A stretch of 64,000 bases of DNA from a virus. Below, in pieces: positions 1 through 64,000 of this stretch. The notes under the pieces are model-generated. The model ran no database searches. It was not told the origin of the DNA and worked only from the letters and a program-made list of their open reading frames with translations. The translations under genes and the position numbers were made by a program. The stretch is taken from IMG/VR virus record IMGVR_UViG_3300031951_010869, positions 1-64,000 of that record; one strand, written 5' to 3'. The first letter of the stretch is position 1, and the number at the start of each line of letters is the position of its first letter.

Positions 1-1
1 C

Positions 2-466
2 GGCGGTCCCAACTGGAGTACTGGTCAGAGTTATTCAGTGTTTGCAACCTACAAGTTGTCGGTCACAAGTTCTGGTAGATTGTTAAACACACAAAGTGAA
101 GCCACTAGAGACTGGATGATGGGTGCCTACAATGGTTTTGTAAATGCATTCTATCCCAACTATGCAGTTAACTTGCCCAGCTCAGGAACAAATGCTGTGT
201 GGAACTTTATATGGGGTACTTGGAACGCCAGCACCGGCCTAGGCCAAGTGTACACAGCAACAAGTGCTCAACCAACTACCACTTCTTTTACAGCCACTAA
301 TCTAGGCAGCGGCGGCGGCCCCAATCAAATAAGATTATTCAGTCGTTCAGCAGGCACCGAAGTGCAAACTGGCGACATAGGATTTGTCAAGGCCTACAAC
401 GGAATATTAACGCTGGGAGACGTACAAGGTTTGTACGCTCAATACAAAACAAGATTTGGATATTAA
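2..466 (+). CDS. LamG-like tail/fibre protein, C-terminal part (partial)
   Basis: The reading frame is open to the left edge of the window, so this is the C-terminal end of a larger protein; an internal GTG at position 38 is unlikely to be the true start. The visible 154 residues are rich in Ser, Thr, Gly and aromatic residues. They have the look of a LamG/concanavalin-like beta-sandwich, with a short 'YSVFATYKLS' strand and a terminal stretch 'GDVQGLYAQYKTRFGY' that is common at the end of such phage domains. A role in a tail fibre or virion decoration protein that binds host glycans is inferred. It ends 3 nt before another virion-type gene and lies next to a holin, which suits the end of a late structural operon. 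Confidence 0.6.
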   Translation, partial: GGPNWSTGQSYSVFATYKLSVTSSGRLLNTQSEATRDWMMGAYNGFVNAFYPNYAVNLPSSGTNAVWNFIWGTWNASTGLGQVYTATSAQPTTTSFTATNLGSGGGPNQIRLFSRSAGTEVQTGDIGFVKAYNGILTLGDVQGLYAQYKTRFGY

Positions 467-469
467 TAT

Positions 470-784
470 ATGGCAATGATAATAGGTTCAGGTATTACTT
501 TAGGCACAGGTCTTCAACTAACCAGCGGAGCCGCACCACCTCCGCCTCCATTGGTCATTCCCACCAGCGATACAGGTGGGGTAACAGGGTGGAATCCTCA
601 AGCCGCAGGAATACCATACAGTGCCACAGTGATTGCCACATATCCAGTGGGTAGTACAATCACTTTTCAGGACAGCACCACAGCAACTATTACGCAGTGG
701 GATGACTATGGTCCTACTTACATTGACATTTTTTGGGATACGCCTAAGGTTGGCACAATATTCCCAATCACACTATCAACTTAA
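470..784 (+). CDS. small probable virion protein
   Basis: This 104-residue protein is not one I recognise by name. It begins with a hydrophobic, Gly/Thr-rich stretch, has a run of five prolines at about residues 24-28, then a beta-rich Thr/Ile-rich C-terminal half. No catalytic motif or transmembrane helix is evident. Its position between a LamG-like protein and a holin, and its composition, suggest a small virion or tail-tip protein. It starts 3 nt after the preceding stop codon, so it is probably translated from the same late mRNA. Confidence 0.5.
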   Translation: MAMIIGSGITLGTGLQLTSGAAPPPPPLVIPTSDTGGVTGWNPQAAGIPYSATVIATYPVGSTITFQDSTTATITQWDDYGPTYIDIFWDTPKVGTIFPITLST

Positions 785-796
785 TAAGGAAACAAC

Positions 797-1333
797 ATGA
801 CAACAAAAATGTCAGAATCAGAAAAGAAAAAAGAAGACTGGATGAACTCAAAATGGCGGCCCATGATGGGTTGGTCATACATGCTGACCTGCATTGCAGA
901 TTTTGTGATATTTCCAGTGTTGTGGTCTATACTACAAAGCCTTTCAAAAGGTCAAGTCAACGTGCAGTGGCAACCTATCACCTTGCAAGGTGCAGGCCTG
1001 TATCACATTGCCATGGGTGCTGTGCTGGGTATTGCGGCTTATGGTCGCACACAAGAAAAACTAGGAGGAGCCAACAATGGCGGAATCAACTTACCATCAA
1101 ATGTCGGTACAACATATACGCCTCCGGGATCAGTACAACAGCCAGCCGCACCCGGTGGTTTTGGTGCACCAACCACAAACACCTGGGGCTCACAACCCCT
1201 GGGAGGCGGAAGCGCATTTGGAGGCGCACCTGCAACAGGCTTTGGAGCACCAGCGGCTGGATTTACTGAAGTAACCATTGGGTTTGGTGGTAAAAAAGCT
1301 CCGCCAGCCATAACTGACTATCCAGAACGATAA
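797..1333 (+). CDS. holin-like membrane protein (3TM holin type)
   Basis: The 178-residue product has a charged, lysine-rich N terminus, then a segment (about residues 20-85) with 'WRPMMGWSYM', a hydrophobic helix around residues 30-47 and another around 66-80. The Trp-Arg-Pro motif followed by membrane helices resembles the 'holin of 3TMs' family. The C-terminal half is a long low-complexity Gly/Ala/Pro tail, longer than usual. It would form lesions in the inner membrane at lysis. A good Shine-Dalgarno (taagga) precedes the ATG. No endolysin is visible beside it, so the holin assignment rests on sequence character alone. Confidence 0.6.
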   Translation: MTTKMSESEKKKEDWMNSKWRPMMGWSYMLTCIADFVIFPVLWSILQSLSKGQVNVQWQPITLQGAGLYHIAMGAVLGIAAYGRTQEKLGGANNGGINLPSNVGTTYTPPGSVQQPAAPGGFGAPTTNTWGSQPLGGGSAFGGAPATGFGAPAAGFTEVTIGFGGKKAPPAITDYPER

Positions 1334-1354
1334 TAACTAAAAAGGAAAATCAAA

Positions 1355-1561
1355 ATGAAAAATATTATATTTGTAGCAGGATTAATTCTTAGTTTGCCAG
1401 CAATTGCTGACGAAGCCAAAGAAACCAAACGAGTCTGCGTTGACGTAAAGAAAGACGGCAAGGAAGTAAAAGATCCCAAAACAGGCAAGACCAAGCAAAG
1501 CTGTAAAGAAGTCAAACAGCACAAAAAACTAGATGGCACCAAAGTGCCGGAGAAAAAGTAA
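1355..1561 (+). CDS. small secreted lysine-rich protein
   Basis: The 68-residue product begins with a clear signal-peptide-like segment (about residues 1-19, hydrophobic core ending in Ala-Ile-Ala-Asp). The mature part is highly charged: about one third Lys, with two Cys (near residues 28 and 50) that could pair. The mature peptide would act in the periplasm. No enzyme family is recognised. It follows the holin-like gene and overlaps the start of a tiny membrane protein by 1 nt, so a lysis or envelope role, for instance a spanin-like function, is possible but unproven. Confidence 0.55.
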   Translation: MKNIIFVAGLILSLPAIADEAKETKRVCVDVKKDGKEVKDPKTGKTKQSCKEVKQHKKLDGTKVPEKK

Positions 1562-1638
1562 TGGAATGGTTATTGTTTGTTGTGGTGGCTGCTGGCATTG
1601 GCTGGTGGTGCTGGGACTACTACAATAAGTTTCGTTAA
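1561..1638 (+). CDS. 25-residue single-pass membrane peptide
   Basis: The ATG overlaps the stop of the preceding gene (taatg). The 25-residue peptide has one hydrophobic helix (about residues 3-17, rich in Leu, Val and Trp) and a short polar, positively charged tail. Translational coupling to the secreted lysine-rich gene and the nearby holin make a role in the envelope or lysis plausible. It is very short, so coding status rests on the overlap and the amino-acid pattern. Confidence 0.4.
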   Translation: MEWLLFVVVAAGIGWWCWDYYNKFR

Positions 1639-1639
1639 T

Positions 1640-1668
1640 TTGACAACCAGTACCGGGCCCTGTATAAT
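1640..1668 (+). promoter_or_regulatory. consensus sigma70-type promoter inside terminator
   Basis: A perfect -35 (TTGACA, 1640-1645) and a perfect -10 (TATAAT, 1663-1668) are separated by 17 bp. The predicted start lies near 1675, about 15 nt before the dnaJ-like ATG at 1690. The -10 element lies inside the left arm and loop of an intrinsic-terminator hairpin. Confidence 0.7.
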
Positions 1669-1688
1669 TAAACATACAGGGCCTTTTT
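1656..1688 (+). terminator. intrinsic terminator after lysis-type genes
   Basis: A perfect 10-bp stem (GGCCCTGTAT at 1656-1665 with ATACAGGGCC at 1674-1683, 8-nt loop) is followed directly by five T residues. It sits between the tiny membrane gene and the dnaJ-like gene. It would stop upstream late transcription, while the overlapping promoter restarts it. Confidence 0.75.
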
Positions 1689-1689
1689 C

Positions 1690-2466
1690 ATGACCGATCA
1701 CTATGCAACACTAGGTGTTGCTCGAACTGCCACACAAGACGAAATCAAACGAGCTTTCCGTCGGCTGGCCAGCCAGCATCATCCGGACAAGGGCGGCGAT
1801 ACAGCCAAGTTCCAAGAGATACAAGCAGCCTACGACACTCTAGGCGACGAAGCCAAACGAGCTGAGTACAACAATCCACGCCCACAGTTTGGGGGATTCC
1901 CCAACGGCACACACTTCAACATGAATGATATTTTTTCAAGCATGTTTGGACAGAACTTTGCGCAACAGCAAGCTCGTAGAGGTCATGTGAGAATGAGTCT
2001 CTGGATCAGTCTTGCTGACGTTGCAACTGGTGGACAGCGCACAGTGACCATTGGTACACAGCAAGGTGCCCAAGCAGTTGAAATTGAAGTACCGCGTGGC
2101 ATTGACGACGGAGACAATGTGCAATACCAAGGCCTGGGCCCAGGTGGCGCAGATCTAGTGGTGCAGTATCGAGTGCAACCAGATCCAAACTGGGAACGGC
2201 AAGGACTAAACTTGATTACCAATCGCAAAATCAATGTGTTTGATTTGATATTGGGTGCGGACATTCGAGTTAGAGATTTGCTAGGCAATGAATTGTCTAT
2301 GACTGTGCCGTCGGGCACTCAACCGGGCACACTGCTAAGACTCAAAGGTCGTGGTCTGCCCAATCGTCAAGGTCAGCAGGGCGATGCGTTTGTTCGCATA
2401 TCAACCGAATTGCCCATACACATTGCCCCAGAAATTCGTGAAGCTATCCAAAAGCATCACAAATAA
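1690..2466 (+). CDS. dnaJ: DnaJ/CbpA-like co-chaperone
   Basis: The protein has 258 residues. Residues 1-62 form a J domain with the HPD tripeptide at 31-33, which stimulates the ATPase of DnaK/Hsp70. The segment after it is Gly/Phe/Asn-rich, and residues about 100-255 resemble the two beta-barrel substrate-binding domains of DnaJ. The Cys-rich zinc-finger region is absent, so this is a class B (CbpA-like) J protein, slightly shorter than cellular ones. It probably recruits host DnaK for folding or disassembly of phage complexes. It lies 63 nt upstream of a ClpA-type unfoldase, an obvious functional pairing. Transcription probably begins at the consensus promoter just upstream; no strong Shine-Dalgarno precedes the ATG. 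Confidence 0.88.
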   Translation: MTDHYATLGVARTATQDEIKRAFRRLASQHHPDKGGDTAKFQEIQAAYDTLGDEAKRAEYNNPRPQFGGFPNGTHFNMNDIFSSMFGQNFAQQQARRGHVRMSLWISLADVATGGQRTVTIGTQQGAQAVEIEVPRGIDDGDNVQYQGLGPGGADLVVQYRVQPDPNWERQGLNLITNRKINVFDLILGADIRVRDLLGNELSMTVPSGTQPGTLLRLKGRGLPNRQGQQGDAFVRISTELPIHIAPEIREAIQKHHK

Positions 2467-2478
2467 ATATTTTGAGTA

Positions 2479-2507
2479 TTGCATTACTCACAACAATGTG
2501 CTACAAT
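2479..2507 (+). promoter_or_regulatory. sigma70-like promoter upstream of ClpA-type gene
   Basis: TTGCAT (2479-2484), a 17-bp spacer and TACAAT (2502-2507) precede the ATG at 2530. The same 17-bp architecture recurs at several other gene groups of the window. Confidence 0.5.
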
Positions 2508-2529
2508 ACACAAGGTAACAACTTAACTC

Positions 2530-4812
2530 ATGCCCATGTCACAACATTCTGAACTCGAAAGTATCGTAGAAGACGCCATTGAATTGGCTCGTTCCAAAAG
2601 TCACGAATACGTGACCACAGAACATTTGCTGTTGGCCCTGATACGGCACCAGCCATTTAGAAAAACTCTGGACAAATTTGGCACCGACTCTGGCATGCTG
2701 GATCAAGAAGTAGACAGCTACCTCAACAGCTTGATTTCTATTGTGAGTAAAAGCGCAGATATACAACCTCGAAAGACCACTGCACTGGAACGCATTTTCA
2801 ATCGTGCCAATGTACAGGTCATGTTTACTGGACGCAGAACACTCACTGTGATTGATGTGTATCTTTCAATCATGGCAGAAACCAACAGTCATGCACACTA
2901 CTTCTTGTTGAAGTATGGTGTGAAGAAACAGGAGTTTGTGGATCATTGGCAAAAGACCTACACTCACTCAGACGCCAAGCTGAGTCAAGCACAGGCCACA
3001 GAAATACTCACTGAGTACTGTACAGATCTCACAGGTGCGGCTCGCGGCAATCGTCTGGAGCCCATGATTGGGCGAGCCACAGAAGTTCAAGAAATGGTCA
3101 CCACACTGGCACGCCGTTTCAAAGCCAACGTGCTGATGGTAGGTGATCCTGGTGTGGGCAAAACACACATTGTGGAAGGACTAGCACAGGAAATTGTGGC
3201 TGGTCGTGTGCCAGAGTTTCTTAAGGATCACGAAGTGTGGAGCCTGGAAATTGGGTCATTGTTGGCAGGATCAAAGTATCGCGGTGAGTTTGAAGAAAAA
3301 TTCAAAGCAGTAATAGCTGCTCTTGAAACCAAGAAGAAATGTATCTTGTTCATTGACGAAGCACACACCATGCGTGGCGCAGGTTCAGGCTCTAACAGTT
3401 CACTTGACTTTGCTAACATGCTGAAACCTGCTATTACCAAAGGCAACTTGAAAGTTGTGGCGTCGACCACCTGGGAAGAATACTATGAATCATTTGAGAA
3501 AGATCGCGCACTCATGCGCAGATTCTACCGCTTGTCAATTGATGAACCAGATACTGCAACCACGGAGCAGATTCTTATTGGTCTATCTCCCCGGCTCGAA
3601 ACGTTTCATAATGTGCTGATTGAAACTGAAGCAATGACTGCGGCTGTGGAACTGGCCAATCGTTACATACACGATCGTAAGAATCCTGACAAATCAATTG
3701 ACTTGATTGATGCAGCCTGTGCTAGAGAGCGTGTGAAAGATCTGGGCACAGTAGTAGTTACCAAGGCCATGATTGAAGAACAGTTGACTCGTGTGACTGG
3801 TGTGCCCACAGACAAACTGCAAAACGAACGTTCAGCTAAGATTGTGGATCTTGAAGGCAACATCAAGCAGAAATTGTACGGACAAGATTCAGCAGTTGAT
3901 TCAGTGCTGGAACGTGTGTACATCAACTTTGCTGGCATTGCCAATGACAAAAAGCCCATGGCGAGTTTCTTGTTCTTGGGCCCAACAGGCACAGGTAAAA
4001 CAGAACTAGCACGACTGTTGAGTGACAATTTGGATATGAAACTGCTGAAATATGACATGAGTGAATTCCAAGAGCGTCATTCAGTCAGCAGCCTTATTGG
4101 TGCGCCTCCGGGTTATGTGGGATTTGAAGATGGCAATGTAGGTGGCGGCAAACTGATCTCTGACATCAGCAAGAATCCCTTCGCAGTAATATTGTTTGAT
4201 GAGATTGAAAAGGCGCACCCTGATGTTACCAACATCTTGTTGCAGATGCTGGATGAAGGTGTTATTACCAGTTCGAACGGCAAGAAAGCCAACTGCAAGA
4301 ATACCATCATTATCATGACTTCAAACTTAGGAGCACGGGACAGTGAAGCAAACAACATTGGCTTTGGCAGCTTTGAAAAGACTGGTGAGGACGACCGAGC
4401 TCTCAAAGAGTTTTTCAAGCCTGAACTACGCAACAGAATCGACCAAATTGTTAAATTCTCCAAGCTGGATACTTTGGCAATCAAGAAAGTTGTGGTCAAG
4501 TTTGTGGATGAACTCAAAACGAGTTTGCTTGCAAAAGGTATACGTCTCAACTTATCCGAAGGCGCAGTTGACCTGCTTGCTGACAAGGGCTATGATTCGA
4601 AGCTGGGTGCGCGACCACTCTCGAGGAAGATTGATGAACTGATTCGTGTGCCGTTGAGCAAGAAGATCCTGTTTGATCGCTTGCGTGATTGTACTATCAC
4701 TGCGGATGTTGTGGCGGACAAAATTGTGTTTGATGTTCAAGCGGACGCACCTGTGGAAGTGATTGCAAGTGTAAATGTTGATGGAATTATAGTGGTGGAC
4801 AATGAGAAGTGA
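2530..4812 (+). CDS. clpA: ClpA-type AAA+ unfoldase
   Basis: The 760-residue protein has a Clp N-type repeat region (about 1-145) and two AAA+ modules. Walker A motifs are GDPGVGKT at 205-212 and GPTGTGKT at 484-491; Walker B-type sequences are 'LFIDEAH' and 'LFDEIEKAH'. The long coiled-coil middle domain of ClpB is missing, and length and order match ClpA (about 758 residues). An IGF tripeptide at 610-612 lies where ClpA and ClpX carry the ClpP-docking loop, so this protein could feed substrates to host ClpP. It overlaps the next gene by 11 nt and follows the DnaJ-like gene. The target proteins are unknown; roles in host takeover or virion maturation are both possible. Confidence 0.9.
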   Translation: MPMSQHSELESIVEDAIELARSKSHEYVTTEHLLLALIRHQPFRKTLDKFGTDSGMLDQEVDSYLNSLISIVSKSADIQPRKTTALERIFNRANVQVMFTGRRTLTVIDVYLSIMAETNSHAHYFLLKYGVKKQEFVDHWQKTYTHSDAKLSQAQATEILTEYCTDLTGAARGNRLEPMIGRATEVQEMVTTLARRFKANVLMVGDPGVGKTHIVEGLAQEIVAGRVPEFLKDHEVWSLEIGSLLAGSKYRGEFEEKFKAVIAALETKKKCILFIDEAHTMRGAGSGSNSSLDFANMLKPAITKGNLKVVASTTWEEYYESFEKDRALMRRFYRLSIDEPDTATTEQILIGLSPRLETFHNVLIETEAMTAAVELANRYIHDRKNPDKSIDLIDAACARERVKDLGTVVVTKAMIEEQLTRVTGVPTDKLQNERSAKIVDLEGNIKQKLYGQDSAVDSVLERVYINFAGIANDKKPMASFLFLGPTGTGKTELARLLSDNLDMKLLKYDMSEFQERHSVSSLIGAPPGYVGFEDGNVGGGKLISDISKNPFAVILFDEIEKAHPDVTNILLQMLDEGVITSSNGKKANCKNTIIIMTSNLGARDSEANNIGFGSFEKTGEDDRALKEFFKPELRNRIDQIVKFSKLDTLAIKKVVVKFVDELKTSLLAKGIRLNLSEGAVDLLADKGYDSKLGARPLSRKIDELIRVPLSKKILFDRLRDCTITADVVADKIVFDVQADAPVEVIASVNVDGIIVVDNEK

Positions 4813-5497
4813 ATCGCGTAGTTCGTTGTACTACAACGCATATGAATATGCCATGACCTGGCAGCAGGACGAAATTGGGTGTATTCGCAGTCTTGATCAA
4901 AAGAAAATGCAGTCACACATTCGCGTGAGAATGGAGTACGAAGCTAGTAGAAATTCTCATTACCAACGCTATGGCGAAAAATTTATAAGCAAATTTACCA
5001 CACGCTGTTGTGACAATTTAGAAGGCATGCGAGCACTGTTGGCAGCAGAAACTCCCCCAAAGAAAATGGTGTTTTTCAACAATTATCTCACAGTGTACAC
5101 AAACAATCTTGGCTTGCATGGTCGATTGATGGCATGCGATTGGATTGAGTCTGTAGATCTCAAACGAGCAGAACTCAATTTGCCACCTGATACAATTTTA
5201 TTAAAAAATCCACAGTATCAATACCGCACTTATTTCCGTGGGCGATCACTTGGCAAAACACAAAAGTCTCGACTGGCTGCATGGATAACCACCCAGGGCA
5301 ATGACGTTGCAGCCAGCAAGAGTTTGCGAGAATTTTTAGATATTGAAATTAGGCCAACACGGGTGTATTGGTGGCGCAATGATGTTACTGAAAGCTATTA
5401 CTACATCGAGCACAATAGCCTACAATATGAAACCATGCTGAGTATGGTATGCCCGGGCATGGTTAGGAAAACTCTGCCCATAGTGAAAAAACAATAA
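4802..5497 (+). CDS. unknown conserved-type phage protein
   Basis: I do not recognise this 231-residue protein. It is rich in Tyr, Arg and Asn, has no membrane helix and no familiar catalytic motif. A Cys pair (CC near residue 70) and a 'WWRND' segment near 199 are the most distinctive features. It starts inside the 3' end of the ClpA-type gene (11-nt overlap), which suggests translational coupling and perhaps a function as an adaptor or substrate of the unfoldase; that link is inference from position only. Confidence 0.6.
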   Translation: MRSESRSSLYYNAYEYAMTWQQDEIGCIRSLDQKKMQSHIRVRMEYEASRNSHYQRYGEKFISKFTTRCCDNLEGMRALLAAETPPKKMVFFNNYLTVYTNNLGLHGRLMACDWIESVDLKRAELNLPPDTILLKNPQYQYRTYFRGRSLGKTQKSRLAAWITTQGNDVAASKSLREFLDIEIRPTRVYWWRNDVTESYYYIEHNSLQYETMLSMVCPGMVRKTLPIVKKQ

Positions 5498-5500
5498 ATA
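5495..5500 (+). promoter_or_regulatory. late-promoter-like TAAATA element
   Basis: TAAATA overlaps the stop codon of the upstream gene and ends 8 nt before the ATG at 5508. It matches the core of the T4 late promoter (TATAAATA) and belongs to a recurring set in this window. Confidence 0.4.
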
Positions 5501-5507
5501 ACACACT

Positions 5508-5672
5508 ATGGCAAAAATACATGAAGAAATAGTTGTGATCAAACTATCAAAATTGGTCAAAGACGATGCAACAGCAGAAGCAATTGCCACTGATGACATT
5601 GTGGCAGCCCTGCAATCAGTTGCAGAAGAACTAGCCGGCAGCGGTGTTGTTGTGGAAGCTGATCGCGCATAA
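5508..5672 (+). CDS. small acidic phage protein
   Basis: This 54-residue protein is acidic and probably helical: a short beta strand (IVVIKLS) is followed by an Ala/Asp/Glu-rich helix. I do not recognise a family. The ATG lies 8 nt after a TAAATA late-promoter-like element, with no clear Shine-Dalgarno. Its stop overlaps the start of the next virion-type gene (taatg), so both are probably made from one late transcript. It may be a virion or chaperone-type small protein. Confidence 0.6.
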   Translation: MAKIHEEIVVIKLSKLVKDDATAEAIATDDIVAALQSVAEELAGSGVVVEADRA

Positions 5673-6034
5673 TGACCACTGAAATCATTCTTGGCACCAC
5701 AGTTTACGGAGAACCTTCGGGCAACTACGACGGGTCAAGTCAAGACTGGGCATCAGACGCTGTGCCAGCAGCCAGTTATTATCGCGGCCGTGGCGGCTTG
5801 CAAACTGTGACTTTTAGTGTTGAAAATTTTGAAGGTACCATTTATCTTGACGCCACGCTGGATACACTACCAGAATCAGCCACTTGGTTTAACACATTTA
5901 TTTTTGATGATGGGTCTACTATACCAATAACTGATTACCATCCTGCAACAATAACTGGTAATTTTGTGTGGCTGCGTTGCAGAATTGAAAACTTTTCTGG
6001 TGGCACTATAAATTCTGTCACCGCCACTTACTAA
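5672..6034 (+). CDS. probable virion beta-sandwich protein
   Basis: The 120-residue product is rich in Thr, Ser, Gly and aromatic residues with alternating hydrophobic residues, the pattern of a beta-sandwich tail or head decoration protein. No enzyme motif is visible. It is translationally coupled to the small gene before it and lies 8 nt before another virion-type gene. Function is inferred only from composition and context. Confidence 0.55.
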   Translation: MTTEIILGTTVYGEPSGNYDGSSQDWASDAVPAASYYRGRGGLQTVTFSVENFEGTIYLDATLDTLPESATWFNTFIFDDGSTIPITDYHPATITGNFVWLRCRIENFSGGTINSVTATY

Positions 6035-6042
6035 GGAAATCC

Positions 6043-6483
6043 ATGTCAGAAGTTGTTAAATTTCAGTGTACGTTAGGCACCACCTCGTCCGCTGCACCAC
6101 TGAGTTTTGAAGCTTTACTAAATGGCCAAAGTGTTTTTAAGTTAGATCATGTGACTGATAACTGTCAGGTAACATTTGACATTCCAGATACAGATGACAC
6201 TGAACAAAAACTACAACTGGTGATGTCAGGCAAAACTACAGAACACACACAAGTTGATGATCAGGGCAATATCACTGCTGATGCCATGTTGACCATTGAT
6301 ACTGTGTCAATTGACGGAGTTGATATCACTCAGTTGTTGAATGAAACAGCAGATTATGCACACGATTTCAATGGCACACAAGATCCCATAAAAGACAAGT
6401 TCTATGGAGCCATGGGCTGTAACGGCTCAATAACACTTGAATTTACCACACCATTTTATCTGTGGTTGCTGGAACACATGTAA
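6043..6483 (+). CDS. probable virion protein, carbohydrate-binding-like
   Basis: The protein has 146 residues, is acidic and beta-rich. Residues 1-110 have the alternating pattern of a beta-sandwich ('FEALLNGQSVFKLDHV', then 'DTVSIDGVDIT'), somewhat like carbohydrate-binding modules; the last 20 residues are aromatic ('LEFTTPFYLWLLEHM'). I recognise no specific family. A good Shine-Dalgarno (aaggaaa) precedes the ATG. Position in a late structural cluster supports a virion role. Confidence 0.55.
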   Translation: MSEVVKFQCTLGTTSSAAPLSFEALLNGQSVFKLDHVTDNCQVTFDIPDTDDTEQKLQLVMSGKTTEHTQVDDQGNITADAMLTIDTVSIDGVDITQLLNETADYAHDFNGTQDPIKDKFYGAMGCNGSITLEFTTPFYLWLLEHM

Positions 6484-6487
6484 GCAC

Positions 6488-6493
6488 TAAATA
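6488..6493 (+). promoter_or_regulatory. late-promoter-like TAAATA element
   Basis: TAAATA ends 7 nt before the ATG at 6500. If it acts like a T4 late promoter, transcription would begin at about the first base of the start codon. Confidence 0.45.
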
Positions 6494-6499
6494 CAGTGT

Positions 6500-7216
6500 A
6501 TGAGCACTGTAGTAATCATGCCCGGGGGATTTCATCCTTTCCATGCAGGGCACCTAGCACTTTATCAATCCGCACAACGGGCATTCCCTGATGCTGAAGT
6601 TTTTGTTGCGGCCACAAACGATACCTCAGCTAGACCATTTCCATTTGCAGTAAAAGAAAAGTTGGCCAAGCTGGCTGGAGTAGATGCTGGACATTTTGTG
6701 CAGGTCAAATCACCGTTTCGTGCTGAAGAAATTACTGCGCAATTTAACCCTGCTACAGACACATTAATTTTTGTGCGTTCTGATAAAGACGCCAACAAAC
6801 CTCCACAAGCAGGCGGCATAAAGAAAGATGGCAATCCTGCATACTTGCAACCACTGATAGGTGCAAAGCGATTAGAGCCATTTGCAAAACATGCCTACAT
6901 GGCCTACCTACCCACAGTGGAGTTTGGTCCAGGCATGACGTCGGCCACAGAGATTCGTGGCGCATGGCCCACACTAAACGAAAAACGCAAAACAGCTCTT
7001 GTGATGAGCTTGTATCCAGCAACACAAAAGAATCCCAAATTGGCTGCTAATGTTGTCAAACTGTTGGACACTGCCATTGGTACTGTGGCTGAGAATCAAG
7101 GCTGGGCCGCGACATTTACCAGCGAGAATCAACTGAGTGTGGGTGGCATGAAGGCAGGCTATCAAGCTAGAGAAAATCAGCCCGTTATTGACTACATGGA
7201 AGAGTCTAGGTCGTAA
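6500..7216 (+). CDS. nucleotidyltransferase, NMN adenylyltransferase/cytidylyltransferase-like
   Basis: The 238-residue protein opens with 'MPGGFHPFHAGH', the nucleotide-binding segment of the HIGH-type nucleotidyltransferase superfamily, with HAGH at residues 15-18. An 'S-A-T-E-I-R' segment near 151 fits the second, ISSTxxR-like nucleotide-binding motif. Such enzymes transfer AMP or CMP to a phosphate, as in NAD or CDP-alcohol synthesis. The last 60 residues end in a conserved-looking tail ('MKAGYQARENQPVIDYMEE'). Its placement among virion genes, behind a late-type promoter, suggests either virion packaging or late nucleotide-sugar or NAD metabolism; substrate is not determinable here. Confidence 0.8.
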   Translation: MSTVVIMPGGFHPFHAGHLALYQSAQRAFPDAEVFVAATNDTSARPFPFAVKEKLAKLAGVDAGHFVQVKSPFRAEEITAQFNPATDTLIFVRSDKDANKPPQAGGIKKDGNPAYLQPLIGAKRLEPFAKHAYMAYLPTVEFGPGMTSATEIRGAWPTLNEKRKTALVMSLYPATQKNPKLAANVVKLLDTAIGTVAENQGWAATFTSENQLSVGGMKAGYQARENQPVIDYMEESRS

Positions 7217-7242
7217 AAATTTTGCCTTGGCTGTATAATCCG

Positions 7243-7248
7243 TAAATA
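7243..7248 (+). promoter_or_regulatory. late-promoter-like TAAATA element with leader
   Basis: TAAATA lies 24 nt before the ATG at 7273. Unlike the other late elements it leaves room for a short leader with a Shine-Dalgarno (acggagatcta). A TATAAT at 7234-7239 just upstream could also serve a sigma70 polymerase, but no matching -35 is visible. Confidence 0.4.
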
Positions 7249-7272
7249 CTACACTTTTTTACGGAGATCTAA

Positions 7273-8133
7273 ATGGCAGAGCCACAACAAGTTCAAATTC
7301 AAGTCGACCTTGAATATCTAAAAACCACTCGTGTTCACATCTGTATGCCCTGTTATGGGGGCCAGCTGACAGAAGCAACATTCATGAGTTTTATCAAATG
7401 GGGCAATACCTGCCGACAACTAGGCATTGATTGGACTGTAGAAACCATGACTAATGAAAGTTTGATTAGTCGTGCTAGAAACACTCTGACTGCAAAGTTT
7501 TTGAATACAGAAGGTTCAACACACTTGATGTTTATTGACGCGGACATTGGCTGGGAACCCTGGCATTTGTTGGTGTTGCTAAATCGCCAAGTGGATGTGA
7601 TTGGTGGATTGTATCCCATGAAATCACTGCCAGTTAAATGGTGTGTGAATGGCATTCCAGGTCAAGAAGAAGGCGTGGACAACTTGGTAGAAGTTACCAA
7701 GACTGGCACAGGATTCTTGTTGATCAAGAAAGATGTGTTTGACAAACTGAATGCACACCCTGCTGTGCGTCATTTCAACAATGACATTGGTCTAGATCCT
7801 GCGCTGGACAAGTACATGAAAACCTACTTTGACACTGCTGTGCGTGAAAACCGCTACTATTCAGAAGACTGGACATTCTGCGAAAACTGGCGTGATCTAG
7901 GCGGCAAAGTGTATATCGACAAACGTGTGTTGTTGAAACACGTGGGCACCTATGTGTTTGATGCGCAAACACAGGACAAGTTGTACCAAGACTTGCATGC
8001 TATTGCTGCTCCTAAGATTGCCAATGCACATGATGCAGCCAAGCAACCAGTTGATATAACTGAGCCTGAAATCATGGCATCCAGCACCCCTGTGGATGTT
8101 GTGCCCGTGGAAGAACCAGCTACAGCCAAGTAA
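7273..8133 (+). CDS. GT-A fold glycosyltransferase
   Basis: The 286-residue protein resembles Anp1/GT2-like glycosyltransferases. An N-terminal Rossmann-like strand (VHICMPCYGG) is followed by 'NTLTAKFL', then 'LMFIDADIGW' with a metal- and nucleotide-sugar-binding DAD at about 93-95, and a 'GTGFLLIKKDVF' segment near 138. The C-terminal 45 residues are a Pro/Val/Glu-rich tail. It would transfer a sugar in the cytoplasm; the acceptor (phage DNA, virion protein or host glycan) is unknown. The gene sits between a nucleotidyltransferase and the large head-type protein, with a strong GGAG ribosome site. Confidence 0.75.
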   Translation: MAEPQQVQIQVDLEYLKTTRVHICMPCYGGQLTEATFMSFIKWGNTCRQLGIDWTVETMTNESLISRARNTLTAKFLNTEGSTHLMFIDADIGWEPWHLLVLLNRQVDVIGGLYPMKSLPVKWCVNGIPGQEEGVDNLVEVTKTGTGFLLIKKDVFDKLNAHPAVRHFNNDIGLDPALDKYMKTYFDTAVRENRYYSEDWTFCENWRDLGGKVYIDKRVLLKHVGTYVFDAQTQDKLYQDLHAIAAPKIANAHDAAKQPVDITEPEIMASSTPVDVVPVEEPATAK

Positions 8134-8136
8134 CGG

Positions 8137-8142
8137 TAAATA
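8137..8142 (+). promoter_or_regulatory. late-promoter-like TAAATA element
   Basis: TAAATA immediately after the stop of the glycosyltransferase gene ends 9 nt before the ATG at 8151; no Shine-Dalgarno lies between. Confidence 0.45.
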
Positions 8143-8150
8143 CAGTTCGT

Positions 8151-11100
8151 ATGAACATCAACGAACTGGATTCCTTCAAGCTGAGTGATGCTGTAAAGTT
8201 TCACAATCGTCTCAACCCTAAAATCTGGGGCAGGGACGAGCAATTGTTACCCGAAGTACGCGAAAAGCTGTTGGCCATTGCTGACAATTTTCGCGAATTT
8301 CTTGGCGTAGGTGACCTTGACGTCCGTGACATAACCATCTCAGGCAGTAATGCTGCCTACAGCTATACCCCATATTCCGACATTGATCTACACCTTGTGG
8401 TGGAGTTTCCTGCTGACGACGAAGTTTATCAGGAACTGTTCAATGCCAAAAAATACCAATATAACGATGAACACAAGTTGAGCATCGGCGGCGTGCCTGT
8501 GGAACTGTATGTGCAAAATGCAGCCGAGTCTCCTGTGAGTCAAGGTGAGTATTCTATCCCACGTGACGAATGGATTCAAGTGCCACGCAGAAAACGTGCC
8601 AGAATTGACGACACCTGTGTGCGAGCCAAGGTCGAAGATTTGGATGCTAGAATACATTCAGCAATTGAATCTGGCAACGCTGAATCCATGAGCAGACTGT
8701 GGGACAAGATCAAGGCCATGCGCCAAAGTGGCTTGGATGCTCACGGCGAGTTTGGGTGTGAAAACATTGTGTTCAAAATCCTGCGTAACAAAGGTTGCAT
8801 CAAGGATTTGCGCACAGCTAGAACAGCCGCACAAGATCACGAGCTGAGTCTACAAGAACGCCGAAAAAAGAAATCCCGAGTGCGTTATGGATTTGGCAGC
8901 TATTGGTCTCCTGGATTTGGCTACGGAGGAGAATCAGGCGAAGGTGGTGACGGTGGTGGTGGCGAAAGCATGCGCGAAGGCCATCAAGGACAACCCTACA
9001 GTTCAGAAGATGGTGTTGCTGCCAGCACACAAATGTTCTTGAATGAAGATGACACTGAGAGCATGGTGCAACAGTTTATTCAAGACACTGCTGAACGCTT
9101 GGGCATTGAACGCATGCCTGAAATTGTACTACATGACAATGACGGATGGAGTGAACAAAATCGTTCATTTGGCATGTACCAACCAGAGCTGCATGTTTTG
9201 CATGTGAATCTGCGCGATCGACATGTGATGGATATTCTTCGCACTGTGGCACACGAACTGGCACACTGCCGCCAACAGGAATTAGAACAATTGGATCACA
9301 CATCTGGCAACACAGGCTCTCCTGTGGAGAACGAAGCAAACGCTGTGGCTGGCATTATCATGCGAGACTTTGCTGATGCACACCCAGAACTGTTTGACCA
9401 TGAAGACATTCGTGAGTCATCTGGATACATTCCCACCTGGGCCGAACGCAACGATCCTCGATTTGAAATGGCACTGAGTGTGGATGTGCATCCAGGACAA
9501 ACTGGCACAGAAGCCAACAAGATGCGACTGGCCACTGATTCGCAAGGCCATCCACAACTGTTGCGAGCAGATGGCAAGGTAAAGTTAGCAGAAAGTCTAG
9601 CACAAGAATTTGAACTGTTTGAAGAACAAGACCTGTTTGAAATAAACATGGGCAGCAAAAATTTGCGCAGGGAAGCTGCCAAAACAGGTGCCATTGCTGG
9701 CATGGAATTTGAAATGATTGTGCCTGGTATGGAATCCGAAGATCCTGAAATGGAACCAGACTATGATCAGGATGAACGCTGTGTTAGCATTGATGATGCT
9801 GTGCGATTCTTTCATGATGGCGACTACAACGGCCGTAGAGATGTTGAACGCCTGCGTGAAAGAATGCAGGACGATTTCCAGGAATGGCTGGATGAAAAAC
9901 TTCGCGATGACTGGGGCGGTGAAAGCCAAGATTACATTCGTGACTGGCTTCGGAATAATGTAAATGAAGATGAATGGAATCCTAACGAGTTAACTGGTGA
10001 TGAACGAAACGAAGCATTTGATGAATTTGCAGCCAATGTAGACGCTGATCCTTCGAGTACTTACTACAATGAAGCCTTTGATGAATGGCGGGAAGAATTC
10101 CAAGAAAATTATGACGAAAGCGACTGGTTAGACGCCACAGACCTTGACAGAATGAGTGAGGTTGAGCAAATGTATGGAATGAATTGGCCCTACTGGACTA
10201 GCATGAACAGCGGCGAGATTGACGCAGATCAAGTGGCTGACGAATTCAGTCAGGCTGTGGGTCGTGAAGTGCGAGTGAACACAAGATATCATCAGTCCGG
10301 CGACAGACCTGGACCCAACAATCAATTCTATGTAGTAGAACCAGACGCCAGTTTGGAAGGCGACAATGACGGCGACGAAGGCTTGGAGTTTGTGAGCCCG
10401 CCCATGCCCATAGATGAACTGCTGAAAGATTTAAATGCCGTGAAGGCCTGGGCTGGACGCATGGGCGTTTATACCAACAGTTCGACTGGCCTGCACATCA
10501 ACATATCAGTGCCTGACTACAGTTTAGATCGTTTGGACTATGTAAAACTGGCCTTGCTGTTGGGCGACGAGTATGTGCTCAAACAATTTGGTCGCAGTTC
10601 CAATACCTACACCAAATCAGCACTAGGCAAGGTGCGTGATCGTGTGCGGTCCAACCCCGAAGACGCACAGCGTTTGCTGGACAAGATGAAAGGTCAAATG
10701 GGTGAACTGGCTTCCAAGGCCATCCATTCAGGCAGCACAGACAAGTACACATCAATCAACACCAAGAGCGGACACATTGAATTCCGTTCGCCGGGTGGTG
10801 ACTGGCTGGATGACAACTTTGACAAGATTGAAAACACTCTGTTGCGTTTCACAGTGGCCATGAGTGCAGCACTTAACCCTGAAGCCTATCGAGAAGAGTA
10901 TCAAAAGAAACTATACAAACTGTTGACTCAGGATCAAAAAGGGTCAGACACAATCCGATACTTTGCTGACTATGTGGCTGGCAAGATTCCCAAGGCTGCC
11001 TTGCGTAGTTTTGTCAAGCAAGCACAACTACAACGCAAGACGGAGCGTAATAAAACAAGCGGTGAAAAGATGTGGTGGAACGTTTCCAATCCTGGCAATA

Positions 11101-12320
11101 GTTATGCCAGTGTAGAAGTTGTTGCCACCTCTCGAGAAGAAGCCATTGAAAAAGCCTTGGGGGATGATGGCTATCCGTCTTGGGCCAACACACGACAATC
11201 TATTGTGGCTGAACCTGTGCGTCCGTATAATTTGGATGCACAATCTACACAAGACGACGACACAGCTAGTGCCTTTACTGCACCGCCAGGTTCTCAAGGT
11301 GGTGGCCGCCCCAATGACCCCAACGGTCGCTATGCCATTGTGCTACGCTCGGATCCAGGCCTGTATGGCAGTTTTACTGGCCCAGCACCTGACTATCAGT
11401 TTAGATTTAACATGGGCAATCCAGCGGAACAGGCACAAGGCAGATATGTTCTCCAAGCCTGGGCTGCTAGAAACAATGTGGTTGCTGCTGACTACATGGT
11501 GGTGGATACTGAACAATGGGATCGGCCTGCAGATGCAGCATCGGGTGGTATCATTGACATTGAACCAGATATAGAGGTGGTCTACCCTGGAAGCACAGCA
11601 GCCTTGGCACAACAGCGAGCCACGCCAGGCACATTCTCTGGTGCATGGAAGGTGTTGGTCAATGGTGAAGAAGTTCATAGATTTTCAGGCGTGGGCAACA
11701 ATCAAGGCGATGCTAACCGTGTAGCGGCTCAATGGTTGCGAAACAATGGTCGGGGAGTGTCAGGCGAAGGCTTTGAAGTTGTGCCAATCATGACAGAAGG
11801 TGTAGCCGAAGGCAAGGATCGCTACGGAAACTTTGATCCTCCTGGTCCTGAAAGCCGACCCACAATGCCAGCGGGCACTGTGCGAGTGGATGTGTCAGAC
11901 ATGTATGACTGGTACAAGTTGGGCAAGAACATTGCTAACTTAGACAGAGATAACACTGACGATTTTGGCAAAGGACCACCCAGTACTATTGTGAGTTTTG
12001 GCGACGAAGATCTTGAACATGAATACATCAAGCAGTTGGAAAAACTAGGGTTAACCACCACTGACATTGATCCTGTAGATCCCAATCAACCTGCTGGCAT
12101 CAAGCGTCAAAAAACTGATCCCACATACAACGTAGGTGAAAACTTTGCTGACGGTCGGAATCCCCAAGACAAAGGCGATTCAAAGCGACACGGCGTGCCC
12201 ACCAAAGCATCAGTAAGCACCCTGCGTAAAGTGGCCAAACAAGGCGGTCGCAAAGGACAATTGGCACACTGGATGGCCAACATGAAGGCTGGACGGGCTC
12301 GAGCCAAACGCAATAAATAA
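8151..12320 (+). CDS. giant multidomain protein: nucleotidyltransferase, zincin, amidoligase-like
   Basis: The 1389-residue protein contains several parts. Residues about 1-235 look like a polymerase-beta-type nucleotidyltransferase: GSN at 65-67 followed by YSDIDL with Asp 77 and 79. A Gly/Ser-rich linker with Gly runs (about 245-280) leads to a metallopeptidase-like region with HELAH at 368-372. Residues about 500-890 resemble an amidoligase of the glutamine-synthetase/ATP-grasp-like class ('GMEFEM' near 516, 'GLEFVSPPM', 'TGLHINIS', 'IEFRSPGGDW' near 875). A G-V-A-E-G motif at 1217-1221 precedes the last segment, and the C terminus is Arg/Lys-rich. Such an enzyme could link amines to proteins by amide bonds. 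Late promoter, position and the VAE motif suggest a head-packaged, possibly injected protein. Confidence 0.75.
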   Translation: MNINELDSFKLSDAVKFHNRLNPKIWGRDEQLLPEVREKLLAIADNFREFLGVGDLDVRDITISGSNAAYSYTPYSDIDLHLVVEFPADDEVYQELFNAKKYQYNDEHKLSIGGVPVELYVQNAAESPVSQGEYSIPRDEWIQVPRRKRARIDDTCVRAKVEDLDARIHSAIESGNAESMSRLWDKIKAMRQSGLDAHGEFGCENIVFKILRNKGCIKDLRTARTAAQDHELSLQERRKKKSRVRYGFGSYWSPGFGYGGESGEGGDGGGGESMREGHQGQPYSSEDGVAASTQMFLNEDDTESMVQQFIQDTAERLGIERMPEIVLHDNDGWSEQNRSFGMYQPELHVLHVNLRDRHVMDILRTVAHELAHCRQQELEQLDHTSGNTGSPVENEANAVAGIIMRDFADAHPELFDHEDIRESSGYIPTWAERNDPRFEMALSVDVHPGQTGTEANKMRLATDSQGHPQLLRADGKVKLAESLAQEFELFEEQDLFEINMGSKNLRREAAKTGAIAGMEFEMIVPGMESEDPEMEPDYDQDERCVSIDDAVRFFHDGDYNGRRDVERLRERMQDDFQEWLDEKLRDDWGGESQDYIRDWLRNNVNEDEWNPNELTGDERNEAFDEFAANVDADPSSTYYNEAFDEWREEFQENYDESDWLDATDLDRMSEVEQMYGMNWPYWTSMNSGEIDADQVADEFSQAVGREVRVNTRYHQSGDRPGPNNQFYVVEPDASLEGDNDGDEGLEFVSPPMPIDELLKDLNAVKAWAGRMGVYTNSSTGLHINISVPDYSLDRLDYVKLALLLGDEYVLKQFGRSSNTYTKSALGKVRDRVRSNPEDAQRLLDKMKGQMGELASKAIHSGSTDKYTSINTKSGHIEFRSPGGDWLDDNFDKIENTLLRFTVAMSAALNPEAYREEYQKKLYKLLTQDQKGSDTIRYFADYVAGKIPKAALRSFVKQAQLQRKTERNKTSGEKMWWNVSNPGNSYASVEVVATSREEAIEKALGDDGYPSWANTRQSIVAEPVRPYNLDAQSTQDDDTASAFTAPPGSQGGGRPNDPNGRYAIVLRSDPGLYGSFTGPAPDYQFRFNMGNPAEQAQGRYVLQAWAARNNVVAADYMVVDTEQWDRPADAASGGIIDIEPDIEVVYPGSTAALAQQRATPGTFSGAWKVLVNGEEVHRFSGVGNNQGDANRVAAQWLRNNGRGVSGEGFEVVPIMTEGVAEGKDRYGNFDPPGPESRPTMPAGTVRVDVSDMYDWYKLGKNIANLDRDNTDDFGKGPPSTIVSFGDEDLEHEYIKQLEKLGLTTTDIDPVDPNQPAGIKRQKTDPTYNVGENFADGRNPQDKGDSKRHGVPTKASVSTLRKVAKQGGRKGQLAHWMANMKAGRARAKRNK
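12314..12319 (+). promoter_or_regulatory. late-promoter-like TAAATA element
   Basis: AATAAATAA overlaps the stop of the giant gene; TAAATA ends 8 nt before the ATG at 12327. Confidence 0.4.
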
Positions 12321-12326
12321 CCCATC

Positions 12327-12680
12327 ATGAGATATAAAGAAATTCTTGAAGCCTGCTGGACTGGTTATCGCCAAGCAGGCATGAAAAACAAAGGTGGTCG
12401 TCAGGTGCCCAATTGTGTGCCTGTGAGCGAAACCGAGTTGGAAGAAAATCTCCGTGATTGGTTCAAAGACAAGTGGGTACGCTTTGGGCCCGACGGCAAG
12501 ATCCGTGGTGATTGTGCTAGAGGCAGTTCAAAAGAAGGCAAGCCCAAGTGTTTGCCGCAAGCCAAAGCACATGCCCTGGGCAAAAAAGGTCGTGCGTCAG
12601 CAGCCGCAAGAAAACGCAGACAAGATCCCAACCCCAACCGCACAGGAAAGGCCATCAACGTGGCCACTAAAAAGAAATGA
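12327..12680 (+). CDS. basic probable head-internal protein
   Basis: The 117-residue product is strongly basic, with a Lys/Arg-rich second half. It starts 'MRYKEILEA', a short leader ending in I-L-E followed by Ala, the pattern of a T4 prohead-protease cleavage site. The next segment contains 'CWTGYRQAGMKNKGG' and 'VPNCVP', a module I associate with phage structural proteins, then 'RFGPDGKIRGDCARG'. Four Cys might bind metal. DNA binding inside the capsid is plausible. It overlaps the following gene by 4 nt. Confidence 0.6.
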   Translation: MRYKEILEACWTGYRQAGMKNKGGRQVPNCVPVSETELEENLRDWFKDKWVRFGPDGKIRGDCARGSSKEGKPKCLPQAKAHALGKKGRASAAARKRRQDPNPNRTGKAINVATKKK

Positions 12681-14512
12681 TTATAGACGACTTATTTGAA
12701 GCCTCACAGTCATGCCCACACTGTGGTGGTCCCATGTTCAGTGAAATGCTGATGATGGAAAAGAAAGACGCCTGCTACTACAAAGTAAAAGCGTCAGCAA
12801 AAGTATGGCCATCAGCCTATGCATCTGGACGCTTGGTTCAGTGTCGCAAAAAAGGCGCTGGCAATTATGGCAACAAGTCTGAAGGTGTGATGGAAATGGA
12901 CAAATCACAAACACCTCCAGGGCGTGATGGTAGTAACGATGAAGGCGGCAAAAAAGAATACACTGCTAAAGCAACCACTGCTAAAAAAGTAGCCAAGGAT
13001 GCTGAAAAGATTCTAAACAAAGAGTTAAACAAGAAGCAAGGTGTGGCGGAAGCAACTGGCGATCAAAAGTTTGACTCAATGATGGGTCAGATCACAGGTG
13101 GTGCTACTGCTAGGCAAAGTGTAGATAGTTTGAATAAGTCTCTCACTGCAAGAACAGGCAGCGACCCAGAAACAGCATTGGCCAAATGGGGCCAGGAATT
13201 TATAAATTGGCTTGAAAAAATTTGCCGCAACTTTGAAAGGCAAGGTGTAGATAGGTTTAATAAATTAGAAAAAGTAGGTAATCTTGACGACGGTGGCGAA
13301 ACTATGGCGCACTGGTTGATTGAGGTCGCCAAACAATCCAATACCTCAGGCATTACACAGGCTGACATACAGGAATTTTCTAGCGAGTTTAATACCCACG
13401 GAATGTGGGCTTGGCATCAGTTTCCTATAGCTTGGGGTCTAAAAGAATGGCAAGACTATAAAGATCAATGGACTGGCCCTGATGGTTACATAGCCAATCT
13501 AGGACAAGGCATGGCGGAAGGCTCGGAGTCAGATGCTTACGGTAACACTGGTGAAAAGCATGAATGTGGTTCTTGCGATGGCACTGGAATAGATACACAC
13601 GATGATGAGTGCCCAGAATGCGGTGGCAAAGGCTGGGTGAGAAATAAGGAAGCATTGAAGAAGAAAGGCATGGCGGAAGAGTATGAACTAGCAGGTGTTG
13701 GCGTAGCATACGAACTGGGTCGTCGAGCATACAAACAAGGTATGACCATCAGAGACAATCCATATAGTGCCACAAGAGAAGCCCGTAAAAATGACGAATG
13801 GGCCAAAGGATTAGAACGCGGCAAACACGATGCAAATGATGCCAGACATTTCCGCAGTAGTGTAAGAGAACAAGGTGTAGCGGAAGGTGATCTTGACGAA
13901 GGCTGGAAAGAAAAATTAGGTGGCGCGGCATTGGCAGGTGCAATGGCACTGGGCGCAGGTGGTGCCAATGCTAGAGTTACTCCTGATGGCCAAGGCGGTT
14001 TCACTGGCGGATTCAAGCCAAGTGCAACAATGACATCACCTGCTGATAATAAACCGGCTGCAGAAGCACCAAAAGGCTTTAGCAAAGAATATTTACAAAG
14101 TGTAATAGACGGCAAGCACCCAAGACCAATGGTTAGTGTTGAAAAAGCAAAAGAACTATTAAAGAACATGCAAGAAGGTGACTTGAATGAAAAGTCAACC
14201 AGCCAAGCACAATTCCGCACCATGGCAGCAGCCGCACACAATCCTGAATTTGCAAAAAAAGTTGGCATCAGCCAAGACGTTGCTCAAGAGTTCCACGGTG
14301 CTGATCGCAAGCAGGACTATGCAGACTTGCCTAAAAAGGCTGACGAAAGCAAATCAACTCCCAAAGAAAAAGAAGCCGACTACGGTGATGATTATCAAGA
14401 CATGATTGCTAGAGTAAAGAAACTGGCTGGCTTGGGCCCACTTAAAACTGTGTATGATCCCCAAAAGCGTGTGTATCGCAACATGCCCACAGCGGTGCAA
14501 CCTAAAAAATGA
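12677..14512 (+). CDS. modular head-internal protein with repeated G-V/M-A-E motifs
   Basis: The 611-residue protein is a string of unrelated modules. The leader 'MIIDDLFEA' ends in L-F-E before Ala. A zinc-ribbon-like CPHC follows, then the 'KVWPSAYASG' module (about 32-70). G-V/M-A-E motifs stand at 122-125, 278-281, 331-334 and 400-403. Between them are a helical Trp-rich module (about 127-275), a DnaJ-type zinc module with CGSC and CPEC (about 293-318) and a helical basic module (about 336-396). After them come a Gly/Ala hydrophobic stretch (about 415-432) and low-complexity helices. The spacing suggests cleavage of a precursor into separate internal peptides by a prohead protease. No enzyme is recognised. 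It ends in a 4-nt overlap with the next gene. Confidence 0.65.
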   Translation: MIIDDLFEASQSCPHCGGPMFSEMLMMEKKDACYYKVKASAKVWPSAYASGRLVQCRKKGAGNYGNKSEGVMEMDKSQTPPGRDGSNDEGGKKEYTAKATTAKKVAKDAEKILNKELNKKQGVAEATGDQKFDSMMGQITGGATARQSVDSLNKSLTARTGSDPETALAKWGQEFINWLEKICRNFERQGVDRFNKLEKVGNLDDGGETMAHWLIEVAKQSNTSGITQADIQEFSSEFNTHGMWAWHQFPIAWGLKEWQDYKDQWTGPDGYIANLGQGMAEGSESDAYGNTGEKHECGSCDGTGIDTHDDECPECGGKGWVRNKEALKKKGMAEEYELAGVGVAYELGRRAYKQGMTIRDNPYSATREARKNDEWAKGLERGKHDANDARHFRSSVREQGVAEGDLDEGWKEKLGGAALAGAMALGAGGANARVTPDGQGGFTGGFKPSATMTSPADNKPAAEAPKGFSKEYLQSVIDGKHPRPMVSVEKAKELLKNMQEGDLNEKSTSQAQFRTMAAAAHNPEFAKKVGISQDVAQEFHGADRKQDYADLPKKADESKSTPKEKEADYGDDYQDMIARVKKLAGLGPLKTVYDPQKRVYRNMPTAVQPKK

Positions 14513-14865
14513 GAGCATACGAGTTTGCACAGTTGAAAGAAGGCGCTGTAGAAGATTTGGAAAAAGATCTAGATGATCCCAAGAGCTACAGCGCAATTGA
14601 TCACATGATGCAAACCATTGCTCGTGACTACGGCATTACTGGCAAACAACTGCACGACGAGTTTGTGAAAAAACACGGCACAATTCCAGACAAGTGGACC
14701 CGCGAGCAACTGCGTGAATTAAGTTTTCTAGGTTCACAATGCACCAAAGACTGTTCTGGTCACAGAGCAGGATATGCCTGGAGTCAAAAGCGCGGTGGCC
14801 GACAACCTGCAAGTTGGAGCGACAGTTTCAATCGCGGTGCCGCACTGTTTGCAGCAGGAAAATAA
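14509..14865 (+). CDS. probable head-internal protein with Cys/His module
   Basis: The protein has 118 residues. Its N terminus 'MRAYEFAQLKEG' resembles leaders of T4 internal proteins and ends in L-K-E followed by Gly, a plausible prohead-protease site. A helical middle is followed by 'CTKDCSGHRAGYAW' and a basic 'GGRQPASWSDSFNRGAA' tail, a compact module that may be DNA-binding or metal-binding. It overlaps the modular gene before it (ATGA), so it belongs to the same late operon. Confidence 0.6.
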   Translation: MRAYEFAQLKEGAVEDLEKDLDDPKSYSAIDHMMQTIARDYGITGKQLHDEFVKKHGTIPDKWTREQLRELSFLGSQCTKDCSGHRAGYAWSQKRGGRQPASWSDSFNRGAALFAAGK

Positions 14866-14883
14866 TTAGGCCACCCCAAAACC

Positions 14884-14889
14884 CAAATA
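14884..14889 (+). promoter_or_regulatory. late-promoter-like CAAATA element
   Basis: CAAATA (in acccaaatac) ends 10 nt before the ATG at 14899 and starts a glycan-enzyme operon. The match to the late core is one base off. Confidence 0.3.
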
Positions 14890-14898
14890 CATAACTGC

Positions 14899-15744
14899 AT
14901 GATTGATATCTGCACAGTAGTATTTGAACAGGAACTGCCGATCCTTAAAATTCAGGCACAAAGCATAAACAATTATTGTCGCAACATAGGCATAAGAAAT
15001 ATCTATGTGGTGCTCAATGATTACGAAACCCTAGCGGAAAAAATTGATCCAGCATGGTGGGGTGATCTAGCAAGCTCTGTCTTGGTAGTGCCGCGCACAG
15101 CATTCAGCAGTGCTTGGATAGCAAACGGCTGGGTAAGCCAGCAGATTCTAAAACTTCTCACCGCGTCTATAAGTTACAATGTCTACACCATGGTATTAGA
15201 CGCCAAGACTATATTTGTTAGACCCTTGGAAATATCCAAATTGGTTAACGAACAAGGTCAGCTTACTGTGGGACAATTGGATATATTTGATGTTTTTAAA
15301 CCCAGTAAGAACATTGTGGATCAGCTGTTTGACATCAACATGACCAAACAAGCTGGCCCTGGCGGTGTGCCATTTTTCTTCCACAATGACACTGTACGCT
15401 TTATGATTGCTGATACCACAATCAAAACACATGAAAGTTTTCCCACATGGTTTCAGCGCCAAGGCATGCTGACAGAATTCATGTTGTACTCAGGATTTTG
15501 TCAATACAAGTATGGACATTTGGATCATTTTTATACCAAACAAAACACACTTGGCGGTGTGGTAAATGTTTGTCATAGCGAAGTTGACCAGTTTGATAAG
15601 AAACTTGAACTCATGCGTGATAAAAATGCTCTCACAGTGAGTATTCATCGAAATGCTTGGTCAAAAATGTTACCAGAACAAAAAACTGCATTTAAGATGT
15701 TGTTGATTGATCGCGGCCATTTTGCTGCTTGGGAACTTGAATGA
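14899..15744 (+). CDS. glycosyltransferase-like protein (DUF6492 type)
   Basis: The 281-residue protein begins with strand-turn-strand pattern 'MIDICTVVFEQELPILKIQAQSI' and has 'YTMVLDAKTIFVRP' around residue 95-110, where the D-x-K replaces the usual DxD of GT-A enzymes. The overall pattern resembles the DUF6492 glycosyltransferase-like family. It overlaps a PIG-L deacetylase gene (ATGA), which in turn overlaps an SGNH hydrolase, so the three probably modify one glycan. Substrate unknown. Confidence 0.6.
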   Translation: MIDICTVVFEQELPILKIQAQSINNYCRNIGIRNIYVVLNDYETLAEKIDPAWWGDLASSVLVVPRTAFSSAWIANGWVSQQILKLLTASISYNVYTMVLDAKTIFVRPLEISKLVNEQGQLTVGQLDIFDVFKPSKNIVDQLFDINMTKQAGPGGVPFFFHNDTVRFMIADTTIKTHESFPTWFQRQGMLTEFMLYSGFCQYKYGHLDHFYTKQNTLGGVVNVCHSEVDQFDKKLELMRDKNALTVSIHRNAWSKMLPEQKTAFKMLLIDRGHFAAWELE

Positions 15745-16253
15745 ACGCATTGTGTATGGTAGCGCATCCAGATGACTGTGTGATATTTGGTTACAGTTAT
15801 ATTCATGCGCACCCTGAGCACAAATGGACCATTGGCTATTTAACGTACACTGAGCATGATCCCCGAGGCCAAGAACTTTTGGCGTTTTGGAAACGTCGGG
15901 GAATCGACTGTGTGTTTTTGGGCTTTGAAGACCACTGGCATGACAACGAGCAAAAAGTATTCACACGCTGGGCTGAAGAATCTGCCGACCGTGCCTGCTG
16001 GCACCTTGCTCGTGATTATGATCTAGTGCTCACCCATGACGAACTAGGAGACTATGGACACATACATCATGTGCTGGTACATCGTGCAGTGCAGTGGCAT
16101 CCTAGACTGGTAACTTTTGCACGGCCTGGTGAAGGAGTTACACATACAATTCCACCTGGCACATACAACTTAGACGAATTGCCCATGCACAAAGAAATTA
16201 TTGCTAGTTTTCACAGCGAAGAACACCGAAACAGTTACAAGGAAACACTATGA
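15741..16253 (+). CDS. PIG-L/LmbE-like deacetylase
   Basis: The 170-residue protein has the zinc-binding AHPDD motif at residues 8-12 and a later 'GHIHH' (about 104-108), the two metal sites of the PIG-L/LmbE family that removes N-acetyl groups from GlcNAc-type sugars. It is somewhat shorter than cellular members (about 220-250) but keeps both motifs. The gene overlaps both neighbours by 4 nt, between a glycosyltransferase-like and an SGNH hydrolase gene, consistent with trimming of a phage- or host-made glycan in the cytoplasm. Confidence 0.8.
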   Translation: MNALCMVAHPDDCVIFGYSYIHAHPEHKWTIGYLTYTEHDPRGQELLAFWKRRGIDCVFLGFEDHWHDNEQKVFTRWAEESADRACWHLARDYDLVLTHDELGDYGHIHHVLVHRAVQWHPRLVTFARPGEGVTHTIPPGTYNLDELPMHKEIIASFHSEEHRNSYKETL

Positions 16254-17065
16254 AATTAATGGTAGCAGGCTGCTCGTTTTCGGCAGTGAGTCAAACTTTG
16301 CCAGGCACTGCTTGGAGTGAACGCTTGGCCGAAAAACTAGGTGGCTGGGAGTTGGTTAACCTAGCACGCCAAGGTTGTTCAAACGGCGGCATCCGTATAC
16401 AAATAGACGAGATACGCAGACAGCGTCCAGACTTTGCTGTGATTGGTCCTACCTTCTGGGATCGTATGGAAATACCTGCAAACTCTGTGCCATATGATTG
16501 GTCACAGGCACCCAGCGCCGGGGAAAATCCTCCACTAGAACGACACCTACAAAATAGAAAACTGGGCAATGGCTACAACAGACAAGATGGCATACGCAAT
16601 GTAAATTATGGTCGGGAGCCATCAAACATGATCTGCGAAACTATTTTTACTCTTGCAGAAAACTTTGATCATCCGTACAGACAGGGCCGCATTACCAAAC
16701 AAGCGCAGAACGGCATACGTCACTGGATTGATTCAATCTATGACAATGCTTGGAAAAAGCAACAGGACGAGTGGATGATCCGAGAAGGTGTGATTACCAT
16801 GTTCTTGGATGACATCAAGTTTTTAGTGCTACCCAACTTGCTGTGGCCATTCGATCCTGACAATCATACCTTATGGCGTGATGCGTTTCCTAAACTTATC
16901 CCTGATCACTACATACAATTGGACACAACTAAAAGTCCTCAAGCCATATGTGGCAGTTACCCATTTTCAGGAGACGACCCTGGATATCATTCTGGTCCCG
17001 AAGGACAGGAAAAAATTGCTGAAAACTTCTATCAGCACATTTCAACCCACTTCGTCATCCCATAA
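16250..17065 (+). CDS. SGNH-hydrolase-like protein
   Basis: The 271-residue protein starts with 'MKLMVAGCSFSA', a GDSL-like block I with the Ser nucleophile at about 9-11, has 'VNLARQGCSNGG' (Gly and Asn oxyanion residues) near 36-47, and ends with 'DDPGYHSGPEGQEKIAENF', where Asp and His would complete the triad. It probably acts as an esterase or acyltransferase on sugars. It ends in a 24-nt tail-to-tail overlap with a reverse-strand gene. Four further SGNH-like genes occur in the window. Confidence 0.65.
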   Translation: MKLMVAGCSFSAVSQTLPGTAWSERLAEKLGGWELVNLARQGCSNGGIRIQIDEIRRQRPDFAVIGPTFWDRMEIPANSVPYDWSQAPSAGENPPLERHLQNRKLGNGYNRQDGIRNVNYGREPSNMICETIFTLAENFDHPYRQGRITKQAQNGIRHWIDSIYDNAWKKQQDEWMIREGVITMFLDDIKFLVLPNLLWPFDPDNHTLWRDAFPKLIPDHYIQLDTTKSPQAICGSYPFSGDDPGYHSGPEGQEKIAENFYQHISTHFVIP

Positions 17066-18169
17066 CCAATGGCCACCTTCAATGTGTTGATGCAGTAGAT
17101 CAGACATTGTGGCTTGAAACTGAATCTGGTAACTGCGCAATCTAGCTTGGTTGTGATCCAGTATGGCTTGTATGCGTTCATACAACACTTTGGGATTTTC
17201 AAAATATGCCAACTGCAATACCTGATGCATGGCCCGTTCAAATCGTATGCTGTCCACAGGATGTTCATCGTAGCTTTCGTCAAGGATACTGCTAAATGTT
17301 TCAAACCCTAGTTCGCGCATGCGAGCAAGAAATCCTTGTGCGCCAAAAAACACAAAAATTCTTCTGGCTAACAAACACTTGGTAACTTTTTCACTCCAGA
17401 AAAATGTTGTGCCAGTGCCCAGTGTTTCACACACAATGCTGTAATGACTGCGTTGATAGATGTTCCAGGGCACATATGGACTGATACTGCGAGTGATGTT
17501 GTCCGTGACTTCCCATGCAGGATTTAAGTTTGCACTCACGTAAGGCCACTTTAGCGGAGTGTCATAAAAAGTCTGCTGAAATTGATCACAGTTTCTGTCA
17601 ATCAATTTGCCTTCAAAGCAATCTCTGTAGGTCACAATGCTACGATCCAACAGCCCAGTTTTGTCCATGGCCATCATCACATAGTCACGGTGCGGTCTAC
17701 GTGCTCCTAACAGTGCTTCAAACATGTAGGGTTTTTGATCTTGGTAGGTGTCTTGGTATTCGTTGTGTCGCAAGAGATTGTAAGCCCACCAAGGGCGATA
17801 CACCATGCAGGATTGATCCAATTCTTCTCCTTGCACAAGACCGCCTACTGCCAACACATAACGTTGAATTTTGTTTTTTTCAATCCAGGCACGTATTTCT
17901 TTAACACTGTAGTATTCAATGTCACTCAGCAGTACCAAATCAAACTGACTGAGATCCATGTCAGCCAGTGCTGGATCATAATCAAACACGCCGGGCTCGT
18001 TGCACAGCACACGAAATGCTGCTACAGACCACGGTTGACTCAGCGCCAGTGCAGGATCGTTGGTAGTTTCAAATCTGCCCAGACCCCAATCAGCTGTGAC
18101 ATCAATACTTTGTGATGCAGGTTGATACACAGGATATCGGAACTTTGCTGGGTATGTTATTGTGTACAT
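17042..18169 (-). CDS. exostosin/GT-B-like glycosyltransferase, paralog 1
   Basis: The protein has 375 residues. The C-terminal third carries a signature shared by four proteins of this window: 'SIVCETLG...FWSEKVTKCL...', then a Leu-Gly-Phe-Glu-Thr-Phe segment and 'ESYDE'. This arrangement (Glu-Thr, Ser-Glu-Lys, Leu-Gly-Phe, Ser-Tyr-Asp) is typical of exostosin- or fucosyltransferase-like GT-B C-terminal domains that bind the nucleotide sugar. The N-terminal half is specific to this paralog. It is the last gene of a reverse operon behind a radical SAM gene and a DUF6492-like gene, overlapping the latter by 13 nt. Confidence 0.6.
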   Translation of the reverse strand: MYTITYPAKFRYPVYQPASQSIDVTADWGLGRFETTNDPALALSQPWSVAAFRVLCNEPGVFDYDPALADMDLSQFDLVLLSDIEYYSVKEIRAWIEKNKIQRYVLAVGGLVQGEELDQSCMVYRPWWAYNLLRHNEYQDTYQDQKPYMFEALLGARRPHRDYVMMAMDKTGLLDRSIVTYRDCFEGKLIDRNCDQFQQTFYDTPLKWPYVSANLNPAWEVTDNITRSISPYVPWNIYQRSHYSIVCETLGTGTTFFWSEKVTKCLLARRIFVFFGAQGFLARMRELGFETFSSILDESYDEHPVDSIRFERAMHQVLQLAYFENPKVLYERIQAILDHNQARLRSYQIQFQATMSDLLHQHIEGGHWLWDDEVG

Positions 18170-19026
18170 TGCTTCACCATGTGTTGATAATGTTCAAAAT
18201 TAGGTATGTCCAATGTGTCCCAATCAAGTTGCATGCTTTGACTTAGGTCCGGCACAGCATCACATACTGCATTGAACTCTTTGGCATTCAATGTAGACAA
18301 CAGCTCCAATTGATTGTATTCAAAACGTTTCTGAAAAGTGTAGTTGATGGGATCACAACATGCTGCCCAGTTTCCTATCAATTCATATTCTGAAAACCAT
18401 TTGATTATTTCGCCTGTGCCCCAGGGAGGTATTGTGGGCATGCCAGGAACAGCGTCAATAATAGCGTCCAGCCACAGTTTGTTGGGCCAACGTTGGGCCA
18501 GCAGTTTGCGCAATTCAAGCCAGTGTGTGCGCAGTACAGGCACAAGCTCTGACACAAAACAATGCGGGCTGGCCTCTGGCAATCCAGTAATGCTTTCAAA
18601 TACCCCATGATAACTGCCGTGCTTGGTGTCAGGTATCACAAGATAATTCAGTTGTTCACCATCCCAGCATCTATAAGGTTCAATCATAAAAGTGTCACAG
18701 TCATGCATGAGTATGACATCTTCTTCCAACAGGTCTCGGTAGGCCAGTTTGATTGCTTGTTGTCGCAACCACCAGCCCCGATAGTCATGGTCAAACACCC
18801 AGTTGTTGACTTCAGGATAGCGTTGGTATATCACACTGTCATTCATGTACTTTAGCTGTGAAGTATCAATACCATAGCGTTCAAACACTGGCCATAGTTC
18901 ATGCTGTGGCACTGGCGAAGCTATTATGGTGTAATCTATGCCCAGTAAATTATGGTCCCACTGCATGGCAAAACATGCATGTGGCACACGATATCTTGCT
19001 AGGAACAATACTCTTGCTACAGTCAT
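18157..19026 (-). CDS. glycosyltransferase-like protein (DUF6492 type)
   Basis: The 289-residue protein has 'VILMHDCDTFMIEPYRCW' around residues 104-122, with an Asp-Cys-Asp in the DxD position of GT-A enzymes, and a 'WLRQQAIKLAYRDLL' helix before it. The pattern matches DUF6492-like sugar transferases and resembles the forward-strand gene at 14899. It is the middle gene of the reverse operon; its end overlaps the exostosin-like gene. Confidence 0.6.
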   Translation of the reverse strand: MTVARVLFLARYRVPHACFAMQWDHNLLGIDYTIIASPVPQHELWPVFERYGIDTSQLKYMNDSVIYQRYPEVNNWVFDHDYRGWWLRQQAIKLAYRDLLEEDVILMHDCDTFMIEPYRCWDGEQLNYLVIPDTKHGSYHGVFESITGLPEASPHCFVSELVPVLRTHWLELRKLLAQRWPNKLWLDAIIDAVPGMPTIPPWGTGEIIKWFSEYELIGNWAACCDPINYTFQKRFEYNQLELLSTLNAKEFNAVCDAVPDLSQSMQLDWDTLDIPNFEHYQHMVKQCTQ

Positions 19027-19069
19027 AACAAGTTGACAATTTGATTCATGAATTGTTGTAGATCTTTAT

Positions 19070-20116
19070 TCATGTTCGATTACAAGTTACTACACATTGA
19101 TAAGTTCTGCCAGCCGCAATGCTAGACTCATTCCAGGTTTGTTCCACACGTTCAAACCATTCAAGACAGTGTTCAAGAGGATATTCCAATGCATTGTTTT
19201 CTGTTACTAATGGAGCCAGTTCTTGATTGCCGGGATGATTCATGGTATGCGGATAAAACCCCAAAAAGCAGCAGGGATAAACAGAGCCGTCGGCAGCTAT
19301 GTATATTTCTCGATTGCGTTTGTGATGACACTGCATGTCTAGCACAGGAGTATCTTTGTGATGTGTGATTGTTTTGGCATCGTACCAAGTGATATGACTT
19401 TCCAAAAAAGGATGCACTGTTTGATTGGTAAGACCGCCAGGGTCTGGACCAATCTTGTGACTGAATGTGCCGTCTCGATTGTATACCGACGTGCGATCTC
19501 TTCCATCATAGATATTTTCAAACTTTGCAAAGCCCATTTGGGCAGCCATATCTCTGCAGGCCTGTTCCTGATGACGGTTATGATCAAACGGCACAAACCT
19601 CCATACAGCTTGTCCACCAGCGTTGATCAGTGCTTGAGCATGTGAAATTATTCTATGCCAGTCTGTGTCTTGGCGATACAAATGATGCGTGTCTGCTAGG
19701 CCATCAATGGCAAAACCCACTGTAACTTTGGGTAGAGCCAGTCTTGCCCACCATTCTGGACTGCGCACAGAACCATTGGTATTGATAATAACAGGTACCT
19801 GATGCTCTACCAGGTATTCTACTATTTCAACAGCATCACGTGCAGAAGCAAAATCACCCAGATTTCCATTGAATGCCACACCTCTAAATTCATATATGAT
19901 TGGCACACGATCTCCAATGGGCGGATCGGGCTGAATTAGTTGTGCTAAAACGTTAGGAGTTAGAATTTTCTTGAAATCTCCAACACTGAGTTCACACAGC
20001 GGATATCCACTATTGTAATCATACCCTCGATAGTTTCTCATGCACATGGGGCATCTGGCATTGCATCTAGTGGTCAATTCCACATGCACTTTGCGTATAT
20101 CATTCAATTTTAGCAT
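19070..20116 (-). CDS. radical SAM enzyme with SPASM-like C terminus
   Basis: I place the start at the ATG at 20116 (348 residues), because upstream in-frame codons would read through a TATAAATA late promoter 4 nt before that ATG. The cluster motif CNARCPMC (Cys 18, 22, 25) binds the [4Fe-4S] of radical SAM enzymes. The C-terminal region with 'CHHKRNREIYIAADGSVYPC' followed by Cys resembles a SPASM/twitch auxiliary cluster domain. Such enzymes modify peptides or sugars. It is the first gene of a reverse late operon with two glycosyltransferase-like genes, so a glycan or glycopeptide role is likely. Confidence 0.8.
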   Translation of the reverse strand: MLKLNDIRKVHVELTTRCNARCPMCMRNYRGYDYNSGYPLCELSVGDFKKILTPNVLAQLIQPDPPIGDRVPIIYEFRGVAFNGNLGDFASARDAVEIVEYLVEHQVPVIINTNGSVRSPEWWARLALPKVTVGFAIDGLADTHHLYRQDTDWHRIISHAQALINAGGQAVWRFVPFDHNRHQEQACRDMAAQMGFAKFENIYDGRDRTSVYNRDGTFSHKIGPDPGGLTNQTVHPFLESHITWYDAKTITHHKDTPVLDMQCHHKRNREIYIAADGSVYPCCFLGFYPHTMNHPGNQELAPLVTENNALEYPLEHCLEWFERVEQTWNESSIAAGRTYQCVVTCNRT

Positions 20117-20120
20117 GCAA

Positions 20121-20128
20121 TATTTATA
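20121..20128 (-). promoter_or_regulatory. late promoter TATAAATA (reverse)
   Basis: A perfect TATAAATA on the reverse strand lies 4 nt before the radical SAM ATG at 20116, so transcription should start within or at the start codon. It is back to back with a forward GATAAATA at 20141-20148. Confidence 0.6.
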
Positions 20129-20140
20129 GACCCACTTAAT

Positions 20141-20148
20141 GATAAATA
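20141..20148 (+). promoter_or_regulatory. late-promoter-like GATAAATA (forward)
   Basis: GATAAATA ends 6 nt before the ATG at 20154 and is divergent to the reverse TATAAATA at 20121-20128. Confidence 0.5.
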
Positions 20149-20153
20149 TCTTT

Positions 20154-20438
20154 ATGAACAAAAAGTTTGTCAAGGTAATTTGCGAAGTTTATTGCCAAGG
20201 TTGGACTGACCCTCCAACCTACCGAGCTTATGTCAATAATGAATTGTTTACCGAACGCACCTGGGTTTGGCGTGATCAGCATTTGGAAGAGTCTTTTCAA
20301 ATTGCCGCAGAACCAGGTAAGTACAAGTTGCGCTATGAATTATTGCCTGGAACATTAGCGTCAATACAGCAGCTGAATTGGCGTGTGGTTGATGGCCCGG
20401 GCATGATAGACAGCGGCGGCGAGTTGGAAATACTATAA
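20154..20438 (+). CDS. small beta-rich unknown protein
   Basis: I take the ATG at 20154 (94 residues) rather than an ATG at 20139 that would lie within the late-promoter element. The product is rich in Trp, Tyr, Glu and Leu with alternating beta pattern ('KFVKVICEVY', 'KYKLRYELLP'), suggesting a small beta-sandwich. No family is recognised. The TAA overlaps the next ATG (taatg), linking it to a small head-type gene. Confidence 0.55.
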   Translation: MNKKFVKVICEVYCQGWTDPPTYRAYVNNELFTERTWVWRDQHLEESFQIAAEPGKYKLRYELLPGTLASIQQLNWRVVDGPGMIDSGGELEIL

Positions 20439-20650
20439 TGAAAATTCAAGAAATCATGGAAAATGCGTCAGTGGGCGGCACCAGTGCTGGTAGTATAGCA
20501 CCTGTGAGCCAGGCCTTAGGCATGGTGTCAAGATCAGGCGGATCCTTGTTGAGTGGTAAATATACAACTGATCCTACGCCTAACACGCCCAAGGAATACA
20601 AAAGGAATAAGAATGTTAGCGGACGCTTTAAAAACACTCCTGGCAACTGA
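20438..20650 (+). CDS. small probable head-internal protein
   Basis: The 70-residue protein begins 'MKIQEIMEN', a leader with I-M-E before Asn that resembles N-terminal prohead-protease sites of neighbouring genes. The rest is Ser/Gly/Thr-rich with a basic C terminus and probably unstructured. The end overlaps the Dps-like gene by 38 nt in another frame. Confidence 0.5.
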   Translation: MKIQEIMENASVGGTSAGSIAPVSQALGMVSRSGGSLLSGKYTTDPTPNTPKEYKRNKNVSGRFKNTPGN

Positions 20651-21053
20651 GGAGGCTTTTGCTCTCAAAGCCAAACAGTTCCACTGGAACGTTGAAGGCC
20701 CAGACTTTGGCCAGCTTCACGCTTTCTTTGACGCAATCCATGACGATGTTTATGGTGCTACAGATCCCACAGCAGAATACATACGTGCCCTGGGCGACTA
20801 TGCTCCTGGTAGTTTTGAACGATTTGTAGAATTAACAAAAATACAGGGCCAAACAAAAATTCCACGTGCCCGACTCATGCTAGAAGAACTCTTGGCCAAC
20901 AACGGCCAAATGTTGGATCTTCTCAATCAAGTCTTCCAAGTAGCAACTGAAGAAAACCAACAAGGTATTGCTAACTTCATTGCTGAACGCATCGATGCTC
21001 ATCAAAAGCATGGCTGGATGCTGAGAAGTTACCTGAAAGAAGAAAGAGCATGA
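20613..21053 (+). CDS. dps: Dps-like ferritin
   Basis: I choose the ATG at 20613 (146 residues), preceded by aaaagga, because the Dps fold starts right after it. The motif 'AKQFHWNVEGPDFGQLHAFFDAIHDDV' spans about residues 18-45 (read as QFHWNVEG, then FGQLH, then D-A-I-H-D-D) and matches the ferroxidase-site region of Dps proteins: paired His and acidic residues at the dimer interface. Dps proteins oxidise Fe(II) and can bind and compact DNA. It lies within the head-protein operon, overlapping both neighbours, so virion packaging or protection of DNA from oxidative damage is possible. Confidence 0.85.
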   Translation: MLADALKTLLATEEAFALKAKQFHWNVEGPDFGQLHAFFDAIHDDVYGATDPTAEYIRALGDYAPGSFERFVELTKIQGQTKIPRARLMLEELLANNGQMLDLLNQVFQVATEENQQGIANFIAERIDAHQKHGWMLRSYLKEERA

Positions 21054-21775
21054 GTTCGGACATTAGATCAATACTGGAACGCCTTGCGGCGGTAGAAGGT
21101 AAACTTACGCCAGTAGGCGTCAAGCATGGGCTTAACACACAACAAAAAGGTGTGCCACAGTTGCCTGCGCTGTTCAAGCCTAAATCAGCCAGTCCTGCGT
21201 TGCGTGCCAAAAAAGATCCAGCACATCCAATGGATGGATACATGGTGGGTGATTCTGTAGAGCCCAGAAAATCCGCACTAGAAGAAGCCATGCAAGAAGT
21301 TGAAGAAGATATGTTGAGCAAGGTCAAGAAGGACCTTACACAATATCTTGATCAGTTGGAACAAAAAGTTCGAGTTGATCGTGAACTCAAAGACAAAGCA
21401 GTTGACGCTGTGGAAAAAGGTCAAGCCGAAGAAGAAATTGAAGAAGATGACTACGAGTTGACAGATCCCAGCACAGTGCATGGCATCGAGGACAAAGTAG
21501 ACACTCAGCTAGGCAACCCACAACAGCCTATCAATGACATGTCAGAAACATCATCTGCTCCGGTAAAAAGTTACGCCATGGAATATGGTGTTACCTTTGA
21601 ATGTTATGGCAACGAAAAGGATGGATTTGAACTGCGGCAAGGTAATAGATCCATGCCCAGCAAATTTAAAAACCTAGACCATGCTGACATGGCAGTAAAG
21701 TTGTTTCAAAAACGCAGAGCAATGAAACAACAGGCTCAACAAACAAGCCAACAAGATTATTTGGATGAACGCTAA
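21050..21775 (+). CDS. probable head core/scaffold-type protein
   Basis: The 241-residue protein is highly charged. Residues about 1-15 (with S-I-L-E and A-V-E-G) contain possible prohead-protease sites. A long Glu/Lys/Asp-rich coiled coil spans about 78-135, followed by an acidic stretch. The C-terminal segment (about 178-225, 'AMEYGVTFECYGNEKDG') may form a small folded domain. Coiled-coil scaffolds of T4-like prohead cores have such composition. It starts in a 4-nt overlap with the Dps-like gene. Confidence 0.5.
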   Translation: MSSDIRSILERLAAVEGKLTPVGVKHGLNTQQKGVPQLPALFKPKSASPALRAKKDPAHPMDGYMVGDSVEPRKSALEEAMQEVEEDMLSKVKKDLTQYLDQLEQKVRVDRELKDKAVDAVEKGQAEEEIEEDDYELTDPSTVHGIEDKVDTQLGNPQQPINDMSETSSAPVKSYAMEYGVTFECYGNEKDGFELRQGNRSMPSKFKNLDHADMAVKLFQKRRAMKQQAQQTSQQDYLDER

Positions 21776-23309
21776 AATGATATACACTGATCTAATCAAA
21801 CCAACTACCACAATCAACGAGCAACAGCTTGACGAAATTAGCCTGGACCAGGTTGGTCGAGGCATTGGCGGCCTTGTCGGCGGCATTGGTAAAACAGCAG
21901 GCGCTGTGGCAGGTATTCCGCAAGGCCTGGGTCGAGCAATTAAAAAAGGTTATCGTGGATCAGTAAAAGGCATTGGTGGCGAAGATGATGCTGGCAGCAC
22001 AGTGCCCGGCGCAGCCTATGGTGACACATCTGGCGCCAAGGCCGGCGGTAAAGCAGAAATGCCAATTGGATCTAATACGATTAATCCTCGTACCGGCAAG
22101 CCCTATGTGCCTAGTGATTTTTCTGGGCCGTCAGGTGGTAGTGCAACAGCAACACCTGCACCTGCTGCTTCTGGCGGTGGCGGTGGCGCAGCAGCCACAC
22201 GAGATGCTGACACAGTCAAAACAGAACTGCGCAATTTAGATGCAGCCTACAAAACAAGACGCAATGCGCTAAACAAAGAACTTGAAGCACTGTCATCAAC
22301 ACCTGCTGGTGATGCTGGCACAGAACCTACTGCAGAACCCGCAACCGGTGCATTGGGATCAGCAATTGCAGGAACCCCAACTGGTGGCAAGCCTGAAACA
22401 GTCAGCATTGGTGGACAAAAGATTTCTCCAAGCGATCCGTTGTATGCCAAAATTGCCGCATCACAAGTGATGCAAAACAAACCTCTAGTGCAATCCATTC
22501 AAGCTCTTGACGCCAAGCAGTTGGAAATAGTCAAACAGATATTGTCTAAAAAGGCCGCTGGTGCATTGGAAGAACGTTTGCCTCCTACAGTCGCACCTGT
22601 GGTACCAAACAAAAGCAGAATGAGCCAAGCATACGACATGGGCAAACAAGCTCTAAAAACCACAGGTTCAGCAATTGCTGCAACACCACGTGCGCTTTCA
22701 ACTGCTGCTGGTGCCACAAGAGGTGCATTCACTGGAATGTCACAAGCATACGCTAAAGGCAAACAAGCTGGTACCAAGTATGTAGGGCAAGGCGAATTGA
22801 GCTGGGACGATATACAAGTTGAATTGGCCAATCTGTCAGTAGAAGATGCCAAAGCATTGTTGAGTTTTGTAAATCAACTGGGAGTCACAGCAGCAGAGCC
22901 TGCTCCAGCACCAGCGCCAGCACCAGGAGCGACAGCACATGAACCAAGTGATGTTCAAATAGCTAATTTAGTTAGAGATGTTCAGAAAGGACCTGATGAA
23001 GTATTATCCAGATTTGCCGCAAGAACAGATTTACATCCAAAAATGAAAGCAGTTCTTGATGCTGAGATAGCAAAAAGAGCTAGTAGACCACCCGCACCTG
23101 CTCCAGCAGACGCCTCTGGCTCAGGAGCAGCCGGCAAGGTTCCTGGATACACAGGTCGCAAGGTCAAACTGCCTACAAAGCAAACAAAAACTCTGCCCAC
23201 AAAGACTAAAAAGAAAAAACTAAGAGAGAAGATTGTTGCAGAAACTTTGACTTGGAGCAAAAACTTTGATCCAAGCCGCCACCTAATCAAACAAATCCGT
23301 CGTACATAA
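21765..23309 (+). CDS. low-complexity probable internal head protein
   Basis: The 514-residue protein is dominated by Ala, Gly, Pro, Thr and Lys with repeats such as Ala-Pro runs (about 381-395) and Gly-rich segments (about 30-60). The N terminus contains I-N-E before Gln and L-D-E as possible maturation sites. Twice it carries a 'SRMSQAY' or 'GMSQAYAKGKQA'-type element (about 285 and 325). The C terminus is very basic (Lys runs near 478-490). No enzyme domain is visible. A second ATG at 21777 is an alternative start. It is the last gene of the late head cluster before a promoter to replication genes. Confidence 0.55.
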   Translation: MNAKMIYTDLIKPTTTINEQQLDEISLDQVGRGIGGLVGGIGKTAGAVAGIPQGLGRAIKKGYRGSVKGIGGEDDAGSTVPGAAYGDTSGAKAGGKAEMPIGSNTINPRTGKPYVPSDFSGPSGGSATATPAPAASGGGGGAAATRDADTVKTELRNLDAAYKTRRNALNKELEALSSTPAGDAGTEPTAEPATGALGSAIAGTPTGGKPETVSIGGQKISPSDPLYAKIAASQVMQNKPLVQSIQALDAKQLEIVKQILSKKAAGALEERLPPTVAPVVPNKSRMSQAYDMGKQALKTTGSAIAATPRALSTAAGATRGAFTGMSQAYAKGKQAGTKYVGQGELSWDDIQVELANLSVEDAKALLSFVNQLGVTAAEPAPAPAPAPGATAHEPSDVQIANLVRDVQKGPDEVLSRFAARTDLHPKMKAVLDAEIAKRASRPPAPAPADASGSGAAGKVPGYTGRKVKLPTKQTKTLPTKTKKKKLREKIVAETLTWSKNFDPSRHLIKQIRRT

Positions 23310-23394
23310 GAACTCTGGCCTTAGGACCGAGTGGGCGGCTTCTGCCCGGGTCATTGGATTCGCTACCCAATGATCCAAAACGAGCAACCATACA
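23310..23394 (+). other. structured spacer with two hairpins
   Basis: The gap after the head cluster holds GGGC/GCCC (in gtgggcggcttctgcccggg) and a 7-bp stem TCATTGG (23351-23357) with CCAATGA (23367-23373). No U tract follows, so it is not a textbook terminator, and it does not fold as a tRNA. It may be a transcript-end structure or small RNA element. Confidence 0.35.
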
Positions 23395-23423
23395 TTGACT
23401 TTCTTTAAATAAATCTATATACT
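23395..23423 (+). promoter_or_regulatory. sigma70-like promoter for DsbA-like gene
   Basis: TTGACT (23395-23400), a 17-bp spacer and TATACT (23418-23423) precede a strong AGGAGG ribosome site and the ATG at 23442. It marks the change from late head genes to replication genes. Confidence 0.65.
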
Positions 23424-23441
23424 ATTGTTTTAGGAGGCTCT

Positions 23442-23702
23442 ATGAGCGGCAAAACATTTAACGGCGAGCAAAAACTCAAACTCACTCAGATCATCAACGA
23501 AGGCATGCAAGTCATGCACGAAATTGAAACTCTCAACGGCGGACTTACTGACACCATCAAGGCTGTGGCTGAAGAACTGGAAATCAAGCCTGCTGTACTT
23601 AAAAAAGCAATCAAGCTGGCACACAAAGCTGAATTTGGCAAAGCCAAACAGGATCACGAAACCCTGGAAACTATTTTAGAAACAGTTGGTAAAACTCTTT
23701 GA
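23442..23702 (+). CDS. dsbA: T4 DsbA-like double-stranded DNA-binding protein
   Basis: The 86-residue protein matches the pattern of T4 DsbA: an N-terminal helix 'GEQKLKLTQIINEG', a central 'GGLTDTIKAVAEELEIKPAVLKKAIK' helix-turn-helix-like segment and an acidic C-terminal helix. In T4 this protein binds double-stranded DNA and aids late transcription with gp45, gp33 and gp55. Presence here agrees with the T4-type late promoter motifs. It has its own early promoter and an AGGAGG site. Confidence 0.8.
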   Translation: MSGKTFNGEQKLKLTQIINEGMQVMHEIETLNGGLTDTIKAVAEELEIKPAVLKKAIKLAHKAEFGKAKQDHETLETILETVGKTL

Positions 23703-24763
23703 GCTATCAAGTTTTTCAACACTGGGATCCATTACAGGTATGCGTGGTCGGTATGACGTACCCGCCGGATTATTACTATTGGATCCAAGATCGCAACACA
23801 CGCCAACGTTTCCAAACGTTGGCAGAAGAAACTGAACAAGATTATCAAGCCCTTATTGCACTATTGCAAAGCCGGTTCGGAATCCGTGTGTTGCGGCCTC
23901 AACTGCCTGAGGATCTCAGTGCTTTGAAAATTCATGATCATTGGGTGCCACCGCCTGTAACTCCAAGAGATTATTTCATCATGATTCATGATGAACTGTG
24001 GGTTCCGCAACAGCCAAACAGCTCACATGCTCAAAGAGCATACGCCAATCAAACTGAACTGACTTGGACAGAATTTCAACATAGAGATCTTGCACAACAT
24101 CGTGCTAAATTGAGTTGTTATCAAAACGTCGTTGAGCATGTGTTGTCACAAGGCAACACAGTACGACATACAGATCTTGATGTAGTGTCAGGATGCTTTG
24201 TGAGTCGCATTGGTCAAGACTTGTATTTTGCCACTCAAAGTTATGATGAAGATCAAACACAACTGTTGGCCAAAGTCAATCAACTGTTCCCGCGCACACG
24301 CAATCGCATTGTGAATGCTGGCGGTCACGGAGATGCTACCTATTGCCCAGTTACTCCTGGATTGATCATTAGCCTACGAGATGTGCCAACTTACGCAGAC
24401 ACTTTTCCTGGATGGGAAGTGGTGTACTTGCCACCAAGTGATTATGCAGACACTGCGGAATTTCGAGCCAGCATGAAGCACAATCGAGGCCGCTGGAACA
24501 TTCCGGGCTTTGAATCAGATCCTAATCTTGTACACATGGTTGAACATTACTTTGAGTCTTGGGTAGGCAATGCTAGTGAAACTGTGTTTGATGTCAACAT
24601 ACTTGTGATAGATCAAAAGAACATTGTGGTATCCAGCCACAATGATCAAGTTGAAAAAGCCTGTGCTAGACACGGTATTGAAGTTCATGTGTCGCCGTTT
24701 AGGCATCGTTATTTTTGGGACGCTGGTATACACTGTATCACAAACGACTTGAGTCGAGCATGA
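23699..24763 (+). CDS. pentein-fold amidinotransferase/deiminase-like enzyme
   Basis: The start is a TTG that overlaps the stop of the DsbA-like gene; no ATG lies close by and the N-terminal strand 'LQVCVVGMTYPP' belongs to the fold. The 354-residue protein shows the order of a glycine amidinotransferase-like pentein: 'RDYFIMIHDEL' near 97, 'DLDVVSGCF' near 160, 'NAGGHGDATYC' near 204 (His and Asp), and a C-terminal 'GIHCITNDLSR' with the Cys nucleophile near 347. It would transfer an amidine from arginine or deiminate a substrate. Substrate is unknown; polyamine- or base-modification roles are speculative. Confidence 0.7.
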   Translation: MSYQVFQHWDPLQVCVVGMTYPPDYYYWIQDRNTRQRFQTLAEETEQDYQALIALLQSRFGIRVLRPQLPEDLSALKIHDHWVPPPVTPRDYFIMIHDELWVPQQPNSSHAQRAYANQTELTWTEFQHRDLAQHRAKLSCYQNVVEHVLSQGNTVRHTDLDVVSGCFVSRIGQDLYFATQSYDEDQTQLLAKVNQLFPRTRNRIVNAGGHGDATYCPVTPGLIISLRDVPTYADTFPGWEVVYLPPSDYADTAEFRASMKHNRGRWNIPGFESDPNLVHMVEHYFESWVGNASETVFDVNILVIDQKNIVVSSHNDQVEKACARHGIEVHVSPFRHRYFWDAGIHCITNDLSRA

Positions 24764-24791
24764 TAAGATTTCCTGTCAACACACTGTCTAA

Positions 24792-24799
24792 TATAAATA
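24792..24799 (+). promoter_or_regulatory. TATAAATA late-type promoter upstream of DNA polymerase
   Basis: A perfect TATAAATA lies 60 nt before the DNA polymerase ATG. It may be a late promoter, although a polymerase gene would be expected to be early or middle. Confidence 0.4.
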
Positions 24800-24809
24800 T
24801 CTGCGAGTC

Positions 24810-24846
24810 GCTCTCGTTACGAGCATGAATCATGGCTTACCGGCCA
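24810..24846 (+). promoter_or_regulatory. two leader hairpins before DNA polymerase
   Basis: GCTC/GAGC (24810-24824, 7-nt loop) and TGGC/GCCA (24833-24846, 6-nt loop) precede the GGAG ribosome site at 24852-24855. In T4 and RB69 the polymerase represses its own translation by binding a leader hairpin; these stems are candidates for a similar operator. Confidence 0.3.
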
Positions 24847-24859
24847 CAAACGGAGAACA

Positions 24860-27520
24860 ATGAGTTATATCGACGCACTTTTTGATCGTGAACACGATCG
24901 CATACATGTAGTAGAACGCCGCGATGGCGAACGAGTCTACAAGGAATATCCTGCCAACTACATTTTCTATTATGACGATCCTAGAGGCAAGTTTCAAAGC
25001 ATCTACGGCACACCTGTAAATAGATTCTCATCGCGCAACAACAAAGAATTTCGCAAGGAAGTTCGCAGCCAGTCGGGCAAGCAGTTGTATGAATCAGACA
25101 TCAATCCTATCTTTAGATGTTTGGAAGAGAACTACAAAGACCAAGATGCTCCAGAACTGCACACAGCATTTTTTGACATCGAAGTTGCGTTTGATGCAGA
25201 GCGTGGATTCTCGCCTGTGGCAGATCCCTTCAATCCTATCACTGCTATATCTGTATATTTAGATTGGCTGGATCAGATGATCACACTGGCGGTGCCGCCT
25301 AAACATCTAAGCTGGGATACTGCACAAGAGCTGGTGGCCGAGTTTGAAAATACCATCTTGTTTGAGCGTGAAGAAGACATGATCAAAATGTTCTTGGATG
25401 TGATTGAAGGTGCGGATGTACTTACAGGTTGGAACTCAGAAGGTTACGACATTCCTTACACAGTAAATCGTACCACAAGAATACTCAGCAAGGATGACAC
25501 ACGACGCTTTTGTTTGTGGGGACAGTTTCCCAAGCAAAGAATGTTTGAACGCTTTGGCGCAGAGAATCAAACTTACGACTTAGTCGGTCGTGTGCATATG
25601 GACTACATGCAGTTGTATCGCAAGTACACATACGAGGAACGCCACTCATATAGTTTGGATGCTATCGGCGAGTACGAGCTGGGTGAACGCAAAACACAAT
25701 TTGAAGGCACACTGGATCAGTTGTACAACCAGCACTTCAAAAAGTTTATTGAGTACAACCGCCAAGACACCATGATCATTGCCAAGTTAGACAAGAAATT
25801 GCGTTTCTTGGACCTAGCCAATGAACTGGCACACGCCAATACTGTGTTGCTACAAACCACAATGGGTGCTGTGGCAGTGACTGAACAGGCCATTATCAAT
25901 GAAGCACACGAGCGTGGAATGGTTGTGCCCAATCGTAAGCAACGCCTTACAGATGATGACACCCAGGCCGCAGGTGCTTATGTGGCATATCCTAAAAAGG
26001 GCCTGCACATGTGGATTGGGTCAGTGGACATCAACAGTCTATATCCATCTGCAATTCGTGCCATGAACATGGGTCCAGAAACTGTGGTGGGCCAATTGCG
26101 GCAAACCATGACTGATCAGTTGATCAAATCCAACATGGCCAAGGGACAAAGTTTTGCGGCTGCATGGGAAGGCTTGTTTGCCAGTTTAGAGTATACTGCT
26201 GTGATGGAACAGCAACGTGGTACAGAAATTACCATTGACTGGGAAGGTGGCGAAGAGTCAGTACACTCTGCTATGGAAATCTGGCACATGATCTTTGACT
26301 CAAATCAACCTTGGATCCTTACTGCCAATGGTACCATTCTCACTTACGAGAAGAAAGGTATCATCCCTGGCCTGCTGGAACGCTGGTATCGTGAACGACA
26401 AGAACTGCAAGCCAAGAAGAAGCAGACCAAGGATCCCAAAGAGATTGCGTTCTGGGACAAACGTCAATTGGTCAAGAAGATTAACTTGAATAGCTTGTAT
26501 GGTGCTATTTTGAATCCAGGCTGTAGATTCTTTGACAAGCGTATTGGGCAGTCAACCACACTGGCAGGTCGAAGTATTGCCAAGCACATGGATGCTCACA
26601 TCAATGAGTGCATCACAGGCGAATATGATCACACAGGCAAGGCCATCATCTATGGTGATACAGACTCATGCTATTTTTCTGCGTGGCCCATACTGGAAAA
26701 AGAAGTTGCAGAAGGACGGATGGAATGGTCAAAAGAAATCTGCATCCAACTGTACGACTCAATTGCTGATCAAGTGAATGAGAGCTTTCCAGCGTTTATG
26801 GAACAGGCGTTCCATTGTCCCCGAGACATGGGTGCGTTGATCAAAGCAGGTCGTGAACTGGTTGCTGACCGCAGTTTGTTCATTACCAAGAAGCGTTATG
26901 CTGTGAACATCATTGACTTGGAAGGCAAGCGACTGGATGTAGACGGCAAGATTGGCAAGACCAAGGCCATGGGCTTGGATCTCAAGCGTTCAGATACCCC
27001 CAAAGTAATTCAAGACTTCCTGTTAGAAATTCTAAATAAAGTACTGGCAGGTACACAACGAGATGAGATCATTGAACGCATTAGAGAATTCAAGTATGAG
27101 TTTAAAGAGCGTCCAGGCTGGGAAAAAGGATCGCCTAAGCGTGTGAACAACTTGACCAAATATGCGGCAGAGGAAGCACGCCTGGGCAAAGCAAACATGC
27201 CAGGACACGTTCGTGCCGCAATGAATTGGAATCAAATGCGTAGAATGAATTCAGACAACTACTCAATGCAGGTTGTGGATGGTATGAAAACCATTGTGTG
27301 CAAACTCAAATCAAATGCACTTGGATGGACATCAATTGGCTATCCTACAGATGAGCAAAGATTGCCTGCATGGTTTACTGAACTGCCGTTTGACGATGGG
27401 CTAATGGAAGCAACTGTTGTGGATCAAAAGGTCGACAACTTGCTGGGTGTGTTGGAATGGGACCTTGCGTCTGCTACCAACACAGAAAATACTTTTACAT
27501 CACTATTTTCATTCGAATGA
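24860..27520 (+). CDS. 43: family B DNA polymerase, T4 gp43-like
   Basis: The 886-residue protein is a complete replicative DNA polymerase. The proofreading exonuclease shows ExoI F-F-D-I-E-V (Asp 106, Glu 108), ExoII 'GWNSEGYDIPY' and ExoIII 'YNRQDTMI'. The polymerase domain has motif A 'DINSLYPS' (Asp 390), motif B 'KKINLNSLYG' (about 539-548) and motif C YGDTDS (598-603). The length is close to T4 gp43 (898). It would replicate the phage chromosome with the sliding clamp encoded 1 kb downstream, and must copy DNA that carries 7-deazaguanine. Its stop overlaps the next ATG. Confidence 0.96.
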   Translation: MSYIDALFDREHDRIHVVERRDGERVYKEYPANYIFYYDDPRGKFQSIYGTPVNRFSSRNNKEFRKEVRSQSGKQLYESDINPIFRCLEENYKDQDAPELHTAFFDIEVAFDAERGFSPVADPFNPITAISVYLDWLDQMITLAVPPKHLSWDTAQELVAEFENTILFEREEDMIKMFLDVIEGADVLTGWNSEGYDIPYTVNRTTRILSKDDTRRFCLWGQFPKQRMFERFGAENQTYDLVGRVHMDYMQLYRKYTYEERHSYSLDAIGEYELGERKTQFEGTLDQLYNQHFKKFIEYNRQDTMIIAKLDKKLRFLDLANELAHANTVLLQTTMGAVAVTEQAIINEAHERGMVVPNRKQRLTDDDTQAAGAYVAYPKKGLHMWIGSVDINSLYPSAIRAMNMGPETVVGQLRQTMTDQLIKSNMAKGQSFAAAWEGLFASLEYTAVMEQQRGTEITIDWEGGEESVHSAMEIWHMIFDSNQPWILTANGTILTYEKKGIIPGLLERWYRERQELQAKKKQTKDPKEIAFWDKRQLVKKINLNSLYGAILNPGCRFFDKRIGQSTTLAGRSIAKHMDAHINECITGEYDHTGKAIIYGDTDSCYFSAWPILEKEVAEGRMEWSKEICIQLYDSIADQVNESFPAFMEQAFHCPRDMGALIKAGRELVADRSLFITKKRYAVNIIDLEGKRLDVDGKIGKTKAMGLDLKRSDTPKVIQDFLLEILNKVLAGTQRDEIIERIREFKYEFKERPGWEKGSPKRVNNLTKYAAEEARLGKANMPGHVRAAMNWNQMRRMNSDNYSMQVVDGMKTIVCKLKSNALGWTSIGYPTDEQRLPAWFTELPFDDGLMEATVVDQKVDNLLGVLEWDLASATNTENTFTSLFSFE

Positions 27521-28461
27521 AACTGAGCGAACTTGTTGATTACTTGAACCACATTGATGAATTTGAGTTAGGTCAAATTCATCAAGAAGCCCGTCACAGA
27601 CTTGATGCTGTGATACACAAAATTGCCAACCACAATGTGCAATTTAACAAATTTACACAAGGCATCATTGCCAATGGTAACAAAATTAATGAAAGTTTCC
27701 AGCAATTCAATCATACCATTGACGCTATACGCAGTCACGTGATTGACGCTATGACTGCACAGCATCCAGAATACTTGCGTGAAAGTTTGAGATTGTTCCA
27801 GCATGAAATGTGTTATGACACTACCGAACACATTCTTAATCGTAGGCTACGTTGCGATCCCGAAAGTGCTGAACTACTACAAGGTAGAATTTTACGCTAC
27901 ACAGATTGGCGTGTGCCTGGATTGATTTTCAGACCAGCACTGGAACAACACGTGGAGCAATTGGTACCATTGGACCCGTTGTACATGATTGACAACAATC
28001 TTGAATTGCTAGAACCTGCCTGTCAAGGATTTACTGAAGAATATCGACGTAGACTGAGATTATACACAGCTGAAGAGATTCTAGGCAAACCAATACTTGC
28101 ACTGTTGCCAGATGCTCAGTTTGGATATTGCTTTGCTTACAATTACTTCAATTACAAACCATTGGAATTGATATGTCAGTACTTGGATGAGCTGTGGAAA
28201 AAACTTCGGCCTGGCGGAGTGGTGTTTTTTACCTACAACGACTGTGATCGTGCTCACGGAGTTGCATTGGCCGAGCGCAGTTACATGTGCTACACTCCAG
28301 GATCGTTGATTCAAGAACATGCTGAAACATTGGGATTTGAGCTCATGCATCGTCACAATGGCCCTGCTGACGTTGCATGGTTTGAGTTCCAAAAACCTGG
28401 AGAAATAGATTCGCTTAGAGGCGGACAAACATTAGCCAGAATAGTTGCAAATTCTAAATAA
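27517..28461 (+). CDS. class I SAM methyltransferase-like protein
   Basis: I take the ATG at 27517, which overlaps the polymerase stop (ATGA), giving 314 residues. The N-terminal 100 residues form a helical, probably coiled-coil region. The C-terminal part looks like a Rossmann-type methyltransferase: 'YMIDNNLELLEPA' near 149 and 'LWKKLRPGGVVFFTYNDCD' near 227-246, the strand 4-5 region of class I enzymes. The canonical GxGxG loop is not obvious, so activity is uncertain. The genetic linkage to polymerase and clamp suggests a link to replication or DNA modification. Confidence 0.55.
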   Translation: MKLSELVDYLNHIDEFELGQIHQEARHRLDAVIHKIANHNVQFNKFTQGIIANGNKINESFQQFNHTIDAIRSHVIDAMTAQHPEYLRESLRLFQHEMCYDTTEHILNRRLRCDPESAELLQGRILRYTDWRVPGLIFRPALEQHVEQLVPLDPLYMIDNNLELLEPACQGFTEEYRRRLRLYTAEEILGKPILALLPDAQFGYCFAYNYFNYKPLELICQYLDELWKKLRPGGVVFFTYNDCDRAHGVALAERSYMCYTPGSLIQEHAETLGFELMHRHNGPADVAWFEFQKPGEIDSLRGGQTLARIVANSK

Positions 28462-28473
28462 ACCTGTTAAACT
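28445..28473 (+). promoter_or_regulatory. possible sigma70-like promoter for clamp gene
   Basis: TTGCAA (28445-28450), 17 bp, then TAAACT (28468-28473) preceded by TGT as an extended -10, upstream of attaggag and the ATG at 28495. The -10 match is moderate. Confidence 0.35.
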
Positions 28474-28494
28474 TAAACATTAGGAGTATACAAA

Positions 28495-29217
28495 ATGAGA
28501 GATTATCTATTAGACTTAGTACAACACACACACGATCTTGGCTGCATTGATTTGATCAAGATTGTAGGCGATGACAAAGCCACACAAATTGTAGGCCTTG
28601 CTGAAGACATGAGCGTGGTTGTGGAAGGTGAATTCAAAAATCCACATCCAGACTTTGTGGGCACATTTGGCATGCCAAACTTGGCCAAGATCAAAATTCT
28701 GTTGAACTTGCAGGAGTACAAAGAAAACGCCAAACTCAGCTTGAGTCGCCGAGCAGGCGGCGAGCCAGATGGCATCAAGTTTGAAAATGCCGCAGGCGAT
28801 TTTCAAAACAACTATCGTTTCATGGCCGAAGCCATTGTGACTGAAAAACTCAAGACGCCCAAGTTCAAAGGTGTAAACTGGCACATTGAATTTGAACCCA
28901 CTGTGGCTGCCATCCAACGCCTGCGTATGCAAGCACAGGCCAATGCTGAAGAACCACATTTCCAGGCCAAGACTGAAAACGGAGACTTGAAGTTTTTCTT
29001 TGGTGATCATAGCACACATGCTGGTAACTTTGTGTTCCACCCAGGTGTAAATGGTCAATTGAAACGTGCTTGGTCGTGGCCTGCTCAACAAGTCATGAGT
29101 ATCCTGTCATTGACTGGGGACAAGACCGTTCGTATCAGTGATGATGGTGCTGCCAAGATCACGGTGGATAGTGGCATTGCTGTTTACAATTATATCTTAC
29201 CAGCACAAAGCAAGTGA
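28495..29217 (+). CDS. 45: DNA polymerase sliding clamp, T4 gp45-like
   Basis: The 240-residue protein has the pattern of T4 gp45: an N-terminal 'DLVQHTHDLGCIDLIKI' helix-strand, the characteristic 'FGMPNLAKIKILLNL' segment, and repeated small beta motifs ending in 'VYNYILPAQ'. The length is close to T4 gp45 (228). The trimer would encircle DNA, tether the polymerase and, in T4, activate late promoters through gp33 and gp55. That role agrees with the DsbA-like gene and the TATAAATA elements. Confidence 0.85.
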   Translation: MRDYLLDLVQHTHDLGCIDLIKIVGDDKATQIVGLAEDMSVVVEGEFKNPHPDFVGTFGMPNLAKIKILLNLQEYKENAKLSLSRRAGGEPDGIKFENAAGDFQNNYRFMAEAIVTEKLKTPKFKGVNWHIEFEPTVAAIQRLRMQAQANAEEPHFQAKTENGDLKFFFGDHSTHAGNFVFHPGVNGQLKRAWSWPAQQVMSILSLTGDKTVRISDDGAAKITVDSGIAVYNYILPAQSK

Positions 29218-29218
29218 T

Positions 29219-29977
29219 ATGTTTAAAAAACCAACAGGACCTAAATTTGTTGATGATGGTGATCCGGCAGGACCTAACCAAGCTGGGAATGGACAAAGCT
29301 ATTGCATTGTCAAAGATAATCCATCAAGATGTTTGATTTACGTTCACATTCCTAAAAATGCCAGCAGCTGGACCAAGCATCATACACCGGGATATTTGTT
29401 TAACTACCGTACACAAAAATTTTACGAAGATATTCCAACACAATACAATATCAACGTTTCAACATGGTCAGAACATTTACAGAATGCCCAGTATGCTGTG
29501 ATACTTAGAGATCCTATCAATCGGTGGGTGACTGGACTAGCACAGTATCTGCAAGGATGGGATCCAGAACATCCATTGCATATAAACAATGTTGATTGGG
29601 ATATGATATTCGATACTGTAATGTTCGACAGTCACACTCAACCACAATGTGATTTTATTAAAGGTATCGATCATTCTAAGATCACTTGGTTACGGTGTGA
29701 TGATGAGCTGGCCAAAAACTTTGGCAAGATGATGGAACAGTTTACTGGTACACCGTTTAATCTCACAACAGAAGATCAAGATCCTACCAATGTGTTTAAT
29801 ATTACTAAAAAGATCAACCCCACAGTGACAGAATTGTTCACTACAGAGTTACAACAAAATATAGTAGATCGTATCAATGAAAAACTTTCAAGCAATCCAG
29901 ACTATCTAAATAGACTTCGCAGTTTCTATAAAGAGGACTGTGAACTATTTGAAACAGTAAACTTTTACCAAGCATGA
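29219..29977 (+). CDS. sulfotransferase-like protein
   Basis: I choose the ATG at 29219 (252 residues), which is 1 nt after the clamp stop. 'VHIPKNASSW' (His 43 onward) matches the 5'-phosphosulfate-binding loop of carbohydrate sulfotransferases, and 'VILRDPINRWVTGLAQYL' near 93-110 matches the 3'-phosphate-binding motif (Arg-Asp-Pro, then Arg and Ser/Thr). It probably transfers sulfate from PAPS to a sugar or other hydroxyl. It overlaps the DpdA gene by 4 nt, an unusual partner; whether it acts on DNA, protein or surface glycan is open. Confidence 0.75.
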   Translation: MFKKPTGPKFVDDGDPAGPNQAGNGQSYCIVKDNPSRCLIYVHIPKNASSWTKHHTPGYLFNYRTQKFYEDIPTQYNINVSTWSEHLQNAQYAVILRDPINRWVTGLAQYLQGWDPEHPLHINNVDWDMIFDTVMFDSHTQPQCDFIKGIDHSKITWLRCDDELAKNFGKMMEQFTGTPFNLTTEDQDPTNVFNITKKINPTVTELFTTELQQNIVDRINEKLSSNPDYLNRLRSFYKEDCELFETVNFYQA

Positions 29978-31512
29978 CCCAAGACGACTTAACTGCCAAG
30001 CAATCGGACTACGCTGTGTTCCTTCCGGCCATCAGCGGGTTCTATGCCACGTTCATAGGCAAGCAAAGGAATGAACCATATGTGGATCCGGCGAGATTGC
30101 CTCAGGGCCTTAGTGACATGGAGCAACTTAATTGGCTTAACTCTACCAAAGCACTTTTCCCTTACCGTTGGTCCCTATACTCTGGAGGGCATGCAAATCT
30201 CGATCTTGCTAAACAAGACTGGTCAGAAGACATGGTACGGAACAGAGAGCCTGGCACAATCATGCTGGGCGACTCTGGTGGTTTCCAGATTGCTAAAGGT
30301 GTGTGGGAAGGTGATTGGCGAGCCAACTCAGGTTGTGCCAAGGCTCAGGCCAAACGAGAACAAGCACTAGCCTGGTTAGATGGTATAGCAGACTATGCTA
30401 TGACACTTGATATTCCAAGTTTTGTTATCAATGAAAAGAATGGATGGAAGTCTGGCATTAGCACTTTGGATGAGGCAGTCAAGGCAACACATTACAACAA
30501 CGAATACTTCATGAAACATCGCAAGGGTGTGGCAAACGGTGGTACCAAGTTCTTGAATGTGTTGCAAGGTGGTAACCATACTCATGCAGAAGAATGGTAT
30601 CAGATGATGAAGGATTATTGCGATCCACAAAAATATCCAGATACGCATTTCAATGGCTGGGCCATGGGCGGACAAAACATGTGTGATGTTCACTTGGTAC
30701 TCAAACGTATTGTGGCATTGCGCTATGACAATTTACTTCAAGAAGGTGTCCATGATTGGATGCACTTCTTGGGAACCTCCAAACTGGAGTGGGCTGTTTT
30801 ATTAACTGTAATCCAAAGGGCCGTGAGAAAATATGTCAATCCAAACTTCACAATCTCGTTTGACTGCGCCAGTCCGTTCCTTGCAACAGCAAACGGACAG
30901 GTCTACTTTGAAAATGTCTTTGAAAACAACTCAAAATGGTCGTATCGCATGGCTCCTACAGCCGACGACAAAAAGTACGCCACTGACACACGTGCCTGGG
31001 GTACAAGTATAGTTGCCGATGGAGTAGTACCACGTTGGGAAGATAGCCCCATAAGCAAACTTCTCAAGATGAAAGACATCTGTATCTACAAGCCAGGCGA
31101 CCTAAATAAAAATGGTAAAGAAGGCAAGACATCGTGGGACAGTTTCTCATATGCTTTACTCATGGGCCATAATGTCTGGATGCACTTGACCGCAGTACAA
31201 GAAGCCAATAGACGTTTTGATGCAGGAGAACATCCTGCCATGATGCGTCGTAGCACTGGTGACTATGCTTACTTTGAAGACATTGTGGAAGATATTTTCA
31301 CTGCACCCACAAGAGAACAAGCCGAATCTATTGTTGAGAAATACAGTACATATTGGATGGAGATTGTGGGCACACGAGGCTTTAAGGGCAAGAAGACTGT
31401 GAATGCTACTACTCAATTCAATGCATTGTTTGAATATGAGGACAGTGAGTCGGAGCCCGACGAAGTAGATTTGGACAGTGACAAATTGGACAACCTGAGC
31501 ACAGAAATATAA
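29974..31512 (+). CDS. dpdA: DpdA, DNA 7-deazaguanine transglycosylase
   Basis: The 512-residue protein belongs to the tRNA-guanine transglycosylase superfamily. 'GDSGGFQIAKG' carries the general acid/base-type Asp 100 of the TGT family; 'VLQGGNH' near 196 is the substrate-binding Gln-Gly-Gly; 'SFDCASPF' has the expected nucleophile Asp 297. The tRNA-specific PUA domain is absent and the C terminus is acidic, as in phage DpdA. DpdA exchanges guanine in DNA for a 7-deazaguanine base and protects phage DNA from restriction. Genes for precursor synthesis (FolE, QueD, QueE) and import (YhhQ) lie 9-19 kb downstream. Confidence 0.88.
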   Translation: MTQDDLTAKQSDYAVFLPAISGFYATFIGKQRNEPYVDPARLPQGLSDMEQLNWLNSTKALFPYRWSLYSGGHANLDLAKQDWSEDMVRNREPGTIMLGDSGGFQIAKGVWEGDWRANSGCAKAQAKREQALAWLDGIADYAMTLDIPSFVINEKNGWKSGISTLDEAVKATHYNNEYFMKHRKGVANGGTKFLNVLQGGNHTHAEEWYQMMKDYCDPQKYPDTHFNGWAMGGQNMCDVHLVLKRIVALRYDNLLQEGVHDWMHFLGTSKLEWAVLLTVIQRAVRKYVNPNFTISFDCASPFLATANGQVYFENVFENNSKWSYRMAPTADDKKYATDTRAWGTSIVADGVVPRWEDSPISKLLKMKDICIYKPGDLNKNGKEGKTSWDSFSYALLMGHNVWMHLTAVQEANRRFDAGEHPAMMRRSTGDYAYFEDIVEDIFTAPTREQAESIVEKYSTYWMEIVGTRGFKGKKTVNATTQFNALFEYEDSESEPDEVDLDSDKLDNLSTEI

Positions 31513-31534
31513 TACTTTTATTTTAACAATTTGA

Positions 31535-31563
31535 TTGACTCAAAATTGTTCTTGTGTTATAGT
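31535..31563 (+). promoter_or_regulatory. sigma70-like promoter
   Basis: TTGACT (31535-31540), 17 bp, TATAGT (31558-31563), followed by ttaggag and a TTG start. It gives the next gene its own transcript. Confidence 0.6.
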
Positions 31564-31593
31564 GTGTGCATTGTAACAACTTAGGAGTTGGTT

Positions 31594-32511
31594 TTGAATA
31601 TTCAGAAACTACTTGCACAAGATCCCAACAAAGCCGTTCTAAAGGCTATAACGGCCGGTGTAAGATTAGCATTTATGGCCGGCGACTTGCGAAAATTTGC
31701 TAATCATGTTAAAGCCCGCACAATCGAAGAACTCAAAGAATATTGCTATTACAAAAGATTTTTCAATGGTGGTTTTGCCGCAGGACCTGAATATAACCAG
31801 GCGAGCATTTCTGGTGACACTGTGCATTGGAGTAATGGCGGTATCAGAAAATTTCATTCAGATGTTATGGGATTACAACATGCTACCGGCAATAGCGGTA
31901 CAGATCTAATCACTGGCAAGGCCATTGGAAGAATGCATGAGCTAGGGTTGGCCGGTTTATCAGGTGATAACTTTGCCAATGAATGGCATTGCGAGCACAC
32001 ATATCCTATTAAACAAATTGAAAAAGATTTAATTCGAGAAGTGATCGAAAACAGCAGGAGAGTCAGCCCTAAAGACATGGCTAGATATGCAATGAATCAT
32101 GCTTTAGCAACGACCGTTCATACGTCAGAAAGAACACACGGTGGTCCCACTACTAACGAAAATTTACGTCCGTTTGAAAAATATAACGACGGAGTGTTAC
32201 AGTATGTTGACGGAAGATTCATTGACGTAACCAATGCAACAATACAAGAAGTAACCTATAATAGATGGAATCGTAATTCTTACTACAAGGAATTTATTTG
32301 CTTGTTTGAAGATCTTCCTGATTCAAATTTTGAAGATGTTAGGGAAGAAACAAAGCAGAGTCTCTACAATATAACTCCTGGTTCGACAGAACGCAAGTTA
32401 ATCGATTTGACTCCTGAAGCATTAGATGTATTGGCTCAAAATGATCCAATGGAAATTGCAACCAGATGGTGCCCTGATGCCTTCAAAGATCGTTGGAAAA
32501 AGAAGAAGTAA
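31594..32511 (+). CDS. unknown protein, possible HNH-like nuclease
   Basis: The likely start is TTG at 31594, 6 nt after the aggag site (a TTG at 31588 is too close). The 305-residue product is mostly helical. A region with 'EWHCEHTYPI' (about 128-137) and, some 50 residues later, 'TTNENLRPFEKYND' recalls the His-Asn-His geometry of HNH endonucleases, but the match is weak. The C terminus is lysine-rich. The gene has its own promoter just after DpdA. A role in host DNA degradation or homing would fit an HNH call; without that, it is a hypothetical protein. Confidence 0.5.
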   Translation: MNIQKLLAQDPNKAVLKAITAGVRLAFMAGDLRKFANHVKARTIEELKEYCYYKRFFNGGFAAGPEYNQASISGDTVHWSNGGIRKFHSDVMGLQHATGNSGTDLITGKAIGRMHELGLAGLSGDNFANEWHCEHTYPIKQIEKDLIREVIENSRRVSPKDMARYAMNHALATTVHTSERTHGGPTTNENLRPFEKYNDGVLQYVDGRFIDVTNATIQEVTYNRWNRNSYYKEFICLFEDLPDSNFEDVREETKQSLYNITPGSTERKLIDLTPEALDVLAQNDPMEIATRWCPDAFKDRWKKKK

Positions 32512-32514
32512 CTC

Positions 32515-32543
32515 TTGCTTTCTCTCTCGTGATCCTGTATACT
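32515..32543 (+). promoter_or_regulatory. sigma70-like promoter for FkbM gene
   Basis: TTGCTT (32515-32520), 17 bp, TATACT (32538-32543), 40 nt before the ATG at 32583. Confidence 0.5.
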
Positions 32544-32582
32544 GTTAAATATGTATGCAGGATTTCTTTATAAGGCAACAAC

Positions 32583-33560
32583 ATGGCACAACTATTTGAT
32601 ATCAACAACAAAAAACTAGTAACAAACCGCATAGGCAGGCAATATTGGATCTGGGACAATGACAAACTTTATGAACAGCGTATGGCAAGAGAAAACGGTC
32701 CATACCAGGCTCGCAATTTGGTAATGAATCGTCGCTTGCTACCTAATGCAAGAACTGTAATTGACATTGGTGGCAACATTGGCATGAACGCAATTGAATA
32801 TGCCACCTGGTGCCAACATGTAAAAACCTTTGAGCCCATGCAGTCTAGCATGGAACTAATGAAACTCAATGTAGACATTGCAAAAAATGCAAAACTTCAA
32901 GGTCGTTATTGGGATAGCAAACTGCAACAAGTAAGACATCAGCCGGATCGTCCAGATGGCTGGTTCAAGTTCCCCAATGGCACATTTGCCAGTCTTGACT
33001 TGATAGGAGAGATTGAGTTTTTTGAATATGCATTAGGTAAAGTCGCTGGAATTATTACCATGGAACAAAAAACCAACGAGTGCAGTCGCGGTGATGCTGT
33101 GTTACTTGATGGCAAAACTACCAACAATCCCACACAGACTGCAGAGCAACGCACACTTGACAGTTTTGGGTTTGAAAATGTTGATCTTATTAAGATTGAT
33201 ATTGAAGGTTCTGAACTGTTTGCATTAGAAGGTGCAACACAAACCATTGCTAAGTATCAACCCGTGGTTCAGGTCGAACTGCGAGATACACATTGTAAAC
33301 GATTTGGGTACACTTGCAATGATATTATCAATCTTATGATGGGGTTAGGTGATTATGTGATGTGTGATTTTAACGGCAATGACCTTGGTAAAAGTTATAC
33401 CAAAGTATCTGGAGTTATGGATCGTTTCTTTGTGCCAAGATCAATTTTTGATGCTACTGAATTTAAAAATAAAAAGGTACACCCTGGCATGAAAAAAACT
33501 AAGACAGACAAAAAAGCAAACAACAAACATTTATCTAACTTATTTGAGATTACATTATGA
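32583..33560 (+). CDS. FkbM-family methyltransferase
   Basis: The 325-residue protein has 'VIDIGGNIGMNAIEYA' (about 59-74), the SAM-binding Asp-Ile-Gly-Gly-Asn of FkbM enzymes, and 'IKIDIEGSELFALEGA' near 205-220, the second family hallmark. FkbM enzymes O-methylate sugars or polyketides. The C terminus (about 295-325) is a Lys-rich extension. It leads a block of T4-like hypotheticals and glycan enzymes, with its own promoter, and overlaps the next gene by 4 nt. Confidence 0.82.
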   Translation: MAQLFDINNKKLVTNRIGRQYWIWDNDKLYEQRMARENGPYQARNLVMNRRLLPNARTVIDIGGNIGMNAIEYATWCQHVKTFEPMQSSMELMKLNVDIAKNAKLQGRYWDSKLQQVRHQPDRPDGWFKFPNGTFASLDLIGEIEFFEYALGKVAGIITMEQKTNECSRGDAVLLDGKTTNNPTQTAEQRTLDSFGFENVDLIKIDIEGSELFALEGATQTIAKYQPVVQVELRDTHCKRFGYTCNDIINLMMGLGDYVMCDFNGNDLGKSYTKVSGVMDRFFVPRSIFDATEFKNKKVHPGMKKTKTDKKANNKHLSNLFEITL

Positions 33561-34090
33561 ATAGACCCGGACACGAAGATACCAATTTCTTTGTAGGTAC
33601 AGAAGTTGAGGCCAGTCCTGTAGCCGGTCACCGTACATTGTTTGTGGTCGGACTGCAAGATGCAGATCAAATCATGTGGCAACTGGGTGAGTCAGACCAC
33701 AAGAGTAAAAATCCAATCACACACATCTACTTTGGCGCCAATCAAAGTTTTCCAAACCCCACTATGAACGATGCTGGAGTCTGGACTGCCTGGGAACAGA
33801 TGATTCAACCGTGGCTGGATCGAGGATACTGGTGTACCTTGGATCTTGATTCAAGTGCTGTGGAAGGATTGTGCGAAGGTAGCTTGTGCGAACAAGCACA
33901 ATTTGTTCCTATGATTTCAGTGAAACTGCCTTATATTAAACTGCTAGGCTACAATGCCACTATCAAGCTAGACGACAAAGATTTCAAAGCAACCAACCCA
34001 GGAGTATGGTGTCACAGCCTGCATGACTTGCTGGATAGAAAAACATTTACCTCTTGGGACCAATACACAAAGGATGAAGTAATCAAATGA
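33557..34090 (+). CDS. unknown protein conserved in T4-like aquatic phages
   Basis: The 177-residue protein is rich in Trp, Asp, Thr and Cys. 'TTHIYFGANQSF'-like and 'WCTLDLD' segments, and 'VPMISVKLPYI...ATIKLDD' in the second half, look like strands of an alpha/beta barrel-type protein. I associate it with conserved hypotheticals of cyanophage-type myoviruses, where it precedes the next gene in the same order. No catalytic motif is certain. It overlaps the neighbours by 4 nt each. Confidence 0.6.
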   Translation: MNRPGHEDTNFFVGTEVEASPVAGHRTLFVVGLQDADQIMWQLGESDHKSKNPITHIYFGANQSFPNPTMNDAGVWTAWEQMIQPWLDRGYWCTLDLDSSAVEGLCEGSLCEQAQFVPMISVKLPYIKLLGYNATIKLDDKDFKATNPGVWCHSLHDLLDRKTFTSWDQYTKDEVIK

Positions 34091-34530
34091 TACAAGATGA
34101 ACGTGAACAAATTGAAAGAATCAAATATGCCGCACAAAGAAGAATCTGGGTTACCTTCCAAAAAGAAGGCATCCACTTCTACCCCGCAGCCGCAACAGAT
34201 CCAGCCCTTAAGACGGGCGATGAGTATGATGTTAGTTTCCTTGGTACTCCTCACCGTCATATCTTCCACTTCCGGGTGTGGATTGATGTTGTACACAATG
34301 ATCGAGACATTGAATTCATCCAGTTCAAACGATGGCTACAAAAACTCTACGAGTCAGGAACCGTCCAACTCGACTACAAGTCATGTGAAATGATGTCAGA
34401 CGATTTGTATTTGCAAATTGCCGCACGGTATCCAGAACGCTCAGTCTGGATTGAGGTCTCCGAAGATGGTGAAAACGGAGCTCTTATTAAGTATGAAACT
34501 CACCGCCCTAGTATTAACATTGCTATCTAA
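34087..34530 (+). CDS. T-fold-like conserved phage protein
   Basis: The 147-residue protein resembles the tunnelling-fold family that includes QueD/PTPS. 'PHRHIFHFRVWIDVVHNDRDIEFIQFKRWL' corresponds in order to the HGH strand, hairpin and 'DF..LK' helix of QueD (read as HRH, then V-x-I-x-V, then I-E-F). 'SDDLYLQIAARYP' and 'VSEDGENGA' correspond to its second helix and the VxE strand. Full zinc ligands are not conserved, so this is either a divergent T-fold enzyme or a structural relative. It is encoded in a phage that also carries a true QueD. Confidence 0.5.
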   Translation: MIQDEREQIERIKYAAQRRIWVTFQKEGIHFYPAAATDPALKTGDEYDVSFLGTPHRHIFHFRVWIDVVHNDRDIEFIQFKRWLQKLYESGTVQLDYKSCEMMSDDLYLQIAARYPERSVWIEVSEDGENGALIKYETHRPSINIAI

Positions 34531-34541
34531 TAGGAAACAAA

Positions 34542-34769
34542 ATGGCAAAAATCGCTATTAAATCTAACCCACGTGTGGCCGAGCTCTTTGAGCATCTTGA
34601 GCACTTCCAGGAGTTCTGCCAAGACTACGGTTATCGTTACAACGAAGCCGATTTGTATAACTTTAAGAGTTATGCCTGGCAGCAGTTCAACAAGTTTTCA
34701 CAAGGCAAGAATGCCAAGAACATGTGGGACGAAGACACTCGTCGCTTTGCCGGAGCATTTCGTAACTAA
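34542..34769 (+). CDS. small conserved phage protein
   Basis: The 75-residue helical protein ('RVAELFEHLEHFQEFC', 'YGYRYNEADLYN') has a basic/aromatic C terminus. It resembles small conserved hypotheticals of T4-like cyanophages; function unknown. A Shine-Dalgarno (taggaaa) precedes the ATG. It ends 7 nt before an SGNH-like gene. Confidence 0.65.
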   Translation: MAKIAIKSNPRVAELFEHLEHFQEFCQDYGYRYNEADLYNFKSYAWQQFNKFSQGKNAKNMWDEDTRRFAGAFRN

Positions 34770-34776
34770 GTGGCTG

Positions 34777-35484
34777 ATGAAAAAATTTACATACACTGGA
34801 CCAAGTTGGGCGGCATCTAGTTGGCCGCTGGATGTACCAACAACTAATCTTGCCAAGGAATGGGGGTTTGAGTTCTATGACCATGCTCAATCTGGAACTA
34901 GTGTGTTGGGAAGTTATATTAGATTGGTACGATCGCCTAATGTACCTGTAATTTGGATCTATAATGAACCTATTTTGTGTTTACAAGATGCAACTAAGTT
35001 AACTTTCAAAGAATTTATTCAGCGTTCAGACTGGAAAGATATTTGGGAAGAATGCAATCAATTTTGTCTGAACAAAATCAACAGTTTAAATAAACCTGTG
35101 TTGTTAATTGGAGCACACAGTGACATTGTTAATTGCAATTATCCAAACATTACTATAGGACATCTTTCCTGGCAAAAATTTCTAGCAGACAAAGCCGGAA
35201 TGACTATTAATAATGGGTCGGTTTGTGTTATACTAAACGATGGCACAGAATTTGATATGCATCATTGTTGGGGTGCTGAAGTTATACACAGGTTCATGCA
35301 CGAAACCCCTAACATCGATCCAGAACCAAGTTTGGTAGACAGTGTGTGGGACACATTCTTTTTTTGGAAACAACTTGAAACACAAGATTTGTTCAACAAT
35401 GTTCATCCAAACTTCAAAGGCAATGTACTGTTTGCAGAACATTTAAAACCCACAGTGATAAAATTTTTACAGGAACATCAATGA
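34777..35484 (+). CDS. SGNH-hydrolase-like protein
   Basis: I start at the ATG at 34777 (235 residues); upstream in-frame sequence overlaps the preceding small gene and lacks coding character. 'YTGPSWAASSW' near the N terminus takes the place of the GDS nucleophile block, 'DHAQSGTSVLG' resembles block II, and 'NNVHPNFKGNVLFAEHL' at the C terminus contains the His-Pro of block V. Activity as esterase or acyltransferase on glycans is inferred. It overlaps a glycosyltransferase gene by 4 nt. Confidence 0.6.
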   Translation: MKKFTYTGPSWAASSWPLDVPTTNLAKEWGFEFYDHAQSGTSVLGSYIRLVRSPNVPVIWIYNEPILCLQDATKLTFKEFIQRSDWKDIWEECNQFCLNKINSLNKPVLLIGAHSDIVNCNYPNITIGHLSWQKFLADKAGMTINNGSVCVILNDGTEFDMHHCWGAEVIHRFMHETPNIDPEPSLVDSVWDTFFFWKQLETQDLFNNVHPNFKGNVLFAEHLKPTVIKFLQEHQ

Positions 35485-36695
35485 GAAAACTATTTTACAT
35501 GGGCTTGGAAAGTTATGAAGCCCGCTACACACTACAACTCACAGAGTGGAATCGACGTGTGTTTGACCGCAGAGGTCTTGATGTTGTGTATGTGCCTGGC
35601 ACTACAATTGACAACACACAAGCTATCTCAGTAGGTCAAGTGTTAGACGCACACGGACGCAGTTTCTTTGCCATGAGCCAAATGATGAACTTGGTTCAGC
35701 TCATGAAGAACGGCGATGTTACCGGTGACGATGTGATCTACTTTGAAGACATGTTCCAGCCGGGCTTTGAAAGCCTTGGTTACATCATGAATCAGATTCC
35801 ACAAGAACAATGTCCAAAGATTTATGTTCGTTGTTTGGCACAGGCCATTGATCCTGATGACTTTGTGCATGTGTGGGGTATGGCAAAGTGGATGAACTTG
35901 TATGAACAAATGGTCAATGAGATGGTGGCTTTCTCGGGGGGTGCAGTATTGGCTACCAATGAAGAAATGGTCGCGCACATGCGCATCGCTGGATGGACTG
36001 CTCCAATCTACAACATTTCCGGTCTGGCATTTGGAAAATCAGAGGTTCTGGAAAGAATTGGCGGTACAGAGAATATCACGCCGTTTGCTGAAAGACCGAG
36101 ACGAGTGGGTTTTGCAGCCCGTTTCGATCAGGAAAAACAACCTGGATTCTTCATGGACCTTATTGAGATGTATGGTGAGCTTACCTCCGAACCGTGTGAG
36201 TTTGCAATATACAGTGGCGGACCTCTCCGATCCAACAATCCAGACTATATTGAACGTGCCCTCCGTATGGAGGCAGAAGGCAAGCTCAAGATCTACGACA
36301 ATATAAGCAAGAATGAATACTATAGTCATCTCAACAATACTCGTGTGTTGTTTAATTGTGCTTTACAAGATTGGGTTTCAAACACCGTATCAGAGGCCGA
36401 TACTGTTGGATGCAATGTGCTATATCCAGCGTATCGCAGTTTTCCTGAAACCTTCGCGAACGATCCCAATAGACTGTATATTCCCTGGAGCATAGATGAT
36501 GCTTATCACAAAATGCAAAACCTACTTCGCGAGCCGCACCACAACATGGGACTTATTTCAGATTGGAACAATGCCACTGTGGATCGCGTTATTGATATTA
36601 TTAGTGGTAGCGGTGAGCAATGGAATAGAGCGGGCAACCGCTATCGTGACCACGCTTCTCACGAAAAATATCAAGTTGTAAAGATTGAAAAATGA
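35481..36695 (+). CDS. GT-B glycosyltransferase
   Basis: The 404-residue protein has a two-domain GT-B pattern. The C-terminal half includes 'RRVGFAARFDQEKQPGFFMDLI' (about 207-228) and 'KLKIYDNISKNEYYSHLNNTRVLFNCALQDWVSNTVSEADTVGCNVL' (read piecewise from 270 to 316), typical of GT4-like nucleotide-sugar binding with an acidic residue in 'SEAD'. It would use an activated sugar in the cytoplasm. It lies between an SGNH-like gene and a UDP-sugar epimerase, overlapping both by 4 nt, indicating one glycan-building unit. Confidence 0.72.
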   Translation: MRKLFYMGLESYEARYTLQLTEWNRRVFDRRGLDVVYVPGTTIDNTQAISVGQVLDAHGRSFFAMSQMMNLVQLMKNGDVTGDDVIYFEDMFQPGFESLGYIMNQIPQEQCPKIYVRCLAQAIDPDDFVHVWGMAKWMNLYEQMVNEMVAFSGGAVLATNEEMVAHMRIAGWTAPIYNISGLAFGKSEVLERIGGTENITPFAERPRRVGFAARFDQEKQPGFFMDLIEMYGELTSEPCEFAIYSGGPLRSNNPDYIERALRMEAEGKLKIYDNISKNEYYSHLNNTRVLFNCALQDWVSNTVSEADTVGCNVLYPAYRSFPETFANDPNRLYIPWSIDDAYHKMQNLLREPHHNMGLISDWNNATVDRVIDIISGSGEQWNRAGNRYRDHASHEKYQVVKIEK

Positions 36696-37654
36696 TTGTA
36701 ATTGTAACTGGATCAGCCGGGTACATTGGTGGTCAGACCATGCTGGCATTGAAAGATGCCGGGCATGAAGTATACGGCATTGATCGCAGACAGCCTCCTG
36801 AACATCTTAGAGGTGTGCCCGATGGATTCTTGTATCAGGACTTTGCAAGTGATGTAGCACTGAGTTGGATCATACAAAAGCAACCCAATGCTATCATTCA
36901 TTGTGCTGGCACCAGCCTTGTGGGGCCTTCAGTACAGAACCCTTCAGAATACTACAACAACAATGTGGCCAAAACATTGAAGTTGTTGGATATTGTTAAA
37001 CAAAGCATGCCTCGTTGTAGATTGGTGTTTTCAAGTTCAGCAGCCACATACGGTGAGCCCGTCATGAATCCCATACATGAAGTGGATCCCAACGAACCTG
37101 TTAGTCCTTATGGCGAATCTAAACTGATGATTGACATGATGCTGGAAAGCTATCACCGGGCATACGGTCTTGACTATGTTAGTTTTCGCTATTTCAATGC
37201 ATGTGGTGCAGACCCCAAAGGCAGGCATGGTCAAGAGCCTGGTGCCACACATATTATTGCTAGAGTGCTTGAAAGCATAAGGGATCAAAAAGATTTTGTG
37301 TTAAACGGAAACGATTTCCCCACTGAGGATGGTACATGTGTGCGTGATTACGTGCATGTGGATGATATTGCCCGGGCCCACGTTCTGGCGTTATATCACA
37401 AAATCCCTGCGGGCGTTTACAATCTTGGCTCCAGCATGGGCACAAGCAATCACGGCATTATTGAAGCCGCACTTGATGAAACACAACAACCATTGAATGT
37501 TGTTGTTGGCAAGCGTAGAGCCGGTGACCCTCCTGTACTTACTGCCAGTTCAGAAAAGTTTAATTTGATAGCAGGAGCATGGCGTCATTATGAGCTAGAT
37601 GACATGATTCAACACGCATGGAACTGGTATGTTCGACAAGATAAAAAAGTTTGA
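36692..37654 (+). CDS. galE: UDP-glucose 4-epimerase-like NAD-dependent epimerase
   Basis: The 320-residue short-chain dehydrogenase/epimerase has 'VTGSAGYIGG' (NAD-binding Gly motif, 6-15), 'FSSSAATYGEP' with the catalytic Ser near 113, and 'SPYGESK' with the Tyr-x-x-x-Lys pair near 138-142. 'RYFNACGADPKGRHGQ' is characteristic of GalE. It interconverts UDP-hexoses and so supplies sugars to the adjacent glycosyltransferases. Its last 26 nt overlap the next gene. Confidence 0.88.
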   Translation: MIVIVTGSAGYIGGQTMLALKDAGHEVYGIDRRQPPEHLRGVPDGFLYQDFASDVALSWIIQKQPNAIIHCAGTSLVGPSVQNPSEYYNNNVAKTLKLLDIVKQSMPRCRLVFSSSAATYGEPVMNPIHEVDPNEPVSPYGESKLMIDMMLESYHRAYGLDYVSFRYFNACGADPKGRHGQEPGATHIIARVLESIRDQKDFVLNGNDFPTEDGTCVRDYVHVDDIARAHVLALYHKIPAGVYNLGSSMGTSNHGIIEAALDETQQPLNVVVGKRRAGDPPVLTASSEKFNLIAGAWRHYELDDMIQHAWNWYVRQDKKV

Positions 37655-38225
37655 AGAAGAACTAGCAGAGTTCACAGGAGCACCGTATGCAATCATGACT
37701 GATTGCTGTACACATGCCATTGAACTTTGCTTGCGATATGATCGAGTACGAGCTTGTAAGTTTACACCTTACACTTATTTGAGCATTCCTATGACCATGC
37801 ACAAGTTAGGCATTCACTATGTCTATCACGATATTGACTGGCAGCATTGGGAAGGCGAGTATGAATTCACTTACACTAGAATTTGGGACTCAGCTCGCAG
37901 ATTGGAACAGGATATGTATCGGCCAGGCACCATGCAGTGTTTGAGTTTTGGACATACAAAGCCATTGGCTATTGGGCATGGTGGTGCTATATTGTTGGAT
38001 GATAAAAAAGCATATGAAACCATATTGCGCCAACGCTATGATGGCAGAGACTTGACTGTGGCACCTTGGCAGGACCAAAAGACATTTCATGTGGGCTATC
38101 ACTACAAGCCCAGTATTGAAGATGCCATTCAAGGTGTGGCATTGCTACAAGGTGTCAAGGAACACAATCCTAAACCTGTGTATGTGCCATATCCTGATCT
38201 AAGAAATATCAAGATTGTTGAATGA
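37629..38225 (+). CDS. short DegT/DnrJ/EryC1-type aminotransferase
   Basis: The 198-residue protein matches the PLP-dependent sugar aminotransferase family: 'CCTHAIELCL' near 26, 'PYTYLSIPM' near 47, and 'CLSFGHTKPLAIGHGGAILLDD' (read to 20 residues from about 99) with the likely PLP-binding Lys near 105. Family members usually have 360-400 residues, so the C-terminal small domain is mostly missing. It may be a compact phage version or a degraded enzyme. It overlaps galE by 26 nt and the next gene by 4 nt, so it would add an amino group to a keto sugar. Confidence 0.68.
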   Translation: MFDKIKKFEEELAEFTGAPYAIMTDCCTHAIELCLRYDRVRACKFTPYTYLSIPMTMHKLGIHYVYHDIDWQHWEGEYEFTYTRIWDSARRLEQDMYRPGTMQCLSFGHTKPLAIGHGGAILLDDKKAYETILRQRYDGRDLTVAPWQDQKTFHVGYHYKPSIEDAIQGVALLQGVKEHNPKPVYVPYPDLRNIKIVE

Positions 38226-39223
38226 AGTGGTTTAGTTTTTCAAGACGCAATCTTGTGCATTATGGTGCATTGCACATGGCACAATGGTATCTTGATAACC
38301 CTGGTCCTAGAGTAGAACAAGATTTAGCAACCAGCGGAATGTCACGAGCCGACTTGCACGGCAAAAAACTCATAGTAGATTTTAGAGCCGAAGGCCAGTG
38401 TGACAAAGTGATCGGCAATCTAATTACGTATTTGCAAACACTACCAGTTGAAGATATCCTGGTGGTATTCAACGCTGTGGTTGACGTTGATGGCCTTTCG
38501 TACAAAGCACTGTCGCAACCTACTTTTCTAACAAATTTTGCCGGTTGGTTTGATCGTCTTGATGCGTCTGGTGCCGCTACTGGCATTGACACAAAGTTTT
38601 TGTGTTTGATTCGTAGGCCCAGTATAAGTCGTGCTAGACTTGCTGCTGGGTTGACGGACATCTCTAGTGTCAGACTCAGCTTTGGTAGCATGGGTGCCAA
38701 TAACATTACCAACGAATACCGAGAAATTATACCAAGAGAATTGCCGCTGTTGTTGGATGGGATTGTGGAACGATCAACTGGGCTAGAACATGACCAAACC
38801 AACAGCATGTTCAAAACCTGCATGTTCAATATTGTTGCAGAGTCTGGCAGTCAGTCTGATGTTGGCGTGTGGCGCAGTCATTTTATCAGTGAAAAAACAT
38901 TCAAGGCATTTGGCTTGAGACAAATTCCAATTTGGTTTGCAGTTCCTGGTCTGGTTGCTGAAGTGCGTAAACTGGGGTTTGATGTGTTTGATGACATTGT
39001 CACACACAGTTATGACAACATCACAGATGAAGATCAGAGATTACATGCTGTGCTGAAAGAAATACACAGGCTAGATCAATTGACTGTGGGACAATGTTGT
39101 GAGTTAAAACAACAGTTGTCCACACGCATTGAAAACAACTATAATCTGTTGAGAGAATATGCACGAGACGTAGATGCTTGGTACAGCCGCGTGGAAACAG
39201 AGTTTGATAAGAATGATTCATAG
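38222..39223 (+). CDS. exostosin/GT-B-like glycosyltransferase, paralog 2
   Basis: The 333-residue protein carries the shared C-terminal signature: 'NIVAESGS', 'FISEKTFKAFGLRQIPI', 'VRKLGFDVFDDIV', 'HSYDN', at about 206-265. This is the best match of the four paralogs to the exostosin-like pattern. The N-terminal half is unique. It lies between the aminotransferase and an SGNH hydrolase gene (11-nt overlap with the latter). Confidence 0.62.
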   Translation: MKWFSFSRRNLVHYGALHMAQWYLDNPGPRVEQDLATSGMSRADLHGKKLIVDFRAEGQCDKVIGNLITYLQTLPVEDILVVFNAVVDVDGLSYKALSQPTFLTNFAGWFDRLDASGAATGIDTKFLCLIRRPSISRARLAAGLTDISSVRLSFGSMGANNITNEYREIIPRELPLLLDGIVERSTGLEHDQTNSMFKTCMFNIVAESGSQSDVGVWRSHFISEKTFKAFGLRQIPIWFAVPGLVAEVRKLGFDVFDDIVTHSYDNITDEDQRLHAVLKEIHRLDQLTVGQCCELKQQLSTRIENNYNLLREYARDVDAWYSRVETEFDKNDS

Positions 39224-39884
39224 ACTTGCTATTTTAGGAGACAGTTGGGCATATGGTGCAGAACTTGAGCCAGGCGAAAAATCATTTGGCCAGATCATTG
39301 GTGACCGTTTGAATGTGACCAGTGTGGATAATGTTGCAGTACCTGGATCCAGCATTCCTCACACAGTGTTGCAACTCAAAGGCTTTTTAGACAAGTACCG
39401 CACTGAAAGAGAAAATCCAGACAATAGGTACACTGTATTGGTGTTTTTGACTTCTCAACAACGTCACATGACCTGGCATGATCGGCTGGTACATTTGCAA
39501 CCCAACGGAGTGGCTGTGCCCAATGCCAATCCCACAGAACACAATCTAAACGAATTGTATTACAAGTATTTTTCTAGCGATGCCGCACACGATTATGCTG
39601 TGAACACTGCTATCTTGACTGTGCAAGGAATTTGCAGAGAAGCCAGGGTAAATGCACTATTTGTTGCTGGCTGGCAAAAGATAAAATTTTGGTCTGAAGT
39701 AGACACTAGATACATGTATGAGAATGGCAAGGTAACTTGTGCTGACATACTGGGAGTGAAATTTACCAGTATGGAACGAGGACATGAATTGTTTAGCAGT
39801 AGTGGTGGCCATCCCAATCAACTGGGCCATCAAGTTATAGCAGATAGGTTAATTAGATGGGTCACAAATCAATTAATCTATTGA
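39213..39884 (+). CDS. SGNH/GDSL hydrolase
   Basis: With the start at 39213 the protein has 223 residues. 'LAILGDSWAYG' (about 5-15) is a canonical GDS block I with Ser 11; 'VDNVAVPGSSIPH' near 36 is block II; 'GGHPNQLGHQVIADRL' at about 197-212 carries the His of block V. It is the most canonical of the SGNH-like proteins in this window. It ends the glycan cassette before the FolE promoter. Confidence 0.78.
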   Translation: MIHRLAILGDSWAYGAELEPGEKSFGQIIGDRLNVTSVDNVAVPGSSIPHTVLQLKGFLDKYRTERENPDNRYTVLVFLTSQQRHMTWHDRLVHLQPNGVAVPNANPTEHNLNELYYKYFSSDAAHDYAVNTAILTVQGICREARVNALFVAGWQKIKFWSEVDTRYMYENGKVTCADILGVKFTSMERGHELFSSSGGHPNQLGHQVIADRLIRWVTNQLIY

Positions 39885-39909
39885 CAAGTCAATCTAAATA
39901 GTTTACAAT
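39881..39909 (+). promoter_or_regulatory. sigma70-type promoter for folE
   Basis: TTGACA (39881-39886), 17-bp spacer, TACAAT (39904-39909). The -35 overlaps the last codons of the SGNH gene. Leader of about 36 nt with cggag before a TTG start. Confidence 0.65.
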
Positions 39910-39951
39910 TAACACATAGACATCCACGTCTTATAACTCGGAGAATAACAA

Positions 39952-40644
39952 TTGGAAAAAAATCTATCACAAGTCCTTCGCGAACGCATGAAGGCAGACG
40001 GCAAGAGATTCTGGGCTGGTGACAACATCAGTGATTATGTTGCTGAGTCAGATCGTGAACATTTGATTATGGAGGCCACTCAAGCATTTGAACAAGTTCT
40101 CGATACACTACTAATTGACAGGGAAAATGATCCTAACTCACAAGGCACGGCGCAACGCCTTGCAAAAATGTACTTCAATGAAATTATGGCTGGTCGCTAT
40201 GAGACGAGCCCTAATGCTACGGCTTTCCCAAACGATACGGACGGAGCATACGAAGGTATGCTTGTGGTGCGTTCAGAGCTTAAGAGCATGTGTTCGCATC
40301 ATCACCAGCCTGTTACGGGTGTGGCTTATATTGGAATCATTGCTGGCCCCAAACTTATTGGTCTATCCAAGTATACCAGGATTGCGCAATGGTGTGCCCG
40401 TCGAGGCACTCTCCAAGAAGAGCTATGTATGGATATTGCTCGCGAAATTGAATTCGCGACCGGGTCCAAGGATGTTGCAGTTTATATACAAGCTACCCAT
40501 GGTTGTTGTGAGAATCGCGGTATCATGGCTCACTCTAGTCTCACCCAAACAACAGTTTTACACGGTGCGTTTAAATCAGACCAAAGTGTAAAAAAAGAAT
40601 TCTTTGACAACATCAAACTACAACAGGACTTTGCACCACGATGA
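39952..40644 (+). CDS. folE: GTP cyclohydrolase I (FolE)
   Basis: The likely start is TTG at 39952 after cggagaata (230 residues). The enzyme converts GTP to 7,8-dihydroneopterin triphosphate, the first step of folate and 7-deazaguanine synthesis. 'CSHHHQP' (Cys 114, His 116-118) and 'HGCCENRG' (His 183, Cys 185-186) are the zinc-binding and active-site motifs. Together with QueD, QueE and DpdA in the window, it feeds 7-deazaguanine DNA modification. Its own strong promoter suggests early expression. Confidence 0.93.
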   Translation: MEKNLSQVLRERMKADGKRFWAGDNISDYVAESDREHLIMEATQAFEQVLDTLLIDRENDPNSQGTAQRLAKMYFNEIMAGRYETSPNATAFPNDTDGAYEGMLVVRSELKSMCSHHHQPVTGVAYIGIIAGPKLIGLSKYTRIAQWCARRGTLQEELCMDIAREIEFATGSKDVAVYIQATHGCCENRGIMAHSSLTQTTVLHGAFKSDQSVKKEFFDNIKLQQDFAPR

Positions 40645-41051
40645 TATTTTTTCATGCATTACGAGATGATCTGATGGTTCAACAACAAATCTCTAACTCA
40701 TGGGAACACATGGTTGGAGTGATCATGTTGAATCAAACAGGCCGCAAATCTGTAAAAACAACCTTGCCAGAATTTTTATACTGGTTCCCAACGCCGGAAG
40801 CATTGATCGCAGCCGATGAAGATTTTGTAAAAAGCATTATTGCACCATTAGGTATGGCTAATGTAAGATACACCAGATTGAAAAAAATGAGTCAAGACTA
40901 CATGACTTGGAATGGTGATGATGCTACCGATTTGTACGGCATTGGCAAATACGGCAGTGATAGTTATGAAATTTTTTTCAAGAAGAACTATACTGTAGAA
41001 CCCAATGACAAAGAACTCAAACGATATCTCAAAGAGGAAGTTTGCGTATGA
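40641..41051 (+). CDS. MBD4/HhH-GPD-like DNA glycosylase
   Basis: The 136-residue protein resembles the catalytic core of MBD4-type mismatch glycosylases. 'SWEHMVGVIMLNQTGRKSV' (about 20-38), 'PLGMANVRYTRLKKMS' (about 70-85), the helix-hairpin-helix 'LYGIGKYGSDSYEIF' with G-I-G-K at 100-103, and Asp 123 in 'PNDKELKRYL' as the expected catalytic residue. No Fe-S cysteines are present, as in MBD4. It would remove a mispaired or modified base. It starts in a 4-nt overlap with folE, so it shares its transcript and perhaps its pathway. Confidence 0.7.
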   Translation: MIFFHALRDDLMVQQQISNSWEHMVGVIMLNQTGRKSVKTTLPEFLYWFPTPEALIAADEDFVKSIIAPLGMANVRYTRLKKMSQDYMTWNGDDATDLYGIGKYGSDSYEIFFKKNYTVEPNDKELKRYLKEEVCV

Positions 41052-41161
41052 TAATTATTACTAATTATACTGGCAACATTCAATTTCCAGTTGAAGAAGG
41101 ATTGTTGGAATGGTTGCAAGCGAACTATCCCTACTCACAATACCATTTGGAGGAGATCTAA
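41048..41161 (+). CDS. 37-residue unknown protein
   Basis: A 37-codon frame starts in a 4-nt overlap with the glycosylase stop and ends one base before the next ATG. The product ('MIIITNYTGNIQFPV', then an acidic helix) has no recognised family. The precise packing between neighbours argues that it is translated. Confidence 0.5.
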   Translation: MIIITNYTGNIQFPVEEGLLEWLQANYPYSQYHLEEI

Positions 41162-41500
41162 ATGGCCGGACGAAAACCAATGGTGTCCAAAGCAGAACTA
41201 TTAGCTCTTGAAGAGTTAAAACTGGAATTTGAAGCACTAACTACATTTACTACAGAGGAAAATCAAATGGCAAAATCAAAAGCAAAAACAAAGACTGAAG
41301 GGTCTGTAAAAAAACTCAGCGACAAGCTGGTCAAAGTTAACGAAAACTTTAGCATCAACATGTATGACAATGGCTACATGATTGAAGTAAGCGGTAGGGA
41401 CGATGAAGACAACTGGAAAACTTCCAAGATCATCGTTGACACTGTAGACGAACTGTTGGTGTTGGTTCGTGAAGCAACTGAAATTGAAAGGGCAGAATAA
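41162..41500 (+). CDS. small unknown phage protein
   Basis: The 112-residue protein has an acidic helical N terminus (about 8-34), a Lys/Thr-rich linker and a beta-rich C-terminal part ('NFSINMYDNGYMIEVSGRD', 'TSKIIVDTVDELLVLV'). An internal ATG at residue 36 with gagg upstream could give a shorter 77-residue form. No family is recognised. A strong ggaggag site precedes the start; the stop overlaps the next gene. Confidence 0.6.
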   Translation: MAGRKPMVSKAELLALEELKLEFEALTTFTTEENQMAKSKAKTKTEGSVKKLSDKLVKVNENFSINMYDNGYMIEVSGRDDEDNWKTSKIIVDTVDELLVLVREATEIERAE

Positions 41501-41673
41501 TGGCTAAGAAAATCACTCCTTATGAACAAGCGCCTTATCAACAAGGCTATGAGCAGGCCAAGGCCGGCGAAAAATGCCTCAACCCCTATTTGAAACTGGA
41601 AGATGCCGAAGCAGATGCTGACGACTTCCAACGTGGATATGACAATGCTATTGAGGCCTTGGATCAAGAGTGA
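41500..41673 (+). CDS. 57-residue unknown protein
   Basis: A small frame overlapping its neighbours (ATG overlaps the previous TAA; its TGA overlaps a GTG start). The product is acidic with Tyr-Gln and Ala/Asp-rich helices ('YQQGYEQAKAGEKC', 'DDFQRGYDNAIEAL'), resembling two similar helices. Function unknown. Confidence 0.55.
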   Translation: MAKKITPYEQAPYQQGYEQAKAGEKCLNPYLKLEDAEADADDFQRGYDNAIEALDQE

Positions 41674-42116
41674 TTAGATATCTGAATCTGCCTAAAATTC
41701 CAGTTGAGATTTTAGACAGCCTCAATTACAATTTTGATCAATACTCGTTTAAGGCCAACTATCTTAACGGTGCTTACAAGTGGTCAGACGATTTTACCCA
41801 ACAGATAGATACATGGTGCAAGCAAAATATTTGTGACACTATGCATTGGGGATTTCAGTTTATGAACAACGATATCATTGCACACAAAGATGTTGGTACT
41901 GAAGTAAAATTAACGTATTTGATTGACGCTGGTGGAAGCAATGTTAGGACCAATTTTTTTGAAGATGATAAAACTACCATAACACACAGTTTTGTTATTC
42001 CAACACATCAATGGCACATATTGCATGCCAGCAGATATCATAGTGTAGAAGGCATAGAATCTGGACATACTAGATTCAGCTTGACTGGAAGAGTTTTTCC
42101 GTTACCAATTGAATGA
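41670..42116 (+). CDS. 2OG-Fe(II) oxygenase-like (double-stranded beta helix) protein
   Basis: It starts with GTG at 41670 and has 148 residues. 'HKDVGTEVKLTYLIDAGG' (about 72-89) holds a His-x-Asp pair, 'HSFVIPTHQWHILHA' and 'HSVEGIESGHTRFSL' (about 127-141) supply a distal His and Arg. This is the metal- and 2-oxoglutarate-binding order of phage 2OG-Fe(II) oxygenases. Substrate unknown; hydroxylation of a protein, sugar or base is possible. Confidence 0.6.
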   Translation: MIRYLNLPKIPVEILDSLNYNFDQYSFKANYLNGAYKWSDDFTQQIDTWCKQNICDTMHWGFQFMNNDIIAHKDVGTEVKLTYLIDAGGSNVRTNFFEDDKTTITHSFVIPTHQWHILHASRYHSVEGIESGHTRFSLTGRVFPLPIE

Positions 42117-42517
42117 AAACTATTATGACTGATTTAGAAATTGCATATCAACAAGATATTGCACCCTGGGACGACCGTGTGACAGAACTGTCAGACTATC
42201 ACGTGGCTGTGTTTCGTGATCGTTATCCTGTCACACCCGGTCATTTGTTGTTTGTGCCACAGTACAATAACGATGCGGTAATCATGGACTGTTTTGAATC
42301 AGCCATGCTGCATGGTCGCAGAATGGTTGTCAATGGCGAATGTGATGCATTTAATATCGGCATCAACATGGGTCGTGAAGCAGGTCAAACTGTGATGTAT
42401 CCACATGTGCATTTGATTCCACGCCGAGCAGGTGACTGTGCTGACCCAGTGGGCGGAGTACGTGGGGTTATTATTGGACAAGCTAACTACAAAACAGGTA
42501 GTTACCAAAAACCATAA
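42113..42517 (+). CDS. HIT-family nucleotide hydrolase
   Basis: The 134-residue protein shows HIT hallmarks: 'PVTPGHLLFVP' near 40, 'NIGINMGREAGQTVMYPHVHLIPRR' (read piecewise around 81-105) with H-V-H-L-I-P as the His-triad strand. It hydrolyses or transfers nucleoside monophosphates, as in Fhit/Hint enzymes. The 'GD..DPVGGVRGVI' tail is common in Fhit-like members. It overlaps the oxygenase-like gene by 4 nt. Confidence 0.85.
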   Translation: MKTIMTDLEIAYQQDIAPWDDRVTELSDYHVAVFRDRYPVTPGHLLFVPQYNNDAVIMDCFESAMLHGRRMVVNGECDAFNIGINMGREAGQTVMYPHVHLIPRRAGDCADPVGGVRGVIIGQANYKTGSYQKP

Positions 42518-42522
42518 TTAAC

Positions 42523-43179
42523 ATGCAAAAAAAAATTATATACAAAAAAAAGTATATTTCATTGAGCGTTGTCAATGATATAAAATCATACTATGAAAAA
42601 ATAAATGATTCATTGTTAGACTCAGCTGGACCTTATCCTAATCCAAAATCTAAACTGGGATGGGCAAGTTGTTGGGATCGTCAGTTGCACTATGAACTGC
42701 CCCGAAGTCCTATTCATAAAATAGTCAACCAGTTAAAAACAGACTTTGGTGAGTTTATCATCCACGATTCCAGTATCCGATATTTGTCAGCACCAATTTT
42801 GCCACATAGCGACATTAGAGGAGTCGATTGGCTCAAAGAAAATAAAAGCAAAGGTTTCAAAGAAGGTCTTACTTTTTTAATTCCTTTGTGGTGGAAAGAC
42901 GGTCATACTCCTGGTACTGCATTTTATAGTTGTCCAGCCAATTTGAATGAACCATTATATACAGATATGCCAAACATCTTGCCAGCGTATTCTGACCAAT
43001 ACACTGAAGAAGCAAGAAATTTCAGTGTAAGAAAAATCATAAAATGGGAGTCACCTGGTGATCTAATTGCGTTTGAAAGTTTCCAATGGCACGGATCGTG
43101 CCAATGGGGCGATGTCACATATGATCGAGAAACTTGGTCTAAAGAGTTTCTTTCAATAGAAACCTGGCGTGAACCTTAA
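42523..43179 (+). CDS. 2OG-oxygenase-like (DSBH) protein, AT-rich
   Basis: The 218-residue protein contains 'LPHSDIRGVDW' (His-x-Asp near 91-95), 'LTFLIPLWWKDG', 'TAFYSC' and 'SPGDLIAFESFQWHGSCQ' (distal His near 191) followed by an Arg, a double-stranded beta-helix pattern like phage proline hydroxylase-type enzymes. The start region is unusually A-rich (runs of 9 and 8 A). Its base composition differs from its neighbours, which may mean recent acquisition. Confidence 0.5.
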   Translation: MQKKIIYKKKYISLSVVNDIKSYYEKINDSLLDSAGPYPNPKSKLGWASCWDRQLHYELPRSPIHKIVNQLKTDFGEFIIHDSSIRYLSAPILPHSDIRGVDWLKENKSKGFKEGLTFLIPLWWKDGHTPGTAFYSCPANLNEPLYTDMPNILPAYSDQYTEEARNFSVRKIIKWESPGDLIAFESFQWHGSCQWGDVTYDRETWSKEFLSIETWREP

Positions 43180-43257
43180 CCTCTGTTGATATTTAATATA
43201 AGTATTTCTCTAAGCGGCCTGTCCGGCATCATCCCGCTATACAAACTCTGCTGCCTA

Positions 43258-43266
43258 TGCTATAAT
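43258..43266 (+). promoter_or_regulatory. extended -10 promoter for queD
   Basis: TGCTATAAT (extended -10) directly precedes an AGGAGG ribosome site and the ATG at 43282. No consensus -35 is visible. The same GCTATAATACA string recurs in the early promoters near 58.3-58.9 kb. Confidence 0.5.
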
Positions 43267-43281
43267 ACATAGGAGGACAAT

Positions 43282-43788
43282 ATGGCAACAAATCAACCAG
43301 TACAATACAAGTACACCAGCACCAAAGAGTATCATGATGCTTTTCCCTGCGCATACCGTCAATGGCGTGCCGACAGCCACTGCAATCTAATTCACGGTTA
43401 CTCATTCTCAATGAAGTTCTACTTTGGCACAGACAACCTGGATGTGCGTAACTGGGCCGCTGACTATGGCGGTCTCAAAGAACTTAAAAAGACATTAGAA
43501 GATCAATTTGATCATACCTTGCTGGTGTCTGCAGATGATCCAGAGCTGGCGACATACAAGCTCTTGCAAGAGAAAAAAATGGCCAAACTCACAATCCTGC
43601 CACGCTTAGGGTGTGAAGGCTTGGCAGACATGCTGTACAAGTATGTGAACGGTGTTTACATTCCGGACCTGTGGGGACCGGGTGAAGCAGAGCGTCTCTG
43701 GTGCTATCGTGTGGAAGTGCGCGAAACACAGAGCAATATGGCTTTTAGAGAAGGCCATCGCGAGTGGATGGAAGATCTATTCGTTTAA
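43282..43788 (+). CDS. queD: QueD, 6-carboxy-tetrahydropterin synthase
   Basis: The 168-residue protein matches phage-type QueD: 'FRQWRADSHC'-like 'YRQWRADSHCNLIHGYSF' with Cys 34 as nucleophile and His 38, 'FDHT' (Asp 77, His 78) and 'VEVRETQ' with Glu 148. The enzyme turns dihydroneopterin triphosphate into 6-carboxy-tetrahydropterin. One usual zinc ligand differs: the cellular HGH is HGY here (Tyr 40). It has an AGGAGG site behind an extended -10 promoter and lies before the YhhQ gene. Confidence 0.85.
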   Translation: MATNQPVQYKYTSTKEYHDAFPCAYRQWRADSHCNLIHGYSFSMKFYFGTDNLDVRNWAADYGGLKELKKTLEDQFDHTLLVSADDPELATYKLLQEKKMAKLTILPRLGCEGLADMLYKYVNGVYIPDLWGPGEAERLWCYRVEVRETQSNMAFREGHREWMEDLFV

Positions 43789-43805
43789 TATAACAAGGAA
43801 AAATC

Positions 43806-44426
43806 ATGTTAGATCGAATCTTAAGTGGCGTTGACCGTGCATTGGCCTACAAGCTCATGCTGGCACATATCATTATCATTGCTATCAGCAACTACATTGT
43901 GCAATTCAAATTCTCAGTGTTTGGTGCACCATTGGCAGCAGCCGCATTCACATTCCCACTAGTGGTTGTGTTGACCGACTTGACTGTGCGAATGTTAGGC
44001 AAACAAACTGGTCGTGCGGTGATTGCATTGGCATTCATCCCTGCTATCATTGTGTCAATGGCAGTGGTCAAACTGGGCGGTGCTCCTGACTCAGTTGCTT
44101 TCCGCATTGGTCTTGGCTCGGGTGTTGCATACTTTGTGAGCAACTTGCTTGATGTGTACGTGTTCCAATACATTCGTGAAAAGTACGCCACTTGGTGGAT
44201 TGCTCCTGCATTGAGTTCAATTGTGAGCACATTCTTTGATACCTATGTGTTCTTCTTTACTGCCTTTGCTGGTGGCGCAAATGAGTTCATGGCTGCTAAC
44301 TGGCACATTGTTGCAACCAACAATTCAATCAGTAAGATCATTGTGAGTCTGTTGGTTATTCTGCCTGCGTATGGTTTCTTGTTGAATCACTTGCAGAAAA
44401 AGCTGGCTGCAGACAATCAAGCATAA
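43806..44426 (+). CDS. yhhQ: YhhQ-family 7-deazaguanine precursor transporter
   Basis: The 206-residue protein has about six membrane helices. 'FTFPLVVVLTDLTVRMLGKQTGR' (read piecewise about 49-71) is the characteristic YhhQ/QPTR motif 'FP...LTDLTVR'. Cellular YhhQ imports preQ0 and preQ1. It would sit in the host inner membrane and supply the DpdA pathway, either as backup to or instead of de novo synthesis. It follows queD by 17 nt (aacaaggaaa site). Confidence 0.88.
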   Translation: MLDRILSGVDRALAYKLMLAHIIIIAISNYIVQFKFSVFGAPLAAAAFTFPLVVVLTDLTVRMLGKQTGRAVIALAFIPAIIVSMAVVKLGGAPDSVAFRIGLGSGVAYFVSNLLDVYVFQYIREKYATWWIAPALSSIVSTFFDTYVFFFTAFAGGANEFMAANWHIVATNNSISKIIVSLLVILPAYGFLLNHLQKKLAADNQA

Positions 44427-44449
44427 TTACATCAAATTGGTAGGAATTT

Positions 44450-45319
44450 ATGGCACAAGAATTTGATATATCTTTACTGTTGGCCACTCGAGGTCGTACA
44501 GAAGCGTTGGGCAAAAGTGTTCGCAGTTTGTTTGAACTGGCTGACAATCCTCATCGTTTGCAAATCATGTTTGGATTTGACAAAGACGATGACAAAGGCA
44601 AAACGTACTTCCAAACTGAATTGCAGCCTTGGTTAGACTCACACGGTTATCACTATACCGCCATGTTGTTTGACCCATTGGGATATATCAGATTGCATAT
44701 CTACAACAACAAGATGGCTGAGAAAGCCCTGGCTCCTTGGTTTGTTATTTGGAATGATGATGCCATCATGCAAACCCAGGGGTGGGACAGTGAGATTTTG
44801 AAATACAATGGCAAGTTTAGATTGCTGGCATTCCATACTCACAACGACCACCCCTACTCAATTTTTCCAATAGTTCCACGCAAATGGTATGAACTGTTGG
44901 GATACATCAGTCCCCATCCCACACAAGATGGGTGGTTGAGTCAACAGGCATACATGCTGGACATTTGGGAAAGAATTCCAGTATGGGTAGAACATGATCG
45001 CCACGACTTGACTGGCAACAACGGCGATGAAACATTTAAAAATCGTGCCATGCTAGAAGGTCGCCCCGATGATCCGTTGGACTTTCACAGCGTTCAGCAA
45101 ATGGACCTGCGACACCGAGACTGTGCAAAATTGGCCACATACATGCGCAGTGAATTAGGTATGGATCTTTCATTCTTTACCAACGTGTTCAACGGCAGTC
45201 AAGATCCCTGGGAAAAACTAGCACAGAATGATGTAAACAGTCAAATGGTTCAATTTGCCAACCCGCATACACATTTTGCAAAAAAAGATACTGATCAAAA
45301 ACAAGTAAATAATGCATGA
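44450..45319 (+). CDS. GT2-like glycosyltransferase
   Basis: The 289-residue protein begins 'DISLLLATRGRTEALGKSVRSLF', a GT-A/GT2-type N terminus. 'WFVIWNDDAIMQTQGWDSEIL' (read around 95-115) holds Asp-Asp in the metal-binding position. It would transfer a sugar in the cytoplasm; target unknown. It overlaps the B12-type radical SAM gene by 4 nt, so the two may act on one product. Confidence 0.7.
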   Translation: MAQEFDISLLLATRGRTEALGKSVRSLFELADNPHRLQIMFGFDKDDDKGKTYFQTELQPWLDSHGYHYTAMLFDPLGYIRLHIYNNKMAEKALAPWFVIWNDDAIMQTQGWDSEILKYNGKFRLLAFHTHNDHPYSIFPIVPRKWYELLGYISPHPTQDGWLSQQAYMLDIWERIPVWVEHDRHDLTGNNGDETFKNRAMLEGRPDDPLDFHSVQQMDLRHRDCAKLATYMRSELGMDLSFFTNVFNGSQDPWEKLAQNDVNSQMVQFANPHTHFAKKDTDQKQVNNA

Positions 45320-47298
45320 AAAGAAAAATTGCCTGGGTACAACCAAACTTCCAACAAGGTCCTAAAGAACTCAATGCCTACTACCTGCCATACTCAGCAG
45401 GTGTGATTTGGAGTTATGCAGTTGCGGAACCCAGCATACGTGATGCATGGCAAGTGACTGAATGGGTGTGGCGCCGGGACAACATAGAGCCAATTGCACA
45501 ACGACTGGCTGAAAATGATGTTGTGACTTTTAGCACTTATGTGTGGAATCACAATTTCAACTATGCATTGGCTCGCAGGCTCAAGGAGATCAATCCTGGC
45601 GTGTTGACCATATTTGGCGGTCCCGAACCTGCAATCACAGACAAAGATCTGTTTCGCAAAGAACCATTCATGGACATTGTGATTTGCTACGAAGGTGAAA
45701 TCACATTTAGAAATCTCATGCTGGCATATGACAGCAAAGACTGGGAGTCAATACCTGGCTTGCTGATCAATCGAGACGGCGAAGCTATAAGCACAGGTGA
45801 TGCCAAGCGCATTGAAACTCTTGAAGATATTCCTAGCCCGTATCTGGCAGGTGTATTTGATGACCTAATGGCTGCAAATCCTGACATCATGTGGCAAGGC
45901 ACACTAGAAACTTCTCGTGGTTGCCCATTTGCTTGTACGTTTTGTGACTGGGGTAGCTTGACATACAACAAGGTCAAGAAGTTTGGTTTAGAACGTGTGT
46001 ACCATGAGTTGGAATGGATGGCTAAGCACAACTTTGATTTCATATCAATTACTGACGCTAACTTTGGCATGTTTGCCGAACGTGACAGTTTGATTGCAGA
46101 CAAGATTATTGAATGTCAAGAAAAGTATGGTTCTCCGAGAACTTTCTCTGTGGCCTGGGCCAAGAATCAAAAGAAAGAAGTTGTGGACATTGTTAAAAAA
46201 TTGCTGGATGCCCGAGGCTTCAATCAAGGTCTAACGCTGAGTGTGCAAAGTCTTGACTTGGATGTATTGGAAAACATTCGTCGCAAAAACATGGAAATGA
46301 ACAAGCTCAACGAAGTATTTGAGCTGTGTGAGCAACGTAACATTCCAACCTACACTGAACTTATCTTGGGCCTACCTGGTGAAAGTCTTGAGTCTTGGAA
46401 GAAAAACTTTTGGACTTTGTTTGAAATGGGCAATCATACTGGTCTCACGGTGTTCCAGGCTCAGTTGTTGGAAAATGCCGAAATGAACCTGTTGCAGAAG
46501 AAGTTGTTTAAGATTACCAATCAAAGTGTAACAGACTATTTTTCTGGATCATACTCCAACGAACACATTGAAGAAGCCATTGACATTATCACTGGCACCA
46601 AAGACATGCCGTTTGATGTCATGATGGAAGCACATATTTTTTCATGGTTTATCAATACCTTCCACATCAATGGCATCAGCACACTGTTGAGTCGATTGGT
46701 GTTCAAGTATCAGGGTGTGCCCTACAGCGAGTTTTATGCAGACCTGTTTGAATACGTGCAAGGTCATGAATGGATCCACCGCGAACAAGAAGAAGTTCGC
46801 GAGTACTATCGCAGTTGGATGACCAATGGCCGAATCAATCATCCCAAGATTGGCATTGAAATTCACGGATGGAACCTCATACACAGAACTGTGTTGAACA
46901 TGCATGTGGAAAAACAAAATCACAATATCTTTGACATGTTAGAAAAGTTCATGAGTCGTTATGATTTACCGCCTGTGTTGTTGGAGAACATCATGCGATT
47001 CCAACGCAGATACCATGTGGCTTACGATGCTATGAACACTTATCCTGAGGTTTTAGAATTAGACTACAACATCTGGGAATATCTCAGCTTTGATCACAAA
47101 CTTGTACATGCGCCAAGAGAATATCAACTGGAGTTTCCAGAAGATAAAACTATGAGCTTTCCACGTTTCTTAGAACTATTTTATTTTGCTAGACGTAGAA
47201 ATTTTGGAAAAGCCACAGTTGAATGCTTGAACGCTGACACGCAGGTAGACGTTGCCAAACGCGGAGATGCTGGCGCCAGGGCAAAACTAGCAGCCTAA
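45316..47298 (+). CDS. B12-binding-domain radical SAM enzyme
   Basis: The 660-residue protein has an N-terminal Rossmann-like domain of the cobalamin-binding type (about 1-140, 'TIFGGPEPA' near 98), then 'ETSRGCPFACTFCDW' with Cys 203, 207 and 210 binding the [4Fe-4S] cluster. The C-terminal 200 residues are helical and Tyr/Trp-rich. Such enzymes methylate or rearrange unactivated carbons in sugars, lipids or nucleobases. It starts in a 4-nt overlap with a glycosyltransferase and is followed by an SGNH-like gene and QueE. Confidence 0.85.
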   Translation: MKRKIAWVQPNFQQGPKELNAYYLPYSAGVIWSYAVAEPSIRDAWQVTEWVWRRDNIEPIAQRLAENDVVTFSTYVWNHNFNYALARRLKEINPGVLTIFGGPEPAITDKDLFRKEPFMDIVICYEGEITFRNLMLAYDSKDWESIPGLLINRDGEAISTGDAKRIETLEDIPSPYLAGVFDDLMAANPDIMWQGTLETSRGCPFACTFCDWGSLTYNKVKKFGLERVYHELEWMAKHNFDFISITDANFGMFAERDSLIADKIIECQEKYGSPRTFSVAWAKNQKKEVVDIVKKLLDARGFNQGLTLSVQSLDLDVLENIRRKNMEMNKLNEVFELCEQRNIPTYTELILGLPGESLESWKKNFWTLFEMGNHTGLTVFQAQLLENAEMNLLQKKLFKITNQSVTDYFSGSYSNEHIEEAIDIITGTKDMPFDVMMEAHIFSWFINTFHINGISTLLSRLVFKYQGVPYSEFYADLFEYVQGHEWIHREQEEVREYYRSWMTNGRINHPKIGIEIHGWNLIHRTVLNMHVEKQNHNIFDMLEKFMSRYDLPPVLLENIMRFQRRYHVAYDAMNTYPEVLELDYNIWEYLSFDHKLVHAPREYQLEFPEDKTMSFPRFLELFYFARRRNFGKATVECLNADTQVDVAKRGDAGARAKLAA

Positions 47299-47300
47299 CA

Positions 47301-48011
47301 ATGCGCCGACTGTTTACGTTTGGTTGTAGTTTTACAAACTATCGCTGGAGCACCTGGGCAGATTGTCTTGCTCCAGAATTTGATCACTTTGAAAATTGGG
47401 GCCAGGCAGGAGGAGGAAATCAATATATTTTCAATTCAGTCATGGAGGCTGATCAAAGGCATTGTTTTGGTGACGGAGATACTGTTGTTGTATGCTGGAC
47501 CAGTTTAGATCGAGAGGATCGATATGTTGACGGTCGATGGCACACACCCGGAAATGCACACTTCGCAACCAATGTGTTTAACAAAGAATACCTTAAAACA
47601 CACATGGATGAAAGAGGATTCCTAATTAGAGATCTGGCATGCATCAAAGCAGTTAAAACTCTACTGGAATCTCGACACAATCTAAAATGGGAATTTTTGA
47701 GTATGGTAGAATTAATGGCCATGCCATTTCCGTCCGACAATGTTAGCAAACACAGAGATGTCATGCGATTGTACGAAAATGTGGTTTTAAGTATCAAACC
47801 AGGGTATGACAAAACTGTATTTAAAAACACTGGATATCCTAATAGAAACGGTGACCCACATCCCAGCCCCGAAGAACATTTGGCCTATTTAGATGCAGTA
47901 TTACCGGGTTGGGTGACAAAACAATCTACTCGTGTTAAAATGCATGATGAAAGTATCAATCTAAATAAGAATCCCCGCAAGTCGGGAATGTCAAAGGTAA
48001 CAAGGTTATAA
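47301..48011 (+). CDS. SGNH-hydrolase-like protein
   Basis: The 236-residue protein starts 'MRRLFTFGCSFT' (block I, Ser about 10), has 'ENWGQAGGGNQYIF' (blocks II/III) near 31-44 and 'DPHPSPEEHLAYL' (Asp-x-His) near 190. It is close in pattern to the proteins at 16250 and 49905. It probably acts on acylated sugars. It lies 2 nt after the radical SAM gene. Confidence 0.62.
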   Translation: MRRLFTFGCSFTNYRWSTWADCLAPEFDHFENWGQAGGGNQYIFNSVMEADQRHCFGDGDTVVVCWTSLDREDRYVDGRWHTPGNAHFATNVFNKEYLKTHMDERGFLIRDLACIKAVKTLLESRHNLKWEFLSMVELMAMPFPSDNVSKHRDVMRLYENVVLSIKPGYDKTVFKNTGYPNRNGDPHPSPEEHLAYLDAVLPGWVTKQSTRVKMHDESINLNKNPRKSGMSKVTRL

Positions 48012-48014
48012 ACA

Positions 48015-48860
48015 ATGAAATTAAAAGTAAGTGAACTATTTTATTCTGCTCAGGGCGAAGGACGCTATATTGGAGTTCCTTCTATCTTCTTACGAACCTT
48101 CGGTTGCAACTTTACGTGTTCGGGATTTGGATGCCAACCCGGTGATAAGAGCACTGAGGCAGATGACGTCGCAAAGAGCGTTCATCTCTACAAGACTTTT
48201 GAAGAGCTCCCGTTGGTTAATACAGGATGCGATTCGTATGCAAGTTGGCATCCTGACTTTAAACATCTAAGTCCCACATACACAGCACAAGAGTTAGTTG
48301 ACAAAATGGCTGCGCTGTTGCCCAATGGCCACTGGCAACAACCAAACGGCAATTCAGTGCATCTTGTGATCACAGGTGGCGAGCCATTGCTAGGTTGGCA
48401 ACGTGCATATCCTGAACTGTTGAATCTGTTGCACGAACGTGGACTGCGACACATTACATTTGAAACCAATGGTACTCAAGAACTCACAAGAGAATTCAAA
48501 CAGTATCTGTCTGAATGGTTTGGCGAGATCACATTCTCAGTAAGTCCTAAACTTAGTGTCAGTGGTGAAAAGTATGAAGATGCTATCAAACCTGACATTA
48601 TTTGGGATTACGAAACTCACGGTGTTACCTATTTGAAGTTTGTTGTTGGTCACATTGATGATTTCAAAGAGCTTGATCTAGTAGTTGACGACTATCGAAC
48701 CCGTGGATTTAGCGGACCAGTTTTTGTGATGCCTGTTGGCGGTGTTGTGAGTGTGTATGATGGCAATAGAATTCACGTTGCCGACGAAGCACTCAAACGA
48801 GGTTATTGGTACAGCCCACGATTGCATGTGGACCTCTGGGGTAATGGATGGGGCAAATAA
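48015..48860 (+). CDS. queE: QueE, 7-carboxy-7-deazaguanine synthase
   Basis: The 281-residue radical SAM enzyme has 'SELFYSAQGEGRYIGVPSIFLR' (read about 6-27), the hallmark of QueE, then Cys 31, Cys 35 and Cys 40 (spacing x3, x4, while the usual radical SAM motif is x3, x2). 'VITGGEPLL' near 117, 'ETNGTQ' near 153 and 'SPKLS' near 176 are family motifs. It makes CDG from 6-carboxy-tetrahydropterin. About 45 residues after the cysteines are an insertion relative to short bacterial QueE. It is the third de novo pathway gene in the window. Confidence 0.9.
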   Translation: MKLKVSELFYSAQGEGRYIGVPSIFLRTFGCNFTCSGFGCQPGDKSTEADDVAKSVHLYKTFEELPLVNTGCDSYASWHPDFKHLSPTYTAQELVDKMAALLPNGHWQQPNGNSVHLVITGGEPLLGWQRAYPELLNLLHERGLRHITFETNGTQELTREFKQYLSEWFGEITFSVSPKLSVSGEKYEDAIKPDIIWDYETHGVTYLKFVVGHIDDFKELDLVVDDYRTRGFSGPVFVMPVGGVVSVYDGNRIHVADEALKRGYWYSPRLHVDLWGNGWGK

Positions 48861-48861
48861 C

Positions 48862-49044
48862 ATGTCAGAAACTCATACAAGAACATGGATCCGAACTCTA
48901 ACTTATCGAATTGCTGCATTGCTGATTACTGCATTGTGGACCGGACTGGGTGATGCAGTTGCAATCCATATTGTGTTAGCATTCTTGCAATACAGTATGG
49001 AACGTATTTGGTTAAAAATTAAATGGGGTAGGATTGATGTTTGA
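48862..49044 (+). CDS. DUF2061-like small membrane protein
   Basis: With the start at 48862 the product has 60 residues. The 'TWIRTLTYRIAALLITALWT' helix and the end 'MERIWLKIKWGRI' match the DUF2061 family of two-helix membrane proteins. It starts right after queE and its end overlaps the next gene by 8 nt. Function of the family is unknown. Confidence 0.7.
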   Translation: MSETHTRTWIRTLTYRIAALLITALWTGLGDAVAIHIVLAFLQYSMERIWLKIKWGRIDV

Positions 49045-49435
49045 TTGGTTTAAAAAATCTCAAAAGAAACCACCACCTGTGGTAGAAAAAGTCACTAAGC
49101 CTAGAGTTGCCGAACCACCAGCTAAAACTGAAAAACAACTTGCTACTGAAAAGGGAGAACCTTACGTGGCTGTGCTCAGTATGGATGTGGATCCTGACAA
49201 TCTGCATCAAGGTGCATTTGAGTTGGATTGGAATGAAATCTTTGTGGCTCGACTGGTAAAGGCTGGCTATATGATGAAACCTACAGACACTGATGGGGAC
49301 ATTGTTGACCGTTGGTTTCAAAATGTATGCCGCCATGTTGTGATGGAAACATGGGAACAAGAACAAGCCATCAAGAACTCCGGCATGTATGTTCAAAAGC
49401 GAGATCTTGGCGATGGCAGGAGCGAGGTATCATGA
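49037..49435 (+). CDS. unknown protein conserved in T4-like aquatic phages
   Basis: With ATG at 49037 the product has 132 residues. A basic, Pro/Lys-rich N terminus (about 1-40) is followed by a folded part, 'YVAVLSMDVDPDN', 'FELDWNEIFVARLVKAGY' and 'DIVDRWFQNVCRHVVMETWEQEQ'. I associate this arrangement with conserved hypotheticals of cyanophage-type myoviruses. No known activity. It overlaps the cytidylyltransferase gene by 4 nt. Confidence 0.65.
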   Translation: MFDWFKKSQKKPPPVVEKVTKPRVAEPPAKTEKQLATEKGEPYVAVLSMDVDPDNLHQGAFELDWNEIFVARLVKAGYMMKPTDTDGDIVDRWFQNVCRHVVMETWEQEQAIKNSGMYVQKRDLGDGRSEVS

Positions 49436-49908
49436 TATTCAATCACATCAAACAACTCAAAGCAGAAGGCAAAAAAATTGGCATCACTTTCTCAACCTTT
49501 GACATGCTCCACGCAGGCCACATTGCCATGCTTTCTGAAGCAAAAAATCACTGTGACTACCTCATCTGTGGGCTCCAAACGGACCCAACTATCGATAGGC
49601 CTGAGACTAAGAATCGTCCGATACAAAGTATTGTGGAGAGACAGATACAGCTGGCTGCATGCCGTTACGTTGATGAAGTTGTTGTGTACCAAACCGAACA
49701 AGATCTACGTGACCTTCTACTAATTCTGCCATTAGATGTTCGAGTACTGGGAGTAGAATACGAACACAAAGACTTTACCGGTCGCGACGAATGCTATGAC
49801 CGCGGGATTGAACTAGTATTCAACGGCCGAGATCACTCATTCTCATCCAGTAGCCTGCGCAAGCGTGTGGTTGCCGCAGAGACCGAAAAAGTACTGCTAC
49901 AAAAATGA
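49432..49908 (+). CDS. glycerol-3-phosphate cytidylyltransferase-like enzyme
   Basis: With ATG at 49432 the protein has 158 residues. 'GITFSTFDMLHAGHIAML' places HAGH at 27-30, and 'SFSSSSLRKRV' near 140 is the ISSTxxR-like second motif. 'VERQIQLAACRYVDEVV' fits TagD/GCT-type enzymes that form CDP-glycerol or ADP-/CDP-sugars. It supplies an activated alcohol or sugar to the neighbouring glycan enzymes. It overlaps an SGNH-like gene by 4 nt. Confidence 0.85.
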   Translation: MIFNHIKQLKAEGKKIGITFSTFDMLHAGHIAMLSEAKNHCDYLICGLQTDPTIDRPETKNRPIQSIVERQIQLAACRYVDEVVVYQTEQDLRDLLLILPLDVRVLGVEYEHKDFTGRDECYDRGIELVFNGRDHSFSSSSLRKRVVAAETEKVLLQK

Positions 49909-50633
49909 TCTTGTATGTAAATGGATGCAGCCATACAGCGGCTGCCGAAGCAGTGGTGCCTGATTGCTTTGCTGTGGATGATGGTAGATATGGCATTGAC
50001 CGTAGACCTCATCCAATCAACTTGGAAGCCAGCTGGGGCAAGCAATTGAGCCGAATGCTCAACACTGAATTTTACTGTGATGCTGAGTCAGCAGCCAGCA
50101 ATGACCGCATACTGCGTACCACTAACAAGTGGATTCATGAGAACTATAGCCGTTTGTATGACACTGTGATGGTAATCCAATGGACCACTTGGGAACGAGA
50201 AGAATGGGAGTATGAAGGCCGATGCTATCAAGTAAACGCCAGTGGTGTGGACATGGTACCACCAGAGCTTGAAGATAGGTATCGTCAGTACATTTTGGAT
50301 GTCAACTGGACTCAAAAAACAGATGAATGGCATAACAAAATATGGCACCTGCATTGTCGGTTGAAAGATCTAAATGTACGACATTTATTCTACAGTGGCA
50401 ACAGTACATTTAGTGATTTATTTAATCTAAGAGATTGGCAAGGGCATTACATTGAGCCATATTCAAGAGACCACAGTTGGAATGCCATACTAAAAAACAA
50501 CGGATTTGAGCATGTGAATCCCAAAAGTTATCACTTTGGAGCCGATGGTCATAGATTTTGGTCGGAATATGTGTTACAATACTTGAAGGAACACAAACTT
50601 CTGGACCGCCCTAATGAAATATCTACTGATTGA
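49905..50633 (+). CDS. SGNH-hydrolase-like protein (DUF6071 type)
   Basis: The 242-residue protein starts 'MILYVNGCSHTAAAEA' (Ser near 9), has 'DAESAASNDRI' (blocks II/III) near 58-68 and ends with 'SYHFGADGHRFWSEYVLQYL' (Asp-x-x-His). It resembles the DUF6071-type phage SGNH proteins. Its 3' end overlaps the RNase H gene by 20 nt. A role in acyl transfer or removal on a glycan is inferred. Confidence 0.6.
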   Translation: MILYVNGCSHTAAAEAVVPDCFAVDDGRYGIDRRPHPINLEASWGKQLSRMLNTEFYCDAESAASNDRILRTTNKWIHENYSRLYDTVMVIQWTTWEREEWEYEGRCYQVNASGVDMVPPELEDRYRQYILDVNWTQKTDEWHNKIWHLHCRLKDLNVRHLFYSGNSTFSDLFNLRDWQGHYIEPYSRDHSWNAILKNNGFEHVNPKSYHFGADGHRFWSEYVLQYLKEHKLLDRPNEISTD

Positions 50634-51648
50634 TACTGCTAACATGTTTTTCCGTGCCCGCCATTCAGCACACAGGGCCAGCGACACATGGACTAAATTA
50701 GGCTTTGCACTGCACTTGACCATGATGAGTGCAAATAAAGTAGCTAGGCGTTTTGGTGTAGACCATGTGGTTTTTGCACTAGAAGGGCGTAGCTGGCGTA
50801 AAGATCACTACAAGCCCTACAAAGCTAATCGTGCTGTGGCCCGTGGTGCCATGAGTGAAACTGAAGCAGAAGAGGACAAGTTGTTTTGGGAAACCTATGA
50901 TGAGCTGACTAAATACTTGTCTGAGAAAACAAATTGTAGCGTGATTCGTTGCGCAACAGCAGAAGCGGACGATATCATAGGCCGCTGGATTGCACTACAC
51001 CCCCAAGATGAACATATTATTGTCAGCAGTGATTCAGACTTCGTTCAGTTGGTTGCACCAAATGTGCAATTGTACAATGGCATAAACGACCACCTGTTCA
51101 GTATTGATGGCGTAACTGATGCCAAAGGCAACAAATTGAGTTTCACAATCGAAAGCAATTCAAAGATCAAAGTAGGCAAAGCCGACCGGAGCTTTGTGGC
51201 CCCAACTGACTATCAGAAATGGGTGCTGTTCTTGAAATGTGTGCGCGGTGATCCCGGCGACAATGTGTTCTCAGCATACCCTGGTGCACCAGTAAAAGGC
51301 ACAAAGAATCGTGTAGGCATTACAGAAGCATTTGAAGATCGCAACAAAAAAGGCTACAATTGGAACAATCTCATGTTGCAACGTTGGACCGACCACGAAG
51401 AAAAAGAACACAAGGTGCTCGAAGACTACGAACGCAATGTCACACTAATTGACCTTACTGCACAACCACAAGAAGTAAAAGATACTGTGGATGCTGTGAT
51501 TGGTGAACAAGTCAGTAACAAAGACATAGGGATGGTGGGCGCACACTTTCTCAAGTTCTGTGGCAAGTATGAGCTTACCAAGCTGAGTGACCAAGCCGAA
51601 CCAATTGGTCGCTGGCTGAATCAAACATATCAAGGAGTGTTAAAATGA
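50614..51648 (+). CDS. rnh: 5'-3' exonuclease, T4 RNase H-like
   Basis: The 344-residue FEN/PIN-type nuclease has the expected acidic residues: 'LLIDTANMFFRAR' (Asp 7), 'TAEADDIIGRW' near 115, 'SSDSDFVQLV' near 138 and 'VRGDPGDNV' near 211 (helix-three-turn-helix region). In T4 the homologue removes RNA primers of lagging-strand fragments. Here it lies outside the polymerase cluster, between an SGNH-like gene and T4-like hypotheticals. The start overlaps the previous gene by 20 nt. Confidence 0.85.
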   Translation: MKYLLIDTANMFFRARHSAHRASDTWTKLGFALHLTMMSANKVARRFGVDHVVFALEGRSWRKDHYKPYKANRAVARGAMSETEAEEDKLFWETYDELTKYLSEKTNCSVIRCATAEADDIIGRWIALHPQDEHIIVSSDSDFVQLVAPNVQLYNGINDHLFSIDGVTDAKGNKLSFTIESNSKIKVGKADRSFVAPTDYQKWVLFLKCVRGDPGDNVFSAYPGAPVKGTKNRVGITEAFEDRNKKGYNWNNLMLQRWTDHEEKEHKVLEDYERNVTLIDLTAQPQEVKDTVDAVIGEQVSNKDIGMVGAHFLKFCGKYELTKLSDQAEPIGRWLNQTYQGVLK

Positions 51649-52088
51649 TAGTAGCAAAACCGGTAATTGACAATCAATACTGGATACTCAAACAAGACGA
51701 TGAAAAAATTGGCAACGTTCAAGCTGTAGATGGTGGGTTTGCTCTTACCATCCGCAACAAGGTTGCTAAATTTAAAACCATTCGAATGTTGCGCCGACAG
51801 GCCAACATTGAATTTGCTGAACCAGAACATGTCACGCCTATTCCAAAAGATTGTGTGCATGGTTATCCTACAGGTTGCCGAACACACAATGGCATGTGGA
51901 ATGTGCAGTTAAAATTGCCGTTGTTTACCAAAACAACCAAAAGCAAATCATGGTTTGCTGCCGGATGGTATTCGATCAAACAACATCGCAGTTGGAAAGT
52001 GCTACAGAATCCCAAACTAATTGTGCTAGAACGTTATACCTATCAAGGACCATTTTACACCGAGGAGCAAGCAAATGCATCCTTATGA
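51645..52088 (+). CDS. unknown protein conserved in T4-like aquatic phages
   Basis: The 147-residue protein is beta-rich and basic. 'YWILKQDDEKIGNVQ', 'HGYPTGCRTHNGMWNVQLKLPLFTK' (read piecewise about 72-95) and 'WFAAGWYSIKQHRSWKVLQNPKLIVL' are distinctive. I associate it with conserved hypotheticals of cyanophage-type phages near RNase H; no activity is known. It overlaps RNase H by 4 nt and the next gene by 14 nt. Confidence 0.62.
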   Translation: MIVAKPVIDNQYWILKQDDEKIGNVQAVDGGFALTIRNKVAKFKTIRMLRRQANIEFAEPEHVTPIPKDCVHGYPTGCRTHNGMWNVQLKLPLFTKTTKSKSWFAAGWYSIKQHRSWKVLQNPKLIVLERYTYQGPFYTEEQANASL

Positions 52089-52701
52089 CTTTAAAGAAGA
52101 TGTAAAAACTGTTACTGGTAATGAGACTGAATATTATAATTTTATAGATGAAAACTATTTGAAGGTATGTGCTAATGCTCGAGTACTTGAAGTAGGGCCG
52201 CATGTTGGAAAACACACTAAATTAATTGCAAAACATGCACCATGTTACTTAGAATGCATTGAAGGGAATATAGTTCACCAATCTACATTAGAAGATATTC
52301 CTGGAGTAGACAAAGTTGTGGTTGATGATGTTTGGCTTATGAGAGATGCTAAACCATTTGATGTTGTAATTTGTTTTGGTGTGTTGTATCATCATCATAG
52401 TTCATTGCATCTGTTGGAACTATTTGTAAATTATAATACACCAAAATACATAATGCTTGATTGTGTAACTGCCGAGCATCCGTTAGCTTATCTACCAGAA
52501 GATATTAATATCAGCGGGTCGAGACAACTTCGAAAATCTTGGAAGCATTGTGGGGTCAATTTTAAAACTCCCTTCTTTATTATTAATCAATCACTGTCAA
52601 ATATGGGATATGATTTAAAAATATCACATAAATTACAAACCAGTTATTTTCCAAAATCTAATGGCTGGGTAGCACTTTGGGAACTTCGGGAGAACTTATG
52701 A
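52075..52701 (+). CDS. class I SAM methyltransferase, AT-rich
   Basis: The 208-residue protein has 'ARVLEVGPHVGKHTKLIA' (about 34-51), the SAM-binding Gly loop, and 'FDVVICFGVLYHHHS' near 95-109, motif IV-like. The gene is markedly more AT-rich than its neighbours and uses many A/T-ending codons, which suggests later acquisition. Target unknown; small-molecule or sugar methylation is likely. Confidence 0.7.
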   Translation: MHPYDFKEDVKTVTGNETEYYNFIDENYLKVCANARVLEVGPHVGKHTKLIAKHAPCYLECIEGNIVHQSTLEDIPGVDKVVVDDVWLMRDAKPFDVVICFGVLYHHHSSLHLLELFVNYNTPKYIMLDCVTAEHPLAYLPEDINISGSRQLRKSWKHCGVNFKTPFFIINQSLSNMGYDLKISHKLQTSYFPKSNGWVALWELRENL

Positions 52702-53066
52702 CCAATCCGTTTAGAGATCAAGAAAAATTTATGAAGGCTTGCGACCAAAGTGTCAACGAGTTTAACAAAGATCAATTTAACTTGTATGTTACATTGATTG
52801 AAGAAGAAGCCAACGAATTGGCTGATGCAATCACAGCACACGACCAAGTCGAAACTGTTGATGCACTTATTGACATTTTGGTTGTTACTATTGGTGCATT
52901 ACACAGTATGGGCGCAGATGCCGAAGGTGCTTGGAAAGAAGTCATGAAAACTAACTTTGCCAAGATTGATCGAGACACCGGCAAGGTTCGCAAGCGCGAA
53001 GATGGTAAGGTACTCAAACCTGTAGGCTGGACGCCACCTGATCTCAACCCATATCTTAAAAAATGA
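52698..53066 (+). CDS. mazG: MazG-like NTP pyrophosphohydrolase
   Basis: With ATG at 52698 the protein has 122 residues. 'TLIEEEANELADAI' and 'ETVDALIDILVVTIG' supply the E-x-x-E and E-x-x-D metal-binding residues of all-alpha NTP pyrophosphatases (PRA-PH/MazG type). It hydrolyses NTPs or dNTPs, and in phages is thought to tune nucleotide pools or (p)ppGpp. It overlaps both neighbours by 4 nt. Confidence 0.82.
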   Translation: MTNPFRDQEKFMKACDQSVNEFNKDQFNLYVTLIEEEANELADAITAHDQVETVDALIDILVVTIGALHSMGADAEGAWKEVMKTNFAKIDRDTGKVRKREDGKVLKPVGWTPPDLNPYLKK

Positions 53067-53278
53067 GTTTACACATACACCGATTTGTTGATTCTATCAA
53101 GGCGCATGAGTCACGCAACCAACGTGATTTTATCATGACACTTCGTGACGCTAAGGATCTGCATGCAGACATTACCAAGCTATTGGTAACTTTGGAAGAA
53201 CTACGGTCAAACACTGCTACAAATTCCAATGAAGTGATTACGGTAGAACTCGCAGGCGGAAGCTTCAAAAACACCTAG
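53063..53278 (+). CDS. small conserved phage protein
   Basis: The 71-residue helical protein ('RFVDSIKAHESRNQRDFIMTLRDAK', read to 20) resembles small conserved hypotheticals of T4-like aquatic phages that follow MazG. Function unknown. Confidence 0.6.
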   Translation: MSLHIHRFVDSIKAHESRNQRDFIMTLRDAKDLHADITKLLVTLEELRSNTATNSNEVITVELAGGSFKNT

Positions 53279-53285
53279 TTTATTA

Positions 53286-53293
53286 GATAAATA
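53286..53293 (+). promoter_or_regulatory. late-promoter-like GATAAATA
   Basis: GATAAATA lies 15 nt before the ATG at 53309, followed by a gggag ribosome site. Confidence 0.4.
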
Positions 53294-53308
53294 AACTTGG
53301 GAGAAAAT

Positions 53309-53605
53309 ATGAGTAGACCCAAACCGCTAGTTCTAATTGAGCACACTGAGAAACAAACCTATAAGACCGAACAAGTATTGGCCTCTGAAGGTGTGTGGGC
53401 GGTCTTTTACGATCAAAAGCCAATCAATCTCAAGACTGGTAACATGCTTACGCAATACCCCGGACCCAAGTACAAAAAAGTCAGTTTCTCAAATCCAGGG
53501 CATGCTAAAAATTTGGCAAAAAAATTAAATGCACAGTTCAAGACTGACAAATTCACAGTCATGCTGTTAACACAAGGGGAACAAGTGTACCCCAATGTTA
53601 ACTAA
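53309..53605 (+). CDS. unknown phage protein
   Basis: With ATG at 53309 the product has 98 residues and is basic. It has beta segments ('PLVLIEHTE', 'VWAVFYDQKPINL', 'KFTVMLLTQ') around a Lys-rich helix. No family is recognised. Its end overlaps the next gene by 11 nt. Confidence 0.58.
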   Translation: MSRPKPLVLIEHTEKQTYKTEQVLASEGVWAVFYDQKPINLKTGNMLTQYPGPKYKKVSFSNPGHAKNLAKKLNAQFKTDKFTVMLLTQGEQVYPNVN

Positions 53606-53960
53606 ACAACAGATTACCGAACGCATACTGACAGGTCTTCCGTCGGAAGACCAACTGACCTACGACGAAGCCTGCAAGTCATGGTGGATGAACTTTAGAG
53701 ATGGCGGCGGATTCAGACTGACCAATGCTGGATATACAGCAATTGGTACTTGTGACTTAGAAACATACGCATTTGATGCTCCTTCTGACTTGGTTGCTAA
53801 ACCCAAACATTTACTGACCTTGGATAAAAAGTTAGATTGCCCTTACTACATTAAAATTGGCAAGCATCCGCAAATTGTTTTGTTTGGCAGTCAGCAGGCA
53901 GTGATGTTGGCCATGTACGGCGATCTAGAAAAGTGGTTGAAGTTTTTAAATCGCACTTAG
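53595..53960 (+). CDS. conserved viral protein of unknown function
   Basis: The 121-residue protein has 'SWWMNFRDGGGFRLTNAGY' and 'LLTLDKKLDCPYYIKIG', 'IVLFGSQQAVMLAMYGDLEKWL'. I recognise this arrangement as a small family shared by many phages and some large DNA viruses, without known function. Its stop overlaps a reverse-strand gene by 15 nt, tail to tail. Confidence 0.7.
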   Translation: MLTKQQITERILTGLPSEDQLTYDEACKSWWMNFRDGGGFRLTNAGYTAIGTCDLETYAFDAPSDLVAKPKHLLTLDKKLDCPYYIKIGKHPQIVLFGSQQAVMLAMYGDLEKWLKFLNRT

Positions 53961-54905
53961 TTTTTTAGCCAACTGTTCAACGTCTTGAATGTACCGTTGT
54001 TGTGTGCCAGTTATAAATTCATCAAGCAAAAAACTTCTTTGTTTTTGCAGTCGCTCTTGGTATGGCGCAAGGTTAATTTTTCCCAGTATGAGATCTTGAT
54101 TTTTCATTATGGCTTGTTCGACTCGAACGTCATTGGACATGCTATCATAGCTGGTGTCCACCAGGTCGTCAAACATGTCAAACCCAAGCTCTCTACAGTC
54201 TTGCACAATACCTTGGTGACCAATCACAATGGGTACCTGCTGTGCAATCATCGCCATCAATGTTTTTTCGCTCACAATGCCTGGCGGCTCATCATACTGT
54301 GTTTCAGTCACAATGTTCACTTGACATTTTGCATATACCGGCAACAGTCGCATGAAGTTATCTTCGTTTTCTGTGCCGCGATAGGTGTCATAAGCCCAAG
54401 CATCAAGTGGAATGTCGTTGCCGTAACTTAACACACCATTAGGCCAATGTTGCAAGATGTCCACAGCACGTCGACGATGCAAGCACATGCGACCATTGAG
54501 GCATTGCCATGCTGAAGTTTTTGCATTTATTGAATTGGTCCATTGTGACTCACGAGCTTGGATAGCAGTCACAGTGGCCATGTTGTGATTGCTGAATTCG
54601 ATAAGGTTCACTGGTCCTTGATAGTATTTTTGTAAATTATGACTCCAATAAGTTACCAGCACACGATGTGCATTGGCGCCATAGTGGCGTTCTACTTGTT
54701 CCAGTTCAAGTATGCGACCCTGACATGGTGTTATGAAATCTTGAAAATGCAACAACAGCAGTGTGTTGTGTTTGAATTCAATGTTGGGCAACTTTAACGG
54801 CCAACCAGTTTCTGGACGATATGGCGGATCAAAGCAGTTGTAAACTGCATGCAGATCAAACCCCAAGCCAGAGAGTGTGTTGGCAAACAAAGATGTATAG
54901 TCCAT
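53946..54905 (-). CDS. exostosin/GT-B-like glycosyltransferase, paralog 3
   Basis: The 319-residue protein carries the shared signature: 'NIVTETQY', 'IVSEKTLMAMIAQQVPIVIG', 'CRELGFDMFDDLVDTSYD' (about 193-255). The N-terminal half contains 'LLLHFQDFITP' and a Trp-rich stretch. It begins 4 nt after a reverse TAAATA element and stands alone on the reverse strand. Confidence 0.62.
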   Translation of the reverse strand: MDYTSLFANTLSGLGFDLHAVYNCFDPPYRPETGWPLKLPNIEFKHNTLLLLHFQDFITPCQGRILELEQVERHYGANAHRVLVTYWSHNLQKYYQGPVNLIEFSNHNMATVTAIQARESQWTNSINAKTSAWQCLNGRMCLHRRRAVDILQHWPNGVLSYGNDIPLDAWAYDTYRGTENEDNFMRLLPVYAKCQVNIVTETQYDEPPGIVSEKTLMAMIAQQVPIVIGHQGIVQDCRELGFDMFDDLVDTSYDSMSNDVRVEQAIMKNQDLILGKINLAPYQERLQKQRSFLLDEFITGTQQRYIQDVEQLAKKLSAI

Positions 54906-54909
54906 GACC

Positions 54910-54915
54910 TATTTA
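54910..54915 (-). promoter_or_regulatory. late-promoter-like TAAATA (reverse)
   Basis: Reverse-strand TAAATA lies 4 nt before the ATG at 54905. It is back to back with a forward TAAGTA at 54917-54922. Confidence 0.5.
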
Positions 54916-54916
54916 C

Positions 54917-54922
54917 TAAGTA
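54917..54922 (+). promoter_or_regulatory. late-promoter-like TAAGTA (forward)
   Basis: TAAGTA ends 6 nt before the ATG at 54928, divergent to the reverse element. Confidence 0.4.
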
Positions 54923-54927
54923 GATCT

Positions 54928-55620
54928 ATGTATTGGAATAATCCTCTTGTGGAATTTCACTGGCCCAGCAAACAAGATCCCATTCAGATCAGTTCAAATC
55001 AAGGCATGCATTGCTTGTTCTGGAATCCCAGTTGCGAATTTCGACACTTTTCAACCAACCAACGACTGAATGATCTTTGCGAATGGGCCAATCAGTGGCT
55101 AGATCATGATGGGCCAGCAGGGTTTCTAGCTGAGCCGCGCAATCACTATGACATTGCCAATCTTGTCAAGCTCAACATGTGGATACGAGACATACGAGCA
55201 CAGGGCATTATAAAACCATTTTTGGTGTTAGATCAGGGTGATGGCACATATCTTGCTGGCAATGGAGATTCACGATTGCGATGTCTAGAACGATTGCCCG
55301 AAATACAAACTGTGCCAGGATTTATTACCACACATCACAGTCGAGCACACTTGTATTCAGACTTTGAACCAATCACAACTTTTGATAGATTTGCCAAACT
55401 GTGCGGAGCAGATCCCGGACAGTTGTTTACTTTTAGATTTACAGATTCTCAGGCACCATACGGGTTGTACTGGTATGAATTCAACAGTTCTCGCACTAGG
55501 TCAGTGACTCCTAGCGAATCACAATGCTTGGATTGGGTTGAAAAATATTTCAAGCAACATCCGCATGTGCGGATAAGTCCTGAGTGGTTTGATCAAGATA
55601 TTGATTGGCATAATATCTAA
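54928..55620 (+). CDS. ParB/Srx-like domain protein
   Basis: I prefer the ATG at 54928 (230 residues), since an ATG at 54904 would translate the divergent promoter. 'IANLVKLNMWIRDIRAQG' then 'IKPFLVLDQGDGTYLAGNGDSRLRCL' (read about 81-120) resembles the ParB/sulfiredoxin-like domain (I-x-x-G-x-x-x-P, then GD-x-R). This fold serves in DNA binding, nucleases and phosphotransfer. Its tail overlaps the reverse asparagine synthetase gene by 71 nt. Confidence 0.55.
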   Translation: MYWNNPLVEFHWPSKQDPIQISSNQGMHCLFWNPSCEFRHFSTNQRLNDLCEWANQWLDHDGPAGFLAEPRNHYDIANLVKLNMWIRDIRAQGIIKPFLVLDQGDGTYLAGNGDSRLRCLERLPEIQTVPGFITTHHSRAHLYSDFEPITTFDRFAKLCGADPGQLFTFRFTDSQAPYGLYWYEFNSSRTRSVTPSESQCLDWVEKYFKQHPHVRISPEWFDQDIDWHNI

Positions 55621-57091
55621 ATCCAGTTTTGACAATTTGCTTCCACTGTGGTGCCCGAGCCTGATCTGGCACAGTGAATTTCATCCAAGGCAATGAATCA
55701 TTGCAATGTCCAGTGAATCCTTTTTTGGGAAGTATCATTTCTTCAGGCCAGGAGGCCAAAAACTGTCGACGAATCAAAGGTTTGCCGCGCCTCAGGTGCA
55801 TGGGAAGGCCAAGTGCAAACCGAATGATCTTAGGATGCACAAATGGCGAGCGTGGTTCAATGCCATGTGCCATGGTACAAACGTCAATGCCACGCATGTC
55901 TATTGCACAAATTTGAGTGATATAATCCATCAACAGAGTGGCTGGCTCTGCTTGACCTTGATGTGCATGCAAACATTGTTGCCACAGTTGTTGAGCGTGA
56001 GTGTCATTGCCAAATGAACTGTAAGGACTTGCACTTGTTTGTGTGGTGTATTCAAGCTGTGAGTAAACGCCATAGCCACCAAACAGTTCATCAGCGCCTA
56101 CACCAGTAAACAACACACGTTCTTTGCAGTGTTGAGCAATTATCCACTGGCCAACAAAACTGTAGCTTTGAACTGGCATCAGTGTGCGACGACACACTTG
56201 CTCAAATGCATCGGCCCATTGCTGTTCTGTAACACCAATGTTGATGATTTTGTCTCGTTGACTGCCTTCCAACATACGTTGAGATTGTTCACTCACTGGG
56301 TCTTTGCCCAGCATGTTGGTGGTATAATAGTGCTGACTTTGTGGAAGACTTTTTGCAACCACGCCAGAATCAAGCCCACCACTGAATGTGCAGGCATAAG
56401 ATGTTTCTGGCCGCATGTCAGTGATTACCCGTTCCCACAAGGGTTGATATTCTTCCCAGGCCTGGTCCAATGTTTGAATACTACTGGGTTTGGCCCATGA
56501 AAAGATACTGTCAATCACTGTGGTGTTGCCCGACTGATCATACATCACACCTGGCACACATCGTTCAATTCCTTGCCAAGGCGTGTTTTGCCAAATTGGA
56601 TAGTGTTTGGTTGTGTAATCAATGTCTTGTAATTTTGGTCGGATGTATACCAAAATAGCTGCCACCTCAGAACTCACAATCAGTATGTTGTTGTCTTGAT
56701 ATCTGTACAGGCATCTTTCGCCTTGTGGATCAGTGGCATATATCACTTGGTCGCCTTGAGCATACACCCACGCCCACGGTCCTTCAAAGTATTTGAGTTT
56801 TTTTACTGGTGCGTCTTTTACAGCACGATACATCAGCTCAGTGTCGTTGCTGTAGGAACCAAACCAGCGATAGTTGTAGATTTCGCCATTGAATGCAAAA
56901 AAATCATCTGACTGTCGATTGTAAAATTGTGTGTTGCCAGTGATGTGCAGAACTGTTTGCGCACAGAACACACGACCATGATGTTGGTAACAGGTAAAAT
57001 CTGGACCGCGATCTTTTAAAATTTCTAGAGCTTGGTTGTGCTTTTCTAGCGGTATATCAGTGGTGCTTTTTACGTATAGAACACCACACAT
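55550..57091 (-). CDS. asnB: glutamine-dependent asparagine synthetase-like enzyme
   Basis: The 513-residue protein begins with Met-Cys-Gly-Val, so Cys 2 is the Ntn glutaminase nucleophile, and has 'FNGEIYNY' near 68. The synthetase half has the PP-loop 'FSGGLDSG' near 235, 'LFTGVGADELFGGYG' near 333 and 'EPRSPFVHPKIIRFALGLP' (read to 19). The length matches AsnB. It transfers ammonia from glutamine to aspartate or, in relatives, to other carboxylates. It lies 1 nt downstream of an exostosin-like gene in a reverse late operon. Confidence 0.85.
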   Translation of the reverse strand: MCGVLYVKSTTDIPLEKHNQALEILKDRGPDFTCYQHHGRVFCAQTVLHITGNTQFYNRQSDDFFAFNGEIYNYRWFGSYSNDTELMYRAVKDAPVKKLKYFEGPWAWVYAQGDQVIYATDPQGERCLYRYQDNNILIVSSEVAAILVYIRPKLQDIDYTTKHYPIWQNTPWQGIERCVPGVMYDQSGNTTVIDSIFSWAKPSSIQTLDQAWEEYQPLWERVITDMRPETSYACTFSGGLDSGVVAKSLPQSQHYYTTNMLGKDPVSEQSQRMLEGSQRDKIINIGVTEQQWADAFEQVCRRTLMPVQSYSFVGQWIIAQHCKERVLFTGVGADELFGGYGVYSQLEYTTQTSASPYSSFGNDTHAQQLWQQCLHAHQGQAEPATLLMDYITQICAIDMRGIDVCTMAHGIEPRSPFVHPKIIRFALGLPMHLRRGKPLIRRQFLASWPEEMILPKKGFTGHCNDSLPWMKFTVPDQARAPQWKQIVKTGFRYYANQYLDQTTQDLSAHADVA

Positions 57092-57092
57092 G

Positions 57093-58166
57093 TTATTTGA
57101 TATGGTCTATAACAGCCGGCAACCAAGCGGCAAACTCTGCAGGCCAACGAGCACTCATGTCTTTGAGCACCTTTTGATTTTGTCTGCTGGCAGTAAGGCA
57201 ACGATGTCGCAGTTCTGTGCGATCCATAGCACTGAGTTTGGTAAATGTATCTGCGCCAGCAAAGATGTATTCAACCAGTTTGTCACCATAGGCAGCAGTT
57301 TTGTTTTCCATCATGACATCGTAACTGTGATTGACAATGTCTTTGAGTGTGTCAAATCCTAGACTTTCCAGATAGGCCACTGCATGGCGGCCAGCATACA
57401 CTTGCCAGGGTGCCGGAGTGACCAATGCACGGAATATCTTCTCGCTGAGAGCAATTGAACTGTCACTGGAGTAGGTTTCAATTACCATGTTCACATAAGC
57501 ACTGAGGTGTGCCTGCTCAACTGACATGTCATGATTTTTAAATGGCATGGTTTGAGCAATGCGTTCAAAAGTGTCACCATACACTGCTTTGTATTGTGGC
57601 TCTAGTTTTTCGTAGGCATCTCTGAAATTTTGATTGCATCCTTCAGCTGTGGAATTGTCACCTTCCCAACTCCAGCAGTTGAAATTGATAAAGTCCAACG
57701 TTTCAGCATCTGGATACTTTTCACAACGCAACGCAATTTCCAGCATGGTCAACATGCGTTTGGAATCAATGCGATTGACTGAAAAATTAAATCTGCGTGT
57801 GGGATTGAAATTGGTCAGCTTGGGTTCATAATGATAGATGCCAAAGAAACTGGATGGCAGTTGAAACACCTTGTACAAGGTTGGACTGGTAACATAGTTG
57901 TCTGTGATCACTGTGGTATTGCGATCAAATCGATATGCCACTGGTGTGTCATAGTCGTATGTGGTAGAGATGTAGTCGTCTACCAGACACAGCACCACAG
58001 TACGGTCTCCACGGCGCCATGTTTTGTGTCCATCTTGCACAGGCTCATATCCCAGTTTGATCAACAAACTGTGAAAGAAATTCATGGTATTATTTTCGTG
58101 CCATATGCATTGGCTGGTGTCAAAAATTTCGCTAGTGTAAATGTCGTGGTAAAGATCAGTGTCCAT
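57093..58166 (-). CDS. exostosin/GT-B-like glycosyltransferase, paralog 4
   Basis: I start at the ATG at 58166 (357 residues) because a TATAAGTA late-type element ends 5 nt before it and the in-frame upstream ATG at 58208 would translate that element. The C-terminal half has 'NMVIETYS', 'ALSEKIFRALVTPAP', 'LESLGFDTLKDIVNHSYD' (about 225-290), the shared signature of the four paralogs. It is the first gene of a reverse operon with asparagine synthetase. Confidence 0.62.
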   Translation of the reverse strand: MDTDLYHDIYTSEIFDTSQCIWHENNTMNFFHSLLIKLGYEPVQDGHKTWRRGDRTVVLCLVDDYISTTYDYDTPVAYRFDRNTTVITDNYVTSPTLYKVFQLPSSFFGIYHYEPKLTNFNPTRRFNFSVNRIDSKRMLTMLEIALRCEKYPDAETLDFINFNCWSWEGDNSTAEGCNQNFRDAYEKLEPQYKAVYGDTFERIAQTMPFKNHDMSVEQAHLSAYVNMVIETYSSDSSIALSEKIFRALVTPAPWQVYAGRHAVAYLESLGFDTLKDIVNHSYDVMMENKTAAYGDKLVEYIFAGADTFTKLSAMDRTELRHRCLTASRQNQKVLKDMSARWPAEFAAWLPAVIDHIK

Positions 58167-58171
58167 GCTGT

Positions 58172-58179
58172 TACTTATA
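58172..58179 (-). promoter_or_regulatory. late-promoter-like TATAAGTA (reverse)
   Basis: TATAAGTA on the reverse strand ends 5 nt before the ATG at 58166, differing from the T4 late consensus by one base. Confidence 0.5.
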
Positions 58180-58219
58180 GCCCACACTTTGGTTGACCAA
58201 ATATTCAATTTTTGCTGAA

Positions 58220-58258
58220 AAAAGTACTACTTTTAGGGCTAAAAAAAGTAGTACTTTT
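58220..58258. promoter_or_regulatory. paired 15-bp palindromes, operator- or hairpin-like
   Basis: AAAAGTACTACTTTT (58220-58234) and AAAAGTAGTACTTTT (58244-58258) are each palindromic around a central base, and are reverse complements of one another with a 9-bp spacer (centres 24 bp apart). They lie between a reverse late promoter and a forward early promoter. They could bind a dimeric repressor, or form a long hairpin that ends or insulates transcription. Confidence 0.6.
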
Positions 58259-58285
58259 GTTGTATTTTTGCAACAGGCATTTCGG

Positions 58286-58314
58286 TTGACCAAAAATGCC
58301 CAAAATGCTATAAT
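58286..58314 (+). promoter_or_regulatory. early sigma70 promoter A
   Basis: TTGACC (58286-58291), 17 bp ending in TGC, TATAAT (58309-58314). The predicted start coincides with the ATG at 58321, so the GIY-YIG mRNA may be leaderless. Confidence 0.75.
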
Positions 58315-58320
58315 ACACAC

Positions 58321-58650
58321 ATGATGAGAAAGAAACGTACTGATCGCAGCCACATAGTGTACATGATCCAAATTGGATTTGAGTACTACATTGGTATTAC
58401 CGCAAAAACCCAGCGCACAATCAACATGTCGCTCCGTAGCCGTGTGAACAAGCACATCTACCGTAGCCGCACAGAAGACAAAGGCTGGAACTTGTACGAA
58501 GCAATTCGCGCAAACGGTACTGAAGCAATGAACGTGGCTATCGTGGACATTGTGCGTGGCAAAGATGCCGCACATAAGTTGGAGCGCGAGTTAATACAAA
58601 AGTATGCACCTGCGCTGAACACGGACGTTCGCGTGAAGCAAAACGGTTGA
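58321..58650 (+). CDS. GIY-YIG-like endonuclease
   Basis: The 109-residue protein (108 if the second ATG is used) has '[20 protein letters not shown]' in the position of the GIY-YIG strands (Val-Tyr, then Tyr-Ile-Gly), '[10 protein letters not shown]' with His/Arg and '[13 protein letters not shown]' with the catalytic Glu region. It matches the minimal catalytic domain without a DNA-binding extension. It may be a homing-type or host-degrading nuclease. It stands first behind an early promoter. Confidence 0.72.
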
Positions 58651-58675
58651 CACCAAATCACCGTTTTGCTATAAT
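58647..58675 (+). promoter_or_regulatory. early sigma70 promoter B
   Basis: TTGACA (58647-58652), 17 bp ending in TGC, TATAAT (58670-58675), followed by acacacatagacaa and an aggagc ribosome site. Confidence 0.8.
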
Positions 58676-58702
58676 ACACACATAGACAACAGAGGAGCCA
58701 CC

Positions 58703-58903
58703 ATGCACAAGATGATTCGCGGCAAATATGACTCGCTGTGGAAATGGAAGCTCAATCCGGTAGGATTAGCTCGCAAAACACATCGTCAGCGTGGCAAATT
58801 TGCCACAGCCATGCAGTATGCCTGCAGGGTTAAAGGTGGTGTTAAGGCAATACAATACATTCGCGATCAGCCCTGGGAAACCTGGACTGCTCTGCACGGT
58901 TGA
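58703..58903 (+). CDS. small basic early protein
   Basis: The 66-residue protein is strongly basic with Trp residues ('LWKWKLNPVGLARKTHRQRG'). No family is recognised. A strong aggagcc site lies upstream and the gene is flanked by early promoters B and C. DNA, RNA or host-protein binding in takeover is plausible. Confidence 0.6.
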   Translation: MHKMIRGKYDSLWKWKLNPVGLARKTHRQRGKFATAMQYACRVKGGVKAIQYIRDQPWETWTALHG

Positions 58904-58928
58904 CCAAAAATTCCCAATTTGCTATAAT
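58900..58928 (+). promoter_or_regulatory. early sigma70 promoter C
   Basis: TTGACC (58900-58905), 17 bp ending in TGC, TATAAT (58923-58928); the string after the -10 (acacacatagaca) is the same as in promoter B. The -35 overlaps the stop of the upstream gene. Confidence 0.78.
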
Positions 58929-58955
58929 ACACACATAGACACTAAGGAGCTTGAG

Positions 58956-59156
58956 ATGACCACTATAACTGTAGCACAAATGATTGAGGCACTCCGTGCC
59001 CTGCCCGCTGATGCTCGCTTGGTAGTGACCGAGTCTGGTTATTACTCCTACGGTGAGTTTGCGGATATCATGTTGCCGGAAGTGTATACTCCGGAAAATG
59101 ATTTGACGCCAGGCGCACCCGTGTATCGTATCGGACATTCACATCAATCTTATTAA
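58956..59156 (+). CDS. small early phage protein
   Basis: With ATG at 58956 after aaggagc the product has 66 residues: a helix 'VAQMIEALRALPADARLVV' and a Tyr/Gly/Glu-rich rest. It resembles small proteins seen in many phages, without known function. Confidence 0.65.
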   Translation: MTTITVAQMIEALRALPADARLVVTESGYYSYGEFADIMLPEVYTPENDLTPGAPVYRIGHSHQSY

Positions 59157-59166
59157 GGAGCCCAAC

Positions 59167-59559
59167 ATGACCAACTGGACTGACCCTATCATACACTGGA
59201 ATCAACTGCCCGGCACTGAAGTTCGCCGACTACTGGCCACATGGGGCATGGATGAAAAAGCCATTGCCAAGTATGATAAGAAACATGGCTTTGAGCATCG
59301 TCCGCTTGCAGTGCCTGCACCTGCAAAGGCAGTGACAGCAAAGCCTGTGGTGGCCGCAGTGCCTAAAGCACCTGCAAAAAAGGCAGTGCCTGCAAAGCCA
59401 GCGGCTCGTCAAAAGCATACTGGTGCTGACGGTGAAGTGAAGTTTGTGGAGCACCGCAGTCTGTATGTGGGCTTCTGGGGTGGCCGGGTGGTAGTGACCA
59501 AGCGCACCGAGGCCGCATGTGTGGAGTTTTTGAAAGCCCTGCAGACACAAGGAGAGTAA
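59167..59559 (+). CDS. unknown early protein with Pro/Ala/Lys linker
   Basis: The 130-residue protein has a helical N-terminal part (about 1-45), a Lys/Pro/Ala repeat linker (about 46-80, with repeated P-A-K units) and a C-terminal Trp/Val-rich part ('VEHRSLYVGFWGGRVVVTK'). The two ends look like separate small domains joined by a flexible linker. No family is recognised. Confidence 0.6.
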   Translation: MTNWTDPIIHWNQLPGTEVRRLLATWGMDEKAIAKYDKKHGFEHRPLAVPAPAKAVTAKPVVAAVPKAPAKKAVPAKPAARQKHTGADGEVKFVEHRSLYVGFWGGRVVVTKRTEAACVEFLKALQTQGE

Positions 59560-59560
59560 C

Positions 59561-59974
59561 ATGCCCTGTAGAGATTATGCATCAGACAGTTATTCCAGCC
59601 CCACTGACAGTTGGCAGTATCGCGATCTCAAAGACCGTGCTGACATGCTGGCTCGCATTGCCTGCAAGGCCATGACTGAACTGGAAAACAACAAGATTGA
59701 AGATCTGTTGTTGCTCCGTGATGACGAGGTGCGTGAATGGTGGGCTAAACACAAAGAAGCAGACCGCAAGGCCCGCGAAAAGGAAGAACGCAAACAAGAG
59801 CGTCTGCGCCTGCGGCGTGCGGCCCTGCGTAAACTCACAGCAGAAGAAAAGGTTGCACTAGGACTCAAAAAGAGCACTGACCCAGACACTGCGGAAGATG
59901 TCACGCAAGCCCTGTCGGCAGTGATTGACCCAACAACTTTCAAACGCAAAACAAAAAAGGAATGGCAAATATGA
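59561..59974 (+). CDS. coiled-coil early protein
   Basis: The 137-residue protein starts 'MPCRDYASDSYS', followed by a helical segment and a long Arg/Lys/Glu-rich coiled coil (about 65-95). A similar N terminus occurs in small phage hypotheticals. Function unknown. It overlaps the next gene by 4 nt if that begins at 59971. Confidence 0.62.
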   Translation: MPCRDYASDSYSSPTDSWQYRDLKDRADMLARIACKAMTELENNKIEDLLLLRDDEVREWWAKHKEADRKAREKEERKQERLRLRRAALRKLTAEEKVALGLKKSTDPDTAEDVTQALSAVIDPTTFKRKTKKEWQI

Positions 59975-60240
59975 GTAAAGAAATTGAACTGGTGCCTGGT
60001 GGTGGCCGTTACTACCGTGCCATGACATTTCATTGGGTGGTTGTGGCTGTGCTGATTGTGCCTGTGGCGGCAGCACTGATTGTGGCCATTGTGAATCCCT
60101 TGTGGTTCCGCAGTGCCATGTTTGACTGGGTCGAGCGTGGTGTGAACCGACTGAGCCAGTGGCGCAATTATCAAAAGTATCGCATCTACTTGGGCACCGA
60201 TCCCAAAATGTGGCACACCCTGCGTGGCGATTTGAAATGA
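59971..60240 (+). CDS. single-pass membrane protein
   Basis: I choose ATG 59971 (89 residues) because the aagga site is too close to the ATG at 59962. One strong membrane helix spans about 18-42 (Val/Ala/Ile-rich), and the rest is basic and Trp/Tyr-rich. Function unknown. It overlaps the next small gene (ATGA). Confidence 0.6.
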   Translation: MSKEIELVPGGGRYYRAMTFHWVVVAVLIVPVAAALIVAIVNPLWFRSAMFDWVERGVNRLSQWRNYQKYRIYLGTDPKMWHTLRGDLK

Positions 60241-60347
60241 AGAAATACCCATCATACTGTTGCCAAAATTGCGGTGAACTGATTGGATGGCTTGGTCGTA
60301 TTATGCCATTTCACAAATGTAAAAAACATTTTGGAGTTAAAGAATGA
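60237..60347 (+). CDS. 36-residue zinc-ribbon-like peptide
   Basis: The product has CCQNC and later 'HKCKKHFGVKE', so four Cys/His residues could bind zinc. Overlaps with both neighbours (ATGA) support translation. The end 'HFGVKE' is shared with other small genes of this block. Confidence 0.5.
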   Translation: MKKYPSYCCQNCGELIGWLGRIMPFHKCKKHFGVKE

Positions 60348-60451
60348 TTGAAATTGTTATTGTTATTGCAGTCGTTGTTATTATTGGCATAAATGTGCTA
60401 ACAACAGTATCAACAAGATTCCGCCGATGGTTATATAAGGATGTAAAATGA
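60344..60451 (+). CDS. 35-residue membrane peptide
   Basis: A single hydrophobic helix of Ile and Val (about 2-20) is followed by a basic tail. It overlaps both neighbours by 4 nt. Function unknown. Confidence 0.5.
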   Translation: MIEIVIVIAVVVIIGINVLTTVSTRFRRWLYKDVK

Positions 60452-60741
60452 ACGAACAAATTAAACTACTTGCGGTTGAGGCTGGCGCAGTATACAGCAA
60501 TGACCATGCTGTTTCATTGTTAGATGACGAAATTGAAAAGTTCGCCGAGTTGATTGTGCGGGAATGTTGCATAGCATTGAATCCCATGTTGCGTGACATG
60601 ATCAGTCGCGGTCAGGGAGTAGATTTGATTAAATTGCATTTTGGAATGAATCCCAAAGAAATCACAACTGCTATGCTTGACGCCTCCATTGCTCAATGCG
60701 AACAAGAATTAGCGAAAAAGAAATTTGGAGTTGAAGAATGA
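60448..60741 (+). CDS. small phage protein, 'KFAELIVREC' family A
   Basis: The 97-residue protein shares 'MNEQIKLLAVEAGA', 'KFAELIVREC' and the C-terminal '-KKFGVEE' with the gene at 61108, so the two are paralogs. Such short helical proteins are common in phages and have no known function. It overlaps its neighbours by 4 nt. Confidence 0.68.
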   Translation: MNEQIKLLAVEAGAVYSNDHAVSLLDDEIEKFAELIVRECCIALNPMLRDMISRGQGVDLIKLHFGMNPKEITTAMLDASIAQCEQELAKKKFGVEE

Positions 60742-60905
60742 AAGTCTACGGCTATGCTGTTCAAACATTTGACAAAGACAGTGAAGTGCCCGATGTGAGT
60801 GTCCGTGTGTTTGCATCCAGGAACAATTTAGAATACGCACTAGAAAGTCTGGATCTGACAGAAGATCAAGAAATTTCTACTTTTGAAACAGAGGTTGAAG
60901 AATGA
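60738..60905 (+). CDS. 55-residue unknown protein
   Basis: A small beta-then-acidic protein ('MKVYGYAVQTFDKDSEVPD', 'VRVFASRNNLEYALESLDL'). ATGA overlaps at both ends support translation. No family recognised. Confidence 0.55.
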   Translation: MKVYGYAVQTFDKDSEVPDVSVRVFASRNNLEYALESLDLTEDQEISTFETEVEE

Positions 60906-61111
60906 ACAAGCGTAAAATCACTACACGGGTTATCTTTGATGGTGCTGTGGATAAAACCTATACACAGATGCGACAAGTGTATACTGATGACAAGGGTGAG
61001 TATGTAAATTGCAACCGCAATCGGTATCACATTGAGAATGATAGTTTTGATATTGTTTATACTACAGGTCAGGCGATATCGGTTAAAAAATTGTTTGAGG
61101 GTATGATATGA
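60902..61111 (+). CDS. small basic unknown protein
   Basis: The 69-residue protein is beta-rich with basic N terminus ('KRKITTRVIFDGAVD', 'FDIVYTTGQAISVKKLFEG'). It overlaps both neighbours by 4 nt. Function unknown. Confidence 0.58.
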   Translation: MNKRKITTRVIFDGAVDKTYTQMRQVYTDDKGEYVNCNRNRYHIENDSFDIVYTTGQAISVKKLFEGMI

Positions 61112-61335
61112 ACGAACGAATTCGACAACTTGCTGAACAGGCTGGCTACGAAAAAGATATGTTTGGCATTGGACACTGGGATATGCCAGAGTGTAAAAAA
61201 TTCGCCGAGTTGATTGTGAGAGAATGTATTGAACAAGCAAGCATTGGTAACGGGCACGGTAATAATCAATGGGATAGAGCGTTGACCTTTTCTGCAAAGA
61301 ATATCAAAGAACATTTTGGAGTTGAAAGTGCCTAA
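61108..61335 (+). CDS. small phage protein, 'KFAELIVREC' family B
   Basis: The 75-residue paralog of the gene at 60448 shares 'MNERIRQLAEQAG', 'KFAELIVREC' and 'EHFGVE'. Identical DNA runs such as aattcgccgagttgattgtg occur in both copies, which suggests recent duplication. Function unknown. Confidence 0.68.
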   Translation: MNERIRQLAEQAGYEKDMFGIGHWDMPECKKFAELIVRECIEQASIGNGHGNNQWDRALTFSAKNIKEHFGVESA

Positions 61336-61789
61336 ATTGTACATGTTGGTAGGAGTGCCAGGATCAGGCAAAAGCACCTGGATCAAAGACCAGGTCTGGG
61401 CCTTGGGCTTGAGTGTGGTCAGCACAGACCCCTGGGTGGAAGATTATGCCCGGAGCCAAGGCAAGACCTATTCAGAAGTGTTTGAAGAATACATGCCTAT
61501 TGCTGTTCGCCTGATGACCAACCATGCGTTGACTGCACAGGCTAACAACAACGACATCATCTGGGATCAGACCAGCACCACACGGGCAAGCCGGGCCAAA
61601 AAGTTTCGCATGTTGCCGGAATACTCGGCCATTGCTGTGGTATTTCGAACGCCCGAGCCTGAAGAATTGGCTAGACGATTGGCCGGCCGTCCGGGCAAAA
61701 CAATCCCATCTGAGGTGATTGCTCGCATGATTCGGGACTGGGAAGAGCCAGACTTGTCGGAAGGTTTTGAAGAAATTTGGAGAGTGTGA
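61328..61789 (+). CDS. P-loop kinase, polynucleotide-kinase-like
   Basis: The start is probably the GTG at 61328 after ggagttgaa (153 residues). 'LVGVPGSGKSTW' near 6-17 is a Walker A of the AAA_33/polynucleotide-kinase type; 'IIWDQTSTTRASRAKKF' near 76-92 and 'PEPEELARRLAGRPGK' near 108 fit the family (lid Arg). It would phosphorylate a nucleic-acid 5' end or a small molecule. It overlaps its neighbours. Confidence 0.75.
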   Translation: MPKLYMLVGVPGSGKSTWIKDQVWALGLSVVSTDPWVEDYARSQGKTYSEVFEEYMPIAVRLMTNHALTAQANNNDIIWDQTSTTRASRAKKFRMLPEYSAIAVVFRTPEPEELARRLAGRPGKTIPSEVIARMIRDWEEPDLSEGFEEIWRV

Positions 61790-61965
61790 TGATTAGAATC
61801 CTATTGGCTTTTGTTGTTGTGTTTGGCATGTTCTTTTTCGGCATTCAGTACCTACGGAACATGTCCGGAAAAGAATCGTGGAGTTTGGTAAAACTCTTGA
61901 CTTACAGTGCATTTTGTGCTATACTTACTTTTGGTAGTCTACTTGCCCTTGTGGTACTTTTTTAA
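61789..61965 (+). CDS. two-helix membrane protein
   Basis: With ATG 61789 the product has 58 residues with helices at about 3-20 and 37-57. The loop is short and basic. It lies 9 nt before the SPFH lipoprotein gene, suggesting an envelope partner. Function unknown. Confidence 0.55.
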   Translation: MIRILLAFVVVFGMFFFGIQYLRNMSGKESWSLVKLLTYSAFCAILTFGSLLALVVLF

Positions 61966-61974
61966 GGAAATAAA

Positions 61975-62769
61975 ATGAAACGTATTTTGACTCTCTCCGT
62001 TCTTGCCGCGGCTGTGCTGGCAACAGGTTGTACTCGTATCGAAACAGGTGAAGTTGGTGTACGTGTTGGCTTTGATAAACAAGTCCAGCAAGGTGAATTA
62101 ATGCCTGGCTCGTTTAATCAAACCTTTTGGGGTGATGTTCTTACATTCCCAATCAAGGACGTTAATGTCAAACTGGAGGACATGACACCTGTTGCTAAAG
62201 ATAACTCAACAATGAAAGACTTTGATGCAGTGGTTATCTATAACATCAATCAAGCACAGGTAGCCGAGTTGTATAGCCAAAAGAGTCAAGCATTCCATGC
62301 TCGGCACAACGGCGACATCTACTTGATGTACAACTATATGGTTCAAACCACTCGTAATGCCATCTACAAAGAAGCCCGAAAGTACGAGGCACTAGACATG
62401 GCTGATAATCGCCAAGTGATGGAACAAGCAATTAAAGAACAAATTCAAAAGAGTTTGGCTGATGAAAAACTTGATGGTAGTTTGGTTGTTGGTCAAGTGT
62501 TGATTCGGAATATTGTACCTGCAGATTCTGTGGTTGCGAGTGCAAATGAGTTGGTTCGTGCCAAGAATGAATTGAAACAAAAAGAAGTTGAAGTTAAGAC
62601 TGCTAAGATGGAAGCAGAACGTATGCAAGCATTGAGTAATCAAGGTGCTCAGTCAATTGCTTACATGCAAGCGCAGGCTATGATGAATATCTCAGAAGGT
62701 ATCAAGAACGGTCGTGTGCAAACAATTGTTGTTCCTGCAAACTTCAATGCGCTGATGATGCAAAAATGA
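61975..62769 (+). CDS. SPFH/prohibitin-like lipoprotein
   Basis: The 264-residue protein has a signal peptide and lipobox L-A-T-G-C with Cys 19 as lipid attachment site. Residues about 22-190 have the SPFH/band 7 pattern ('GEVGVRVGFDKQ', 'MKDFDAVVIYNINQAQVAELY' read to 20), and about 195-235 is a Glu/Lys/Ala coiled coil typical of HflK/HflC or prohibitin. Such proteins form rings in membranes and control FtsH. Phage members may protect against FtsH or defence systems. It has an aagga ribosome site. Confidence 0.78.
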   Translation: MKRILTLSVLAAAVLATGCTRIETGEVGVRVGFDKQVQQGELMPGSFNQTFWGDVLTFPIKDVNVKLEDMTPVAKDNSTMKDFDAVVIYNINQAQVAELYSQKSQAFHARHNGDIYLMYNYMVQTTRNAIYKEARKYEALDMADNRQVMEQAIKEQIQKSLADEKLDGSLVVGQVLIRNIVPADSVVASANELVRAKNELKQKEVEVKTAKMEAERMQALSNQGAQSIAYMQAQAMMNISEGIKNGRVQTIVVPANFNALMMQK

Positions 62770-63062
62770 ACCGATTTAGACCACAAGATATATCTAAAAA
62801 GTATATCATGCAAGAACGCCGAATGGGTGTCTGGGTAAACTACAATTGGCAAACTCGCGACAAATGGTATCCTGCAGGCTGGAAGCCCAATCACATCAGC
62901 ATTGGGCGCAGATTTGGCCACTTGCATTATCTTGCTTGCCATGCGCCAGCACCTGTCCAAAAGCGTTGGCGTGCGGCATACCAACGGTTCTGTAATCAGC
63001 ACATTCCCAGCCGTGCCAGCATGCGATATCTTGCTGCCTTCACTTATGATTCCAGGCTATGA
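62766..63062 (+). CDS. small basic unknown protein
   Basis: The 98-residue protein is rich in Arg, His, Tyr and Trp ('RRFGHLHYLACHAPAPVQKRW'). No family is recognised. It overlaps the SPFH gene by 4 nt and the next gene by 4 nt. Confidence 0.55.
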   Translation: MNRFRPQDISKKYIMQERRMGVWVNYNWQTRDKWYPAGWKPNHISIGRRFGHLHYLACHAPAPVQKRWRAAYQRFCNQHIPSRASMRYLAAFTYDSRL

Positions 63063-63217
63063 ATACTGAACTTGAACGCCTGGTGCGGGCCGCTGGCGCA
63101 CCCGAAGAAGCGATGGACCAACTTTGGTTTGCTATCTTCTGTCAGCAATTTGCTGACCTGCTGATTACCGAAATGGAAATGGATCAAGAGGCTGACCTAC
63201 TGCAAGTAGATGCATAA
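63059..63217 (+). CDS. 52-residue acidic protein
   Basis: Short acidic helical protein ('ELERLVRAAGAPEEAMDQLW', 'LLITEMEMDQEADLL'). ATG overlaps the previous stop (ATGA). Function unknown. Confidence 0.55.
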   Translation: MNTELERLVRAAGAPEEAMDQLWFAIFCQQFADLLITEMEMDQEADLLQVDA

Positions 63218-63220
63218 GTA
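63213..63220 (+). promoter_or_regulatory. late-promoter-like CATAAGTA
   Basis: CATAAGTA overlaps the stop of the preceding gene and ends 5 nt before the desaturase ATG at 63226. Confidence 0.4.
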
Positions 63221-63225
63221 TCTGC

Positions 63226-63990
63226 ATGAAAAAGAAAAACTGGTTTGTGCCTTCGCACAACGAAATGATTGCATACAGTGCCTGTCTACATGTGATCCTG
63301 GTCTACTTTATCTTCAACAGTGAAGCATGGCAGTGGGCAATATGTCTGTTGGTCTACTATATCAAGATGGTAGTCGGAACTGTAACAGTTCATCGGCTGA
63401 TCACCCATCGTTCTTTTCAAGCACCAAAATGGTTTGAATATCTAGGAACATTGATTGCTATTCCTGGCACAACTTTACCAATGTTGTATTGGGTAGCAAT
63501 ACATCGAGCGCATCATAGACACTCTGACACAAAAGATGATCCGCACTCACCTGCGGTATACGGTTATCTAGCCGTGCAATTTAGACTCACACCTGCTACT
63601 CCAAAATTAAGTTATGCTCCAGAGATTGTGAAATCCAAATTTCACATGCACATGTACTACAATCATTGGTTGTACACTATCTTGGTCGGGGTGGCAGTTT
63701 ACATGATAGATCCTTATGCAGTAGTGTATGCTTATTTGGTTCCGTCACTATTGTTGCAACATGCCAGTTCACTGACCAACTCTCTCACTCACAGTCCATC
63801 AGGATATAGAAATTTTGACACACGTGATCAAAGTTCAAATAACCTGCTGGTAGGATATTTGACTGGTGGAGAGGGCTGGCACAACAATCATCACGCCGCT
63901 GCCGCAGATCCACAGTTTGGCAAAAAATGGTGGGAATTTGATCCTGGATACCGCTTAATTCAATTGGTAAGAACTGACAAAGACCGTTGA
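63226..63990 (+). CDS. acyl-CoA/fatty-acid desaturase
   Basis: The 254-residue membrane enzyme has all three His boxes of delta-9-type desaturases: HRLITH (56-61), HRAHH (93-97) and HNNHH (219-223), with four hydrophobic helices around them. It would place a double bond in a fatty acyl chain in the host membrane, using O2 and ferredoxin-like electron donors. It is slightly shorter than cellular enzymes (about 300). It lies behind a late-type promoter motif, unlike the early genes just before it. Confidence 0.9.
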   Translation: MKKKNWFVPSHNEMIAYSACLHVILVYFIFNSEAWQWAICLLVYYIKMVVGTVTVHRLITHRSFQAPKWFEYLGTLIAIPGTTLPMLYWVAIHRAHHRHSDTKDDPHSPAVYGYLAVQFRLTPATPKLSYAPEIVKSKFHMHMYYNHWLYTILVGVAVYMIDPYAVVYAYLVPSLLLQHASSLTNSLTHSPSGYRNFDTRDQSSNNLLVGYLTGGEGWHNNHHAAAADPQFGKKWWEFDPGYRLIQLVRTDKDR

Positions 63991-64000
63991 CAAACACTTA

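Follow-up and report, generated by a model that had tools for sequence, protein, structure and literature searches.

Some large uncultured phages appear to join protein cassettes with a shared 20-base sequence that probably also encodes a capsid protease site

Results

Genes, leaders and sites of the locus

We analysed a window of 64,000 nt that lies inside a 364-kb parent record, and all coordinates are positions in this window. The features of the locus are the following, with slashes marking predicted cuts.

8136..8143, + strand: late-promoter-like box GTAAATAC, 5' of the 1389-aa gene
8151..12320, + strand: 1389-aa multi-domain protein
11796..11813, + strand: linker copy EGVAEG of the 1389-aa protein (3/18 mismatches to the consensus)
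12132..12140, + strand: probable further site of the 1389-aa protein, NVGE/ then NFADG, before the C-terminal module
12313..12320, + strand: late-promoter-like box ATAAATAA, preceding the overlapping 117-, 611- and 118-aa genes
12327..12680, + strand: 117-aa leader protein with CW..GY and KPKCLP..DPNPNR modules, also found in cyanophage proteins
12327..12350, + strand: leader of the 117-aa gene, MRYKEILE/ then A (8 aa)
12677..14512, + strand: 611-aa putative cassette polyprotein
12677..12700, + strand: leader of the 611-aa gene, MIIDDLFE/ then A (8 aa)
12881..12898, + strand: linker copy 1, EGVMEM (6 mismatches to the consensus)
13037..13054, + strand: linker copy 2, QGVAEA (2 mismatches)
13052..13519, + strand: module m1 (aa 126-281)
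13505..13522, + strand: linker copy 3, QGMAEG (2 mismatches)
13520..13678, + strand: module m19, DnaJ-type zinc module
13664..13681, + strand: linker copy 4, KGMAEE (5 mismatches)
13679..13885, + strand: module m8, weakly ribosome-modulation-factor-like (PF04957, E 0.0053, below cut-off)
13871..13888, + strand: linker copy 5, QGVAEG (2 mismatches)
13886..14509, + strand: module m11
14509..14865, + strand: 118-aa leader protein, leader MRAYEFAQLKE/ then G (11 aa)
20438..20650, + strand: 70-aa leader protein, leader MKIQEIME/ (8 aa) then NASVGG

An earlier note on this DNA had described short leaders ending in I/L-x-E in the genes at 12327, 12677, 14509 and 20438, and direct reading confirmed all four. 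The hydrophobic-x-Glu propeptide end is therefore present in 4/4 of the named genes, which had been picked for this very feature. The C-terminal SQCTKDCSGHRAGY module of the 118-aa protein is common to L026, whose leader ends in GVAE. The start MRA.EF and the C-terminal module are all that L026 has in common with the 118-aa protein, and a reading in which L026 and L037 are homologous to the N-terminal part of that protein was therefore rejected. Late-promoter-like boxes lie upstream of three of the four transcription units, versus 66 of 422 genes overall. The gp23 and protease genes of G001 have no late box, which counts against our main reading.

The 611-aa protein does carry the four G-V/M-A-E motifs previously noticed (GVAE at aa 122, GMAE at 278, GMAE at 331 and GVAE at 400), and a GVME at aa 70 brings the G-[VM]-[AM]-E sites to five. 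Its zinc ribbon (CPHCGG) was verified by direct reading. The DnaJ-type zinc module claimed in the same note holds as a similarity (PF00684, aa 297-324, E 5.5e-4), but the match is below the curated cut-off. Within m11, aa 507-559 match PHROGs 16759, 22033 and 25121, of which the last two are named virion structural protein. Structure models of m1 (12 sequences, pLDDT 50) and of the whole 611-aa protein without alignment (pLDDT 38) were uninformative.

The 1389-aa protein begins with an NTase-like region (PF01909, E 0.0046, below cut-off), followed by a zincin-like HELAH motif at aa 368, identified by motif, and an Amidoligase_2 domain at aa 691-885, above cut-off. Then come the linker and the C-terminal NFADG module. 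The single G-V/M-A-E reported for this protein is GVAE at aa 1217. In another phage (L124) the NFADG module follows a leader, as MRINELLE/NFADG.

Motif and leader statistics in the parent record

We compared the 451 ORFs called in the parent record (117,723 aa) with 300 within-protein shuffles. We counted 11 occurrences of the bare motif G[VM][AM]E, spread over 5 ORFs; the shuffles gave 4.4 ± 2.0. This count is weak evidence because the shuffles reach 11 too, and we therefore used the clustering of sites and an extended motif. Five sites fell in one protein, where shuffles gave at most two, and [QEK]G[VM]AE was observed nine times against 0.42 ± 0.63 (at most three) in the shuffles.

The leader pattern was found in 10 of the 451 ORFs; shuffles treated equally gave a mean of 3.4 and a maximum of 10, reached by 1 in 200 (an earlier shuffle, with mean 2.4 and maximum 7, tried fewer starts than in the real ORFs). 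A second phage (G011) had the pattern in 4 of 156 ORFs, a number attained in 10 of 200 shuffles. Taken by itself, the leader pattern is weak evidence, and its false matches include the start of gp23. A strict leader was present in 23 of 117 GVAE proteins versus 9 of 465 other genes.

The linker is conserved as DNA and constrained at two residues

The IMG/VR pattern search behind the site counts returned at least 120 matches. Among the matches listed, 77 of the 118 ORFs found by one EQGVAEG had at least one further site, and after removal of near-duplicates a second site was present in 72 of 109. In the control, a rearranged motif (EAKGVEG, in which Lys stands where EQGVAEG has Gln), any G[VM]AE was found in 2 of 41 ORFs. 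The contigs are not independent samples, and one of them (L080) is the window's own phage. The GTDB collection of cellular genomes gave seven single matches to the linker.

The DNA consensus of the linker, GAGCAAGGTGTGGCGGAAGGC, spans about 20 bp and is read as EQGVAEG, with synonymous positions about 90% fixed. Its Ala codon is GCG at a frequency of 0.93 versus 0.11 in the background. Linkers within one contig and between contigs differ equally (0.86 and 0.88). The linker is carried by the longest of the strand's three frames in 98/98 exact and 401/414 similar copies; read directly, its other two frames have no stop. In these conservation and frame sets, one site was kept where flanks were more than 70% identical. 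No inverted repeat was visible by eye in the 21-bp consensus. The copies in the window diverge from the consensus by 2-6 mismatches, which counts against our main reading.

Constraint was assessed on 296 of the 414 copies; left out were 13 that did not lie in the longest frame and 105 EQGVAEG sites from loci fetched by pattern. The ratio of nonsynonymous to synonymous changes was 30:78 at P3 and P1 versus 322:186 elsewhere (Fisher P 2e-11, the copies not being independent), and P1 had a dN/dS-like value of 0.02. Drifting copies keep chiefly P3 (V/M) and P1 (E), more than P5, P4, P2 or P1'.

Modules are exchanged at the linker

Homology between multi-site proteins tends to end at linker sites, and the pieces between them are therefore exchangeable modules. 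We measured this in three runs on 99 proteins that had two or more G[VM]AE, with HSPs no shorter than 40 aa and no more than 92% identical. HSP ends fell within 2 aa of a masked linker in 23-25% of cases versus 3-4% for decoys, and HSPs spanned linkers 287-294 times versus 829-877 times for decoys. In DNA, 350 site pairs (81 distinct) show identity climbing at the linker, from about 0.25 to about 0.95, and 255 (89 distinct) show it dropping again. Three swaps are clean: one flank is 97-99% identical, the other 19-28%. Module m1 of the window, e.g., was found in 13 of the 99 multi-site proteins, with at least five neighbours on its left and at least seven on its right.

Thirteen kinds of modules, listed by eye, follow the leader Glu in one gene and, directly or within a few residues, a G[VM]AE inside another. 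Only cases with G[VM]xE close to the aligned start entered this list, and an aggregate test is its unfiltered counterpart. The aggregate effect is modest: 36 of 349 internal copies come after G[VM]xE, compared with 3.3% at random positions, and leaderless genes gave 12 of 325 compared with 1.6%. Several modules can be bounded by a leader Glu or an internal Glu alike. The exchange of modules at the linker is a computed result, like this equivalence of boundaries, the DNA conservation, the frame restriction, the P3/P1 constraint and the presence of the protease in nine linker-bearing records. It goes beyond the earlier note: the sites are module-exchange points with a conserved DNA of about 20 bp, and the exchange of cassettes is the larger finding.

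Prohead protease and head genes

The earlier note had proposed to look for the prohead protease in the rest of the genome. We found a T4-type Peptidase_S77 encoded in the 364-kb record, together with gp23 and with head genes in T4 order. The gp67-like core protein adjoining the protease gene has a GMME site. In this acidic protein one Glu is invariant in 8/8 sequences, at the boundary between acidic and basic parts (MME/A, MME/S, LME/Y, VME/Y, IRE/Y and TRE/Y). The small core proteins at the gp68 position start with M-x-[IL]-x-E-[FVM]-[FI] in seven of eight phages, as called.

The S77 protease was identified in nine linker-bearing records, including two (G001 and G002) that both carry the 611-aa gene. 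In the first set it was present in 3 of 12 GVAE records. In the second set (48 of 50 records covered) it was present in 6 of 48, i.e., in six of the eight records of at least 100 kb and in none of the 40 smaller ones. One record of 343 kb (G005) gave no S77 protease, portal or gp23 match. The absences in both sets and in G005 count against our main reading. The S77 profile search of 16 records ran without a positive control alongside. The 12 GVAE records had no HK97-type protease (S78).

Discussion

Probable capsid-targeted cassette polyproteins

We consider it likely that these genes encode late, capsid-targeted cassette polyproteins, swapped by recombination in a linker of about 20 bp that encodes a prohead-protease site. 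The proteins would be precursors of a T4-type jumbo phage, brought into the prohead core by a short leader that resembles the capsid targeting sequence (CTS) of T4. There, a Peptidase_S77 of the gp21 type would cut after the leader Glu and after the Glu of each internal [V/M]-x-E linker, releasing several small proteins that would remain with the DNA and pass with it into the next host. The linker DNA, of about 20 bp, is common to phages whose modules are otherwise unrelated. Recombination inside it would exchange whole modules in frame, and one sequence would therefore serve as both joint and cutting site. We infer the cleavage, packaging, injection and recombination pathway. The earlier claim that polyproteins are cut inside the capsid is thereby upheld in part, by inference from the S77 of the parent record, the P3/P1 constraint, the interchangeable Glu boundaries and the late boxes.

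A further-reaching possibility, less likely than not, is an integron-like, population-wide cassette system, in which the linker DNA is maintained as a recombination site and its translation is the protease site. The DNA would be kept by selection on itself or by a dedicated enzyme. An arriving cassette would therefore be at once in frame, packaged and released separately.

The linker could instead be a recombination joint only, a flexible spacer that stays uncut. This is unlikely: such a spacer would accord with the extreme synonymous conservation (e.g., GCG at the Ala codon), with module breakpoints that fall within the linker and with the equal difference of linkers within and between contigs, but not with the placement of nearly all copies in the longest frame, though the other frames are stop-free, the retention of P3 and P1 in drifting copies, or the leader Glu as an equivalent boundary for several modules. 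Leader and linker might also be an uncut motif that serves scaffold binding or targeting and recurs with each module, as the resemblance of the leader to a targeting sequence and the similar N-termini of the gp68-position proteins would suggest. In the T4 CTS, however, targeting maps mainly to residues 4 and 7, whereas residues 8 and 10, which correspond to P3 and P1, are those needed for processing (PMC9026906, section 2.6); the constraint here is on the processing pair, and we regard an uncut motif of this kind as improbable.

That a zincin-like peptidase within the polyproteins, such as the HELAH region of the 1389-aa protein, cuts the sites is very improbable, even though zincin processing is proposed for polyvalent proteins in the part of PMC5512222 used here. 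The 611-aa protein has no HExxH, and the same kind of site occurs in the core protein adjoining S77. Cutting by the 1389-aa protein in trans is conceivable. Internal translation starts, with the V/M alternation reflecting GTG and ATG, are hardly credible. GTG is the Val codon in 92% of QGVAEG sites and ATG its main alternative, yet in copies with 1-3 mismatches the third base of Val is non-G 32 times (GTA 28) and the first base changes from G to T once. Internal starts also leave the conservation of GCG and GAA and the P1 constraint unexplained, and we rejected them.

Implications

In some large uncultured phages, proteins appear to be assembled from swappable cassettes. The 20-base sequence that joins these is shared, and it probably doubles as the code for the site at which the phage's own protease cuts in the capsid. 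Phages bring proteins into the cell before gene expression. If our reading is true, a phage could change the proteins that it delivers to bacteria as one changes cartridges, and the question addressed is how injected cargo changes so fast. Joining, reading frame, packaging and release all seem to be handled by this one short sequence. It may also offer a natural model for how T4-type capsids could be loaded with several cargo proteins. The consensus, or EQGVAEG, is a machine-usable handle for listing candidate injected proteins in uncultured phages, and it divides long unknown phage proteins into real units.

Comparison with known systems

The internal head proteins of T4 (IPI-III and Alt, cut by gp21) likewise have a short N-terminal leader ending in hydrophobic-x-Glu, and the portions of PMC9026906 and PMC3012670 drawn on describe an S77 protease and varied cargo behind a conserved leader. 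According to the same portions, they consist of propeptide and mature protein (Alt is also cut C-terminally), whereas here each precursor strings together many cargo modules, which are separated by internal sites and joined by a DNA linker that they share. The specificity of gp21 is given as L/I-x-E in that part of PMC9026906; window leaders have I/L at P3, but linkers have V/M, unlike T4, which counts against our main reading. The head propeptides of phiKZ and SPN3US have several A-x-E or S/A-x-E sites with gp21-like, Glu-directed cuts, and the multiply cut part is, in the sections consulted of PMC10052503 and PMC9026906, a propeptide that is mostly removed. Here, in contrast, what lies between the sites are conserved modules that can be exchanged.

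Polyvalent proteins (Iyer et al. 2017, PMC5512222) are, as far as the part used here describes them, likewise multi-domain and of injected type, with shuffled domains, zincins and NTases. The 1389-aa protein has, as they do, at least two unrelated effector-type domains per chain. The same part proposes zincins as processors; neither a common DNA linker nor a site for a prohead protease is described there between domains.

Cyanophage proteins beside gp15/16/17 share the zinc and basic modules found here, in varying combination. Those compared (P-SSM2 PSSM2_123, S-CAM8 SXCG_00192 and S-SRM01 gp206) are all without GVAE, as are the proteins examined from seven tblastn-matched regions of cultured phages. 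A scan of all seven regions allowing up to 5 mismatches gave three matches, including one QGVDES in S-SRM01 gp206, in frame and 5/18 bases off the linker, which chance could give. T4-type and lambdoid phages have mobile regulatory cassettes and linker sequences, short shared DNA that guides modular exchange and lies between genes. Unlike these intergenic linkers, the one described here lies inside the reading frame and encodes a probable cutting site.

Leaders and linker motifs in the window phage

The window makes up 64 kb of the 65.9 kb of its virus record and is identical to the 364-kb IMG/VR contig G001 at 16 of 16 sampled 40-base points. On checking the sequence, we found all four leaders (short N-termini ending in I/L-x-E) as described by the earlier note, in the genes at 12327 (117 aa), 12677 (611 aa), 14509 (118 aa) and 20438 (70 aa), together with its G-[VM]-[AM]-E sites, five in the 611-aa protein (the four G-V/M-A-E that it had reported and one GVME) and one in the 1389-aa protein. 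Because the stops of the 117- and 611-aa genes overlap the starts of the 611- and 118-aa genes, respectively, the three genes probably form a single transcription unit.

The bare motif occurs at 11 sites in five of the 451 script-called ORFs of G001, which proves little because 300 within-protein shuffles (mean 4.4) also reached 11. The extended motif [QEK]G[VM]AE (9 seen vs 0.42 in shuffles) and the clustering of sites (five in one protein vs a shuffle maximum of two) do more. The five ORFs encode the 611-, 1389-, 470- and 878-aa proteins and an acidic 293-aa protein adjoining the prohead protease.

The 1389-aa protein (8151-12320) has a polyvalent-type makeup, with an NTase-like N-terminus, a HELAH zincin-like motif and Amidoligase_2 (E 3.3e-8). 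In the 611-aa protein, module m8 (13679-13885) weakly resembles ribosome modulation factor (PF04957, E 0.0053, under the cut-off); a packaged protein of this kind, if it is one, would be interesting. A hydrophobic, signal-peptide-like Ala/Gly run lies immediately past linker 5 (13886-13990), and other modules, in the fetched loci L030, L031 and L156, start with a Tat-like RRGFLRG. Neighbouring features of the window are:

1690-4812: DnaJ-type protein (PF00226, PF01556) and, beside it, a 760-aa protein matching the ATP-dependent protease family phrog_4871
14899-20173: sugar-/peptide-modification-like gene cluster (DUF6492, PIG-L deacetylase, radical SAM/SPASM; the latter two under the cut-off)
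20613-21053: Dps/ferritin-like protein (PF00210, E 6e-24), overlapping the end of the 70-aa leader gene

The modification-like cluster separates the two groups of leader genes.

Spread of the linker

A degenerate DNA pattern for EQGVAEG had at least 120 matches in IMG/VR, and a full scan with a control pattern for the rearranged EAKGVEG had 55. Among the matches listed, 118 of 120 were in frame within an ORF, and 77 of these 118 ORFs held at least two G[VM]AE (295 sites altogether; 72 of 109 ORFs among the matches listed once near-duplicates were removed). Only two of the 41 control ORFs held one such site, and none held two. Allowing at most three mismatches, a 17-base linker pattern matched 101 times in 15 linker-carrying (GVAE) records (about 2.8 Mb) and seven times, always with three mismatches, in seven control records (about 1.0 Mb); its reverse matched twice and never, respectively. 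The multi-module gp206 of the cultured Synechococcus phage S-SRM01 (L253 9189-9206) has a single in-frame QGVDES, 5 of 18 bases off the linker, which may be chance.

Modules are exchanged at a conserved DNA joint

The 99 proteins that have two or more sites total 69,207 aa, and cutting them at each site yielded 225 internal segments of median length 78 aa. Grouping placed 166 of 416 segments in 59 clusters, several of which occur in different company. When linkers and random decoys were masked alike, homology ended at most 2 aa from a linker in 23-25% of cases vs 3-4% for decoys, and homologies crossed decoys about three times as often as linkers (three runs). Twelve proteins share the module found at aa 126-281 of the 611-aa protein (m1), which can be aligned from V-A-E through to G-V/M-A-E; outside these bounds the proteins diverge, near-copies excepted. 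On one flank of the linker the contigs of three swaps (L012/L013, L012/L018, L073/L093) match at 97-99%, and on the other they are unrelated (0.19-0.28). At the contig end of L017 (9538-11392), m1 apparently restarts after m5, as a tandem repeat or an assembly artefact.

The joint is conserved as DNA. Codon choice at 146 QGVAEG sites hardly varies (CAA 0.97, GGT 0.96, GTG 0.92, GCG 0.93, GAA 0.94), compared with 0.74, 0.46, 0.25, 0.11 and 0.80 across the same genes. The consensus of 281 distinct-flank sites, chosen by protein motif, is [GA]AGCAAGGTGTGGCGGAAGGC, and conservation drops sharply on both sides. Exact copies of GGTGTGGCGGAA number 232 in 1.61 Mb, and every one encodes GVAE in whichever of its strand's three frames is longest. 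A DNA-only search (at most four mismatches in 18 bases) found 414 sites, 401 of them in the longest frame of the strand, and three shuffled cores found 8, 3 and 10, all at four mismatches. Drift has put the window phage's own linkers 2-6 mismatches from the consensus.

Where two sites share a module on one side only, their identity moves from chance level to about 0.95 on reaching the linker. When the shared module is the one that follows the linker (350 pairs from a limited set of modules, 81 distinct sequence pairs), four of six linker third positions agree at 0.94-0.97, and those of the Glu and the next codon at 0.55 and 0.53, with many module third positions near 0.5. In the 255 reverse pairs (likewise limited, 89 distinct sequence pairs) the linker third positions range over 0.51-0.95, the shared module being mostly near-identical. 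Homogenising inside a genome might have produced such likeness, but we rejected it because two linkers from the same contig differ about as much as two from different contigs (0.86 vs 0.88 differences at five third positions). Copying of linkers along with cassettes in a common pool and selection on the DNA remain as explanations of the conservation.

The linker peptide and its equivalence to leaders

If DNA alone mattered, drift should ignore codons. Over 296 copies, with the EQGVAEG sites of pattern-fetched loci removed, nonsynonymous relative to synonymous change (per possible change) was 1.41 at P5, 0.86 at P4, 0.29 at P3, 0.54 at P2, 0.02 at P1 and 0.56 at P1'. P1 is Glu in 290 copies, and P3 is V in 272, M in 17, I in three and L in two. 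PMC9026906 describes T4 gp21 as cleaving after L/I-x-E, with residues 8 and 10 of the IPIII leader controlling processing; the same pair of positions is constrained in the linker, but the P3 residue differs.

A list restricted to alignments with G[VM]xE close to their start holds, by eye, 13 module kinds that begin behind the Glu of a leader in some gene and, inside a different one, right after a G[VM]AE or only a few residues from it. Such pairs include MRITEFINE|GWSQKYKSSINCSH and QGVAE|EWSQKYKSSINCSH, MIIDDLFE|ASQSCPHCGG and QGVAE|EQHSCPHCNG, and MRFTEFISE|NEKPGLWANIHAKR and GVAE|ESKGLWANIHAKR; the leaders of L026 and L037 themselves have GVAE at their end (MRAQEFTQGVAE|GRKPF). For several modules, leader and linker are thus the same boundary. 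The unfiltered test points the same way, if modestly: of the 349 internal copies of starts of leader genes, 36 come after G[VM]xE (3.3% at random positions), against 12 of 325 for genes lacking a leader (1.6% at random).

The simplest account is a precursor that would be loaded into the capsid and cut by the prohead protease, its cassettes being swapped via the common DNA joint. The analysis shows the exchange of modules, the conservation of the DNA, the preference for one frame, the constrained positions and, for several modules, the equivalence of leader and linker boundaries; from these we infer the cutting, the loading, the injection of the products and the route of recombination. Taken singly, the parts of this account are familiar: capsid targeting sequence, gp21-type protease, polyvalent proteins, modular exchange. 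Their union in one in-frame 20-bp linker is not known to us, and no paper on such linkers was found by title and abstract, where coverage of subscription journals is thin; those listed for the exact linker strings concern unrelated subjects.

Prohead protease, timing and virion

The earlier note had proposed looking for the prohead protease elsewhere in the genome, and G001 does encode a Peptidase_S77. This family and gp23 were found in three of 12 records searched (G001, G002, G011); G002 also has the 611-aa gene. Along G001 the genes run portal, 72-aa protein, acidic 293-aa protein, protease, 364-aa core protein and gp23, the T4 order, with T4 names assigned by position. Among 48 further GVAE records the protease occurs in six, all among the eight that reach 100 kb; the 40 smaller ones gave no hit. 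It occurs in two of 14 control records (two of the seven of at least 100 kb), both apparently one phage. A profile of the eight proteases, run without a positive control, found none in 16 hitless records. A T4-type portal, sought in seven records without a protease hit (G003 to G006, G010, G015, G057), was seen in G010 only, truncated at the contig end; these contigs thus mostly show no T4-type head cluster. Terminase is present in G005 and G003.

The acidic protein, aligned from eight phages, has one invariant Glu at its acid/basic boundary, with M, I, L, V or T two places before. The small gp68-position proteins beside the portal have a leader-like start, M-x-[IL]-x-E-[FVM]-[FI], in seven of the eight phages as called (L262-L267, G001, G011).

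A box, NTAAATA[ACT], which we liken to the T4 late promoter, lies within 60 bases upstream of 66 of 422 G001 genes (L045-L063), and is about half as frequent across the whole of G001 as in one shuffle (142 vs 268). It precedes the portal, two core proteins and a gene that we label sheath-like, and is absent before gp23 and the protease. It probably serves this phage as its late promoter. The box is found ahead of the 1389-aa gene, the 117-aa gene (together with the 611- and 118-aa genes) and the 878-aa gene; the 470-aa gene lacks it.

The 611- and 878-aa proteins each have stretches matching PHROGs annotated as virion structural protein. A 1470-aa GVAE protein has an N-terminal cytidylyltransferase-type domain, and PMC3037559 reports a putative cytidylyltransferase in the virion of cyanophage S-SM1, which is only suggestive.
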